A stretch of 64,000 nt of DNA, from contig OZ014411.1 of assembly GCA_963965975.1 (NCBI GenBank), positions 13,284,501 through 13,348,500 of the forward strand. The letters run 5' to 3'. The notes beneath the pieces were generated by a model. The model saw nothing but the letters and a program-made list of their open reading frames with translations. It was not told the origin of the DNA and did no database searches. The translations under genes were made by a program, and so were the position numbers. Shown piece after piece: positions 1 through 64,000 of this stretch. Source of the stretch: Xestospongia bergquistia. Lineage: Eukaryota; Porifera; Demospongiae; Haplosclerida; Petrosiidae. Positions within the stretch are counted from its first letter, which is position 1, and each line of letters begins with the position of its first letter.

Positions 1-151
1 TGTCTTGTACTTCTCTCATTATGTGAGTGGGTTATATTTTGTCAAAATCTGATCACATGATCTGGCTGTCTCCATTTCTGTAGAGATCAAATGTTTTAAA
101 ACTAATTTAGAATGAGTCTCTGCACAATGGGAGGGGCACATCAAATGATTA

Positions 152-800
152 GAAGGAAAATTAAAACAATATGAAAGTGAAAAGGAACTGTTAGAAGTCG
201 TAAGTTTGGTGGGTGTGGTTAAAACCTTAATCCATTTCATCATTTGTTATGTTCTACTATGAATCCATTTAACAAATCATACATCCATTCAACATACCTT
301 ACATCCATTTAACATACTATGCATCCATTCAACATTACATTTGTCCATTTAGCTGTCATCTGATCCAGGCTTATGACGAGACTGACAAAACTAAAAGAAA
401 CAACAGAAAAATTATATTCTGTTCTAGAGGTTAAAGACTCAGTCTTGGGCACCAAGGAATAAGAACTTGTAGAATGTAAAGATCATATCACAGCACTAGA
501 GAACCAGTTAGTGAAGTATGCTACCATGAAGAATGACAAACATAAGGTAAGTGTGTTCCTAGTAATGATTCATTCCCATGTTTCATTCTGGTACCATAAA
601 TTTCATTATTTGATTCTCATGATTCAGAACTATCATTCTAATCTTTTCAAGTTATTTTTTCTATCTCATATACATCACAAACACATCACTATACTAAATT
701 AGAGGAATTATATCAAAATACTGTAGAGTTCTCTAAGAAATAATAAAGAATTTCAAGAGAAACTGTCTACATTTGAAACAAACCTCAATAGGTATATATA
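152..800 (+). pseudogene. Decayed coiled-coil gene exons
   Basis: Three pieces read as lysine/glutamate-rich coiled coil. The first, about 152–199, ends near a donor-like gtaag. The second is an exon at 369–546, preceded by an acceptor (tgatccag) and followed by GTAAGT at 547. From the ATG at 373 it reads a heptad-like K/E/L pattern, is broken by an in-frame TAA at 460–462, and then continues in the same frame (ELVECKDHITALENQLVKY) to the donor. The third starts after an acceptor at 701–702 and collapses into stops and a frameshift within about 60 nt. Splice sites survive while the frame does not, so I read this as an unprocessed pseudogene. The family is not identifiable because coiled coils are low in information. 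Similar minus-strand pieces lie at 34651–36196. Confidence 0.5.
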
Positions 801-1170
801 CATATACATATAATATGATAATAATGGTATGGAAGCTACCCTCAATATGTACATGTACTTGTACATGTAATATGGTAGTAATGGTATGGGACTATCCTCA
901 ATAGATATACATATATATGTAAGCTGGTAATGATAGTATACAAGCTATCCTCAATAGGTGTACATGTATATGTAATACGGTATGGGAACTAGTCTCAGTA
1001 GGTGCACATGTACATTTAATATGGTAATAATGGTATGGAATCTGCCCTCAATAGCTATCAAGGGTAACTTGCATACCATATTACATGTACAGGTACCTAT
1101 TGAGGGTAGCTTGTATATCAATATTACAATATATACATGTACATGTACCTAGGTACACATACATGTACAT
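785..1170. repeat. Degenerate ~65-bp tandem repeat with an inverted copy
   Basis: Units share the words cctcaatagg, tacatgtacatgtaatatgg and taataatggtatgg and repeat about five times. At about 1066–1110 the same words occur in reverse complement (gcataccatattacatgtac, then acctattgaggg), so the array ends in a foldback. No gene is visible here. Confidence 0.7.
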
Positions 1171-1709
1171 GTAATTTGCTTAAAGAAAGAAAGACAAATT
1201 GTATGTTTAATACAAAGATGAGCAGGTTTAAAAGTAGCTAATTATGTTCTGTTTTTAAATTCTATTTCCCTCTCTTTCATTCAGATACCTCACTTGTACA
1301 GCAGAAAGAAGGCAACAGTTTCTGCTAAGGGTAGAAAAATCAGAATTCAAACGACTTCCATTTAATTGTTATAGGTAAGCACATATAATACATCTGGTGT
1401 GATAATATTGTGTCTAGTTTATCTCTTCAGCCACTTGAACAGCAATAGCTGTCTCCTTCATATCTATACTACTTTCATTAATTCATAATATATACACACA
1501 TACTACACAAATATTGTTATAGCAAAAGCTGCTAAACTGTTTAGTTTGGAAGTTTCTGATAGAATATATTATACCTTTAATTGTATATACACATTGCTTT
1601 AAAACTATATTTCTTTCTACTAACAACTTGTAGAATGTTATAAATACTTCTATATTTGAAGATTTTAATTAGTTGTTAATCAAATCAATTAAAAATCAAT
1701 TAATGTTGA

Positions 1710-1740
1710 TCACACGTGTAGTTGTTTCCCGCCAAATGTG
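1710..1740 (+). promoter_or_regulatory. E-box plus perfect E2F-type site
   Basis: CACGTG lies at 1713–1718 and TTTCCCGCCAAA at 1725–1736. The second matches the palindromic E2F/DP consensus TTTSSCGCSAAA at every position. Both sit 40–60 nt before the ATG at 1777. The E2F site is kept in the duplicate (15035–15046), but the E-box is lost there (cacgcatg). Confidence 0.5.
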
Positions 1741-1776
1741 TCACAAGCTAGTGTTGACTGGTTGTCAATTTGAAGC

Positions 1777-1833
1777 ATGACGAGATTTCTTGATAATATA
1801 AAAGTACTCTATTTTGCATACTTTAATTATAAG
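1777..1833 (+). other. Candidate first exon of a spliced + strand transcript
   Basis: An ATG at 1777 opens 19 codons (MTRFLDNIKVLYFAYFNYK) and ends exactly at a strong donor GTGAGT (1834). The duplicate at 15087–15142 keeps the ATG, most residues and the donor, but is one nucleotide shorter, so the downstream frame is not conserved. Further candidate exons follow after acceptors at about 2152 (cccacag), at 2667 and near 2770. With no long frame shared by both copies, a noncoding or fast-decaying transcript is as likely as a protein gene. Confidence 0.35.
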
Positions 1834-2152
1834 GTGAGTTATCTTTCCATCCATCCATCTCACATCTATTCTGCAGTTGTTACAAATAACTCTCTCTTTC
1901 TCCCTCTATGTTCTCTACAATTCGCCTCATCGTTGGATCATGTCATACTTCGTTGGATCAACTCATCTCATCGTTGGATAACCTCTCGTCACTGGATCAT
2001 CTTTTTATTTTAGTTATGTCATTTTATCTCTTTGTTTTCATTTTTGGTTTTTTATCTGTTTTTCTTTTGTTCTCAAACTTTTTATTTTTTAATTTTTGTC
2101 AATTGATTTTTTGAATTTTTAAATAAATTTTTCCTCTCTCTTCGTTCCCACA

Positions 2153-2310
2153 GGACTCAACTGGTTCTTCTCTGGTGTTCTTTGATGATCTTGACTGTTC
2201 TTTCATGTCTTCTGATGATGTTCTTGACTGTTCTTCTCTGTGTCTTCTGATGTTCTTGACTGTTCTTCTCTGATGTTCTTGACTGTTCTTCTCTGACGTT
2301 CTCTGGATGT
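2153..2310 (+). repeat. Short tandem repeat within a candidate exon
   Basis: The 20–23-nt word TTCTTGACTGTTCTTCTCTG repeats four to five times after an acceptor-like cccacag. The same repeat-bearing segment occurs at 15440–15560 in the duplicate with different unit spacing. That is ordinary slippage behaviour and argues against a constrained protein frame. Confidence 0.6.
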
Positions 2311-2450
2311 AAAAGATGAGTCACTCTCCTGCCTGGTCTCTTCTGTCTTCCTTCAAGCCTTCTTTCCTCTTCTTTTTATTTTTTAAAATTTTATTTTGGG
2401 CTATTCAGTCCATACATTATACACACATTCATACAATCCCTATTAATTAT

Positions 2451-2522
2451 CTCCTCCCTGCCGCCTGGCGGCCTCAAAAAAAATTTTTTTAATATCCAAG
2501 GCCGCCAGGTGGCGGGGAGGAG
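2451..2522. repeat. GC-rich 24-bp foldback (hairpin)
   Basis: The arms are 2451–2474 and 2499–2522, joined by an A/T-only loop that is itself self-complementary (A-run then T-run). On the + strand all 24 positions pair if two G·U wobbles are allowed. The core (GCCGCCTGGCGGCC) is very GC-rich inside roughly 70% AT DNA. The copy at 15700–15771 has the same arms and the same two wobbles. Confidence 0.85.
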
Positions 2523-2666
2523 CTCTGATCTTCTAGGGTGCGTGTGTGTGTGCTGTATGTGTATGTGTTGATGGTCCCTTTTCACTTCCTCTGTCTCTCT
2601 TCACTCTCTATCCATTCATTGTTTTTCACCAGTTCAGTTCATAACCACTTTTTTCTTTTCTTGCAG

Positions 2667-2686
2667 GAGCAGCACTGTTGAAGAAG
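2667..2686 (+). other. 20-nt microexon-like segment
   Basis: GAGCAGCACTGTTGAAGAAG is bounded by a pyrimidine-rich acceptor (ttcttttcttgcag) and a donor (GTGAGC). The segment, acceptor core and donor are identical in copy B (15915–15934), although the sequence around them has diverged. This is the best-conserved splice unit of the duplicon. Confidence 0.45.
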
Positions 2687-3294
2687 GTGAGCTATCTCTC
2701 CATCTATTTCATTCACTCTTAAGCAATTCAGTTGTTACATCTATCTCTCTCTTTCTTTCTCTATGTTCTCTACTTGTGGAGTGACTGGACTCTTGGGGAC
2801 TTTCAACTACTGAAACTGTCTTATTTTAAGTTATTTTTATTTTATTTCTTATTGTATTTTTTTAAATGTTTTTTTAATAGTTTGTTAGTATTATTGTTTT
2901 TAATTTATTATATTGAACTTCTCAAAAAAACATTTTTCACTAAAATTTGTCAAAAGTCAATTATCTTAATTTCAGTTATATTTTAAAATTGATTCTCTAA
3001 TCAACAACTTATAAATTTCAATTCTAGATTTATTATAACTTTGAAAACTAAATCAGTTTAGAATTCAATTTTTATCTTTACTAAACAACTACAATAATAC
3101 TGAATGAATTCTTATTAATTTTCTTACAACTATTGTATCATCATATTACTAATTCTTTAGATCATATTATCATTAATATTTTGTAACAAAAAGCTAAATT
3201 ATTAATTTTAATTAATTTTTTAATAATTAAATTAAAAACCTATTAAAAGTGTTTTGCTGTTCTTGTAAGTTTTTTGCTAAACGCGTGTGCTGCT

Positions 3295-3360
3295 GTTATG
3301 TTTTCCCGCCATAATGTCATATTTTCCCGCCATAATGATAGGTCACGCGTTTGCTCTTCC
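3295..3360 (+). promoter_or_regulatory. Paired TTTCCCGCC sites (second promoter-like region)
   Basis: TTTCCCGCC occurs at 3302–3310 and 3323–3331, each followed by ATAATG, and then by gtcacgcgt. The duplicate has one full TTTCCCGCCAAA at 16529–16540 in the same position. E2F-like core elements plus CpG-containing words are otherwise rare in this window, so this is a plausible transcription start region. Confidence 0.4.
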
Positions 3361-3959
3361 TCGGTAGTCGTGTGCTGATGATCTAGTAATAGATTCTCTC
3401 CAGACCTTCTTTGATTGTACTCTTCACCAATTGAAATTTTAATTTCTGTGTCAGCGTTATTTTAATATTTTTCAGGCAATTATTTTTATTCTTGCTTTTA
3501 ATTATTAAAATAAATGTTTATTTGCCATTTAACTTGTTTGTTGTATATTTACAAAGTTCAGTATTCTTACAAGATATCAACAAACTGGATGAGATCCATA
3601 CACATCAGAAAGACTGCATAATCACTGTCACCTTCCAACTCAAAGATCTTCCTCTCTGTATATTAAGTGTTACTACTTGATGTATATACTAGTATAATGC
3701 AGTAACATGTCTAAATAACAAATATACAATTTTATTTATGGTAAATATAAAAATGTAAAGTTTGGCAATAAAACAGTTTTAATTGGAATTGTATTAAATG
3801 ATATATTTTAAAGTACAGACAGGGTTAGGCATTTGTGGTACAAGAGTGCAGTTTATGGTCAATATAATTGGGTGTGGCCAAATGATGTTGTACTTGGCTG
3901 GTTGATATTGGTGATAAGACAAATGTCTCAACTTGATGATACACACAACATGTCTTCTA

Positions 3960-4190
3960 GACAAAATGTACCAGTACTGTTTAGACAATGGTAGGATTTG
4001 TCATCAATGTCATGAGAATAAATACAACGAGTCATAATGTTACAATCAGTACTGACATAGAGGACACTGAAGAATATCTTGTTTTATGGACATTGATTGT
4101 TGAGATGATCAGTTAATACATGTCTTATTAGAGCCACTTACAAGATAACAAGAGTTTTCTGTTAAATGGCATATTCAGTGAGGACCACAG
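3960..4190 (-). pseudogene. C2H2 zinc-finger remnant (copy A)
   Basis: This is the reverse-strand homologue of the better-kept frame at 17061–17417. A CPLC pair is still readable near 4060, but stops and indels interrupt the finger directly after it and the histidine region is scrambled. It is a pseudogene by comparison with copy B. Confidence 0.55.
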
Positions 4191-4539
4191 ACGCATGTGG
4201 TATATAGCATAATAATTAACTAAAACTCCACCTACTATTTATGAGTATTATTAATAACTATATAATTTTTGACAATGAATAGATACTAGTATCAATGGAG
4301 TGTCCTGATAGTACATTTTGTCACAACAATTTTATTGACTTTGTAGTCATAACATGTGTTTATATTATCACTACTATTTTCAACCAATAGCCATATCTGC
4401 ATTAATAATTTTTTTCAAACAAAATCGATGGGAATAGTCTACATGAAATATTAAAAATACACAAAGCTTTGGTCTTCAAAGAATAATATAATTACTCTTT
4501 AAATTTTGGATTACCTTTATTCCATTCCAGTGTCCTCGA

Positions 4540-4894
4540 AATTACTCTACAAGTCACCATGACAAGCATACTTCCAAGCACGAGTATCTAGATCAGTTTT
4601 ATATCGTATTGTCTCACATACATAAAGAATTAACTTCTTCTGCTGTACTATATACACATATCACTTAATGTTTGGGTCTGAAGAATTTGGATTGACTTTC
4701 ATTGTTGACGCTTTAGCAGGAGTAGCTCCCAGTTCATCATATACCACAGTCTGACTTATTGTCTCACAGACCGGATCAATACAGGAGATATGTTTGAAGA
4801 TCAAACATTTGCCTAATGTTAGACCTCTGGCATTACAGTGAGCTGGACTATTGACATAAATCCAAGAATACCCTGTGAATTTGGTCATCTTCAT
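4540..4894 (-). pseudogene. Ig-like domain fragment (copy A), nonsense-broken
   Basis: An ATG at 4894 opens 77 codons, ending in NPNSSDPNIK and a stop at 4661. The same frame then continues past the stop with recognisable homology to copy B (17760–18041), down to TDLDTRAWKYACH, where copy B has TDAETHAGRYTCH. The latter resembles the D-x-G-x-Y-x-C signature of the F-strand of Ig domains. Copy A has lost the Gly of that motif and carries the TAA; copy B carries a different stop upstream. The two copies decayed independently. The Ig-like assignment rests on one motif. Confidence 0.45.
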
Positions 4895-5135
4895 TAAAGT
4901 AGGCGGGTCATTACTTTTTAACTCCTTTTTAATTGTCCCAGTGTCGTTAAAAGACGATTTATAAGTTTAATACAAAGATAAACAGGTCTGAAAGTGGCTA
5001 GATCTACCATTTTAAGTTCCATTTCCCTCTTTTTCATTCAAATACTTCACTTCTACAGAATGTTGTAAGTTATTATTAATTAACCACCTTGTTACTATGA
5101 CAACTGTTGCTGTAGTAACCCTATCTCTAGGCTTA

Positions 5136-5203
5136 TTATTCAATAGGAGCTGTAGCATAGTCCTTTACATCTTTGATATCTGCTCCAGTAACAGAGAATG
5201 AAG
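5136..5203 (-). pseudogene. Terminal host exon cut by the retrotransposon
   Basis: Reading from 5203 down, 21 codons (SFSVTGADIKDVKDYATAPI then E) end in TAA at 5136–5138. If the LTR element and one copy of its target duplication are removed, the sequence just upstream (9621 onwards, reverse strand) ends in ttctatttaccag, a good acceptor directly abutting this exon. The element therefore landed on the intron–exon junction. The gene is not recognisable from so short an exon. Confidence 0.4.
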
Positions 5204-5208
5204 CTATA

Positions 5209-5400
5209 GTATTTTAACTGAATACTATCGCAAAATAATAATAATTTGAATATCTAATCTCAGTTTATATAGACACAATGATTGATTAACTGTGTGGGTG
5301 AATGCATGGGTGTTTGATGTTACAAAATCATGTAGCATGAGGATATGTACATGTATGTAAGAGTGTGTATGCTGATGTCATCCGAGTCTTAACTACCACA
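5209..5400 (-). repeat. 3' LTR (192 bp)
   Basis: A direct repeat of 9439–9620. In element orientation it begins TGTGGTAGTTAAG and ends GTTAAAATAC. It carries 10 extra bases (around 5372–5385) not present in the other LTR. Confidence 0.9.
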
Positions 5401-5420
5401 GTACTCCCCCCCCCCCCCCA
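5401..5420 (-). other. Polypurine tract of the LTR element
   Basis: On the reverse strand a run of 14 G followed by AGTAC abuts the start of the 3' LTR. That is the expected place for the plus-strand primer. Confidence 0.75.
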
Positions 5421-5425
5421 GAGAG

Positions 5426-6859
5426 TTAGGTAACGAATGGATATAATTGAAATTTTTCTGATGGACGGACACGACGTCCGTAACGAGTAGTAGTTGATGA
5501 AAAATTAGGAGACGTAGTAACTGAAGTAGATAGTGTAGTATTAGTATGATCAATGCTTGAATTACTTCGATCAATGTTAGCATTAGTGTCTTGTAGAGTA
5601 TCCGTGTTAGTACTGTTAGTAGCAGTCAGTTCTGCCTCCATGTATGTGGGTTTTAGCCTGTCGATACAAACTGTGTCTTGCTTCCCACTGATCTCGATAG
5701 TAAAATATTTATCATCACAATCGATAACTTTAAATGGTCCATTGTATGGTGGTTGGAGTGAAGATTTGACACCATCATGTCGGACCAAAACAAATTTAGT
5801 AGAGTTAAGATGTTGATGAATAAAGAGAGTATGAGATGATTGAGCTCGTGTAGGGATAGGACATACTTTGGTCATTGCAGACTTAAGTTTTGAAATGTAA
5901 GTTGTATTTGGTATAGCATCAGGTGAAGGTAAGAAAAACTGTCCAGGTAAACGCAATGTAGAACCGCTCACTAGTTCATCAGCACTGCAACCTAAATCTT
6001 CTTTTACTGCTGCTCTTATACCCAGTAGTACTAGTGGGAGTGTATTAATCCATGGAGTATGTTGCCCATGAGGTCAAACAGCTGCTTTGAGAGTATGGTG
6101 GAAATGTTCTATGATACCATTGAACATAGGGTTATATGCAGTAGTTCTGATTCTATGTGTACCTAAGATTTTCATTAACTGCTGCCATAAATGTGACTCA
6201 AACTGAGTACCTCTATCAGTTGTGATTGGGGAGAGAATCCCGAAACAAGCGATCCAACCACTAACAAAAGCGTTGGCAACTGTCTCCTCTGTGATGTCAG
6301 CAATAGGGAGTGCTTCACACCAACAAGTAAAATGGTCGATGCATGTTAATAAGTAAGTGTAACCACCTGATGGAGGGAGGGGACCAACAATGTCAATGTG
6401 TATTTAATCAAACCTAGCATCAGATTTGCTAAATGTTGTTAAAGGAGAAGAGTTGTGATGTTGTACTTTTGATCGCTGGCAACTTAGGCATGACTGAGCC
6501 CACTGTCGAAAATCCTTGTTAATTCCTGGCCAGACGAACTGGGAAGTAATAAGCTTTTGTGAAGCCTTTATACCTGGGTGGGATAATGAGTGTAAGGAGT
6601 CAAATACTGCTCGTCTGAAACTAGCTGGTACGTAAGGGCACGGTTCTGCTGTAGACATGTCACATATTAATGTATTGCCAGTTGATAAAGGAATAGGAAT
6701 CAGGTTTAATGCAAGAGATGATCGTAGCATTTCTAATAATTCCGGATCAGTCTGTTGAGCTACTGCCATTGTTGTGAAATCAATACCATTGGGTTGTTGC
6801 AATGCATTAATGTCAACTCGTGACAGTGCATCTGCCACTGGATTGTTAGAACCTTTCAT
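5426..6859 (-). pseudogene. Integrase (and RNase H tail) of the gypsy element
   Basis: One reading frame runs from 6859 down to 5426, interrupted by TAA at 6404–6406 and TGA at 6074–6076. It begins with the RNase H/linker signature NNPVADALSR. The HHCC zinc-binding region follows (HSLSHPG, then CLSCQRSK). After the first stop comes the catalytic core: the first Asp in CIDHFT, the second Asp in TTDRGTQF, and the Glu in the NGIIEHFHH block. The DDE triad itself is therefore intact. The C-terminal segment (5426–5971) carries DRLKP and a Ser/Thr-rich tail. The function would be integration of the cDNA, but the two nonsense codons prevent full-length synthesis. Confidence 0.9.
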
Positions 6860-8100
6860 ATGTCTAATATCAGTAGTGAATTGTGAAATAAAGTCAAGTT
6901 GACGTGCTTGACAAGGTGAATAACGATTAGAATTAGTAGCAATTGAGAATGTGAGAGGCTTATGGTCAGTCCAATGTGAAATTCACGACCTTCAATAAAA
7001 TGCCTGAAATGCTTGATGGCAAGATATATGGCTAATAGCTCTCTATCAAATGTACTATATTTAGTCTCAGCTGGGGAGAGTTTGTGGGAGAAATAAGAAA
7101 TTGGGTGCCACACTCCATCCACAAATTGCTGCAGAACCGCTCCCACAGCTGTGTTAGATGCATCTGACATAATGGAAGTGGGAGCGCCTAACTTGGGATG
7201 TGACAACATTGTGGCTTTGGCTAAACAAACTTTGATATTTTCAAAGGCTTTTGAGACTTCTTCATTCCAAATCAACTTGTTAGCTTTTAACAGTGTGTGC
7301 AATGGATGTACAATGTGTGCACAGTTAGGTATAAACCTGTGGTAAAAGTTGACTAGCCCTAGGAACTGCCTCAGTTGTTTCATTGATTGTAGCTTGGGGA
7401 ACTCTGTAATGGCTTGTACTTTAGTTTCAATGGGATGAATACCGTTGACATCAATGTAATGACCTAAAAAATGTAAAGAGTTAGAACAAACACACATTAA
7501 TTTGTTATTAATAATGAGTCCATAGTCACTTAAATGTTGAAATACTGTCTCTAAGTGCTGTATATGTTCTTCCTGTGATGAACCTGCAATCAGTATGTCA
7601 TCAATATATGCATAGGCAAAGGTCAGTCCTTGTAAGACTTGATCTACAAACCTCTGGAATGTCTGAGCAGCGTTACGTAAACCAAATGGCATCCTTACAA
7701 ATTCAAAAAGACCAAAAGGAGTGGTGATGGCAGTCTTAGGCACATCCTCTGGAGCCACTGGAATTTGATGATAGGCTCTGACTAAATCAATTTTAGAGAA
7801 AACAGTATTGCCATGAAGTGTAGTAGTGAAATCACGTATGTGAGGGATGGGGTATCTATCTGGAACTGTGGTGTAGTTTAATGAGCGATAATCCCCACAA
7901 GGTCTCCAGTCGCCTGGGATCTGTTTTGGGACCATATGTAATGGTGACGACCAACTACTTGATGATGGGCGTATGGTCCCTAGGTCCATCATGTGTTGAA
8001 ATTCCTCTTTAGCTGCCTTGAGTCGTTCTGGTGACAAGCGTCTTGGGTGTGATGCAACTGGTTGACCATTGGTTGTGATGTAATGTTGAATATGATGCTT
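6856..8100 (-). pseudogene. Reverse transcriptase–RNase H of the gypsy element
   Basis: A long open stretch. The fingers/palm region includes [11 protein letters not shown] and [14 protein letters not shown]. The catalytic YIDDI (YxDD) is at about 7594–7608. Next come [13 protein letters not shown], then RNase H with the first Asp in [12 protein letters not shown] and the Glu in [15 protein letters not shown]. Just after GREFHI (about 6985) the frame shifts by one nucleotide; the expected TDHKPL motif is present in the next frame, which leads into the integrase frame. The frame is open upstream of the ATG at 8037, so the real N-terminus lies in a Gag-Pol polyprotein. Confidence 0.95.
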
Positions 8101-8233
8101 AATGGGTTTAATAGTGTTAGAAGTTTGAGTAATATCAGGGTATTTTGAGAGTATATTTTCAACTTTGGTAGGAATAGAGAGAGGAGAAATAACGAGATTG
8201 GGGGTTGTAAAGATGAGGCAAGTATATTAACTT

Positions 8234-8581
8234 TTAAGTGAGTAACTGTGTCAAGTAATTGTGTACGTCTACTAGTAGTTTATGATATTGTAAGAAGTCA
8301 AAACCTATAATTGGATACTGTACATCTGCTATAATGAAAACCCACTTGAATGATCTGAGTAGTCCTAAACTAAGTGCAATCAGCTTGGTACCGTAGGTGC
8401 AAATTGAAGTATTGTTTGCTGCCTGAAGAGTTAAATTACTAGATTTGCGATGCCTGTCAAATTGAGACGGAGGGCATACACTAATTTCTGCTCTCGTATC
8501 CACTAGAAAACGTGTGTTCAATGTGCGGTCATGAACAAAGAATAGACGACTGTTAGCGTTGCCAGGAGCACTGGTCGCCAT
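8234..8581 (-). pseudogene. Retroviral-type aspartic protease of the gypsy element
   Basis: A retropepsin-like frame of about 115 residues. The active-site loop reads FLVDTRAEISV, where the family has D-T/S-G; the catalytic Asp is kept but the Gly is Arg. The flap/terminal block PIIGFDFLQYHKLLVDV (family I/L-G-x-D-F/L) is well conserved. The frame then ends at 8234, out of register with the RT frame below it. The Gly-to-Arg change would be expected to abolish activity. Confidence 0.85.
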
Positions 8582-8584
8582 CAG

Positions 8585-9421
8585 TGACTGGCCTGTTCAT
8601 TTCCCGTCCAAGTGCATGGAGGTTGGCACTTTTTGACATCATCCCTAAAACGGTGATGATACCAACAGAGATTGGAGGGTGGTTGTGTTTTTCATGGAGC
8701 AGGGCTGGGTGAACAGCGAGGGGACTTAGAGGTACGATTCTTAAGTGAAGGTTTTGGTAAATGCATGGATTTGAATAACGACTTGAGATCTGATATCTCT
8801 GAATGTAATTGATCAACATTTGAGCTGAGTTGGGTGTTGATTTGAGTTACTGCTGGTGTAGCTACATCCATTACTTTATCAGCAAGGTCTGCCAGTTCTT
8901 CTAAAGACTGAGAGCCTCCAGCAGAAGCTAGAACCATTCTCACATTTGGGGTAATCTTTGTAAAAATAACTCCCGTAGGAAAGCAGTGTCTGCCGTTGCT
9001 GCTTTGTCTCCAAGGAGTTGTTGCATTCTTCTAAGCAGCTGAAACAGCTTCCTATCACCCAGCTCTTCAGTGTTGAAGAGCTGCTGTAAACGGCATTGCT
9101 CTGATGCCGTAGTTCTTGCTATCAGCTGGGTCTTAAGGTTGCTGGGGGCTTAAGAATTATGTCTCTTACTTCTATAGCGACCTCTGGGATCAGAGAAGCA
9201 ATTACATGATCGAATTTGGTCTTCTGCGAGGTGATATTGCGGGTACTGAACTGTGCATCCACTTGGGCAAACCACACCTCAAGGTCTGCAGGCCAAAAAG
9301 GAGGGATTTTGATGTTCACAGCAGTAACTGCTGGGATTGAGGATGATGGCTGCTCCTGCTGCTGTGGTGGGTCTTGTTGCTGTGGTGGGTCTTGCTGCTG
9401 TTCATCTGCCACGGCGTACAA
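8585..9421 (-). pseudogene. Gag region of the gypsy element, frameshifted
   Basis: The N-terminal piece (9122–9421) starts MYAVADEQQQDPP with three QQQDPP-like repeats and contains PPFWPADLEVWFAQVDAQF and TKFDHVIASL, typical of metazoan gypsy Gag (capsid). It terminates near 9130, while homologous coding continues in other frames (a Q/L-rich capsid stretch about 8945–9120, then 8692–8943 with LEELADLADKVMD). At least two frameshifts split it. A zinc-knuckle CCHC is not visible. Confidence 0.75.
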
Positions 9422-9438
9422 TCACGTCCGGGTCACCA
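9421..9438 (-). other. Primer-binding site, tRNA-Trp type
   Basis: The + strand here is atcacgtccgggtcacca. Animal tRNA-Trp ends ATCACGTCGGGGTCA plus the added CCA, so 17 of 18 positions agree. The site directly abuts the inner end of the 5' LTR (9439), as a PBS should. Confidence 0.8.
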
Positions 9439-9620
9439 GTATTTTAACTGAATACTATCGCAAAATAATAATAATTTGAATATCTAATCTCAGTTTATAT
9501 AAACACAAAGATTGATTAACTGCGTGGGTGAGTGCATGGGTGTTTGATGTTACAAAATCATGTAGCATGAGGTTATGTACATGTATGTAAGAGTGTGTAT
9601 ACTGAGTCTTAACTACCACA
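9439..9620 (-). repeat. 5' LTR (182 bp)
   Basis: A direct repeat of 5209–5400 (about 97% identical outside one 10-nt indel). In element orientation it starts TGTGG at 9620, next to aagct at 9621–9625. Confidence 0.9.
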
Positions 9621-9639
9621 AAGCTGGTAAATAGAAGAC

Positions 9640-10085
9640 TAATACACTGTATGTACATGTACATGTATATTATTACATGTAACCAACTATAGCCATTAAT
9701 GAGTGAATTGTTTATATATAATAATAATTACTGGCTATAGTATAGGTCCTATACAATAGTAATAATTACATGCTGTGTCTACTAGAGCCAGTAATGGATG
9801 CCATACTTTAATGTGAAATTTATACATTTAGGTTCCAATGTTTAAGGTTTAGTGTCTGGAGTATATAATATTAATTTCATTCTGTTTTTTAACAAATCTT
9901 TTGTGACCTTATATTCTAAAATTATATACTTTTGTAAATCTCCTATTCATACCAAATCTACTAGTATCAACAATTTACTAGTATCTTTGTACAAAGTCTT
10001 GTTATTTATCTGTCACATTATGTTCTTGTTACATTGATTTATACATGAAAGTTTCTACTACTGTAGCTGTACTACTGTATTCTAA
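9640..10085. repeat. AT-rich stretch; 9881–10101 is one arm of a long inverted duplication
   Basis: No gene is visible. The segment 9881–10101 reappears in reverse complement at about 25678–25897, with only a handful of differences in about 220 bp. At 9650–9670 there is a short tacatgtacatgta palindrome. Confidence 0.8.
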
Positions 10086-10182
10086 CTTATTGTCCAACAA
10101 TAGCTCCTGTATATGTTACCTTACATGTAAATTCCTGTGACATTGTTCTATAATAGTTTGTGTTATATTGTTGGACAATAAG
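10086..10182. mobile_element. 97-bp MITE-like element with 16-bp perfect terminal inverted repeats
   Basis: CTTATTGTCCAACAAT at 10086–10101 and its exact complement ATTGTTGGACAATAAG at 10167–10182 bound about 65 bp of AT-rich DNA. Near 25610–25693 the interior and one terminus recur in inverted orientation, so the unit exists more than once. No clear target duplication is seen; it could instead be a simple foldback. Confidence 0.55.
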
Positions 10183-10480
10183 ATTATCACTACCAGTGAG
10201 CATTAAACCTGTCCATCGTATTATAAAACATAAAAGTTCATTCAGTAGACAATTGAACTATTCAACAAGTCAACTTACAATAGGTATATTAACAAATGTC
10301 ATCAGATCATTCTTAGTAGTGTTATTATATAGACCTACTAAATGTAACAGAATTTGTTTTGTTCTAAAATTATAGTTACTATACAACTGACAATCATTAG
10401 AACATTATATACTTAATAATTCAAGTTTATAACACTACATGTAAGTTAGGGATAAAGAAGAGTCTAGAATTCAGGATATC
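10183..10480. repeat. Dispersed repeat (GTGACCATTAAACCTGTCC family)
   Basis: The motif tatcactaccagtgagcattaaacctgtcc, and the tcattcagtagacaatt segment after it, recur at about 12485, 23565 and in part at 36785. There is no coding signal. Confidence 0.65.
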
Positions 10481-11710
10481 ATGTGAAATGTTCAATGATA
10501 GAAAAGCCAATTCTTTGAACCTTTAACCAACAAATAAGCAAGAAAAATCCTAGATGTCTATAAAGAGACCAAATATAGTTCATGATGCTAGAGTAAAATA
10601 CTAGATGTCAGAAGTAAGCAATGAAATACCAGTTGTTAGTAAATATCTTAGTGAAGGTAAAATAATACTTGATGTCAGTAAGACGAGAAGATAACTCCTA
10701 GACACCAGTGACAAACCTGTCCTAGATGTAATCAAATGTTGATATGACAGTTTTAGATTTAAGAATAATCATGAAATAAAATTAAAATCATAGATGCTAA
10801 CATAATGTATAAATATTAAGGAGAATGGTTTGTATTGTACAATAGACACAGAGCACTAACATTTCTGAATTACATTTACACTGACAATAACACAAAGAGT
10901 TAACAATACAGGAAAATACAACATGCACAAAGCATTAACAATACAGAATAAGGTGACAGACACAGAGGGTTAAGAATTTTAGGATCAACTCCTACATCAC
11001 TCATATAAGAGGATTGACTGTTTAAGATTATATAACAGACAAAGATGATTAGCAATACAGGGTAATATGATAGACACAGAGTGTTAACAATACAGGATAA
11101 TACAACAGACACAACAACTCATATATACAACATCTATAAGCATTTAGGATTATAGAACAGACACAGGGAATAACATTTCAGAATTATACCAAGATCAAGG
11201 GTTAACAAAACAAGATATTATGACAAACACAGAGGGTTAAGAACTCATATAACACTCACATAAGGGGGTTGACCATTTAGGATTATATAACAGACACAGA
11301 CAATTAATACTGGGTAATATAGCAGATACAGAGGGTTAACAATATAGATAATATGACATGTATAGAGGGTTAACAATACAAGATAATACAACGAACACAG
11401 AGGGTTAACAATACAGGATAATGTGACAGACATGGACAGGTTAACAATTCAGAATCAACTCATGACCACTTAGAAACATACAACAGACACAGAGGGTTAA
11501 CAATACATGGTAAAACAAAGACGGAGAGTTAACAACAGGATACTAAAACAAACACACAAAGGGAACAATTACAAAACAAGGGGTTAATAATTCATGATTA
11601 TACAACACACACAGATATAGAACATTTTAAGGCAAACACAAAGGGAACATTTTAGGATTACTACAACACACAGACAAAGGGTTTGAAGAATGATGATGGA
11701 GTTAATATGT
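10480..11710. repeat. Minisatellite arrays (~38-bp and ~35-bp units)
   Basis: From 10480 to 10800 degenerate units contain 'ctagatgtcagtaag'. From about 10840 to 11700 units of about 35–40 bp follow the pattern acagacacagagggttaaca then atacaggataatacg. Open reverse-strand frames across the array are periodic artefacts (repeated CIVN..YYPVL words), not genes. The same second family recurs at 13290–13900 and 24260–24900. Confidence 0.85.
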
Positions 11711-12100
11711 ATGTATGGAAGGGTCTGACATCAAGACAATGGGTCACTGTTATATGAGGTTATAGAGGGATAGTTTTATATATAGCTACACAAAAGACAA
11801 AATGCACAAAATGTGAGGTTACACAAGACAAGGAGGACCACATGATTATTAGAAAGTAATGACAAGACAACATACAACCTGTTGTTAAATGTCCAAGTCA
11901 CATTACAATGTCCATATGTACAACCCATAAACTGATCTTCAAACATTCTCAAGACACAAGCAAAGCCAATCAATCTCAAGATTCAAAGCAGAACAACAAC
12001 CAGTGATCAATGTTGAATAATTCTCCAGATCATTAAGACACAGGCAGTTATTAATGTCCAGTGTTATAGAAAACCTATTAATGAGACAAAAAAGTCAATA
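11710..12100. other. Unassigned AT-rich sequence
   Basis: I see no gene, repeat unit or splice-bounded frame in this stretch. Confidence 0.5.
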
Positions 12101-13940
12101 GTATTGTATACATAGTACATGATATTACAATTATCATCCTCAGCAGTTAAAGAATATTCAGCCAGAACATCAGCTACAGAATAAAATGATCAATTAGAAT
12201 TAAAGATATATAAAAGATCAATCTTACATTGAGTAGTTATTAGAGAACCTCACTATATCATCTCCACTCCAGTTATCAATGTCTCACTATAAAATTAAAG
12301 GAAATAGTTTAGTACAACAGTGTCAAATTAATGATAGATCAAACTTACAGTCTAACTTATCAGAGAACATTAACATTATGTAGAATTATACAGTAGATCG
12401 AAGTCCCTCTAAAGTATTAAAATTCATGTTTAGTATATTATTATAACAGATATATGTTACAGTAGTCATCAGTTCAGATCATCATTACCAGTGACCATTA
12501 AACCTGTCCATCCTATTACAAAAAGTAATTCATTCAGTAGACAATTGTAAATAAATAGTTAGTAAATTTGTAATATGTAATAGATATGACTTATATATAC
12601 TATCTATTTCATAAGACTACACTAGATCTAGATCATCTCAAGTTGGTGTAGAACAAGTTACTATAATAGTGTAAGAGAATAAACAGTATAAACTTTTATT
12701 TATCAAGTCTTTCTATTAAATTACTAGCAGCAGAACACTCATTTCCAATAATCAATCATCTAACTGTCCTATTATAAAGTAATCCAAACCTAAAAAGGTC
12801 ATTTAAATTGTTGAGTTTAGAACAGTTCTCAACCAGTTCATCATCATCTCCAGTAGACTAGTAAACAATAGTCCTACTTTAAAATAAAATAAAAACTTAT
12901 AACATTGAAATAATTATTGTTATAAATTGACAAGAGTCTGTTGTATAGTAAAATTACAACAGTTCATATCACTTATTTGGGATAAAGGGAAGACCTTAGA
13001 TTTCAGAATAAACAAATTCAGATACCAGACAAACTTTACCTGTCATGTAAAACCTTTGATGCTAAGAGATTCATTTCTTCATATCCTCCAGGTCAGAAAT
13101 AATTATGAAAAATTCTAGATGCCAGCATAAAGACAATGATGCTAATAAAAACGTTTGTGTTAAGAAGCTAAGTAAAATACTAGATATTAGAAGTAAACAA
13201 TAAAAAAACAGATGCCAGTAAAAATCCTGATGATAGTAAATATCAATGAGATACCTATACTAGCTGAAATAAAAATTGTCAACAGACACAAGACGTCTAT
13301 CATTTCTGAACTATGTTTACACTGACACAGAGGATTAAATATACATAATAATATGACAGACACAGAGAGTTAACAATACAGGACAATACTCCAAATACAG
13401 AGGGTTAACAATACATAATAATATGACAAAAAGAGAGTTAACAATACAGGACAACACTATGAATACAGTGTTAAATATACAGGATTACAGAACAATACAA
13501 CAGACACAGAGTTGTGAACAATACAAGATAACGTGACAGATACAGAGGGTCAACAATACAAGATAATATGGGAGATACAGAGGATTAAAAATACAAGATA
13601 ATACAACAAACACAGAGTGTTAACAACACAGGGTAATATTACAGACACAGAGGGTTAATAATACAGGATAATACGACAGATATAAAGGATTAATATTTCA
13701 GAATCATACAAAGACAGAGGGTTAACAAAACAGGTTACTAAAACAAACACACAAAGGGAACAATTATAAACAAAAGTGTTAATAATTCAAGATTATACAA
13801 CAGACACAGATATAGAACATTTCAAGACAAACACAGAGGGAATGTTTCAGGATTACTACAACACACAAACAAAGGGTTTGGAGAATGAGGAAAGGTTGAT
13901 ATGTATGGAAGGGTCTGACATCATGAAACTATCTAGTAGA
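12100..13940. repeat. Duplicon C, copy 1 (~1.8 kb)
   Basis: Collinear with 23150–24925 at high identity, from agtattgtatacatagtaca through the 'ttgttgagtttagaacagtt' segment and the acagacacagaggg minisatellite, to gtctgacatcatgaaactat. Homology stops abruptly at about 13937, where copy 2 continues with different DNA. Copy 1 has an extra segment around 12590–12800 absent from copy 2. A partial third copy is at 36480–36800. Confidence 0.8.
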
Positions 13941-14186
13941 AAGCTTTCTCTTGCACGGACAACATCTTCGTCAGATTTGGGAAGGGCGTATCTTGTAGTA
14001 GAAGTAGTCGTCGTGGGGAGGGGGCAACACGTGTTCAAATCTGAGAAAATGACGTCAAAGAAATTATTCTCATTAATTTTGAAATTCTTAATTCTGGAGA
14101 CGCAATGTTTCTAGGTTAGTTGCTATGGACGCACTCTATCAAGGCTAGTTGCTATTGTGAGTTTTTTTTTAATAAATACCTTAGAT

Positions 14187-14313
14187 ACTGTTTATTCAAT
14201 TTATACGTGTATTTATAAACCCTTGGAAACCCATAGCAACCTTGCCCTTCGCGCTCGGTTGCTATATTCGTTTCCTCGAGTTTATAAATACGCATATAAA
14301 CCTCGTAAACAGT
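14187..14313. repeat. 127-bp foldback with 55–57-bp arms
   Basis: The arms are 14187–14241 and 14257–14313 with a 15-nt loop (ttgcccttcgcgctc). Both arms share actgttta, gtatttataaac, ggaaac and atagcaacc in opposite orientation. Because of the symmetry both strands show an open frame containing PRVYKY; these are mirror images, not genes. Confidence 0.8.
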
Positions 14314-14429
14314 ATATAACCTATATTTGTTATTATTAGTATTATAATTATGTTTGTTATTGTCCATTAGTAAAGACAAGACATATCGTCCTTGTTGATA
14401 TCGTCCTATAGGATAACATTATCAAGACA

Positions 14430-14700
14430 TATCCTTACAGGATATCAACAATCTGGATGATATCCATACAGATCAGAGAGACTACATAATCACTGTCAAA
14501 TTTCAACTCAAAAATCTTACTCTCTGTACATATAGTAAACTAAGTGACACTTGATTCTCATGTAACACAGTAACATGTTTAAATGGCAAACCTACAGTTT
14601 TCATTCATGGCTAAAATTTATAAAACGTAAAGTTTGTCAGTAAAATTAAAACTGTAATGTGTCCATTAAAAGATTGATATATTTAAAATGCAGAATTTTT
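14430..14700. repeat. Third copy of the duplicon tail
   Basis: Matches 3560–3830 and 16770–17050 (gatatcaa.aa.ctggatga, gatccatac, tcttcctctctgta, gtaacatgt, cgtaaagttt.gtcagtaaaa). It marks the end of a lost unit immediately before duplicon copy B. Confidence 0.7.
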
Positions 14701-15034
14701 TTAAAAGTTAGAACTGACAGATGTGGGTTCATTTAGCTAGTGGGTTAAACTATGATAGCTGTCTCTTTCACACATACACTAGTTTCACTAATTCATAATA
14801 TATACACATGTGCACACATATTGTTATAGAAAAAACCTGAGACCACCACTGTCTAGTTTAGAAGTTTCTGATAGAAATATATCATACCTTTTATTGTATA
14901 TAGACATTGCTAAATTTCTTTCTACTAACAACTTGTAGAATGTTAAAAATACTTTTATAATTATTTTGAAGATTTTAATTAGTTATTAATCAAATCAATT
15001 AAAAATCACTTAATGTTTGTCACGCATGTAGTTA

Positions 15035-15046
15035 TTTCCCGCCAAA
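15035..15046 (+). promoter_or_regulatory. Perfect E2F-type site, copy B
   Basis: TTTCCCGCCAAA matches TTTSSCGCSAAA and lies 41 nt before the ATG at 15087. It is conserved with copy A, although the neighbouring E-box is not. Confidence 0.45.
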
Positions 15047-15699
15047 TTTGTCACGAGTTTGTGTCGAATGGTTGTCAAATTGAAGCATGACAAGATTTCT
15101 TGATAGTATAAAGGACTCCATTTTGCCTATTTTTATTATCAGGTGAGTTATCTCTCCATCCATCCATCCATCTCACATCTATTCTGCAGTTGTTACAAAT
15201 AACTCTCTCTTTCTCTGTCTATGTTCTCTAGGATTCACCTCATCGATGGATCATCTCGTACTTCGTTGGATCAATTCGCCTCATCGTTGGATAACCTCTC
15301 GTCTCTGGATCATCTTTTTTATTTTAGTTATGTCATCTTTATCTGTTTTCTTTTTCTTTTTTGTTCTTTAACTTTTATTTTATTTTTTGTCAATTGATTT
15401 TTTGAATTTAAAAAAAATTCGTCTCTTCGTTTCTACAGGACTCAGCTGTTCTTTTCTTGTGTTCTCTGGTGTTCTTGACTGTTCTTCTTTGGTGTTCTCT
15501 GATGGTCTTGACTGCTCTCTGATGTTCTTGACTGTTCTTCTCTGATGTTCTCTGGATGTAAAAGATGAGTCGCTCTCCTGCTTGGTCTCTTCTGTCTTCC
15601 TTCAAGCCTTCTTTCCTCTTCTTTTAATTTTTTTAAATTTTATTTTGGGCTATTCAGTCCATACACTATACACACACTCATACAAACTCTATTAATTAT

Positions 15700-15771
15700 C
15701 TCCTCCCTGCCGCCTGGCGGCCTAAAAAATTTTTTTTTTAATATCCTAGGCCGCCAGGTGGCGGGGAGGAG
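15700..15771. repeat. GC-rich foldback, copy B
   Basis: The arms 15700–15723 and 15748–15771 are identical to those of copy A, including the two G·U-type positions. Only the A/T loop differs in length and composition. Confidence 0.85.
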
Positions 15772-16528
15772 CTCTGATCTTCTAGGGTGCGTGTGTGTGT
15801 TGTGTGTGTGTGTGTGTTGATGGCCTCTTTTCACTTCCTCTGTCTCTCTTCACTCTCTATCCATTCATTGTCTTCACCAGTTCAGTTCATAACTACTTTT
15901 TTCTTTCCTTGCAGGAGCAGCACTGTTGAAGAAGGTGAGCTCTCTATCCATCCATTCATCCATCTTTAGCAATCCAGTTGTTACAACTAACTCTCTCTTT
16001 CTTTCTCTATGTTCTCTTCTTGTGGAGTGACTGGACTCTTGGGGACTTCAACTACTGAAACTGTCTTATTTTAATTTATTCTTTATTTTTTTTCTTTCTT
16101 TTTCATTGTAATTTTTTCATTTTTAAAGTAGTTTGTTAGTATATTGTTTTAATTTATTATATTGAACTTCTCAAAAAACATTTTTACTAAAACTTATTCA
16201 AGTCAATTATTTTAATTTCAGTTATAGATTAAGTTGATTGCTAATCACCAACTTTGAAATTTCGAGGTGACATTCTAGATTTAATATAACTTTGAAAATT
16301 GAATTAGTTACAATCATACTGAATTTAATCTTTTTACAACTATTGTATTAGTCAGTATAACTAATTTTAACATTTCTTTAGATCATATTATCATTAATAA
16401 TTATTTTATTAACAAAAACCTAAATTATTTAATTAAAAATCTTTTTTTTAATAATTAATTTAAAAGGTTTTTAAAGTGTTTTGCTATTCTTGTAAGCGTT
16501 TTGGTGTACGCTCGTGCTTCTGTCATAT

Positions 16529-16540
16529 TTTCCCGCCAAA
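16529..16540 (+). promoter_or_regulatory. E2F-type site in the second promoter-like region, copy B
   Basis: TTTCCCGCCAAA, a full consensus match, followed by atgacaggtcacacg. Copy A has two TTTCCCGCC half-type sites here. Confidence 0.4.
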
Positions 16541-17060
16541 ATGACAGGTCACACGTTTGCTGTTCCTCTCTAGTCGCGTGCTGATGATATAGTAACGGTT
16601 CTCTGGAGACTTTCTTTCATTGGACTCTTTACCTATTTGAAATTTTAATTTCTGTTTCAGTGTTAATTTTAATCAAGTTCTTTTGAGACGATTATTTTTA
16701 TTCTGGCTTTTAATTGTTAAAATAATTATTTACCATTTAACTTGTTTGTTGTATGTTTACAATGTTCAGTGCTCTCATAAGATATCAAGAAACTGGATGA
16801 GATCCATACAGATCAAAGAGACTGAACAATTGCTGTCACCTTACACAAAGATCTTCCTCTCTGTATTATAAGTGCTACTACTTGATGATATATACTAGTA
16901 GCAATAGATTAACATGTAATGCAGTAACATGTCTAAATGGCAAATATACAATTTTATTTATGGTAAATATAAAAATGTAAAGTTTGGCAATAAAACAGTT
17001 TTAATTGGAATTGTATTAAATGATATATTTAAAGTATAGACAATGTTAGGTATTTTATGG

Positions 17061-17417
17061 TCAGTGGATTAGGTGTGGCCAAATGATGTTGTACTCTGAT
17101 ACTGGTGGTAAGACAGATGTCTCGACTTGATACACACAACATGTCTTAAGGTTATCTTCTAGACTAAATGAACCAGTACAGTCTAGACATTGGTAGGATT
17201 TGTCACCAGTGTAATGAGAATAAATATGATAAGTCATAATGTTACAATCAGTACTAGTCACATGATGACATAGAGGACACTGGAAAGTATCTAGCATTAA
17301 GGGACAATAATTATTGAGATGATCAGTTATTATAGTTGAGTTAACACATGTATTCTTACAGCTACTTACAAGATAACAGAGTTTTGTGTTAGATGACATA
17401 TTCAGTGAGAACCACAC
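17061..17417 (-). CDS. C2H2 zinc-finger protein fragment (copy B)
   Basis: An open frame of 118 codons from the ATG at 17417. Near residues 47–69 it holds FQCPLCHHV ... YHIYSHYTGDKSYQC: C-x2-C-x13-H-x3-H, followed by a TGDKSYQC linker (family linker TGEKPYxC) and a second Cys pair, CLDC. The second finger lacks its histidines (the positions read KTCCVYQ), so only one finger is complete. The family role would be nucleic-acid binding. The reverse-strand order puts it downstream of the Ig-like piece at 18041. With one finger, no neighbouring exon and a broken twin at 3960–4190, it may be a relic. Confidence 0.45.
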   Translation of the reverse strand: MWFSLNMSSNTKLCYLVSSCKNTCVNSTIITDHLNNYCPLMLDTFQCPLCHHVTSTDCNIMTYHIYSHYTGDKSYQCLDCTGSFSLEDNLKTCCVYQVETSVLPPVSEYNIIWPHLIH

Positions 17418-17759
17418 ATGGTATATAGGATAATAATAATTAATTAGAGCTCCACCTACTACTTAAGAGTATTATTAATAATTAACTAATAAATCAATGG
17501 AATGTCTAGATAATTCACTTGCTACAACTATTTCATTGACTTGTAGTCATTAAATGTGTTTATACTGTCATTACTATATTTACCTAATAGTCATCTCTGC
17601 ATTTATAATTTTTTTCAAACATTTTACTTTTAACAAAAATAATGGGACCAGTCAGCATAAAATTTAAAAAATACACAAAGCTTTGATCTTCAGAGAATAA
17701 TACAATTAGTCTTTAAATTTTGGATTACCTTTATACCATTCCAGTGTCCTTGATGTCAT

Positions 17760-18120
17760 TTAACAATCATCATGACAAGTATATCTCCCAGCATGAGTCT
17801 CGGCATCAGTTTTATATCGTATTGTCTCACGTACATAAGGAATTAACTTCATACCAACCTCGTCTCTATCTTCTGCTGCAGTATACACACATATTACTTT
17901 AATGTTTGGGTCTGAAGAATTTGGGTTGACATTCATTGCTGATACTTTAACTACAGTAGCTCCCAGTTCACCAGATACTACTACAGCCTGACTTATTGTC
18001 TCCAAGATCTGATCAGTACAAGAGATGAGTTTGAAGATCAACTATTTGCCTAATGCTAATCTTTTGGCATTGTAGTGAGCTGGATAAATCCAGTAATTAG
18101 CAAAAACCTTTGTGGGTTTG
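17760..18120 (-). pseudogene. Ig-like domain fragment (copy B)
   Basis: A 93-codon frame from the ATG at 18041 ends TDAETHAGRYTCHDDC. D/E-T-x-A-G-x-Y-x-C resembles the Ig F-strand signature. Upstream the homology to copy A (4894 region, WIY.PAH.NA) continues through an in-frame TAG about ten codons before the ATG, so the present ATG is probably not the original start. The segment DPNIKV and the Asp/Glu-rich AAEDRDEVG loop lie mid-domain. Confidence 0.4.
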
Positions 18121-18439
18121 GCGGAATTTTGGCCATCTTTAGGGCTTTAATTTTTAACCCCTTTTCAACTGTCGCAGTGTCAATATGGGTAAAAAGCAGC
18201 ATTAGAAAGACAAGTAAGTTTAATATACAAAGATACCAAGTCTAGAAGTAGTTAGATTATGTTCCCGTTTTAGGTTCCATTTCTTTCTCTTTTAATAAGA
18301 TACCTCACTTGTAAAGAATGGTCCACAATATTAAAGAAGGCAGCAGCTGCTGCTAAGGATGAAAGATCAGAATTCAAATGACTTTCATTTAATTGTTGTA
18401 GGTAAGTACATATAATAGAACTGGTTTGATAATATTGTG

Positions 18440-20385
18440 TGTCTAGTTTATCTCTTCAATCATTTGAACATCCTTTGTGTACATCTGATGTAGTAGTATT
18501 TGATCTGATGTATGTAGATATGAAATGGATGAATGGGTGAATAGATGGATAGATGGATGGATCCAATAGACAGACAGACAGAAGGATGGATAAATAGATG
18601 GTTGGTTGAGTAGATGGGTAGAAATATGTGGGAAATACAGTGAAAGGAATGGATCAATGGGCTTACTTCACATTTGATGTATTACTAGGAACATTGTACC
18701 TTTTTTAAGGAAGTATAATCCTTTAACAGGAGAGGTAATATATGGTTATTTTTAACCCTTTAGTAAATGATTATATTATTATAGCCAATTGATGCCAAGT
18801 CACTTGTTAAATTGACGCTCCAGCCAGGATTACCTCGTCTTCGGACAACGGTTACCAGGCCACACTGGCAGTCCTAGCTAACAATAGCAGGGAATCGAAA
18901 ATACTAAGTTGAGGCCCCAGTGTGTGAGTCAGCAGGGATCGTTTGGATAACACAACATGTTTTTTTAGACTCATAATCTATTTAAACTACTGGAAAGGAA
19001 TATCAGTAGAACTGGTTCTCAGTCTGTCATAGAGAACATTCCACAAATTTGATAAGTTGTACAGTATATACAACTCCAAAATGCAATTAATAATACAAAC
19101 ATAAAACAAAAGAAGAAAATGTCATAGAATATTATTAGCATACATTTTTTCAGATAATAATTTTTAATTGGTTTGACTGGTTTATTAGATTTGTTAAATT
19201 CTTGATAATGAGAATCTAATAAAAAATTAAAGACATGATATTTAAGATATGTCAGTATCATTGTGATTGAAGTCATAATACCTGACCACTAATATAGATT
19301 TTATTTTTTAGGAGAAATTAATATTTACAATATTTATATTTTTAAGTGTCTAGGTAGTCTACAAACAAACACCATACTTTAATGTGAAATTAATAACATT
19401 TTTTTGTGTTACTTTTATTAATGAAATAAATACATTTACATGTATTTGCTGGCACAGTCAATCATTATTCTTCATTATTGTTTGTTCCTTCCATCTATCG
19501 AACAATATAACAGTTCCTTTAGGTCTGCTCACGTGAATGAATGCAATAGAAACTTGAAAGAAGGGGTTAAAATTTGGATAACTTTCCATCCAATGGCTGC
19601 ACGCAGACCTGGGCTGCTACCATGTATACAGGGAGCTCTTTTATCATATTTAATTTTGGTGGGCAGCTAAAACTGATAATTAAAATTATACATCTGACAG
19701 TCCAACCCACTACATGTCCAGAACACTGACAAACAAAACAAATGAAATTATGTACAAGTTATTTGGTGACAAGTTGTCAACATCAATGACAATTCCTACA
19801 TTAAAACCTAAAAAAAAGAAATTAATATAAAGGAAACTTACTAATTAGTTTCAAACCCAATAATTATTATTCTATATTCATAGATAGGATTCATAAGTTC
19901 ATTCACACACGTTTTAGTAAACGACAAACTGTGCCACAGTTGGTATATGCATCAACAATTTATACACTTTGGAAGGAAATCATTTATTATTGTCATAATA
20001 ACAAGTAGTATAGCAAAGTCATGATTAGAAAATCAAGCTGTAACATCAAACCTCATTGCTATGTTTATAGATGATCTATTGCTTTGTATAAAGATGTATT
20101 ATCAAGCTTATTGTATAGACCCATTGCTAAACTTTAAAAGTATACAACAAAGAAATGTATTTATTTACTTGTATAATATACCTGAACTCTCCATATATAA
20201 TATCCAAAGCTGGCAAATTGTATTCATTTTTATAAAAGTTTCTAAAAATAGTATGAAACTAGTATAAAACTGAAAAGCCTAAAAAAGAAGTTAGTAAATT
20301 AAAAGAAGGAATTGACAAAACTACTCAAGAATTCTACTACTAAATTCTTATCTCAGTTCATTAGCACATGAATAGGAATTAGTCA
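18440..20385. other. Intergenic, with GATG/GACA microsatellite
   Basis: 18530–18640 holds interrupted gatggatagatg and cagacagacaga repeats. A locally GC-richer patch (about 18805–18960) has no open frame bounded by splice sites. The rest is AT-rich with nothing recognisable. Confidence 0.6.
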
Positions 20386-20389
20386 GCCA

Positions 20390-21525
20390 TTATGCACCAT
20401 ATTTACGAATAACATAATCAGTTAAAATGTAGTACCAGGTGGTCATGCGAGTACCACTGTTTGTTCCTTGAGAGACACCATAAGCGTGTACTCCAATGAT
20501 TGTGTACACATTATTACTGTTAGAGTAGTAGACAACACTCCCACTAGTATCACCATAAGTATCACACTTGTACCTCAGACATTTAGATTCAACTATAGCA
20601 AGAGGACAACTGGTACCATAGAAACACCAATTTGGGCTACTTGTTGTTGGGAGATCTGCTGAGTAGCAGTAGATAAAGATAGTTGTTAAAGTAACTGGAG
20701 GAATCACAAAAGTAAAGCTCATTGACACTGGAGAGGGAGTACCAACAATGATCCACCCAATATCATTTTCAGGGATACGATTGTTAATCCATCCGTCAAG
20801 GGTAACAGCAGCTTTCCAAGTGTGCTTTGTTCCTTGATTTGGATCACAATCCTTTGCCCGATGGACATTAAAATTAGAGTACCATCCAGTGTCACCATAG
20901 ACACAATGACCCGCAGTTAGAACAATCTTTGGTGCTACAAATGTTCCAGTACATCCGAGACCAACATGTCCAATGGCTGTATAAGGAAATCTGTTTGGAA
21001 CTTGTCATCTACGCGAGTCTGATCCAATGACAGAACATTTCTCAGCTAGATCCTCCAGTGAATCTTCTAGAACCTTACGAAAATCATTGTTAGCATGTGT
21101 AAGTACATCCTCATCTTGAGATTTATCATGAGGGTGTGTGGGTAGTTCCTCATTTTCATCATCTTTATCTTCTTTCGTGTAGAAGAGATTCTCCACTTCT
21201 TCTAATGATCCAGTATATTCATATCCATCTTTGGTCACCATAACGAGTCGAAGACCCTCCAGGAATTCATCTGTACCCTCAGGAGGTGCAGGTTTGTTGC
21301 TGAATTGGAGAGGCAGACCAATGATGTTCTTTATAGGAGAGAACTGAATTTTTTCCATCCATTTTTAGCAGGTCCAGCGTCTATGGACTCCCAAATGAGA
21401 ACAGAGCTAGTCAACACAAAAGGATCAATACTTTCGTTGTAACTTAAAACTTGCAAAGAAGTTAATGATAAGTTAATAGCATTGGTTGCAACAGCAGTGC
21501 TTAATTTTCTATAGTTGATCTCCAT
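20390..21525 (-). pseudogene. Glutamyl-endopeptidase-like (S1B, V8-type) serine protease, two lesions
   Basis: An intronless coding stretch on the reverse strand. The N-terminal pro-region runs from the ATG at 21525, shifts frame near 21345 and continues from about 21358. The mature start motif is CSVIGSDSRR, then a TGA (21005–21007), then QVPNRFPYTAIGHVG, which fits the V8-family pattern IG-x-D-x-R-x-x-V-x-N. The same frame then carries all three catalytic positions: His in TAGHC (20906–20908), Asp in ENDIGW (20762–20764) and Ser in GDTSGS (20543–20545), followed by the IGVHAYG strand. It ends at TAA 20390. No signal peptide is evident. One frameshift and one nonsense codon in an otherwise well-kept enzyme suggest a recent pseudogene, or sequencing error. 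The likely role was secreted or vacuolar endoproteolysis. Confidence 0.75.
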
Positions 21526-21529
21526 TTAT

Positions 21530-23150
21530 ATACTCTGATATTGTCATGAATAGTACCATGTTGTCATGGTAACAATATGTTTCAATAGTATAGTGTTATA
21601 GTTGATTTGATTGAGATATTATTAGTACTATGAAACTTATCAATGACAAATGATCCCCCAAAGCATAGGCTACTAGGTTACTCAGTAGTTATGGTAATAA
21701 TTTATTCATGAGCATTTAAAAGAGTATAACTTTGGAATAAAGAACATATCTATAATACCGAAGGATTAGTCACAATTAATGAAGTCAGATTAGAATGTTC
21801 CTGACTGTATTACATGTCAATGAACAATCCAGACTATGGCTACATTGGCAAACATGCTTGATTGATATACAGTGTAACATGTAAAGTTTTCTTGACTATT
21901 AATGAAGTAGAATGCATGAAGTGACTGAAATTATGTTCTACCCCATTAACAGTATGTCTGTCGTCTTACTCAGTAAATTAATTACGTAAATTTACACCAG
22001 TCTAACAGTTTTCAAGATTAACTTTGTGATGACTTCAGTTATTGTCCTCCAAATTAATGCTATGTCTGTTAACTTGTACAGTAAGTTAATTATGCAATTC
22101 ACATTAGATTAAGATTAACTTGTGTTAACTTGAGTTATTGTATTCCAAAGTAACAAGGTATTTATGTTATTTGAGTTACATAACATTAACATACATTCTC
22201 TATCTTAATTGTTAACATCAAGTAATTAAAAAAACTATGTATTTTAAAAATATTTATAATTATGTCAAATGTATTTACATAGTATGTATAAAACATACAT
22301 TATACAAATACATATATTCGACATAATTATAGTCATTGTAGAATAAAGAACATTATATATTATATGTACATCACATGTATGTCTATACTTCATTTGTTAC
22401 TGAATGAATATGGCTTGTACATTAAATATGATAGACTAAACATGTCAACTAAAGTCATATTTCAAGCTAATATATATATATATATATATTATGTACATTA
22501 CTACATTGTAAATGAATATGTTACTATAAATGAACTAATTTTTACCTTACATGGGTGGATTACTATGGAATCTAGAATTCATGTGAATTACTCCTGTATA
22601 ATTTGATACTTTGTAATTGTACAAAATACCAACAAATGATCTAATGATCCATAAATTATAGATTCAATGTAATCCACTGATGCATGTCAGCTACAAATTG
22701 TTTTTTTTGTAATAATTAATTAGTTTTACAGTGAAATAAAGTTGTGAGAATTATATTATACATCTCACTCATTTTATTTAATACTCTGGTAATGGATGAG
22801 CATTCTATCTTAATTTGACTAACTTGAAAGGATACTGACATGGAGTACCAAAACATTAACAAACTACATGTATAGTAAAAAAAGAGATAAAGACAAAAGG
22901 AAAAGATGGTGGTGCTTGTAGATGAAAGAGAAGAAAGACACACACACACCAAGTAATTAAAGAATCACATATCTTAAATATATTTATAATTATGTGAACT
23001 ATATGTACATACAAAACATACAGTACATATTATTGTATATTTGACATATAGTCATTGTAGAATATAGAACATTATATATTATATGTACAGAATCCAAGGA
23101 TGGACATTCCAATTCCTATACCCTATTTTAATCAAATGGTGTTATACGTT
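21530..23150. repeat. AT-rich intergenic region with internal duplication
   Basis: About 22210–22370 (caagtaattaaa ... gaacattatatattatatgtac) is repeated with divergence at about 22950–23095. A (TA)n tract is at 22469–22489. No gene is visible. Confidence 0.65.
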
Positions 23151-24925
23151 ATAGTCAATAGTATTGTATACATAGTACATGATATTACCATTATCATTGA
23201 CAGCAGTTAAAGAACACCCAGCCAGTTCATCAACTACAAAATAAAATGATCAATTAGAATTAAAGATATATAAAAGAACAATATTACATTAAGTAGTTAT
23301 TAAAGATCCTCACTACATCGTCTCCAGTCTAGTTACCAATGTTTCACTATAGAATTAAAGGAAATAGTTTAGTACAACATTGTCAAATTAATGATAGATC
23401 AAACTTACAGTCTAACTTATCAAAGAACATTAACATTATGTAGAATTATACAGTAGATCTAAGTCCCTCTAAACTACTAAAATCCATCTTTAGTACAGAA
23501 TTGTCCATATTACTATAACAGATATAAGTTACAGTAGTCATAAGTTCATGTAGATCAGATCATCACTACCAGTGACCATTAAACCTGTTCACCATACTAT
23601 AAAAAGTAATTCATTCAGTAGACAATTATAAATAAATAGTTAGTAAATTTGTAGTAAGTAATAGATATGACTTATAAGTACTATTCATTAATTATTTAAA
23701 TTGTTGAGTTTAGAACAGTTCTCAACCAGTTCATCATCATCTCCAGTAGACTAGTAAACAATAGTCCTACTATAAAAATAAAATAAAAACTTATAACATT
23801 GAAATAATTATTGTTATAAATTGACAAGAGTCTGTTGTATAGTAAAATTACAACAGTTCATATCACTTATTTGGGATAAAGGGAAGACCCTAGATTTCAG
23901 AATAAACAAATCCAGATAACAGAAAAAATTTACCCGTTATGTAAAACCTTTGATGTTAAGAGATTCATTTTTTCATATCCTCTAGGCCAGAAATAATTAT
24001 GAAAAATTCTAGATGCCAGGATAAAAACAATGATGCTAATAAAATCCTATGTGTTAAGAAGCCAAGTAAAATACTAGATATCAGAAGTAAACAATAAAAA
24101 AACAGATGCTGGTAAAAATCCTGATGATAGTAATTATCAATGACATAACATCCTAGCTGAAATAAAAATTGTCAGTTTTAGATTTCAGAATAATCATGAA
24201 AAATGAAATTCCTAGATCCAAATTATCAAGGGATAAGTTTGTATTGTAAAACAGAGACAAGACATTTAACATTTCCGAACTATGTTTTACACTGATACAG
24301 AGGATTTAAAATATATAATAATATGACAGACACAGAGAGTTAACAATACAGGACAATACTCCAAATACAGAGGGTTAACAATATGGGATTACTGAGCTAT
24401 ATGACAGACACAGAGAGTTAACAATACATAATAATATGACAAACAGAGAGTTAACTATACAGAACACTACAAATACAAAGGGTTAACAATACAGGATTAT
24501 AGAACAATACAACAGACACAGAGTTGTTAACAATACAGGATAACACGACAGATACAAAGGGTCAAGATAATATGGCAGATACAGAGGATTAAAAATACAA
24601 GATAATACAACAAACACAGAGTGTTAACAACACAGTGTAATATTACAGACACAGAGGGTTAATAATACAGGATAATACGACAGATATAAAGGATTAATAT
24701 TTCAGAATTATACAAAGATAGAGGGTTAACAAAACATGATACTAAAACAAACACACAAAGGAAACAATTACAAAACAAAAGTGTTAATAATTCAAGATTA
24801 TACAACAGATATAGAACATTTCAAAACAAACACAGAGGGAACATTTCAGGATTACTACAACACACACACAAAGGGTTTGGAGAATGAGGAAGGGGTTGAT
24901 ATATATGGAAGGGTCTGACATCATG
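23150..24925. repeat. Duplicon C, copy 2
   Basis: The counterpart of 12100–13940, including the acagacacagaggg minisatellite at about 24260–24900. It lacks the about 12590–12800 segment of copy 1. Confidence 0.8.
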
Positions 24926-26600
24926 AAACTATCTAGTACAAACTCATCATTTACATAATACTATTTAGTAGAATATGTAATATGTAGGAAATGCACAACA
25001 AACAAACCAAGACAAACTATACTATGTCTAGATATTACAGTACATGAACTCTGTGGGTCATATGCAACAAGACTATAATATACGTGATACATGATTGTAA
25101 TAGAACAACCTCTAGCCTATAAAAATACATCAAAATCAATGAAGTGAGTACGTACAATGACATATGATATAACAAGAAGTTAAAAACAATGTAACACTAA
25201 GTATTACAGAATAGTCTCAGTAGATGGTATATAAGATAACATACATAGGAAGGAATAAAAACTTAAAACAAGTACCAAAGTTGTTTATAATAGTCACAGG
25301 AGATAGTAACACAAAATAGAACTATAATTTAATAAAACTCTGATAATGTACAAGATTGACAATAGCTCAAAATACAAGGTAGAAATAGAACTATTATTTA
25401 ACAAAAATTCTATAATGTACAATAATGACAACAGATCATAATACAAGAGCAGGAGCAATAATATTAACAAAAATTAACAAGAAGACCATCATTGTATATC
25501 ATCCAGTCATATATGATGTCAACACATTAACAATAAATAATAGATAGAAACACAGGAGTTATTATTAGATAAAACATTAATAAAAACGCTTATAATATAA
25601 TAGGAAGTTGAAAACATTATAACACAAACTATATTGTCACAGGAATTTACATGTAAGGTAACATATAAAGGAGCTATTGTTGGACAATAAGTAAGAATAC
25701 AGTAGTACAGCTATAGTAGTAGAAATTTTCATGTATAAATCAATGTAACAAGAACATAATGTGACAGATAAATAACAAGACTTTGTACAAAGATACTAGT
25801 AAATTGTTGATACTAGTAGATTTGGTATGAATAGGAGATTTACAAAAGTATATAATTTTAGAGTATAAGGTCACAAAAGATTTGTTAAAAAACAGAATTT
25901 ATAAAAATGAAGATATAAAAAATTATGACTTATTGACAGATTACAAAGATTTCTCTTCCAGATTATATTATTACACAAGTGATGGCATTGGATATTAAGA
26001 GGTTTATGTACATACCACAGGACTAAGTTTTATTGTAATACAAGACATTTAAGTGGTTAGGTATTAAGAGGTATGTACATGTCACAGGACTGGGTTGGAT
26101 TATATTATAAGAGGTTGAGTATTAAGATATTTGTGCATGTACATGTCACAGGATGAAGTTACATTATGGGATAAAACATGTCACAGGGTTAAATTGTATC
26201 ATAAGGGTCACAAAATGTTAGTGTAAGTATGCCACAGAGATAGGTTGTATTATAAGACATTATAGGGTATGAGTAATAAGACATTTGTATAAAAATACAT
26301 GAAAAGGTTTGTTTATTTATATGTCAGTAAGCTATTTATATGATTGTAAGAAGTTTGTTTATGTAGGAATATTATAATGGACAACAAGAGTTGATTTAAT
26401 TACATATTATAGGACTCATAATAGATTTGTTGTGTACACATGATAAATAGGTTGATCATATGGATATCTGAATATTACCACAAATTATAAGACTTAAAAG
26501 AAAGTTACAAGTATATATGTGTGTGTGTGTGTGTGTGTATGTATTATATATAATGAGTGGTTGAGTATTATAAAAGCTTCTCTAATACAGATATACAAGC
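24925..26600. repeat. Mosaic of dispersed repeats
   Basis: 25200–25330 (ttgtttataatagtcacag, aatgtac) is repeated at 36860–36985. 25678–25897 is the inverted partner of 9881–10101. 25980–26300 is a degenerate array with words ttaagaggt.tgtacatgtcac, the same family as 37010–37460. A (GT)n microsatellite lies at 26517–26540. Confidence 0.75.
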
Positions 26601-28260
26601 TATATAATTGTCTAGGCATATTTCAGGGTTCCAATCTGGTGCTCAATGTGAAGCTCAAGTACAACTATTCGGCTTGTTAGCTAGCTGCTAGGACCATTTA
26701 ACTTAAGTCTCCATGCTTATTATTAGCTGTGGGGTTCATTAAAAAATTTACAGTCTGGGAAGAGATTTGCACAAACCATTCTAGTTCTGTTTAGGTAAGT
26801 ATTTAAATCACAACACCAAAATCCTCTCTACATAATACATAATGTTCTCAATGTACTGATATAATAGCTTTCTGTGTACATAAATTACTACTTGGCTACA
26901 AAATGACCAACTGAAGGTGATTTAAAAACTGAACTAGAACTAGACTTTGCTAATATACTACAGAATTAGGCTCACACAAGAAGTCAAGGAGTCTCACAAG
27001 GTAGCTAGAATAGGCTATACAGATGTTTAATGACAAAAACTATCTCTCCAGACAGCAAAAAAGCTCAGGATTCGGCTTCCCACACACACATACACACACA
27101 CATAGTGTACATTTACTCTGACCTGAATATTTTGACTCTCTTTTTTTGTGCTGCAATAAAAGTGTATTTTCTTTGTAGTTGGACCCCATTCATTTTTACT
27201 ACATTTTTCTGTATGAGAGGTGAGCAAAAATCAAAGGTATCTTGACTGGAGGTCATAGACACTAGACAACAGTAACAGTAGTAGTTATGGTATTCTTTAA
27301 AATATCAATCCAGTCCACAATATAACAATAACATCATTGATAGAGATGACAGAGACAGTTAACTTGCAGAGAGAGTTGTATTTATTACTATAGAATAAAA
27401 AAGAAACTGATAAAATACTGAAAAATAAGATCATGATGTCAGGTCATTAAACTAACAACTAGTGGTTAGAAAAGAAGCTACCAGTACATGCTTGTAATAG
27501 AATTGTAAGTTGTTCAACAAGGAAGGCTGGTTGTTGCAAGTGACTACAACTGTGGACTATGTCAGGGGGAGGCTAAAACAGCTATTTGTTCAGTAAGAAA
27601 GGCTATAGTAGTTAGTGTTAGTTGTACCAAAACGAAGGCTATAGCTATTTGAAGGGTAAAGCTGGTTACAAACTAACAACTGTTGTGTAAAAGTTAAGGT
27701 TGGTGGTTATGTAGTAGAACATCGAGATATAAAGAAAAGAAATTTACTTGACTGTCTCTGTCTTTAAACTTGAATTCACATAAGTGCTACACTGTCCATT
27801 TGATATAGCACACAGTAAAATGATATTATTGTCATGTATATATGGTTACTAAATAGCTGGATTCACTCAAGGAAATAGAATAACAGGCATTTTTCTCTGC
27901 ATTCCAGATGGTTAGTTCAACTCAGTTGTCCAGTAAGAAAAACGAGACACAAGTGAAGATATACTTTTTATACCACATTTTCCCGGCTTTTCTACTGGGC
28001 ATGCGCAGTAAGCAGACAAACCAGTTGTCTATCATGCATGTTAATAACTTGTTAATAATTTTTAATAAGCTCAATATAATATGATCTTTAGTAGAAATTA
28101 AGAAATCTTATTGATTAGTTCAATGCCACATTTGCACCTTTAGAAGAACAACCAATCAGATTTCAGACTTTGGTAGATCAGTTAACTATAATGGTTATTG
28201 TAGAAAAGATATATTAATAAACTTTACTTATAAAAGGTTTAATAGATTAAATCCAAACTC
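26600..28260. other. Intergenic; CA-rich tract and promoter-like motif
   Basis: A (CA)-type tract is at about 27080–27105, producing overlapping spurious frames on both strands. A near-palindrome ACTGGGCATGCGCAGT at 27994–28009 is annotated separately. No convincing exon is seen. Confidence 0.5.
27994..28009. promoter_or_regulatory. NRF1-like near-palindrome
   Basis: ACTGGGCATGCGCAGT is one base from a perfect palindrome and contains GCATGCGCA, close to the NRF1 consensus YGCGCAYGCGCR. TTTTCCCGGC precedes it by 14 nt. CpG words are scarce nearby, so a promoter is possible, but no gene start can be tied to it. Confidence 0.3.
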
Positions 28261-29271
28261 AATATATTTTCAACTGTTTGTCATGATTAACTTCTGACAC
28301 TGGTCAGTCAACAGCTGCTCGTTTATTAATCCCACACCATCTACTAATTCAGCCACCTCCACAATTCACCTTATAAATAAATTCATTTAAAATGAGAGTG
28401 GCCTTAATAACAATTCATCATACCTTGAGAAAGAAGTAAGTTAAAGTTCCATCTCCTTTAACATACTCATTGTCAGCTAAACATTAACCAGTAAATACAG
28501 GAACTGCATCCAATTGAATGGAGCTCCATAAAATGAGAGGAGTGAATAACAAAGATGATGGATGGTAGTGACTTTACAACTCTGTTAGAGATATCAAATG
28601 CTGAAGTGTAGTAGGAAATTCCAGTATGATATCATTATGAGGATTTTAGATCATAATACATAATAATAGAACAATATTAGAATGTTTGCAACTACTAATA
28701 CCAGTCTGTGGTACTATTAATAGCATGTTACTATTTATAGCACAAGCACATCGTCTATAGTATAAATTTTGACTTTATATGAGGTCAGACATATATGTAT
28801 TATATTTTTTCCATCTTTAAGTGTTCCATCATTGTTCTTTCCTTGTTTATCTTGCCCTGAAAAAAGGAAGGTATATTAAAATATAAAACGAAATAGATAA
28901 TCGATTAATAACAATGGATGCATGGTAAATTATTAATAGAGGTGTAAATGTTGCAATGGATATATTGTACATGTATGAGACATGGTAATGGATCTATAAA
29001 TTTATCAATATTAATGGATCTATAAGTGTGGTAATGGATCTATAACATAGTAATAAATGTATAAATATAAACAATGGACACTTATTTAAATATTCTTTTT
29101 GGATTGACTTTACAGACTCATTTTTAACCCAAACTTTGACTATACTACTTGCTAAATAGTTATTTCTAAAAATCATTGAATTCCTTTATTTTTTCTAGTT
29201 TTTATTATACTATTCAAAAAGTGATTGTTATTTTCCACAAATGGAGTATAGACTTAATTTGTAATTACAAT

Positions 29272-29545
29272 TCAATTCTGCACATTTTGTCTCCATTCCA
29301 CACCCACACATCTTATAACACCAGCATCATAACTATCATTGCATCTCTTTACAATAATACTATCACCAACATTAACTTGATGAGAGGGGGCAGGTTTTAC
29401 ATACATGGGTACCCTCTCTTGTACCACGTGAACAGTAACTGATAGTTTGGTATCCTTTGGTATCTGAGTATCTATAACTGATGTACCTCCTCTTGGGACC
29501 GAGGATATTTTTATAGGTTTGGTTGGAGGGGAGATACCCCTAGTA
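29272..29545 (-). CDS. Unidentified exon, possible CAP-Gly-like fragment
   Basis: The reverse strand is open for about 90 codons without an ATG, ending in TGA at 29272–29274. The composition is protein-like (RGGTSVIDTQIPKDTK, then VTVHVVQERVPMYVKPAP). The end reads VNVGDSIIVKR, then AGVIRCVG, which resembles the start of CAP-Gly domains (GDxVxV ... GxVRxVG); the diagnostic GKNDG loop is not seen. A possible acceptor (ttactactag) lies at about 29540. It could be a last exon whose upstream exons are outside my recognition. Confidence 0.35.
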
Positions 29546-29586
29546 GTAAGTGCTTGTGTTGTTGCTTTTTTTCTGTTTTCTCTTTA

Positions 29587-30205
29587 GGAAAGTGTGGTTT
29601 ATCTGACAATAAACTATTAGTTTACTTTAGGATTGTGCTAAATCAAATTATTCAAGATGAATCATGTGCTCATCTACATGATATCTTCAGTCATCATTTA
29701 GTTAGTGTTTATCATGACCTAACTGATGAACAAGCACAGCATTTAGCTCACAGGCATAACAGAACTACTGAATTCAGCAATAAAATGACAACTCAAGACA
29801 AGGTATTAAGTCACATGTAGTTACACTTTCATAATAATAAATAATGTTAGTTATTCACAAAACATTTCTGCATTATGTGTATAATTAAACATTGAACTGT
29901 TCTTTAGTCTTCTTTCATTTTTCAATGTTAATTTAAGGTGCATATATGTTGAATAAGATTATATACTCTAAGTGATGTGAATATATGTGAAGAACCTCCT
30001 GAGGAGAACAACAGAGTGGAGGGACTCCTGTGCTACAACATAAATGATGACAGTAAATTTGTTATAAATTGTATTTTAGTTTTATTTTTCTGTTAATAGA
30101 AAAAACAGCTGGATGAGAACATGATCTTCCTTCTTGCTACACTTCCCATATCACAATACAATATTCTAATTAATATCATCAAACGTTTGAAGAAGGAACT
30201 TTAGT
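29587..30205 (+). CDS. Unidentified two-exon gene fragment
   Basis: Exon 1 runs from an acceptor (ttttctctttag, 29586) to a donor (gtatta, about 29804). It reads LSDNKLLVYFRIVLNQII ... DLTDEQAQHLAHRHNRT ... TTQDK. Exon 2 starts after tgttaatag (about 30099) with KKQLDENMIFLLATLPISQY and ends at TAG (about 30203). The helical, His/Gln-rich character suggests a folded domain, but I do not recognise the family. Whether the stop is a true terminus is uncertain: further open pieces at 30360–30420 and 30715–30888 end in donors (gtagat, gtaagt), so a longer decayed gene is possible. Confidence 0.35.
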
Positions 30206-30419
30206 GAAGCCTAATATGACTGATAGTCACCCAAAATTTGATTGCAAAGGTAATAAATTTGGAGGTCTTCAAAAACTGGATGCATAGAGCACTTTCAAAT
30301 GGCTGAATTGTCTTTGTAGCTGCTAAATGTCAGGTGAACAGTTAAAAAATTAAGAAAGTTCAAGAGCAAGTTTGTGAAGCTCAAAAAATACTGCTAGATG
30401 GAGATATGACAGTGGAGGT

Positions 30420-31570
30420 AGATTTTATCAAATAAATAATGAAAGCAGAATAGAGTGTGTTAAAAATTGTATATTTAATATTTTAATTATATTTATTATA
30501 AAGATATAATACTTAAACCAGTACTTCCTCCAGTTCTTATTGCTGCTTATCATGTTAATAGGTATTTGCCATCTTTGGAGAATGACAATATCTTCAGTGA
30601 TAATAATGATTTTTTATAAGCTCACTAATAAGTTGATTGAGAAAGGGATTACATCCTTTATATAGTCTTTTCACTAGTTACTAACAGATATATACTTTTA
30701 AGCAAAATTTTACTAATGATTCTCATAATTATGTATGTTATATTGCCTACCTATTGAAAGATGAATGGTATGCAGCAGTCATTGGATTATTTACAGATAT
30801 GACTAAAGTTGAGAAGTTGCTAAAAAAGACAACATTGAAAGTAGAAACTAGAAATGAGTGTGAAGATGTAAGCACAGCTGTTAAAGTAAGTCATTTCACA
30901 TTAATGTGTATCTATAAGTCTGAGTATCAAGATTGTATGCTTAGATTAGTTATCAATAGAGATATTTTACTTTGAATATCACAGTGTGCTGTATTAAAAT
31001 TTCAAGATATTTTAGACATGCTTTTCACATTCTAACTTTATAGGTTGATATTTGGAATTTCAAGATGTTTTTTTATTATTCTACCATTACACTTAAATGT
31101 ATGCTAGCAATCTTAAATGTTCAAGATGCTGTATCTATTTCATTGTTAATGTGTCTTTATCACAGATCTCTCCTATCTAACTGCTTGTAGCTAGAATTCC
31201 AAGAAACAACTTTTCTACAGTGATTCTATATTTTTTGTAATAACTCTCCTCATCTTAATCAGTATAAGATAATAAGTTAGCTAACAATTTGTTATCTACA
31301 AAATGTATTACTAAATAAATCACTGAAAAAACATAATTTCTACAATTCTTTAAAATTTAAAGCAGTTTTGCAGAAAATAAATTGTAATTAGAAATTCTAC
31401 AATGAAAATGGAAAAGGTTCTAAGTGTTGAAGTCATGTTATTGGTGATTGGCAAAATGAGATCACCAGTAAAGGGTAACATTTCAGTATTGTCTTGAGTA
31501 GTCCAAATCTTGGCTATCATGGAGGTAAGGAATGTGTTGATCCCATGGAAAAATGGCTAATTGGTTTAGG
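30420..31570. repeat. Flank duplication, copy 1
   Basis: Collinear with 33091–34457, from 'ttttatcaaataaa' to 'cccatggaaaaat.gct.attggtttagg'. Includes open pieces ILKPVLPPVLIAAYHVNRY (about 30508) and VEKLLKKTTLKVETRNECED (30811–30870, before a GTAAGT), which recur in altered form in copy 2. Confidence 0.75.
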
Positions 31571-33090
31571 CATCCAGCATGGCTTTCGGACTGGCTTTAA
31601 CTGGGGGAGCCATCTCTGCTTGGCTCGCCGGAATATCCCATTGTCATATAACCACCATAAGTGGTGGATGAGTATACCATCAGTGAACTAGCAATGGCCA
31701 TTTAATTGGTCCACTCGTCACAGTTCAGCTGTCCAATAGCCAATCTATTCATGTTAGTCGAATTAGAATTATACCAAAAAGACATAACTTTGGCAAATGG
31801 TGCCTCATCACAGACCTGTCCCATCCAGAAAGACAAAGCATCAATGACAGCATAGAACAAGATATTGTTCCTTGGAGTACACAGCTGTTGACATGTAGGT
31901 AGCAAAGGCAACTGCACTTGGTCTGTGTGCACTCCTAGCAAATGAACTTATTGGCTGGCTCCGGTCCACTTGTCAGACCACCCACTGCTAAGTTTTTGAT
32001 GGCAAGGCAAGATCTATTTGGATGCCAAGCTTTCTTTGACTTGTCATCAGTTCTAAAAATCATTCAATGCTTTGGTAGATGTACTTAAATAGTGTTTGAC
32101 CACTACCTGGATGATTTTGTGACAACGAGACCCCTGTCTCTTCAACATGTGCCAGTAACCTTAGAGTCATACACAAAATGTCAGCCATCCTGGGAGTACC
32201 TCTAGCTGAAGACAAATGTGAAGTCCCCTCATAAACACTAACCTTTCTGGGTATAGAAATAGATACTCAAGAAGGGGTGCTATGATTACCACAGGAAACT
32301 TTTGAGAGCGCAGACGACTCTGACTCAAAAATGAGGATGCTGGAGGTAGGAATTGGACTCTTTAGTCAATCTGCTTCATCATGTAGCTAAGGTAATTGTT
32401 CTTGGGAGGTTGTTTTTACACCATATGATTGCTCTCCTCAAGGACATCTGCTACAGAAGCCATCATATTCTAAACATGGAGTTTAGAGCCAACCTACAAT
32501 GCTGGCTGACATTCATGGAGATTTGGAATGAAGTATCCATCCTACCTCTTTAAAATATATATATTAAGTTTACCTTATCCACCTGCTGAGATCTTTATTC
32601 TTATTGAAAGCAACATATAGACAAACTACTACAGCCTCACATATACCTGGCCGCATGAACACTCTAGCTGATGACCTGTCTTGTCACATTATAACCTTTT
32701 TCTCAGAAGGTCTATTACATATACAAGTATTCCATTGTGAACCCCTTCTCAGTTGGTAAGTCTTTTTTATGCTACTTTGTTGCCTTCCTCGCAAAGAATG
32801 GGTTAACACCTCAATCATATTTAGCTGCAATCCAGCAAACCCAGATTGAGGCTGGACTGTCGGAACTTAAGTCATTATCATCCTGCCCATGGATGAAACA
32901 CAAGTTGAATGAGGTAGCTAGACAGAGAATGGTGTGTAGTCCTTTAATAACACTTCATCTCCCCATATTAATTGACACTCTTTTGGTCATGTACAGGACT
33001 ATGGCAGAAACGGTTGACAGAGACACAGTCATGCTATGGGCAGCATGTTCAATCTCCTTTTCTTGAGTTTCTTGACAATGGATGTAGCTT
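31571..33090 (+). mobile_element. Truncated DIRS-like (tyrosine recombinase) retroelement
   Basis: Order on +: an RT N-terminal motif IQHGFRTGF with LARRNIPLS (31572 on); LITDLSHPERQSIND (about 31804–31848); the catalytic HYLDDFVT (32101 on); LTFLGIEIDTQEG (about 32240); the connection/RNase H block LLHHVAKVIVLGRLFLHHMI ... FRANLQCWLTFMEIWN (32353–32545); HIPGRMNTLADDLS (about 32637); and a tyrosine-recombinase N-terminal domain (32737–33066) with SYLAAIQQTQI and RDTVMLWAAC. RT plus YR with no integrase is the DIRS/Ngaro arrangement. Frameshifts and stops lie throughout. The recombinase stops at 33064 before its catalytic half. Neither end has repeats; the flanks are duplicated host DNA. Confidence 0.8.
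32737..33066 (+). pseudogene. Tyrosine recombinase N-terminal part of the DIRS-like element
   Basis: 109 codons: FLCYFVAFLAKNGL, YLAAIQQTQIEAGL and RDTVMLWAACSISF match the SAM-like core-binding domain that precedes the catalytic R-H-R-Y domain in DIRS recombinases. The frame stops at 33064–33066. In the next frame the residues around the expected FLR motif read FLEFLDNG, so the first catalytic Arg appears to be lost as well. Confidence 0.7.
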
Positions 33091-34457
33091 TTATCAAATA
33101 AAGAATTAAAGCCAAAAATAGTATCTTAAAAATTGTATATTTATTGTTTATTTTATTTATTATAAAGGTTTGATACTTAAACCAGTATTGCTGCTCATCA
33201 CGTTAATTGGGAATTGCCATCAATGGAGATTGACAATATCTTCAGTGATGAAAACAATTTTTATAAGCTCACTAATAAGTTGACTGAGAAAGGGGATTGC
33301 ATACTTTATATGGGCTCTTCACTAGGTACTAACAGATATATACTTTTAAACAAAATTTTACTAATAATTCTCATGATTTTGTAGGCTATGTTGCCTACTT
33401 GTTGAAAGATGAATGGCAGTGTTGAATCATTTTCAGATAAGACTAAAGTTGAGAAATTGATGGAAAAGACAACATCGGAAGAAGAAACTAAAAATGAGTG
33501 TGAAGATGTAAGCACAGTCGTTGAAGTAAGTCTTTTCACATAAATATATAAATATAAGTCTGAGTACAAGATCATAACATAATTTTAGATTAGTTACCAA
33601 TAGAGATTGTTTACTTTAAACATCATAGTGTGCTGTTTAGAAATTTCAATATATTTTAGACATGCTTTTCACATTCTAACTTTATAGTTTGATTTCTTGA
33701 AATTTCAAGATGCTTTTTATTATTTTACTGTTACACTTAATAGTATACTAGCAATCTTGAAATTTTAAGATAATTTAGATGTGTTTGCTTCATTCTAGAC
33801 TCTAGTTTGGTATCTTGAAATTTCAAAATGCTTTTCATTGTTCTATACCCTATACTTTACTGTATGCTAGTTATCTTGAAAGTTCAAGATAATTTAGACA
33901 TGTTAGTCACATTCTAATTAAATATTTTGGTATCTTGAAATTTCAAGATGCTTTTCTTTATTTTACCATTACACTTAATAGTATGCTAGCAATCTTAAAT
34001 GTTCAAGATGCTGTATCTATTTCATTGTTAATATGTCTTTATCACAGATGTCTCCTATCTAACTGCCTGGAGCTAGAATTCCAAGAAACAACGTTTCTAC
34101 AGTGATTCTATATTTTTTATAATAACTCTCCTCATTTTAATCAGTATAAGAAAATAATTTAGCTAACAATTTGTTATCTACAAAATGCATTACTAAATGA
34201 AAAATTCACAGAAAAAACACAATTTCTAAAATTTTTCCAAAAAATTTAAAGCAATTTTGCAGAAAATAAATTGTAATTAGAAATTCTATAATGAAAATGG
34301 AAAAGGTTCGAAGTTTTAAAGTTATGTCATTGGTGGTTGTCAAAATGGGATCACCAGACAAGGGTAACACTTTAGTACTGTTTTGAGTAGTCCAAGTCTT
34401 GGCTATCGTTGGAGGTAAGAAATCCGTTGACCCCATGGAAAAATTGCTTATTGGTTT
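33091..34457. repeat. Flank duplication, copy 2, with internal ~125-bp tandem units
   Basis: The homologue of 30420–31570. It is expanded at 33640–33960 by about three units, each carrying the perfect palindrome TCTTGAAATTTCAAGA or a one-base variant (about 33695, 33815 and 33935). Copy 1 has only one degenerate unit (about 31050). Confidence 0.7.
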
Positions 34458-34646
34458 AGGTTTTGGACAATTGATTGCATATGACACATGTTGCTCCACC
34501 TCTCTATCATTGGATCCACTCCCCTGTTTATTATAGTCATTCAAAGGATCTTGACCAGAATAATCGCCGGTATGTCCCTCATTGTGGGTACAGTCTTTTC
34601 CCCTTCCACAACTGGACTCGCTTGTGTAGACTATCAATAATATCAT
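34206..34646 (-). CDS. Hypothetical ORF of 146 codons
   Basis: The ATG is at 34646. The N-terminal half is Gly/Asp/Asn-rich and polar (SSCGRGKDCTHNEGHTGDY, then NDREVEQHVSYAIN); the C-terminal 45 residues become hydrophobic and low-complexity, in AT-rich DNA that repeats at 31300–31480 without coding potential. The middle (KPISNFSMGSTDFLPPT) recurs broken in copy 1 (about 31495–31560). It is probably a relic exon with a run-on tail. The family is unknown. Confidence 0.3.
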   Translation of the reverse strand: MILLIVYTSESSCGRGKDCTHNEGHTGDYSGQDPLNDYNKQGSGSNDREVEQHVSYAINCPKPKPISNFSMGSTDFLPPTIAKTWTTQNSTKVLPLSGDPILTTTNDITLKLRTFSIFIIEFLITIYFLQNCFKFFGKILEIVFFL

Positions 34647-34650
34647 CTTT

Positions 34651-36196
34651 TTAACAGAGTTCCAAAGCTAAGTCATCTCTCTCTTGTTCTAAATGTTGAT
34701 TTAATTCACTATACTTTTGTCTTTTAGCCTTGTACTCTTCACCTTTTATCATCAATAGTACGTCATCTTCCTTCTGCTTCAAACTGGTATAGAACACAGT
34801 GATAGCTGCATCATCTTGTGTTTGGAAGAGCTGTAGTCTTTCTCATAATTTATTTTTAACCGTTTCAAATTCTCTTTTGCTGTGTCTCTTTTGTTTTTTA
34901 TATTTATCAATTCTTGAGTCAATTCGTTGGAGAGTTTTCTCATTTAGTACTACATCAAGATGTTGTCCTCTGCTACTCTCGGAATGGAATTGGAGGGATT
35001 CTTGAAGTTTTGTCATTTGTATGTCCTTTTTTTGAGTTTGTTGCTAAGAGAATCCACCTGTTGAATGGATGTATGTAATGGATAGATACATGGATTAATG
35101 GATAGATAGGCGAGTATATCAATCAGAGAATGTACATATTACATATAATATTATATTATATGTACATTCACTAATGTACATATAATATAATATTATATTA
35201 TATGTACTCATCTCTAATGTACATATTACATATAATATTATATTATATGTACATTCTCTAATGTACATATTACATATAATATTATATTATATGTACATTC
35301 TCTAATGTACATATAATATAATATTATATTATATGTACATTCTCTAATGTACATATTACATATAATATTATATTATATGTACATTCTCTAATGTACATAT
35401 AATATAATATTATATAATATATTATATATATTATATGTACATTAGAGATGAGTACATAGACAGATGATTGGTACATGGATGATTGCATGGATAAATAGAT
35501 AGATAGAGAGATGGATAAATGGATGGATGGGTACTTGAATAGAAGAATGAATGTAGTGCATGAATGGATGGTTGAAAAGAGAAATAAACAATTACCTCTT
35601 TATGTAATTTTGCATAGTTTTAGGATCACAAGCTTCTAATAATTGAGCATTACATTCCAGTGTCTGTGTTCTCTCTAATCTCGGTCAGTTTCCATTTTAA
35701 TGCTAACATCTTGATGATCTTTTAATTACTTCTGACCTTCCTCTATTTTAAGTTGTTGACAACTGACTGCCCTCTGTTTCCAACCATCACATTTCTGTAA
35801 ACAGTTTCAATCTCTAGTGCTCCAACTAAAACTAGACGAATAGATTGATTAATGGATACATACATAAGTGTATCAATGGATTGAGAGATGAATGGATTAA
35901 TAGATAAGTATCTAATTTATATAATCAATGGATGGATCATCATGATGTAAATGGATACATGAACACACTAGTATGATATGTCCAGATAGACACAATTTGA
36001 TGTTAACTTACTTCAGAGGTCCTTCTGCTTTGTTCAGTTCTCTATAAATGTTGTCTCATTATTTCAACTTCTCTAGTTTTAGTTTCTATATCTTAAATAA
36101 GTGCTCTAGCTTGTTTCCAGTGCTCCTTTATTTCTGATGTGGGCGGATTGGATATTTGATATAAAGTTTTGTTCTCTTCTTCAAGTTTGGATAATC
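34651..36196 (-). pseudogene. Coiled-coil gene relic, three pieces
   Basis: Read right to left. 36018–36196 lies between an acceptor (catgttttag) and a donor (gtaagt) and reads LSKLEEENKTLYQ ... EIKEHWKQARALI, with TAA and TAG inside. 35590–35700 has RLERTQTLECNAQLLEA. 34651–35016 reads TKLQESLQFHSESSR ... LKQKEDDVLLMIKGEEYKAK, with one TGA at 34843–34845. All three have heptad-like K/E/L composition and nonsense codons. The relation to the + strand coiled coil at 152–800 is possible but unproven. Confidence 0.5.
35131..35454. repeat. AT-rich palindromic array
   Basis: About seven units of about 43 bp alternate between tgtacatattacatataata and its complement, each close to self-complementary, separated by 'ttctctaa'. 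The array is flanked on both sides by gatggata-type tetranucleotide repeats (about 35070–35120, 35455–35575). Cruciform-prone. Confidence 0.85.
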
Positions 36197-36199
36197 TAA

Positions 36200-37010
36200 A
36201 ACATGAGATTTAAATTTCGAAGTATCTTTCAGTTTCTATACATGAGAATGAAACATAAGGATTGGAAATGAGACTTTTTTCATACAATCTTTATGCTAGG
36301 GCATCAGGATTGATCTATGATACGAAAATGAGACTTTATTACAAAATTCTCATTCTTGTTCTAATTATTACTGCTATATACATTAATTGTAAAGAGTGAA
36401 TAGTAAGAATAAGAGCTATTATAGTTTTTTTCTTTTATTTTGCTTGTGTTACTTTCACATAACACATTTAAATAGTTAGAATTCACAAAGATATATAAAA
36501 GATCAGTCTTACATAGAGTAGATAGTAGAAAACCTCACTAGACTTTCTTCAGTCCAGTTATCAATGTCTCATTATAGAACTAAAGTTAATAGTTTAGCAC
36601 AAGATTGTCAAATTAATAGATCAAACTTACAAGCTAAGTTATTAGAGAACCTCAACATTATGTACACCTATATAGTAGATCAAACTCCCTATAAACAATT
36701 AAAATGCATATTTAGTACAGGATTGTCCATTATATTATAATAGATATAACTTACAGTAGTCATCAGTTAATGTAGATCAGATTATCACTACTAGTGATAA
36801 TTAAACCTAAACAATAAATGTTACAGAACTGTCTTAGGAGATGGATGTGCATGATAACATACACAGAAACTATTACGAACAAAAAGTCATAATAAGTACC
36901 AGAGTTGTTTATAATAGTCACAGAAAATAATAACACAAGATAGAACTATAACTGAACAAAAACTCTATAATGTACAATGCAATATAATACAAGACATTTT
37001 TGTAGTAGAG
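36200..37010. repeat. Partial third copy of duplicon C and neighbouring repeat
   Basis: 36480–36800 matches 12200–12500 and 23250–23580 (agatatataaaagatcaatc, tcatcagtt, atcactac.agtga). 36860–36985 matches 25250–25340. 36230–36480 holds nothing recognisable. Confidence 0.65.
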
Positions 37011-37460
37011 TAATGAAAGGTATGTACATGTCATAGGACTAGGTTGAATCATATTATGAGAGGTTGGGGATTAAGAGGTGTGTACTTGTCATGGGACTAG
37101 CCTAGATCACATTACAAGAGCTTTGGCATTAAGAGGTGTGTACATGTCAAATAGATAAGAATCACAAAAGAGGAAGGACACTAACTACAGCTAAACAAAC
37201 AAAGAGGGAGGAAGATAATAGCACAATGGATCATACTACAACAGCTTGGGCATTAAGAGGGGTGTACACAAAAGAGGAAGGACAGTGTCATACAGCTGAA
37301 CAAACAAAGGGGGAGGGAGATGATAATAGTACTATGGCTCATATTACAACAGTTTGGAACTAGCTTGGATCCTATTACAACAGCTTGGGCAATAAGAGGG
37401 GTGTACATGTCATGGGATTAGCATGGATCATATTACAACAGATTGGATATTAAGAGGTGA
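37010..37460. repeat. ~65-bp degenerate tandem array
   Basis: Units contain 'ttaagaggtgtgtacatgtc', 'gggactag' and 'attacaacag'; the same family is at 25980–26300. A 75-codon frame here (about 37136–37363) is two diverged units read in phase and is not treated as a gene. Confidence 0.7.
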
Positions 37461-38255
37461 TAGGATTATGTTGAATTGTTGCATGTTCTAATGGCATTAT
37501 AGAAGAGACTAATAAATAAACTGTTAAAATTCTTAAAAAGAATTTCAAAGACTACAGGACATCTGGAATGAAATAACAAAGACTTCAAATTATGAGTATT
37601 AGTCTTGCCTACATACCTGAAAACATGAGTATAACATCTTAATACAATCAATGGATCTTCAATGAGATTTTAGTGGGTACAGGGTGGATGTGTCTTTAGA
37701 TTGGCAGACTAAAGAACATTAACTGTCTTCAATCATAACCTAAATGCTATATGAATAATTTAATGTAGAATACTGTACATGTAAATTATTTCATGATTAG
37801 AGATAATATATAGTGTTGTCATAACAATGATATTGACCTATTAAGTTGATACATGTTGTAACAGTCACTTTATTAGTAATTATAACAAAATATTAGGACT
37901 ATAAATCTTGGGAGAGGGTGTACCATTACCTGTACCATTAACAATATCTCTAGAACAAAAATACAAATACAATATTATGTATGTTAGTTAATATGTAATG
38001 ATCAATGCACATATGACATCACTACTATATAATTACCTTATATATCCATCTATCTATATGTCCATCATCAAATCCATCCATCCATTCAACTACTCACATA
38101 ATTGCATCAAAATTATACGTATTTAAAATATTGTGATCAGTATTGTCTGGTAGAAATTCCCAAATAGAATGATTTGCTAATAAAAGCTACTCATATTTTG
38201 TCAATTGTTTTCTATGTTAATATATATATTTTAAAAATTAATAATGATAACAGGG
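37460..38255. other. AT-rich stretch, no clear gene
   Basis: A short tccatctatc/tccatccat tract lies at about 38043–38090. Further 3' exons of the EFTUD2-like relic, if present, should lie here on −, but none is convincing. Confidence 0.45.
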
Positions 38256-38260
38256 GTTAC

Positions 38261-39526
38261 CTCTTGTTTGGTGTCATATCAAAATATTTTAAAGATGAGG
38301 TTTCCACAATTGTTTCACAATATGTAGCTACTGGATCAGCCACTTCAGTATCTAATGATAAGGACATAACTCTTTAATTAGGAGAAGGAGGAGTTTACCA
38401 ATGTCAGAATACATTTTACACAAATTATGTATCACATAATCCAAGTATAGTTCTCCTGTCCATAATATCACATGCTCACTATTCTCATCCACCTAAACAC
38501 ACATACATGTATTGTTGTCATAATATATTACTGACATTTGTAACAAGTAAAGGATAGATTATGTTCATTTCCTTAATCTATTTAATATTTTAGGTAATTC
38601 TGATGGGATTTACTGGTTCAACAGCTATTTTAATAATTGACTGGATATTAACTTTAAGTAGATGAAATATCTGGGCCTATTATAATAAAATTGATATTAT
38701 TATAACATGACCTTTCACCTCTGACCTCATAATAACTACTGATTTGTATGATTGTTACTGTCTTAGTAATTGTAGTGTTATCTCATTCAATTAGAACATT
38801 ATCGGTTGGAGCTTAATTGATTTAAATAGAATATCTACCACTATAATAAAACAATAATTAAATAACTCCATTAACCTCACCTTACTAACCCAAAGATGTC
38901 GCACAGGACACACCCCAAGTCCTTTTTTGTTGTTTTCTAGCATACAGTTGTCTGCGATATGTATTACAGCATGTATCAGTCACATGATTACTTGCATTTT
39001 CCATTAATGACATACCCAAAGCATGGAATTATGTAGCACATTGTATTAGATATAATTTAGTGATATGAGGTCCATAGTGATCACATGATAACATGACTTC
39101 CTCTAACTCCTTATCAAGAACACCTGAATATGTCGGCTCGATTTATAATAAATGGACACACAATAAAGTACAATTGACACAAACAATGAAAAATGGACAC
39201 ATAATAATATAATGGATGGATACTTTTGTCATAGCCAGTTGAAGTGGTATGTTTAACACATATATCAATTAAACCTATTAACATAATAATTTTTATATTA
39301 TAGATATAATCTATTTTATAATAATATACCACTGACCTCAACAAAGAGTTATTAACATACTAAACATAGTAATGGCTTAATATTCATCCAAAGTTTTCCT
39401 TTAAACAAATATATACCTATGAGACCACACCCATTAAATAGAGTCACATGATCAATAGTTTCCTCATCTAAAACTTGAGGTAAAGTTGTATCAACATCAC
39501 TTACTGTCTGAGCAAATATCTTTTAT
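38261..39526 (-). pseudogene. EFTUD2-like: Degenerate unprocessed copy of U5 snRNP GTPase EFTUD2/Snu114
   Basis: Five exons with compatible phases, read right to left. (a) 39417–39526: [14 protein letters not shown] (human ILAQVVGDVDTSLP). (b) 39040–39123: GVLDKELEEVMLSCD. (c) 38881–38951: ICTVGRLWIS-like region as VCPVRHLWVSK. (d) 38399–38492: [20 protein letters not shown], family motif EHVILGTGELYLD. (e) 38261–38351: [20 protein letters not shown], then TPNK. The d–e intron is 47 nt. The family is the EF-2-like GTPase of the spliceosome that drives Brr2/Snu114 remodelling. Signs of decay: TAA at 39523–39525 in exon a, a weak donor (T|GTGCTA) after exon b, Gly-to-Trp in GTGELYLD, and the missing family segments between b–c and c–d and the GTPase domain. 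Retained introns exclude a retrocopy. Confidence 0.8.
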
Positions 39527-39539
39527 CTACATGAGGTCA

Positions 39540-40150
39540 CATGATGGTTACTATAGCAACAAAATAATGACTTTAACAAATGTTCTTTATAATTCTGTTG
39601 AAGGTTGTTTCTTGTAAATGTACACCTAAAATATAATACGTCCATAATTTTGTTGTTAACACGAATAGAAGAAAAATTCTTTTTCAGTTTGAGGATAGTA
39701 CAACTGTGCACTTCCTTCCATAGGGGGAGCTGTTATCAATGGATTAAGTTGCCATTTAATAACTTTGAAGAACTTTTTGTTGGAATGACGTTACTTGCTC
39801 CTTGGTATAATATTTTCTTGGGGGTGCGCAGAGCCCCCAATATTTGGGGTCTAATACTGTTATGAGTTACATGCTTGATTAGAGGTGTTATTATCACTTT
39901 AAATTGTTCTCTCTTCCTATGATGCCAGGTGTCATTGCACAGTTCGACATTCACTTTTTCATGAACATTATCACCATGTCAATATTATCATAAACTTTGG
40001 GATCACATATGTTTTAATGCTAAACTCTGAACACCAAATATAATGACTTCTAACAGCAGTTAATTTGAAGTTCCAAGGATTCTTTTATTGAGGAAATTAT
40101 CATTTGTAAATGATTCTTGTTGTTGATGAGTTTATGCATTTGAGCTGTTG
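39540..40150. other. Intergenic between the EFTUD2 relic and the ANK–ROC gene
   Basis: Contains a GC-rich hairpin (TTGGGGG ... CCCCCAA, 39818–39840) inside a reverse frame (39736–39954) whose C-terminal half looks like decayed mobile DNA. Otherwise nothing is assigned; the promoter of the + strand gene should lie here. Confidence 0.4.
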
Positions 40151-40152
40151 TC

Positions 40153-40170
40153 ATGGACAAGCTGGACTTG
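40153..40170 (+). CDS. Exon 1 of the ANK–ROC gene (start codon)
   Basis: ATG GAC AAG CTG GAC TTG, then GTAAGT at 40171. Splicing to 41069 keeps phase 0. The short length makes the start inferential. Confidence 0.55.
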
Positions 40171-40897
40171 GTAAGTACATCATAATCCTTTACTATATAT
40201 TACTGTGTAAATGGGTCACTCCATGGACATCAAGGTGGTCCCTATGATATCATTGTATTCTATTGTTTGCTATTCATAATAATAATTGTATTCACTAACA
40301 GATGGACTTGTCCATATGTAACATATATTAATTAACCTATAACTGTTATATAATGTCTTTGATATAATACTAAGATAATTTTGTTGCTTTGTGTAGTAGA
40401 TTTAGTCTTTTTTGCTTATTTAAAATGTGATAAAATTTTATGATTGTTGCTCAAAATGGATACCTACAACTATGTCAAATGACGTAAAATATACAGCAGT
40501 CTAGTAAAAATATAACAATTAAATTTAAAGTGGTCATTGGTAGTTACTGTAATTAATAAATGAATAAATATACTAATTATGTATAGTGACAAATTTTGAG
40601 GCGAATAGTTTTTGCAGCCTTAGCAAACTTACTTCAGCCATGAATTTTTATATTTCTAATGTACATTGGAATATTTTGTTATGTAATGTGTAGTAATTGT
40701 CCTGCGTGAGTCAAGTCTAAATATTCATATTGTGGTCAATATGAAATACAAAATAAGAAGTTATCAATGTACTTACTTAAACAATCAAGTTTCGGGTTTG
40801 TGAACTGTAATGCTCAACATTTTTATTCTTTTGTGATTAAAACATGTTATACTTTATGAATGACATGGTCAGCTTCAAATAATATATATGTTGTATC

Positions 40898-40928
<31 letters not shown>

Positions 40929-43900
40929 CTATTTACACACTATTTCATTGTTTAGTAAAGTAAGACAATAACATTATAATAGCTAAACTGTGTCTGTTCT
41001 GTTATCCATTTTCTAGGTTTAAGGAAATCCTGTCATTCATTTATTAATACTTGTTTCTTTTACCATAGAATTATAGTCTAATTGAATCTGCTAAGAAAGG
41101 GTACTTGTTAGGAGTAAAAGATGCTATTGTTAGAGGAGCTTATGTAAATACAAGAGATGAGGTAAATCTATTTTATCATTTTACATTGAAATCTAACACT
41201 TATTAGATGAATCACTAGTCTAAAAGTATCTTCTTTGAATTTGACTAACACTAGTTTTTATTTTCATTTTTTTGTTACTGTTTAAGTAATCAAAGTAACT
41301 AACAGAAGTAGTTTGACTATTAAGACTTTTTCAAAGAAGGAGAAGTATAACTTATGTTTGTTATTCATTGTTTGTTCACTGTATTTTCTATGCTGAGCAA
41401 CTTAAAGAGCTACATGTTATATTTTTGTCAGCTGAACTCTTTACTTAATATTATAGTTCTAAATTCTAATAATTTTCTGTTTACATGTTATGTACCATTC
41501 CCTCAGTCATGTATATACTTCAACTTATCTGGTTTAAATTAGTGTTAAAAGTTTATTCAAGTAACAAAGTCTTATTAATAATATATGTAGTCTAGTCCTA
41601 CATGTACCAAATGACTAATATGTAGACAATGTATGAATGCATCATATGATATATGTTATATGAAAAAAGCTATATAAGAGAAATTAAAATGTAACTTCTT
41701 TTTGCTAAAACTGGCAGTAGTTGTTATACTATTATAATAAAGTTTGAAATATTGTCTTTAAGAATATGTCAAATATAATGAATATTGGAAAGGGATACAA
41801 AGCTCTATCACAATGTTAATAAAAAGTGGTTTTTTTTCATAAGATGTGTATTAACCAATTTACCTACTTATTATCATTGGACATGATGAAATGACTAGAC
41901 ATGACATCACCATAAATTTTCCATAGTTGTATCATATGCTCAGACTAAAATAGCAGTAAAAGACATGAATTGAAGTATTAGTTGTCTGTTTAACATTGAA
42001 CTATTCAATTTAAATTGTTTATAATTGAAGTGTCCAGTATATTGCTCAGCTATAATTAGTATACTTTTTGCCATTTTGACAAATCCACAATTAAAAATAG
42101 TCAGCTTTTTTTAGTGTACAGACTGTTGAAGATCTATAGTATGTCAGATACAATAAATGTCAGATGGAGGTAATGCTTGTTATTGTAGTAGACTTATGAA
42201 TAATATAATTAAAAAGTCATGGTTTAATATTACAATTGATTATTATAATGACAAAGTAAAGAGATAAGACAAAAGACAAAGGTCTATATGTTTGTACTGT
42301 TATTATAGAGTTAATGATTTTATATTACAATTGATTCTTTGTATGTTTTCTTTAATAGAGAGGATGGTCAGCCCTTCATTATGCAAGTGAGAAAGGATAT
42401 GCAGATATTGTCGATGTATTAGTCAACCAAAATGCTGATATCAATACTGTTACTACGGTAATTTGGACCATAAAAATGAAGTGTAATTTTTAAGCTGTGC
42501 TAAGGGATAGTAACTATTAGACAAGACATAGCATCAACATTATAATGATACAAGACAATTGTACCTTACTTTAAACAATATATGATGTAGGAGGTAGCAT
42601 TGGTGTAAGTACACTATGATGTATTTTCTTCATTCTACTTTTAGTTTTGTTTGTGCCAAGATAATTACAAAAGTACAAGGCTTTAATGATCGTTTTTATA
42701 CAAACGTTATGTAATGTATATGCCTTTATAAGTGTTATTTCAAGTGGTTTAACAATGACAGTTAGAGTTTATACTGACCTTTTTCCATAACTATTGTGCT
42801 GTAATTACTTGTCATCTGAATTATGTCCTTAAAAATATAATAGGCGGTAAGTGTTATATAATGTAGTATAAATCCTAAGAGTATTGATTGTGACATTGAC
42901 ATTTTCTTACTCTATTGTTTTCTTCTTCCACATCTATTGTGCTGTAATTACTTGTCATCTGAATTATGTCCTTTAAAATATAATAGACGGTAAGTGTTAT
43001 ATAATATAGTATAAACCCTAAGATATTGATTGTGACATTGAGATTTTCTTACTCTATTGTTTTCTTCTTCCACCTTTATTGTGCTGTAATTACTTGTCAT
43101 CTAAATTATGTCATTCAAAATATATTAGGCGGTAAGTGTTATATAATATAGTGAAAATCCTAAGAATATTGATTGTGACATTGATATTTTCTTACTCTAT
43201 TGTTTTCTTCTTCCACATCTATTGTGCTGTAATTACTTGTCATCCTAATTATGTCCTTTAAAATATAATAGTCAGTAAGTGTTACATAATGTAGTATATA
43301 TCCTAAGAGTATTGATTGAGACATTGACATTTTCTTACTTTATTGTTTTCTTCTTCCACATCTATTGTGCTGTAAATACTTGTCATCTGAATTATGTTCT
43401 TTAAAATATAATAGGCTGTAAGTGATATATAATGTAGTATAAATCCTAAGAGTATTGATTGTGACATTGACTTTTTCTTACTCTATTGTTTTCTTCTTCC
43501 ACATCTATTGTGCTGTAATTACTTGTCATCGGAATTATGTCCTTTAAAATATAATAGGAAGTAAGTGTTATATAATGTAGTATAAATCCTAAGAGTATTA
43601 CTTGTGACATTGACATTTTCTTACTCTATTGTTTTCTTCTTCCACATCTATTGTGCTGTAATTACTTGTCATCTAAATTATGTCCTTTAAAATATAATAG
43701 GAGGTAAGTGTTATATAATGTAGTATAAATCCTAAGAGTATTGATTGTGACATTGACATTTTCTTACTCTATTGTTTTCTTTTCCACATCTATTGCGTTG
43801 TAATTACTTGTCATCTGAATTATGTCCTTTAAAATATAATAGTCGGTAAGTGTTATATAATGTAGTATAAATCCTAATAGTATTGATTGTGACATTGACT

Positions 43901-46900
43901 TTTTCTTACTCTATTGTTTTCTTCTTCCACATCTATTGTGCTGTAATTACTTGTCATCGGAATTATGTCCTTTAAAATATAATAGGAAGTAAATGTTATA
44001 TAATGTAGTATAAATCCTAAGAGTATTACTTGTGACATTGACATTTTCTTACTCTATTGTTTTCTTCTTCCACATCTATTGTGCTGTAATTACTTGTCAT
44101 CTAAATTATGTCCTTTAAAATATAATAGGAGGTAAGTGTTATATAATGTAGTATAAATCATAAGAGTATTGATTGTGACATTAACATTTTCTTACTCTAT
44201 TATTTTCTTCTTCCACATCTATTGCGTTGTAATTACTTGTCATCTGAATTATGTCCTTTAAAATATAATAGGCGGTAAGTGTTATATAATGTAGTATAAA
44301 TCCTAATAGTATTGATTGTGACAATGACATTTTCTTACTTTGTTTTCTTCCACATCTATTGTGCTGTAATTACTTGTCATCTGAATAATGTCCTTTAAAA
44401 TATAATAGTCAGTAAGTGTTATTTAATGTAGTATATATCCTAAGAGTCTTGATTGTGACATTGACATTTTCTTACTCTATTGTTTTCTGTTTCCACATCT
44501 ATTGTGCTGTAATTACTTGTCATCTGAATTATGTCCTTTAAAATATAATAGGCGGTAAGTGTTATATAATGTGGTATAAATCCTAATAGTATTGATTGTG
44601 ACATTGACATTTTCTTACTCTATTGTTTTCTTCTTCCACATCTATTGTGCTGTAATTACTTGTCATCTAAATTATGTCCTTTAATATATAATAGGCGGTA
44701 ATTGTTATATAATGTAGTATAAATCCTAAGAGTATTGATTGTGACATTGACATTTTCTTACTCTATTGTTTTCTTCTTCCACATCTATTGTGCTGTAATT
44801 ACTTGTCATCTGAATTATGTCCTTTAAAATATAATAGGCGGTAAGTTTTATATAATGTAGCATAAATCCTAATAGTATTGATTGTGACAATGACATTTTC
44901 TTACTCTGTTGTTTTCTTCTTCCACATCTATTGTCCTGTGATATCTTGTCATCTGAATTATATCCTTTAAAATATAATAGGATGTAAGTGTTATATAATG
45001 TAGTATATATCCTAAGAGGATTGATTGTTACATTGACATTTTCTTACTCTATTTTTTTCTTCTTCCACATCTATTGTGTTGTAATTACTTGTCACCTGAG
45101 TTATGTCTTTTAAAATATGATAGATGGTAAGTGTTATATAATGTAGTATAAATCATAAGAGTATTGATTGTGACATTGACATTTTATTACTCTAATGTTT
45201 TTTTTTGTCCATACCTATGTGCTGTGATCTCTTGTCACCTGAATTATGTCCTTAAAATATAATAGTTGGTAAGTGTTATATAATGTAGTATAAATCCTAA
45301 GAGTATTGATTGTAACATTGAGATTTTCTTACTCTATTGTTTTCTTCTTCCACATCTATTGTGCTGTAATTACTCGTCATCTGAATTACGTCTTATATAA
45401 TAGGATGTAAGTGTTATATAATGTAGTATAAATTCTAAGAGTATTGATTGTGACATTGACATTTTCTTACTCTATTGTTTTCTTCATCTACATCTATTGT
45501 GCTGTAATGATTTGTCATCTGAATTATGTCTTTTAAAATATAATAGATAGTAAGTGTTATATAATGTAGTATAAATCATAAGAGTATTAATTGTGACATT
45601 GACATTTTCTTACTCTATTGTTTTTTTGTCCATACCTATGTGCTGTGATCTCTTGTCGTCTGAATTATGTCCTTAAAATATAATAGTTGGTAAGTGTTAT
45701 ATAATGTAGTATAAATCCTAAGAGTCTTTATTTGGACATTGACATTTTCTTACTCTATTGTTTTCTTCTTCCACATCTATTGTGCTGTAAATACTTGTCA
45801 TCTGAATTACGCTTTTAAAAATATAATAGGATGTAAGTGTTATATAATGTAGTATAAATTCTAAGAGTATTGATTGTGACATTGACATTTTCTTACTCTA
45901 TTTTTTTCTTCTTCCACATCTATTGTGTTGTAATTACTTGTCATCTGAATTATGTCCTTTAAAATGTAATAGAAGGTAAGTGTTTCATAATGTAGTATAA
46001 ATCCTAAGAGTATTGATTGTTATATTGACATTTTCTTAATCTATTTTTTCTTCTACCGCATCTATTGTGTTGTAATTATTTGTCACCTGAATTATGTCTT
46101 TTAAAATATAATAGTTGGTAAGTGTTATATAATGTAGTATTAAACCCAAGAGTATTAATTGTGACATTGACATTTTCTTACTCTATTGTTTTTTTTGTCC
46201 ATACCTATGTGCTGTGATATTTTGTCATCTGAATTATGTCCTTTAAAATATAATAGCCGGTAAGTGTTACATAATGTAGTATAAATCCTAAGAGTATTGA
46301 TTGTGATATTGAGATTTTCTTACTCTATTGTTTTCTTTTTCCACATCTATTGTGTTGTAATTACTTGTCATCTGAATTATGTCCTTTAAAATGTAATAGA
46401 AGGTAAGTGTTTCATAATGTAGTATAAATCCTAAGAGTATTGATTGTTATATTGACATTTTCTTAATCTATTTTTTCTTCTACCGCATCTATTGTGTTGT
46501 AATTATTTGTCACCTGAATTATGTCTTTTAAAATATAATAGTTGGTAAGTGTTATATAATGTAGTATTAAACCCAAGAGTATTAATTGTGACATTGACAT
46601 TTTCTTACTCTATTGTTTTTTTTGTCCATACCTATGTGCTGTGATATTTTGTCATCTGAATTATGTCCTTTAAAATATAATAGCCGGTAAGTGTTACATA
46701 ATGTAGTATAAATCCTAAGAGTATTGATTGTTACATTGACATTTTCTTAATCTATTTTTTTCTTCTTCCACATCTATTGTGTTGTAATTACTTGTCACCT
46801 GAATTACGTTTTTTAAAATATAATAGTTGGTAAGTTGTTTATAATGTAGTATAAACCCTAAGAGTATTAATTGTGACATTGACATTTTCTTACTCTATTG

Positions 46901-49900
46901 TTTTTTTGTCCATACCTATGTGCTGTGATATCTTGTCATCTGAATTATGTCCTTTAAAATATAATAGCCAGTAAGTGTTACATAATGTAGTTAAATCCTA
47001 AGAGTATTGATTGTTACATTGACATTTTCTTAATCTATTTTTTCTTCTACCTCATCTATTGTGTTGTAATTACTTGTCACCTGAATTACCTCTTTTAAAA
47101 TATAATAGTTGGTAAGTTTTATATAATGTAGTATAAATCATAATAGTATTGATTGTTACATTGACATTTTCTTAATCTATATTTTTCTTCTTCCACATCT
47201 ATTGTGTTGTAATTACTTGTCACCTGAATTATGTCTTTTAAAATATAATAGTTGGTAAGTGTTATATATTGTAGTATAAATCCCAAGAGTATTAATTGTG
47301 ACATTGACATTTTCTTACTCTATTGTTTTTTTGTCCATACTAATGTGCTGTGATATCTTGTCATCTGAATTATGTTCTTCAAAATATAATAGCCAGTAAG
47401 TGTTATATAATATAGCATAAATCCTAAGAGTATTGATTGTAACATTGAGATTTTCTTGCTCTATTGTTTACTTCTTCCACATTTATTGTGTTGTAAATAT
47501 TTGTCATCTGAATTATGTTCTTTAAAATGTAATCAATAGTACGTGTTATATAAGGTAGTATAAATCCTAAGAGTATTGATTGTTACATTGACATTTTTTT
47601 AATCTATTTTTTTCTTCTTCCACATCTATTGTGTTGTAATTACTTGTCACCTGAATTACGTCCTTTAAAATATAATAGTTGGTAAGTGTTATATAATGTA
47701 GTATAAATCCTAAGAGTATTAATTGTGACATCGACATTTTCTTACTCTATTGTTTTTTTGTCCATACCTATGTGCTGTGATATCTTGTCATCTGAATTAT
47801 GTTCTTTAAAATATAATAGCCAGTAAGTGTTACATAATGTAGTATAAATCCTAAGAGTATTGATTGTGACATTGACATTTTCTTACTCTATTGTTTTCTT
47901 CTTCCGCATCTATTGTGCTGTAATTACTTGTCATCTGAATTATGTCCTTTAAAATATATTAGTCGGTAAGTGTTATATAATGTAGTGAAAATCCTAAGAA
48001 TATTGATTGTGACATTGACATTTTCTTTCTCTATTGTTTTCTTCTTCCACATCTCTTGTGTTACAATTGCTTGTCATCTGAATTATGTCCTTTAAAGTAT
48101 AATAAGTTAACTGTGATATGTTATTATAGTATTAGTTCTAAATCAGGGTTTTATTTAGAAAAATGGACAAAGGGGGGGGGGCAATATAATACGTAGAGAA
48201 AATTTAGGGGGGCAAAGGGACTGCAGGCAGCAGTGTGCCCTCTAGAGGAGTCTTGAGTCTTGCCTCCCAGAATTTTTGAATTTTAGACCCTCTGAGATTA
48301 CTTCTGGCATTTTTTCAGACCATTTGTGGTTTTCAAATAACATGATGAGATGACCATATTTCTGGTGGTGATAAGACATTTGGTACCTATAGACCAAGTT
48401 ACACTCGTGCTGATAAGACACTTAGGTGTAATTTAACACCCATAGACTATTGGTTAAAACTGTACATTCTCCTTGTGTTTAGCCTAAGGTTATCTTATAC
48501 TGTATATTCCTTGTGCTGAGTTTCAGTTCTGTATTCATTACATCCAATTATCCCTTGAAAAAAAATGGCTATCCTAATATCCAAATGAAACCCTGTAAAT
48601 GGACAGAATGAAATGTAAGATGATGCATGATTGTTAATCCTTGTGCAAATAATTGTTTATTATCATTATGTTGTTAGCTTGTAGTGGTGGATGATGAATG
48701 ATTATTTAAACTTGTACAATAATTAATCTAAGTATGTGTATATAGAGTGTCTTTTCGTATTTGTTTTATTGTAAAAACATATATCATGGACAATTGTTGT
48801 ATTATGTCCTAATTTTGAAGAAGTTTTTCCTTTATGTTACAAAAAGATATTTATTTTTGACACGGTATTTAATTTATATTTATAATCTTTTGTCAATTAT
48901 TGAAAGTGATTTGAGTCATATTTTGTTTGTATATGTAATGTTGTCTAGGTTTATAATGTTTATGCTGTATTTATATATAGCACTAGTGATATTGATAATG
49001 TACATATGTTATGATATATTCTCTTGGTTCATGTTAATGTAATTATTATAATATATTTAGGATGGATCTACACCAGTCATATTAGCGGCAATGAATGGAC
49101 ACAAAGATGTTGTTTTGATTTTAACCCATAAAAAAGCCAATCTAGACATTGTCAACAAAGTAAGTGTTCATGTATACATGTTATATGATAAAAGCTGTAT
49201 AAGTGAAATTATAATGTAACTTCTTTTACTAAAAGTGTCAGTAGTTGTTATAGTATTATAAAAAAGTTTGAAATATTATCTTCTAAAAATATGGCAAATT
49301 TAATGAATATTGGAAAGGGATACAAAGCTCTTATCACAATGTTAATAAAAAGTGTTTTTTATAAGATGTGTATTAACCAATTTACCTACTTATTATCATT
49401 GGACATGATGAAATGACTAGACATGACATCACCATAAATTTTCCATAGTTGTATCATATGCTCAGACTAAAATAGCAGTAAAGGAGATGAATTGAAGTAT
49501 TAGTTGTCTGTTTAACATTGAACTATTCAATTTAAATTGTTTAAAATTGAAGTGTCCAGTATATTGCTCAGCTATAATTAGTATACTTTTTGCCATTATG
49601 ACAAATCCACAATTAAAAATAGCCAGCCTTTTTTAGTGTACAGACTGTTGAAGATCTATAATTTGTCAGATACAATAACTGTCAGATGGAGGTAATGCTT
49701 GTTATTGTAGTAGACTTGTGAATAATATAATTAAAAAGTCATATGGAAGGACAAAGATGATGATTGTTGATATACTAAGCAACATAAATAACTACATGTT
49801 ATATTATTGTCAGTTAGAACATTGACTTAATAATATATTCTAATATTTTTTCTGTTAGCTTGTTGTTTTACAGTCCCTTAGATTACATTGTAACTGTATA

Positions 49901-52900
49901 TAATTTAAGCCATCTTGCATTAGTGCTAAAACAGTTATTTAAGTAATGAAGATTTATTAGTAATAGATGTAGTCATGTCCTTCATGTATAACGTGACTTA
50001 CATTTATATGATATATGAATGAAATATGTTATAATGATAATGATAATGTAAAGAGATAAGACAAAAGACAAGGTCTATATGTTTGTACTGTTATTATAGA
50101 GTTAATGATTTTATATTACAATTGATTCTTTGTATGTTTTCTTTAATAGAGAGGATGGTCAGCCCTTCATTATGCAAGTGAGAAAGGATATGCAGATATT
50201 GTCGATGTATTAGTCAACCAAAATGCTGATATCAATACTGTTACTAAGGTAATTTGGAGCATAAAAGTGAAGTGTAATTTTCACGCTGTGTTAATGGATA
50301 GTAACTATTAGACAAGACATAGCATCAACATTATGTTGATACAAGACAATTGTACCTTACCTTAAACAATATATGATGTAGGAGGTAGCATTGGTGTAAG
50401 TACACTATGATCTATTTTCTTCATTCTACTTTTAATTTGTTTGTGCCAAGATAATTACAAAAGTACAAGGCTTTAATGATCAATCTTATACAAACGTTAT
50501 GTTTTTATGTAATGTATATGCCTTTATAAGTGTTATTTCAAGTGGTTTAACAATGACCATTAGAGTTTATACTGACCTTTGAAGTAGCCTCTGTGTGAGA
50601 AACCATTTTAAAGCATTAATTAGTTATAACTATATTAACATGTACATAAGACAGACAATAAATTTGAAGAAATGTCACCAAGTCAATGTTCTATTCTGTT
50701 AGATTGCTTGCAATGTTTACATTTTGTTTACTCTATTGTTTTCTTTTTCCATAACTATTGTGCTGTAATTACATGTCATCTGTATTATGGGGCGTAATTA
50801 CTTGTCATCTGAATTATGTCTTTTAAAATATAATAGGCGGTAAGTGTTATATAATGTACTATAAATCCTAAGAGTATTGACTGTAACATTGACATTTTCT
50901 TACTCTATTGTTTATTTCTTCCATATCTATTGTGTTATAAATATTTGTCATCTGAATTATGTTCTTAAAAATATCATAGGAGGTAAGTGTTATATATTGT
51001 AGTGTAAATCCTAAGAGTATTGATTGTAACATTGACATTTTCTTACTCTATTGTTTTCTTCTTCCATCTGAATGGGTCCTTTATAATATAATAGTGGGTA
51101 AGTGTGATATAATGTAATATAAATCCTAAGTGTATTGAATGTAATCGATAATACGTCTTTTAAAATGTAATAGTTGGTAAGTGTTATATAATGTAGTATA
51201 AATCCTAAGAGTATTAATTGTGACATTGAGATTTTCTTACTCTATTGTTTTCTTCTTCCACATCTTTTCTGCTGTAATTTTTTCCCATCTGAATGTGTCC
51301 TTTACAATATAATAGGTTAACTGTGAAATGTCATTATAGTATTAGTTCTAAATCATTGTTTTATTTAGAAAAATGGACAAAGGGGGGGGGGGCAAAATAA
51401 TACTTAGAGAACATTTAGGGGGCAAAGGGACTGTAGGCAACAATGTGCACTTTAGAGGGGTCTGTAAGCATGCCTCCCAGAAAATTTTTTGAATTTTAGA
51501 CCCTCTGAGATTACTTCTGACACATTTTCGGACCATTTGTGGTTTTCAAATAACATGATGAGATGACCATATTTCTGGTGGTGATAAGACACTTGGTACC
51601 TATAGACCAAGTTACACTCGTGCTGATAAGACACTTAGGTGTAATTTAACACCCATAGACTATTGGTTAAAACTGTACATTCTCCTTGTGTTTAGCCTAA
51701 GGTTATCTTATACTGTATATTCCTTGTGCTGAGTTTCAGTTCTGTATTCATTACATCCAATTATCCCTTGAAAAAAAATGGCTATCCTAATATCCAAATG
51801 AAACCCTGTAAATGGACAGAATGAAATGTAAGATGATGCATGATTGTTAATCCTTGAGCAAATAATTGTTTATTATCATTATGTTGTTAGCTTGTAGTGG
51901 TGGATGATGAATGATTATTTAAACTTGTACAATAATTAATCTAAGTATGTGTATATAGAGTGTCTTTTCGTATTTGTTTTATTGTAAAACATATATCATG
52001 GACAATTGTTGTATTATGTCCTAATTTTGAAGAAGTTTTTCCTTTATGTTACAAAAAGATATTTATTTTTGATACAGTATTTAATTTATATTTATAATGT
52101 TTTGTCAATTATTGAAAGTGATTTGAGTCATATTTTGTTTGTATATGTAATGTTGTCTAGGTTTATAATGTTTATGCTGTATTTATATATAGCAGTAGTG
52201 ATATTGATAATGTACAGATGTTATGATATATTCTCTTGGTTCATGTTAATGTAATTATTATAATATATTTAGGATGGATCTACTCCAGTCATGTTAGCAG
52301 CAATGAATGGACACAAAGATGTTGTTTTGATTTTAACCCATAAAAAAGCCAATCTAGACATTGTCAACAAAGTAAGTGTTCATGTATGCATGTTATATGA
52401 TAAAAGCTGTATAAGTGAAATTATAATGTAACTTCTTTTACTAAAAGTGTCAGTAGTTGTTATAGTATTATAAAAAAGTTTGAAATATTATCTTCTAAAA
52501 ATATGGCAAATTTAATGAATATTGGAAAGGGATACAAAGCTCTTATCACAATGTTAATAAAAAGTGTTTTTTATAAGATGTGTATTAACCAATTTACCTA
52601 CTTATTATCATTGGACATGATGAAATGACTAGACATGACATCACCATAAATTTTCCATAGTTGTATCATATGCTCAGACTAAAATAGCAGTAAAGGAGAT
52701 GAATTGAAGTATTAGTTGTCTGTTTAACATTGAACTATTCAATTTAAATTGTTTAAAATTGAAGTGTCCAGTATATTGCTCAGCTATAATTAGTATACTT
52801 TTTGCCATTATGACAAATCCACAATTAAAAATAGCCAGCCTTTTTTAGTGTACAGACTGTTGAAGATCTATAATTTGTCAGATACAATAACTGTCAGATG

Positions 52901-55900
52901 GAGGTAATGCTTGTTATTGTAGTAGACTTGTGAATAATATAATTAAAAAGTCATATGGAAGGACAAAGATGATGATTGTTGATATACTAAGCAACATAAA
53001 TAACTACATGTTATATTATTGTCAGTTAGAACATTGACTTAATAATATATTCTAATATTTTTTCTGTTAGCTTGTTGTTTTACAGTCCCTTAGATTACAT
53101 TGTAACTGTATATAATTTAAGCCATCTTGCATTAGTGCTAAAACAGTTATTTAAGTAATGAAGATTTATTAGTAATAGATGTAGTCATGTCCTTCATGTA
53201 TAACGTGACTTACATTTATATGATATATGAATGAAATATGTTATAATGATAATGATAATGTAAAGAGATAAGACAAAAGACAAGGTCTATATGTTTGTAC
53301 TGTTATTATAGAGTTAATGATTTTATATTACAATTGATTCTTTGTATGTTTTCTTTAATAGAGAGGATGGTCAGCCCTTCATTATGCAAGTGAGAAAGGA
53401 TATGCAGATATTGTCGATGTATTAGTCAACCAAAATGCTGATATCAATACTGTTACTAAGGTAATTTGGAGCATAAAAGTGAAGTGTAATTTTCACGCTG
53501 TGTTAATGGATAGTAACTATTAGACAAGACATAGCATCAACATTATGTTGATACAAGACAATTGTACCTTACCTTAAACAATATATGATGTAGGAGGTAG
53601 CATTGGTGTAAGTACACTATGATCTATTTTCTTCATTCTACTTTTAATTTGTTTGTGCCAAGATAATTACAAAAGTACAAGGCTTTAATGATCAATCTTA
53701 TACAAACGTTATGTTTTTATGTAATGTATATGCCTTTATAAGTGTTATTTCAAGTGGTTTAACAATGACCATTAGAGTTTATACTGACCTTTGAAGTAGC
53801 CTCTGTGTGAGAAACCATTTTAAAGCATTAATTAGTTATAACTATATTAACATGTACATAAGACAGACAATAAATTTGAAGAAATGTCACCAAGTCAATG
53901 TTCTATTCTGTTAGATTGCTTGCAATGTTTACATTTTGTTTACTCTATTGTTTTCTTTTTCCATAACTATTGTGCTGTAATTACATGTCATCTGTATTAT
54001 GGGGCGTAATTACTTGTCATCTGAATTATGTCTTTTAAAATATAATAGGCGGTAAGTGTTATATAATGTACTATAAATCCTAAGAGTATTGACTGTAACA
54101 TTGACATTTTCTTACTCTATTGTTTATTTCTTCCATATCTATTGTGTTATAAATATTTGTCATCTGAATTATGTTCTTAAAAATATCATAGGAGGTAAGT
54201 GTTATATATTGTAGTGTAAATCCTAAGAGTATTGATTGTAACATTGACATTTTCTTACTCTATTGTTTTCTTCTTCCATCTGAATGGGTCCTTTATAATA
54301 TAATAGTGGGTAAGTGTGATATAATGTAATATAAATCCTAAGTGTATTGAATGTAATCGATAATACGTCTTTTAAAATGTAATAGTTGGTAAGTGTTATA
54401 TAATGTAGTATAAATCCTAAGAGTATTAATTGTGACATTGAGATTTTCTTACTCTATTGTTTTCTTCTTCCACATCTTTTCTGCTGTAATTTTTTCCCAT
54501 CTGAATGTGTCCTTTACAATATAATAGGTTAACTGTGAAATGTCATTATAGTATTAGTTCTAAATCATTGTTTTATTTAGAAAAATGGACAAAGGGGGGG
54601 GGGGGCAAAATAATACTTAGAGAACATTTAGGGGGCAAAGGGACTGTAGGCAACAATGTGCACTTTAGAGGGGTCTGTAAGCATGCCTCCCAGAAAATTT
54701 TTTGAATTTTAGACCCTCTGAGATTACTTCTGACACATTTTCGGACCATTTGTGGTTTTCAAATAACATGATGAGATGACCATATTTCTGGTGGTGATAA
54801 GACACTTGGTACCTATAGACCAAGTTACACTCGTGCTGATAAGACACTTAGGTGTAATTTAACACCCATAGACTATTGGTTAAAACTGTACATTCTCCTT
54901 GTGTTTAGCCTAAGGTTATCTTATACTGTATATTCCTTGTGCTGAGTTTCAGTTCTGTATTCATTACATCCAATTATCCCTTGAAAAAAAATGGCTATCC
55001 TAATATCCAAATGAAACCCTGTAAATGGACAGAATGAAATGTAAGATGATGCATGATTGTTAATCCTTGAGCAAATAATTGTTTATTATCATTATGTTGT
55101 TAGCTTGTAGTGGTGGATGATGAATGATTATTTAAACTTGTACAATAATTAATCTAAGTATGTGTATATAGAGTGTCTTTTCGTATTTGTTTTATTGTAA
55201 AACATATATCATGGACAATTGTTGTATTATGTCCTAATTTTGAAGAAGTTTTTCCTTTATGTTACAAAAAGATATTTATTTTTGATACAGTATTTAATTT
55301 ATATTTATAATGTTTTGTCAATTATTGAAAGTGATTTGAGTCATATTTTGTTTGTATATGTAATGTTGTCTAGGTTTATAATGTTTATGCTGTATTTATA
55401 TATAGCAACTTACACAATCAGCAATCTCAGGGTTAGCATTTTTTTACTCTAATTTTTTTTTCTTCCACATCTATTGTGCTGTAATTACTTGTCATCTGAA
55501 TTATGTCCTTTACAATACAATAGTTGGTAAGTGTTATATAATGTAGTATAAATCCTAAGAATATTGATTTTGACATTGACATTTTTCTTACACTATTTTT
55601 TCTTCTTCCACATCTATTGTGCTGTAATTACTTGTCATCTGAATTATGTCCTTTAAAATATAATAGGCGGTAAGTTTTATATAAAGTAGTATAAATCCTA
55701 AGAGTATTGATTGTGACATTGACATTTTTTTACTCTAATTTTTTTTTTCTTCCACATCTATTGTGCTGTAATTACTTGTCATCTGAATTATGTCCTTTAC
55801 AATACAATAGTTGGTAAGTGTTATATAATGTAGTATAAATCCTAAGAATATTGATTTTGACATTGACATTTTTCTTACACTATTGTTTTCTTCTTCCACA

Positions 55901-58900
55901 TCTATTGTGCTGTAATTACTTGTCATCTGAATTATGTCCTTTAAAATATAATAGGCGGTAAGTGTTATATAAAGTAGAATAAATCCTAAGATTATTGATT
56001 GTGACATTGACATTTTTTACTCTAATTTTTTTTTCTTCCACATCTATTGTGCTGTAATTACTTGTCATTTGAATTATGTCCTTTAAAATATAATAGTCGG
56101 TAAGTGTTATATAATGTAGTATAAATCCTAAGATTATTGATTGTGACATTGACATTTTCTTACTCTATTGTTTTTTTGTCCATAATATGTGCTGTGATAT
56201 CTTGTCATCTGAATGCAATACAATAGTTGGTAAGTGTTATATAATGTAGTATATTTCCTAAGAATAATTATTGATTGTGACATTGAGATTTTCTTACTCT
56301 ATTGTTTTCTTCTTCCACATCTATTGTGCTGTAATTACTTGTCATCTGAATTTTGTCTGTTAAAATATAATAGGATGTAAGTGTTATATAATGTAGTATA
56401 TTTCCTAAGAATTTTAATTGTGACATTGACATTTTCTTACTCTTTTTTTTGTCCATACCTATGTGCTGTGATATCTTGTCATCTGAATTATGTCCTTTAA
56501 AATATAATAGGTGGTAAGTGTTTTATAATGTAGTATAAATCCCAAGAGTATTGATTGTGACATTGACATTTTCTTACTCTATTGTTTTCTTCTTCCACAT
56601 TTATTTTGCTGTAATTACTTGTCATTTGAATTATGTCCTTTAAAATAAAATAGTTGGTAAGTGTTATATAATGTAGTATAAATCCTAAGAGTATTGAGTG
56701 TAACATTGACATTTTCTTACTCTATTGTTTTCTTCTTCCACATCTTTTGTGCTGTAATTACTTGTCATCTGAATTATGTCCTTTAAAATATAATAGGCGG
56801 TAAGCGTTATATATTGTACTGTAATTCCTAAGAGTAATGATTTTAACATTGACATTTTCTTACTCTATTTTTTCTTTTTCCACATCTATTGTGTTGTAAT
56901 TACTTGTCACCTGAATTCATCTTTTAAAATATAATAGAAGGTAAGTGTTATATAACGTAGAATAAATCCTAAGAGTATTGATTGTGACATTGACATTTTT
57001 TTACTCTTTTTTTTTTCTTCCACATCTATTGTGCTGTAATTACTTGTCATTTGAATTATGTCCTTTAAAATAAAATAGTTGGTAAGTGTTATATAATGTA
57101 GTATAAATCCTAAGAGTATTGAGTGTAACATTGACATTTTCTTACTCTATTGTTTTCTTCTTCCACATCTATTATGCTGTAATTACTTGTCATCTGAATT
57201 ATGTCCTTTAAAATATAATAGGCGGTAAGTTTTATATAAAGTAGTATAAATCCTAAGAGTATTGATTGTGACATTGACATTTTTTTACTCTAATTTTTTT
57301 TTTCTTCCACATCTATTGTGCTGTAATTATTTGTCATCTGAATTATGTCCTTTACAATACAATAGTTGGTAAGTGTTATATAATGTGGTATAAATCCTAA
57401 GAGTATTGATTGTGACATTGACATTTTCTTACTTTATTGTTTTCTTCTTCCACATCTTTTGTGCTGTAATTACTTGTCATCTAAATTATGTCCTCTAAAA
57501 TGTAATAGCCGGTAAGTGTTATATAATGTAGTATAAATCCTAAGAGTATTGATTGTGACATTGAGATTTTGTTACTCTATTGTTTTCTTCTTCCACATCT
57601 ATTGTGCTGTAATTACTTGTCATCTAAATTATGTTCTTTAAAATATAATAGGAGGTACATGTTATATAATATAGTATAAATCCTAAGAATATTGATTTTG
57701 ACATTGACATTTTTTACTTTATTTTCTTTTTCCACATCTATTGTGCTGCAATTTTTTGTCATTTAAATTATGTCCTTTAAAATATAATAGTCGGTAAGTG
57801 TTATATAATGTAGTATAAATCCTAAGATTATTGATTGTGACATTGACATTTTCTTACTCTATTGTTTTTTTGTCCATAATATGTGCTGTGATATCTTGTC
57901 ATCTGAATGCAATACAATAGTTGGTAAGTGTTATATAATGTAGTATATTTCCTAAGAATATTGATTGTGACGTTGAGATTTTCTTACTCTATTGTTTTCT
58001 TCTTCCACATCTATTGTGCTGTAATTACTTGTCATCTGAATTTTGTCTGTTAAAATATAATAGGATGTAAGTGTTATATAATGTAGTATATTTCCTAAGA
58101 ATTTAATTGTGACATTGACATTACATTTTCTTACTCTTTTTTTGTCCATACCTATGTGCTGTGATATCTTGTCATCTGAATTATGTCCTTTAAAATATAA
58201 TAGCCAGTAAGTGTTTTATAATGTAGTATAAATCCTAGGAGTATTGATTGTGACATTGACATTTTCTTACTCTATTGTTTTCTTCTTCCACATTTATTTT
58301 GCTGTAATTACTTGTCATTTGAATTATGTCCTTTAAAATAAAATAGTTTGTAAGTGTTATATAATGTAGTATAAATCCTAAGAGTATTGAGTGTAACATT
58401 GACATTTTCTTACTCTATTGTTTTCTTCTTCCACATCTTTTGTGCTGTAATTACTTGTCATCTGAATTATGTCCTTTAACATATAATAGTCGGTAAGTGT
58501 TATATAATGTAGTATAAATCCTAAGAGTATTGATTGTGACATTGACATTTTCTTACTCTATTGTTTTCTTCTTCCACATCTATTGTGCTGTAATTACTTG
58601 TCATCTAAATTATGTCCTCTAAAATGTAATAGCCGGTAAGTGTTATATAATGTAGTATAAATCCTAAGAATATTGATTGTGACATTGAGATTTTTTTACT
58701 CTATTGTTTTCTTCTTCCACATCTATTGTGCTGTAATTACTTTTCATCTGAATTATATCTTTTAAAATATAATAGGAGGTAAGTGTTATATAATAACTAA
58801 CCTGTATTTGTTGTGTGTGTTATTTCTCCTTTTACATATACACAGGATGGTCAAACTGCTTTGTACATTGCATCTGAGAAAGGCAATAATGAATGTATTG

Positions 58901-61900
58901 AACTTCTTCTTAAAGCCAATGCTAACCCTGACATTGCTGATTGTGTAAGTTGTGACATTTTAAATTGTTTATTCACTAAAAAAGAAAAAGAACGTTATAT
59001 AGAATATACAATGTCCTAAAACATTTTCTTAATAATTATCTATTGTTGGAAGGAAACATTGTGTGTTTTATTCGATCACTTTTGTGTCATTTATATTTAG
59101 CATTCATTTGTTATTTGTCCTCTTAATTATACATAGAATGGCCGAACCGCTTTGTACGTTGCATCTGAGAAAGGCAATAATAAATGTGTTCAGCTTCTTC
59201 TTAAAGCCAATGCTAACCCTGAGATTGTGTTCTATGTTCCATCATCTTTTACCAATTGTGGAAGGAGTGCCTATGTATAAGTTGGGATTTTACTGTGAAA
59301 TGTCTGAAATTGCGCTATTCATGAAAATGTTTCCCTTAGAATATTTCCATCATACAATATTTACTATCAACAGATAGTCTTGACTAGTTATTCTTGACCA
59401 GTGTCATATGATATATATGTCCATGAGCACATGGTTTGCATTATAGGAGAGAATATTTTGCACTAATGATGTAGTTTATTAAACATTTGACAGTGAGATA
59501 CCCAATACTTAAGGTTTAATCTTTATATCTATGTTTTACTTTGACTCATATCATATCTCTTTATATTATTATGTCATGTAGTATGGTCGCACAGCACTTC
59601 ATGCAGCATATTGGACTAAAAATGATGTCATTACAAAGATGTTAGTTAATGCTAATGCCAACAATTTAGAAGCTGTAAAAACTGTAAGTCATAATGTTAT
59701 TAGTTTATATGCATATTTATATATGCAGTGTGTCTTTTTAAGTTGCTTTCTATTTGTAATGCTTATTATGATTAATTTATATTTTATGTAATTATAGCAT
59801 TTGCAACATACAGATATGTATAAATAAACATATATATGTATATATATTCATGTGAATCATATAAGTACAGTAATTATTAGTTAATGTTGTTTGGGTAATA
59901 GAAGAACAATTTGCTGGAATAATATTCAATAGTGTAACAATGTATTTGCGCATTTTGAAGTACATACATACACTAAGTATAAGTGTTCTATACAAATGTA
60001 TATACATTTTACAATTCAGAAGAGTATTATGTTTTAGTGTGAACAGTAAGAAATTTTATCGCTTCTATTTAGGACACTTTACTTTTGGAATCTTCAAGAG
60101 AAGGACAATTGGAAGGGGTTAAGGATGCTCTGTCAAGTGGAGCTATTGTTAACATTGGAAACAATGTATGCTGACTTGTCATTGATAATGTTAAGTATAT
60201 GTACACAACAATGAGGGTTATATTGTAGATACAGGTACTGTGTAAAACAAACCCAATGGCTAACAGACCCAACTGGTAGTTTATTTCCCTATGAAATTTT
60301 AATGAGAGTATATGCCTCATAACAGTCATGAGTACTTCATAACAGATTATGAATATTTATCAAGAAAGTGGTTATGACTTCATATAATGATACAAAATAT
60401 TGACCACATCAGTGTTTTTCCTAATAAATTGTCTAATTTTAGTTTACGCTAAAGAAATTTTTTCTCATGACTGGAAATGAAACTAACTCCATTTTATTCA
60501 AACACATTTATATAATTATACTAATCTGTATTTGTTGTGTGTGTTATTTGTCCTTTTACACATACCCCATAGTGGTCCATGAGTACTTGATAACAGATTA
60601 ATGGATATTTGTCAGACAATAGTTATCACTTCATGTAATAGCAATTGAATATTGACCACATCAGTGTTTTGCATAATGAATTGTTAATAAGAGGTTTAAT
60701 GTTGATTTAACCTCATGCTGAAGAAGTTTTTGCTCATGACTTCGAATGAGATTTGAAACATTTTTTCAAGTATTGTTATGTCATTCATAATAACCTACAT
60801 TTGTTATGTATATTTTACATATACATAGGATGATCAAACTGCTTTGTACATTGCATCTAAGAAAGGCAATAATGAATGTGTTCAACTTCTTCTTAAAGCC
60901 AATGCTAACCCTGACATTGCTGATTGTGTAAGTTGTGACATACATTTTATGGTTTATTCAATAAAAAAGAAAAAGAACGGTATATAGCATATACAATGTT
61001 CTAAAACTTTTTCTTAATAATTATCTATTGTTGGAAGGAAACATTCTGTGTTTTATTTAATCACTTTTGTGTCATTTATATTTAGCATTTATTTGTTATT
61101 TGTCCTTTTACATATACATAGAATGGTCAAACTGCTTTGTATATTGCATCTAAGAAAGGCAATCATGAATGTGTTCAACTTCTTCTTAAAGCCAATGCTA
61201 AGCCTGACATTGCTGATTGTGTAAGTTGTGACATACATTTTATGGTTTATTCAATAAAAAAGAAAAAGAACGGTATATAGCATATACAATGTTCTAAAAC
61301 TTTTTCTTAATAATTATCTATTGTTGGAAGGAAACATTCTGTGTTTTATTTAATCACTTTTGTGTCATTTATATTTAGCATTCATTTGTTATTTGTCCTC
61401 TTACATATACATAGAATGGCCGAACCGCTTTGTACATTGCATCTGAGAAAGGCAATAATGAATGTGTTCAGTTTCTTCTTAAAGCCAATGCTAAGCCTGA
61501 CATTGCTGATTGTGTAAGTTGTGACATACATTTTATGGTTTATTCAATAAAAAAGAAAAAGAACGGTATATAGCATATACAATGTTCTAAAACTTTTTCT
61601 TAATAATTATCTATTGTTGGAAGGAAACATTCTTTTTTTTATTTAATCACTTTTGTGTCATTTATATTTAGCATTTATTTGTTATTTGTCCTTTTACATA
61701 TACATAGAATGGCCGAACCGCTTTGTACATTGCATCTGAGAAAGGCAATAATGAATGTGTTGAGTTTCTTCATATTAATGAGCCAAAAGATGATATCCAT
61801 AATAGTGTTAATTCCTACTACCTATGCATATAATCTTGGTAGTGGAATATGATTGGTCAACCGAAATATACTCAATTGTGACCTTCCTTCCCTTTTGCAT

Positions 61901-64000
61901 ATCAGTAAAGAGGAGGGTGTAGCTTAATAGAGTAGTCTTATCATTACTAGACTAGTTGTTTTATCCTGTCATTGGGGGCCTATTACATGCAAAATGATTG
62001 ATAAAACAAATAAAGATGTATGGAAACTATTGGAGTAGTTTTGCATCTCCATATAATACATGACAATTAGTAGCCATTATGCCATAAATATTCCACCAAT
62101 CTGTTAATTAGTACAAATTGCTTATTGTTTGCTTGCCACATAATAACTATCTTGCTAAAATGTACAAAATACTATAACTGTAAATAAGGTAAACTTTGAA
62201 ATGGAAGTATAACTAAAGTAATTCTAACAATCAATCACACATTCTAATTTATAATAAATGAAATGTCAATTATTACAATTTAGGATGGTAATACGCCTCT
62301 TCACGCTGCTTGCCGAGGTTGCTATGGTGATGTTGTGAAGCCTCTTTTATCTTCAGGAAAGGTCAACCCAATGGCTAAGAACAAACATGATCAAACAGCC
62401 ATGGAACTTGCTTATCGTGACAATGTCAATCGCTTCAGCATTTTAAAAATGTTTGAGCCATTTGAGCAATGTCGAAAAGATTTTCCTGTGGAATCCTACA
62501 GCAAAGTTTTTTTCTGTGGTAATATTGGTGCAGGTAAAAGTTCACTTGCAGCAGTCATTATGGAACGAGCTAAGAAACCACCTAATTACATGTTCCATAC
62601 ATCTGATCCCATTCCAGTAGAACTACTTACTACTGGAATTAATGCACACACCATTTCAAGTCATGAAGTGGGAAATATTGTCCTTTATGATCTTGCAGGT
62701 CATAAGGAGTATTACAGCAGTCATGCAGCAATTCTAGAAAATCTCATGCTAAGCACACCTGCTGTTTTTGCTATACTTTCAAAGATGACCGAGAAACTCG
62801 ACATCATTGAAAGGGATTTATACTACTGGTTTAATTTTATAAAGAATGCCAGTCTTCAATTATCAAGCTCAAGACCATCTCAAATACTTGTCATTGGAAG
62901 TCGACTCGATGAAGTGACTAATGGTTATGAGAAAATTTCTAAATTAGTTGCTGAAGTTGCTGAAAAAGCTAATCATTCACAAGAATATGTTGGATTCCTA
63001 CCTATGGAATGTCATCGTCCTGGAGGAAAAAATGTCAACAAGTTTGTTGCTATGCTCTCTTATAGCTGCAATGCTGTACTTGATCGATCTGATAAAATTA
63101 GTTTCTACTGCCATGTTCATTTCTCCTTTTTGCAATTGCTTCAAAATAAAGAGAATATTATAGCCATTAGCCTGATGGAGCTATGTGGTGTTTTGCAAAA
63201 GCGTGATGACCCTTCACTTCCTTCTGAAAAGTCAATTTTATTGGAGTTCCTAACCACTTTAAATGACAAGGGTCTCATCTTATTCCTTAAAAATGAGGAT
63301 GATGCTGAAAGTTGGGTAGTTATTGACAGAGCTGCTCTTCTGACTGAAGTCAATGGTGTTCTTTTTGCTCCTAAGGAAATCAAACATGCCCATCAAAATA
63401 TTGCTAGTAATACTGGCATTGTGCCTAAGTCTATTTTAATAGAAAAATTTCCAAAGCACAATACTGATATGTTAATTGGGTTCCTTAGAAGTCTTCAGTT
63501 CTGTCATCTTTTAGAATCTAATGCACTGCAAAAGTTCGAAACCAATATATCAGCTTCAATTCCTCTGCCATCAGAGGAGCTATTATTTTTTCCATCCCTC
63601 ATTGAAGCTGAGTCCCCTGAAAATATTAAAATAGAAAATGGGTTGGGATGGTGCCTCTGGTGTCCTGATCATAACCAATTCCTCTCAACACGATTTCTTC
63701 ATCTTCTCCTTTTTAACCTGTCCTACAATTTTTGTTTTCCACGCTATATTACAGGTAGAAAAATTGGTCATTATCCAAAAATCGAAATGTTAGCTCGATG
63801 TTGTGATGTCTGGATGAATGGCATTTACTGGGAGAATTACGATGATAAAGTTAAAGTTATTGTTAAAGTAACAGAGCACTTCCGTCGTGTTACAGTACTT
63901 ACATCATTAAATGACATTGAAAAAAGCCACAAAGTTTTCAATGATGTTGTTCAAGCTATATTAAGGTTGAAGAGTCAGATGCACTCATTTGAATGTGAGG
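40153..64000 (+). CDS. Ankyrin-repeat ROC–COR (ROCO-type) GTPase gene, 3' end outside window
   Basis: Exon model, all introns phase 0: 40153–40170, 41069–41161, 42359–42457, 49061–49159, 50150–50248, 52273–52371, 53362–53460, 58846–58944, (59137, broken), 59582–59683, 60073–60165, 60829–60927, 61122–61220, 61415–61513, (61708, broken), 62284–>64000. The short first exon gives MDKLDL. Exons 2 and 60073 look like capping repeats; most others are one 33-residue ankyrin repeat each. The last exon holds a partial ankyrin repeat, a ROC GTPase and the start of a COR-like region. ROCO proteins are GTPases that dimerise through COR; ankyrin–ROC–COR resembles DAPK1 without its kinase. The product is probably a cytosolic scaffold/GTPase. 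The start rests on the ATG at 40153 in a short spliced exon. No stop occurs in the last exon before the window ends. Confidence 0.85.
40171..41068 (+). other. Intron 1 with (CTAT)n
   Basis: A ctatctat microsatellite is at about 40895–40933. Nothing else is recognised. Confidence 0.5.
41069..41161 (+). CDS. Exon 2, N-terminal ankyrin capping repeat
   Basis: 31 codons: LIESAKKGYLLGVKDAIVRG, then AYVNTRDE. This is the helix–helix half of an ankyrin repeat with the DE that leads into RGWSALHYA of the next exon. It is bounded by ttaccatag and gtaaat. A relative is the exon at 60073. Confidence 0.75.
42359..42457 (+). CDS. Ankyrin exon type E, copy 0
   Basis: 33 codons: RGWSALHYASEKGYADIVDV, then LVNQNADINTVTT. 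A classic ankyrin repeat (G-x-x-ALHYA ... G ... IVDVLV ... GAD-IN pattern). Acceptor tttaatag, donor gtaatt. Copies at 50150 and 53362 differ only at the last codon or so (TK for TT). Confidence 0.9.
42780..48115 (+). repeat. 142-bp intronic satellite, array 1 (~38 units)
   Basis: The head-to-tail unit starts around ttttcttactctattg and includes cttccacatctattgtgctg, ttacttgtcatctgaattat, AATATAATAG, three variable bases, then GTAAGTG and ttatataatgtagtataaat. Counting the GTAAGT-type positions gives 38 units from 42846 to 48106, mean spacing about 142 bp. A three-unit higher-order repeat of about 427 bp is visible (45960–46390 versus 46390–46820). It lies in the intron between the ankyrin exons at 42359 and 49061. 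Confidence 0.95.
49061..49159 (+). CDS. Ankyrin exon type D, copy 1
   Basis: 33 codons: DGSTPVILAAMNGHKDVVLI, then LTHKKANLDIVNK. Acceptor atatatttag, donor GTAAGTGTT. A full ankyrin repeat, phase 0 on both sides. Confidence 0.9.
50150..50248 (+). CDS. Ankyrin exon type E, copy 1
   Basis: The same repeat as 42359–42457, ending NTVTK. Acceptor ctttaatag, donor gtaatt. Part of tandem unit 1. Confidence 0.9.
50740..51325 (+). repeat. 142-bp satellite, array 2 (~4 units)
   Basis: Acceptor–donor pairs at about 50837, 50983, 51107 and 51176, ending in aataggttaactg. It occupies the same intron position (after a type-E exon) as array 1. Confidence 0.9.
52273..52371 (+). CDS. Ankyrin exon type D, copy 2
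   Basis: As copy 1 but VMLAAMNG in place of VILAAMNG. Same splice sites. Part of tandem unit 2. Confidence 0.9.
53362..53460 (+). CDS. Ankyrin exon type E, copy 2
   Basis: Identical in sequence to the exon at 50150–50248, with the same flanking intron DNA. This is either a very recent duplication or an assembly duplicate. Confidence 0.9.
53950..54540 (+). repeat. 142-bp satellite, array 3 (~4 units)
   Basis: A base-for-base counterpart of array 2, at an offset of 3212. Confidence 0.9.
55406..58790 (+). repeat. 142-bp satellite, array 4 (24 units)
   Basis: 24 AG–NNN–GT positions from 55525 to 58777. Higher-order structure: the run 56097–56512 recurs at 57793–58205 (offset about 1696), including an unusual shortened unit (gaatgcaatacaatag). 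It begins at the truncation point of tandem unit 3. Confidence 0.95.
58846..58944 (+). CDS. Ankyrin exon type F
   Basis: 33 codons: DGQTALYIASEKGNNECIEL, then LLKANANPDIADC. Acceptor catatacacag, donor GTAAGT. Founder type of the 3' series (60829, 61122, 61415). Confidence 0.9.
59137..59280 (+). pseudogene. Broken ankyrin exon
   Basis: Good acceptor (ttaattatacatag) and NGRTALYVASEKGNNKCVQL, then LLKANANPEI. The expected ending (GCTGATTGT then GTAAGT) is replaced by unrelated sequence, and the frame stops at 59278–59280. It is 291 bp after the type-F exon. It is probably skipped; inclusion would truncate the protein before the GTPase. Confidence 0.7.
59582..59683 (+). CDS. Ankyrin exon (34 codons)
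   Basis: YGRTALHAAYWTKNDVITKM, then LVNANANNLEAVKT. Acceptor atgtcatgtag, donor GTAAGT. One codon longer than its neighbours but in phase 0. Confidence 0.85.
60073..60165 (+). CDS. Second capping-type repeat exon
   Basis: 31 codons: LLLESSREGQLEGVKDALSS, then GAIVNIGNN. It has the same length and layout as exon 2 (41069), as if a second ankyrin block starts here, suggesting an internal duplication of the gene's 5' part. Acceptor ttctatttag, donor gtatgc. Confidence 0.75.
60829..60927 (+). CDS. Ankyrin exon, 293-bp module 1
   Basis: DDQTALYIASKKGNNECVQL, then LLKANANPDIADC. Acceptor atatacatag, donor GTAAGT. Confidence 0.9.
61122..61220 (+). CDS. Ankyrin exon, 293-bp module 2
   Basis: NGQTALYIASKKGNHECVQL, then LLKANAKPDIADC. 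Phase 0, GTAAGT donor. Confidence 0.9.
61415..61513 (+). CDS. Ankyrin exon, 293-bp module 3
   Basis: NGRTALYIASEKGNNECVQF, then LLKANAKPDIADC. Phase 0, GTAAGT donor. Splicing to 62284 keeps the frame. Confidence 0.9.
61708..61833 (+). pseudogene. Broken ankyrin exon, truncated module 4
   Basis: NGRTALYIASEKGNNECVEF is followed at about 61768 by foreign sequence (HINEPKDD) and a stop at 61831–61833; no donor. 61850–62283 is AT-rich intron with nothing recognised. Confidence 0.7.
62284..64000 (+). CDS. Last visible exon: ankyrin end, ROC GTPase and COR-like region
   Basis: Open for 572 codons from an acceptor (attacaatttag) to the window end. Residues 1–35 are ankyrin (DGNTPLHAACRGCYGDVVKP). 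At about residue 78 comes P-loop GNIGAGKSS (62518 on); near 135 G3, YDLAGHKEYY; near 204 G4-like, IGSRLDEV, where ROC proteins have T/S-H-x-D. The G2 region (TTGINAHTI) retains a Thr. After residue 250 the sequence is Leu-rich with a COR-like layout (LLEFLTTLNDKGLILFL, a helical LMELCGV stretch, WCLWCPDHNQFLSTRFLHLL, YWENYDDKVKVIV). No Death or kinase domain is seen before the edge. It is uninterrupted by introns, unlike the exons 5' of it. Confidence 0.9.

Follow-up and report, generated by a model that had tools for sequence, protein, structure and literature searches.

The 64,000-nucleotide stretch of DNA that was analysed (the window) carries tandem arrays of ~143-bp units, each of which resembles a complete intron (GTAAGTG ... 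CTGAAT ... AATAG). Successive units are separated by three hypervariable bases among which stop codons are scarce, and the arrays lie between intact 99-nt ankyrin exons. The reading favoured here, drawn from the DNA letters themselves, is that these triplets are probably one-codon exons, spliced in succession, that write hypervariable inserts at ankyrin repeat junctions. The AG-NNN-GT satellite reported in the original prediction is confirmed and is firmer than it was first described.

That satellite had been placed at 42841..58790. The arrays are real but form separate repeat blocks on the + strand (42779-48104, 50795-51195, 54007-54407 and 55437-58794), split by ankyrin exons and other intron sequence, and not a single run. 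The estimate of about 70 AATAG-NNN-GTAAGTG units on the sense strand agrees with 73 profile matches in the window, with 68 triplets found between an AATAG-like acceptor and GTA, and with 59 exact AATAG-NNN-GTAAGT on the + strand against 0 on the - strand; antisense matches are absent from the loci read. Array 1 (42779..48104, + strand) has ~37 units, mostly of 140-143 bp. Its 36 triplets with an AATAG-like acceptor on the 5' side and GTA on the 3' side, the first at 42844-42846 and the last at 47963-47965, would give ATASAEESEEASAAADMLDILDKLPKLPLPLLPLPS if read in order; a further unit at ~47.5 kb has its AG changed. Array 2 (50795..51195, + strand) has triplets GCG, GAG, TGG and TTG at 50837, 50980, 51095 and 51174, the step from 51095 to 51174 being just 79 bp with both splice sites retained. 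The first block of array 3 (54007..54407, + strand; triplets at 54049, 54192, 54307 and 54386) is identical to array 2 in triplets and spacing, while its second block (55437..58794, + strand) holds 24 triplets, from 55524 to 58778, that read in order LALASLDVLAKLALPESLDPFSPE.

An example unit of array 1 (42982..43123, + strand) is composed of the acceptor AATAG (42982-42986), the triplet (42987-42989), the donor GTAAGTG (42990-42996) and a pyrimidine stretch (~43044-43072); the following acceptor, ATTAG, begins at 43124. The long pyrimidine stretch thought to precede each acceptor-donor pair does not adjoin the AG, directly 5' of which the unit consensus has a CTGAAT ... TCCTTT stretch. The branch-like CTGAAT is found in 319/402 units, with its second A 23 columns upstream of the G in AG. 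AG, three bases and GT are all retained in 514/540 ungapped units; AG or GT is changed in the other 26, three of which have GC donors, and the donor reads GTAAGT in 475/540. The spacer between AG and GT is 3 nt long in 282/282 strict matches and in 51/52 units of the L038 and L039 arrays, the single 2-nt spacer being in L039. The triplets are variable, as originally stated, but do not vary freely: their third base is C in only 1/447. The ~102 nt upstream of the acceptor are AG-free in 462/506 units (chance value 0.036 for the consensus) and a third array family has one AG more in this position; AG exclusion upstream of the array acceptors is weak evidence.

The per-column comparison proposed in the original prediction came out in its favour. 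It used 422 near-complete units out of 510 matches, leaving out 24 in L018 that duplicate the window and 64 that were short or gapped. The triplet columns are the three most variable of the 143 (entropy ranks 141, 142 and 143), with entropies of 1.73, 1.92 and 1.57 bits, the next highest column reaching 1.10. In a tree of 415 units inferred from the other columns, those of the triplet take 102, 106 and 101 steps, compared to a mean of 7.1 and a maximum of 25 elsewhere. At the acceptor AG, the A takes 2 steps and the G 3; at the donor GT, the G takes 6 and the T 3; the class means are 6.2 (A), 12.2 (G) and 4.7 (T). The AG and GT columns are conserved above their base class. Two related array families behave similarly, with the triplet columns at variability ranks 1, 2 and 7 of 134 (59 units) and 2, 1 and 12 of 143 (21 units); the donor G of the 136-bp family has variability rank 23 of 134 and is not specially conserved.

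The exon before array 1 (42359..42457, + strand; RGWSALHY...NTVTT) has 33 codons in phase 0, matches Pfam Ank at 1.7e-8, is preceded by AATAG and is followed on its 3' side by GTAATT. Its counterpart after array 1 (49061..49159, + strand; DGSTPVILAAMNGH...DIVNK) likewise has 33 codons in phase 0 and matches Pfam Ank at 7.6e-7. In the ankyrin exon scan, array 2 is flanked on the same strand by an RGW-type exon upstream (50150..50248) and a DGSTP-type exon downstream (52273..52371), and array 3 by an RGW-type exon upstream (53362..53460) and the exon DGQTALYIASEKGNNE... downstream (58846..58944). Intactness was assessed on 52 ankyrin exons collected by DNA similarity without requiring an open frame, a requirement of earlier scans that cannot, for this reason, show it. 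All 52 are open and 99 nt long and 50/52 have AG/GT; in the fetched DNA, 24/26 exons of the 42359..42457 type are intact with AG/GT and 26/26 of the 49061..49159 type are intact. Since the host exons are in phase 0 and 99 nt long, any number of triplets preserves the frame, in line with the claim that the host introns are phase 0 and the triplets frame-neutral. A third-position excess is absent from DGSTP exons (0.029, 0.034, 0.031) and slight in RGW exons (0.072, 0.036, 0.081). Profile matches number 0 to 57 per intron, counted between 99-nt exons, and sister introns range from none listed or one relic unit to 57. A sister intron carrying just one relic unit measures 280 nt, which means that the array itself lengthens the intron. 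For the other array families, short stretches were read and yielded no ankyrin-like host exons.

Stop triplets are absent from the 540 ungapped units (0/540; 590 matches, of which 50 with a gapped core were excluded), and none results from 148 inferred single-base changes, for 13.5-14.1 expected. Note that 17 triplets not ending in C are also missing from the 540 units, so that a count of distinct triplets is, by itself, weak evidence for the absence of stops (about 0.04). Genome-wide, AATAG-NNN-GTAAGTG occurs at 2323 places, compared to 19 for a reversed-pattern control, and 8 of the 2323 carry a stop triplet, so the rule is not absolute. TAR is found 3 times and TAY 16 times versus 437 for VAR and 159 for VAY (odds ratio 0.068, P 4.5e-7), a ~15-fold depletion of TAA/TAG among places that are not independent of each other. 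Two of the three TAR places are in other arrays (TAG in L036, TAA in L037), and the motif count gives TGA at five places.

Six comparisons of sister arrays aligned by unit body give a divergence of 1.6-2.0% for the body and 15-21% for the triplets, which are thus 7.7 to 11.3 times more diverged. From arrays of 31 to 52 units the alignment positions 20 to 40, in a collinear order that it imposes and that is by itself no demonstration of kept order, which slightly lowers confidence in the favoured reading. Synonymous changes make up 27/148 single-base events (expected 30-34) and 13/64 changed triplets in the six comparisons. This frequency is near chance, so amino-acid selection is not demonstrated; hypermutation, or gene conversion that reshuffles long-standing alleles, fits the hypervariability as well as selection does. 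CpG decay was rejected as its whole cause, AGA, GAT, GAG, TTT and AAG variants being frequent.

Under the one-codon exon reading, each unit would combine a small intron of the usual kind (~140 nt) with a single 3-nt exon, in arrays sitting between ankyrin exons that end and start on codon boundaries. The upstream exon would join the first AATAG, and the GTAAGTG three bases on would act as the following donor, repeatedly, every splicing hop adding a single codon to the mRNA. In the protein, a variable insert would arise where two ankyrin repeats meet. Duplication and loss would alter the number of units, and exchange among them would keep the intron bodies alike while the codons diverge. The sequence itself shows the architecture, the triplet length, the hypervariability, the scarcity of stops and the intact host exons; splicing, ordered inclusion of all units, translation and a role in recognition are predictions. 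Among the roles initially proposed, that of 3-nt, protein-diversifying exons is partly borne out, by column conservation, near-absent stops (0/540; 8/2323) and intact phase-0 flanking exons.

The same evidence is shared by an unlikely variant in which the one-codon exons are real but used singly or in small sets, as a palette of residues, like mutually exclusive or optional exons. The tolerance of changed splice sites in 26/540 units and the wide variation in unit number between sister introns would fit such use. The near-uniform donors, however, show no sign of choosing among units, and the collinear placement of sister arrays also speaks against it, weakly because the order was forced. It is quite improbable that the triplet is an untranslated mutation hot spot or leftover of array growth, within a satellite that is intron-like by chance. 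A mutational process does predict the near-chance frequency of synonymous changes, but it has to face the genome-wide scarcity of stops (8/2323; odds ratio 0.068), a length fixed at 3 (282/282 strict matches) and splice-site columns conserved above their class. A decoy array and the drift of a trapped collapsed exon, both put forward originally, account neither for the missing stops nor for the 7.7- to 11.3-fold greater divergence of the triplets relative to the body.

A zero-output recursive splicing ratchet, in which AG/GT pairs aid the removal of a long intron and the triplets are absent from mRNA, is very improbable. The layout is like that of Drosophila ratchet points, described as resembling zero-nucleotide exons (PMC8605326), but here the intron owes its length to the array, its relic-unit sister measuring 280 nt, and a pure ratchet offers no reason for codon-like triplets poor in stops. 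Nor does AG directly precede GT as at a ratchet point, three bases intervening in every strict match. We give the smallest chance of all to introner-like mobile introns, in which each unit would have transposed as an intron bearing its two splice sites, the triplet being a 3-bp target-site duplication, although an Aureococcus family with both splice sites is reported to add 12 bp to the transcript (PMC9860276). Duplication predicts identical triplets at fresh insertions, but only 73/495 neighbouring pairs are identical (shuffled mean 56, a count of 73 being reached in 10/2000 shuffles). The consensus ends have 0 leading bases in common, hence no terminal inverted repeat, and the units are in tandem and in a single orientation.

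The exons of the Schistosoma micro-exon genes (MEG) vary in length and sequence. MEG coding regions are described as consisting mostly of very small symmetrical exons, with dN/dS >1 in some mature regions (PMC4350168). The exons predicted for the arrays would likewise be tiny and symmetrical, but each would consist of one codon, and the introns between them would all be copies of a single satellite unit. Single 3-nt microexons are reported to be spliced in mouse Ncam and Drosophila troponin T (PMC8042270), one-codon exons like those proposed here that are described as single, without a hypervariable tandem array. Ratchet points of Drosophila Ubx and other genes juxtapose acceptor and donor inside an intron for stepwise use and, as described, usually leave nothing in the mRNA (PMC8605326), whereas the arrays have three bases between acceptor and donor in dozens of successive units. 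Introners are presented as near-identical intron families, some with both splice sites, that insert at many places (PMC9860276); the duplication and inverted-repeat signatures of some described families were tested in the arrays and are absent. The NLR repeats of Podospora het-d and het-e reportedly combine concerted evolution with diversifying selection at some hypervariable sites (PMC12222747). These fungal repeats of high internal conservation resemble the arrays in being kept alike with hypervariable sites among them; in the fungal NLRs it is the protein that is repetitive, with the hypervariable sites within each repeat, whereas here the repeat would be intron and the codon alone exonic. 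A tandem array of one-codon exons was not found in the open-access literature searched, which is no proof of absence.

A broader proposal, rated slightly below an even chance, is that more than 2000 one-codon exons exist genome-wide, that arrays in ankyrin genes, and perhaps in others, encode hypervariable loops through stepwise splicing, each repeat contributing one codon, and that repeat turnover diversifies a recognition protein. Turnover of the repeat arrays would then be likened to the diversification of NLR or antibody hypervariable sites. If true, this would be a novel way of encoding a protein segment, with 3 coding bases per ~143 within DNA that annotation would probably take for satellite; gene models and short-read mapping can overlook such coding sequence. 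Spliceosomes would cope with dozens of consecutive 3-nt exons, tandem-repeat instability would be converted into peptide diversity, and an early-branching animal would provide a candidate recognition system.

A hairpin of AATAG-NNN-GTAAG with CTTACTCTATT was considered and rejected, since 1.5 units (221 nt) fold no better than their shuffled versions (z +0.47). In the read-out peptides (24 strings with 551 residues in total, gapped-core units dropped), periodicity is in excess at 90 degrees (reached by 11/500 shuffles) and at 100 degrees (35/500), values confounded by 3-unit repeats, and a helix-like pattern was set aside for this reason. Searches for Rfam families (at gathering scores) and for tRNAs gave 0 matches, and the exact unit pattern has 0 matches in viral contigs and 0 in prokaryote genomes, as expected for an animal. 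Judged by COX1, the species probably belongs to the non-bilaterian animals, with a sponge as a tentative guess. The joined ankyrin exons have no near-identical relative among the best 120 of 1366 matches of a protein search. Among these listed matches, the best by E-value is from Gigantopelta, with 56% identity over half of the query, and the highest identity is 64%, over 46% of the query.

Tandem units of about 143 bp lie in blocks between positions 42779 and 58794 of the window (C1:13284501-13348500 in the surveyed genome, 146 Mb in 21 contigs). Each array of the window is intronic and is found downstream of a RGWSALHY-type ankyrin exon, while the exon on its 3' side is of the DGSTP type with the exception of DGQTALYI after the last array. 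The flanking exons are 99 nt long and in phase 0, and both of the two checked match Pfam Ank. A search by DNA similarity to the two window exons, with no open frame required, recovered 52 such exons across the window plus 26 fetched loci, and all 52 are open and 99 nt long; badly decayed copies could have been missed. AG and GT are present at 50 of these exons; two RGW exons (fetched loci L033, 6711, and L034, 1941) have a donor AT in place of GT and are otherwise intact. Introns between such exons contain 0 to 57 profile matches, a range that includes gapped matches and some arrays truncated where a fetched stretch stops, and one intron with a single relic unit measures 280 nt. Beyond the final unit of an array, at window positions 48095-48180 and 51310-51395, AATAAG or AATAG leads into GTTAACTGTG rather than a triplet plus donor, and a poly-G tract comes next; other arrays have similar ends. 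Adjoining the arrays, DIADC-type ankyrin exons and their introns repeat every 293 bp (60829-61806, 97% matches), a tandem expansion of whole exons whose last copy diverges at its end.

The AATAG-NNN-GTAAGTG layout of the original prediction stands and extends beyond the window, both in the loci read and in genome-wide counts. The consensus unit corresponds to one intron: GTAAGTG, a long mid-unit pyrimidine stretch, CTGAAT (shortly upstream of the acceptor in 319/402 units) and AATAG, which three bases separate from the GTAAGTG of the following unit. Spacer length is 3 nt in 282/282 strict matches and in 51/52 units of two further loci, L038 and L039; units with a gapped core, some of them array ends, were left out of spacer and unit counts (39/486 and 50/590). 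No antisense copy of AATAG-NNN-GTAAGT was found in the window or in the loci read.

The predicted contrast in column conservation was borne out. Of the 143 columns, the three of the triplet show the highest variability (422 near-complete units out of 486), and the splice-site columns are conserved above their base class on a tree of 415 units. In this tree, built on the other columns and thus somewhat favouring high triplet counts, the triplet columns undergo 101-106 changes against a mean of 7.1 (maximum 25) elsewhere. A fairer test is provided by 105 pairs with identical bodies, whose triplet columns differ in 6.7-9.5% of cases, single body columns averaging 0.8% (maximum 6.3%).

Stop triplets are scarce in this variation. 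The 540 ungapped units (of 590), taken from a cluster at C1:13.2-13.67 Mb together with C1:16.16 Mb, carry 32 distinct triplets and 0 stops; independent columns would yield 31 stops among the first 447 units. The 148 inferred single-base changes should have hit a stop 13.5-14.1 times and never did (P 2e-7 to 4e-7, assuming independence of changes that are not fully independent). Genome-wide, AATAG-NNN-GTAAGTG occurs 2323 times and a reversed-pattern control 19 times, with triplets TAR 3, TGA 5, TAY 16, TGB 129, VAR 437, VGA 96, TYR 587 and VAY 159. Stop triplets are therefore scarce rather than absent; comparing TAR with TAY, and taking V-first triplets for reference, gives an odds ratio of 0.068 (P 4.5e-7, the places not being independent). 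Two of the three TAR places belong to arrays of other families, and the third is outside any array; units with stop triplets may be decayed or unused.

The best reading of these sequence patterns, which we consider rather probable, is that the triplets are one-codon exons. Joining of the upstream exon to an AATAG would place a donor three bases downstream, ready for the next step, and the 140-nt introns, dozens of them, would be excised one after another. The exon junction at the arrays falls between two ankyrin repeats, presumably at the tip of the beta-hairpin loop, where inserts would be exposed. L, A, D, R, E, F and S are frequent in the strings that arrays spell when read in order; array 1 (42779-48104), for example, would read ATASAEESEEASAAADMLDILDKLPKLPLPLLPLPS. 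More tentatively, and at a little short of an even chance, satellite arrays in ankyrin and perhaps other genes across the genome would write hypervariable loops codon by codon via stepwise splicing. At Drosophila ratchet points, recursive splicing reportedly depends on a cryptic exon (PMC8605326). In the arrays, the next unit's donor is found at a distance of about 146 nt, which is normal for an exon.

Selection favouring amino-acid change alone should make synonymous changes rarer, yet they are not depleted, amounting to 27/148 single-base changes (30-34 expected) and to 13/64 changed triplets between sister arrays (six comparisons). Triplet hypervariability may reflect either faster mutation at the triplet or old alleles retained and shuffled among units. 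With shuffling, the triplet/body divergence ratio should come near the one for standing diversity (per site, about 0.69 against 0.08), and sister arrays agree: bodies diverge by 1.6-2.0% and triplets by 15-21%, a ratio of 7.7-11.3 in six non-independent comparisons of 20 to 40 aligned units each, unlike units staying unaligned. A seventh comparison, between the window's two large arrays, brought just 5 units into alignment. Since the alignment forces collinear order it cannot support a kept unit order, which lowers our confidence in the one-codon exons and in their genome-wide extension.

Related families show similar variability, the triplet columns ranking 1, 2 and 7 of 134 in a 136-bp family (59 units), whose donor G has no special conservation, and 2, 1 and 12 of 143 in a third family (21 units). 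The 136-bp relatives of the main unit at C1:9.625-9.6315 Mb (L039; TTT, CGA, GAA, GAT) and C1:9.858-9.861 Mb (L038; TTT, CTA, GAA, CAA, AAA, ATT) have small triplet palettes whose third base, in contrast to the main family, is solely A or T. Nearly all TGB places among the matches listed are TGG, and AATAG-TGG-GTAAGTG recurs in what seems a different arrangement, spaced by ~635 bp, at C1:20.3-21.0 Mb, C5:3.4-4.1 Mb and C7:3.8-4.1 Mb.

Elsewhere the window carries Gypsy-like retroelement open frames (5426-9030, minus strand), one with reverse transcriptase and RNase H domains, a trypsin-like open frame (20390-21004, minus strand), two groups of AT-rich tandem repeats with units of ~35 bp and the word GTTAACAATACA (11026-13734 and 24297-24755), and a 44/86-bp AT tandem repeat (35129-35420; 92-95% matches) that is palindromic by eye. 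COX1 on contig C21 (18,997 bp) has an internal TGA. With TGA taken as Trp, 221 of its residues show 92% identity to Anemonia viridis, 90% to Trichoplax adhaerens and at most 94% to other contigs, which suggests a non-bilaterian animal, perhaps a sponge. COX1 pieces with stops at C6:3154917-3200446 are probably mitochondrial DNA in the nucleus.
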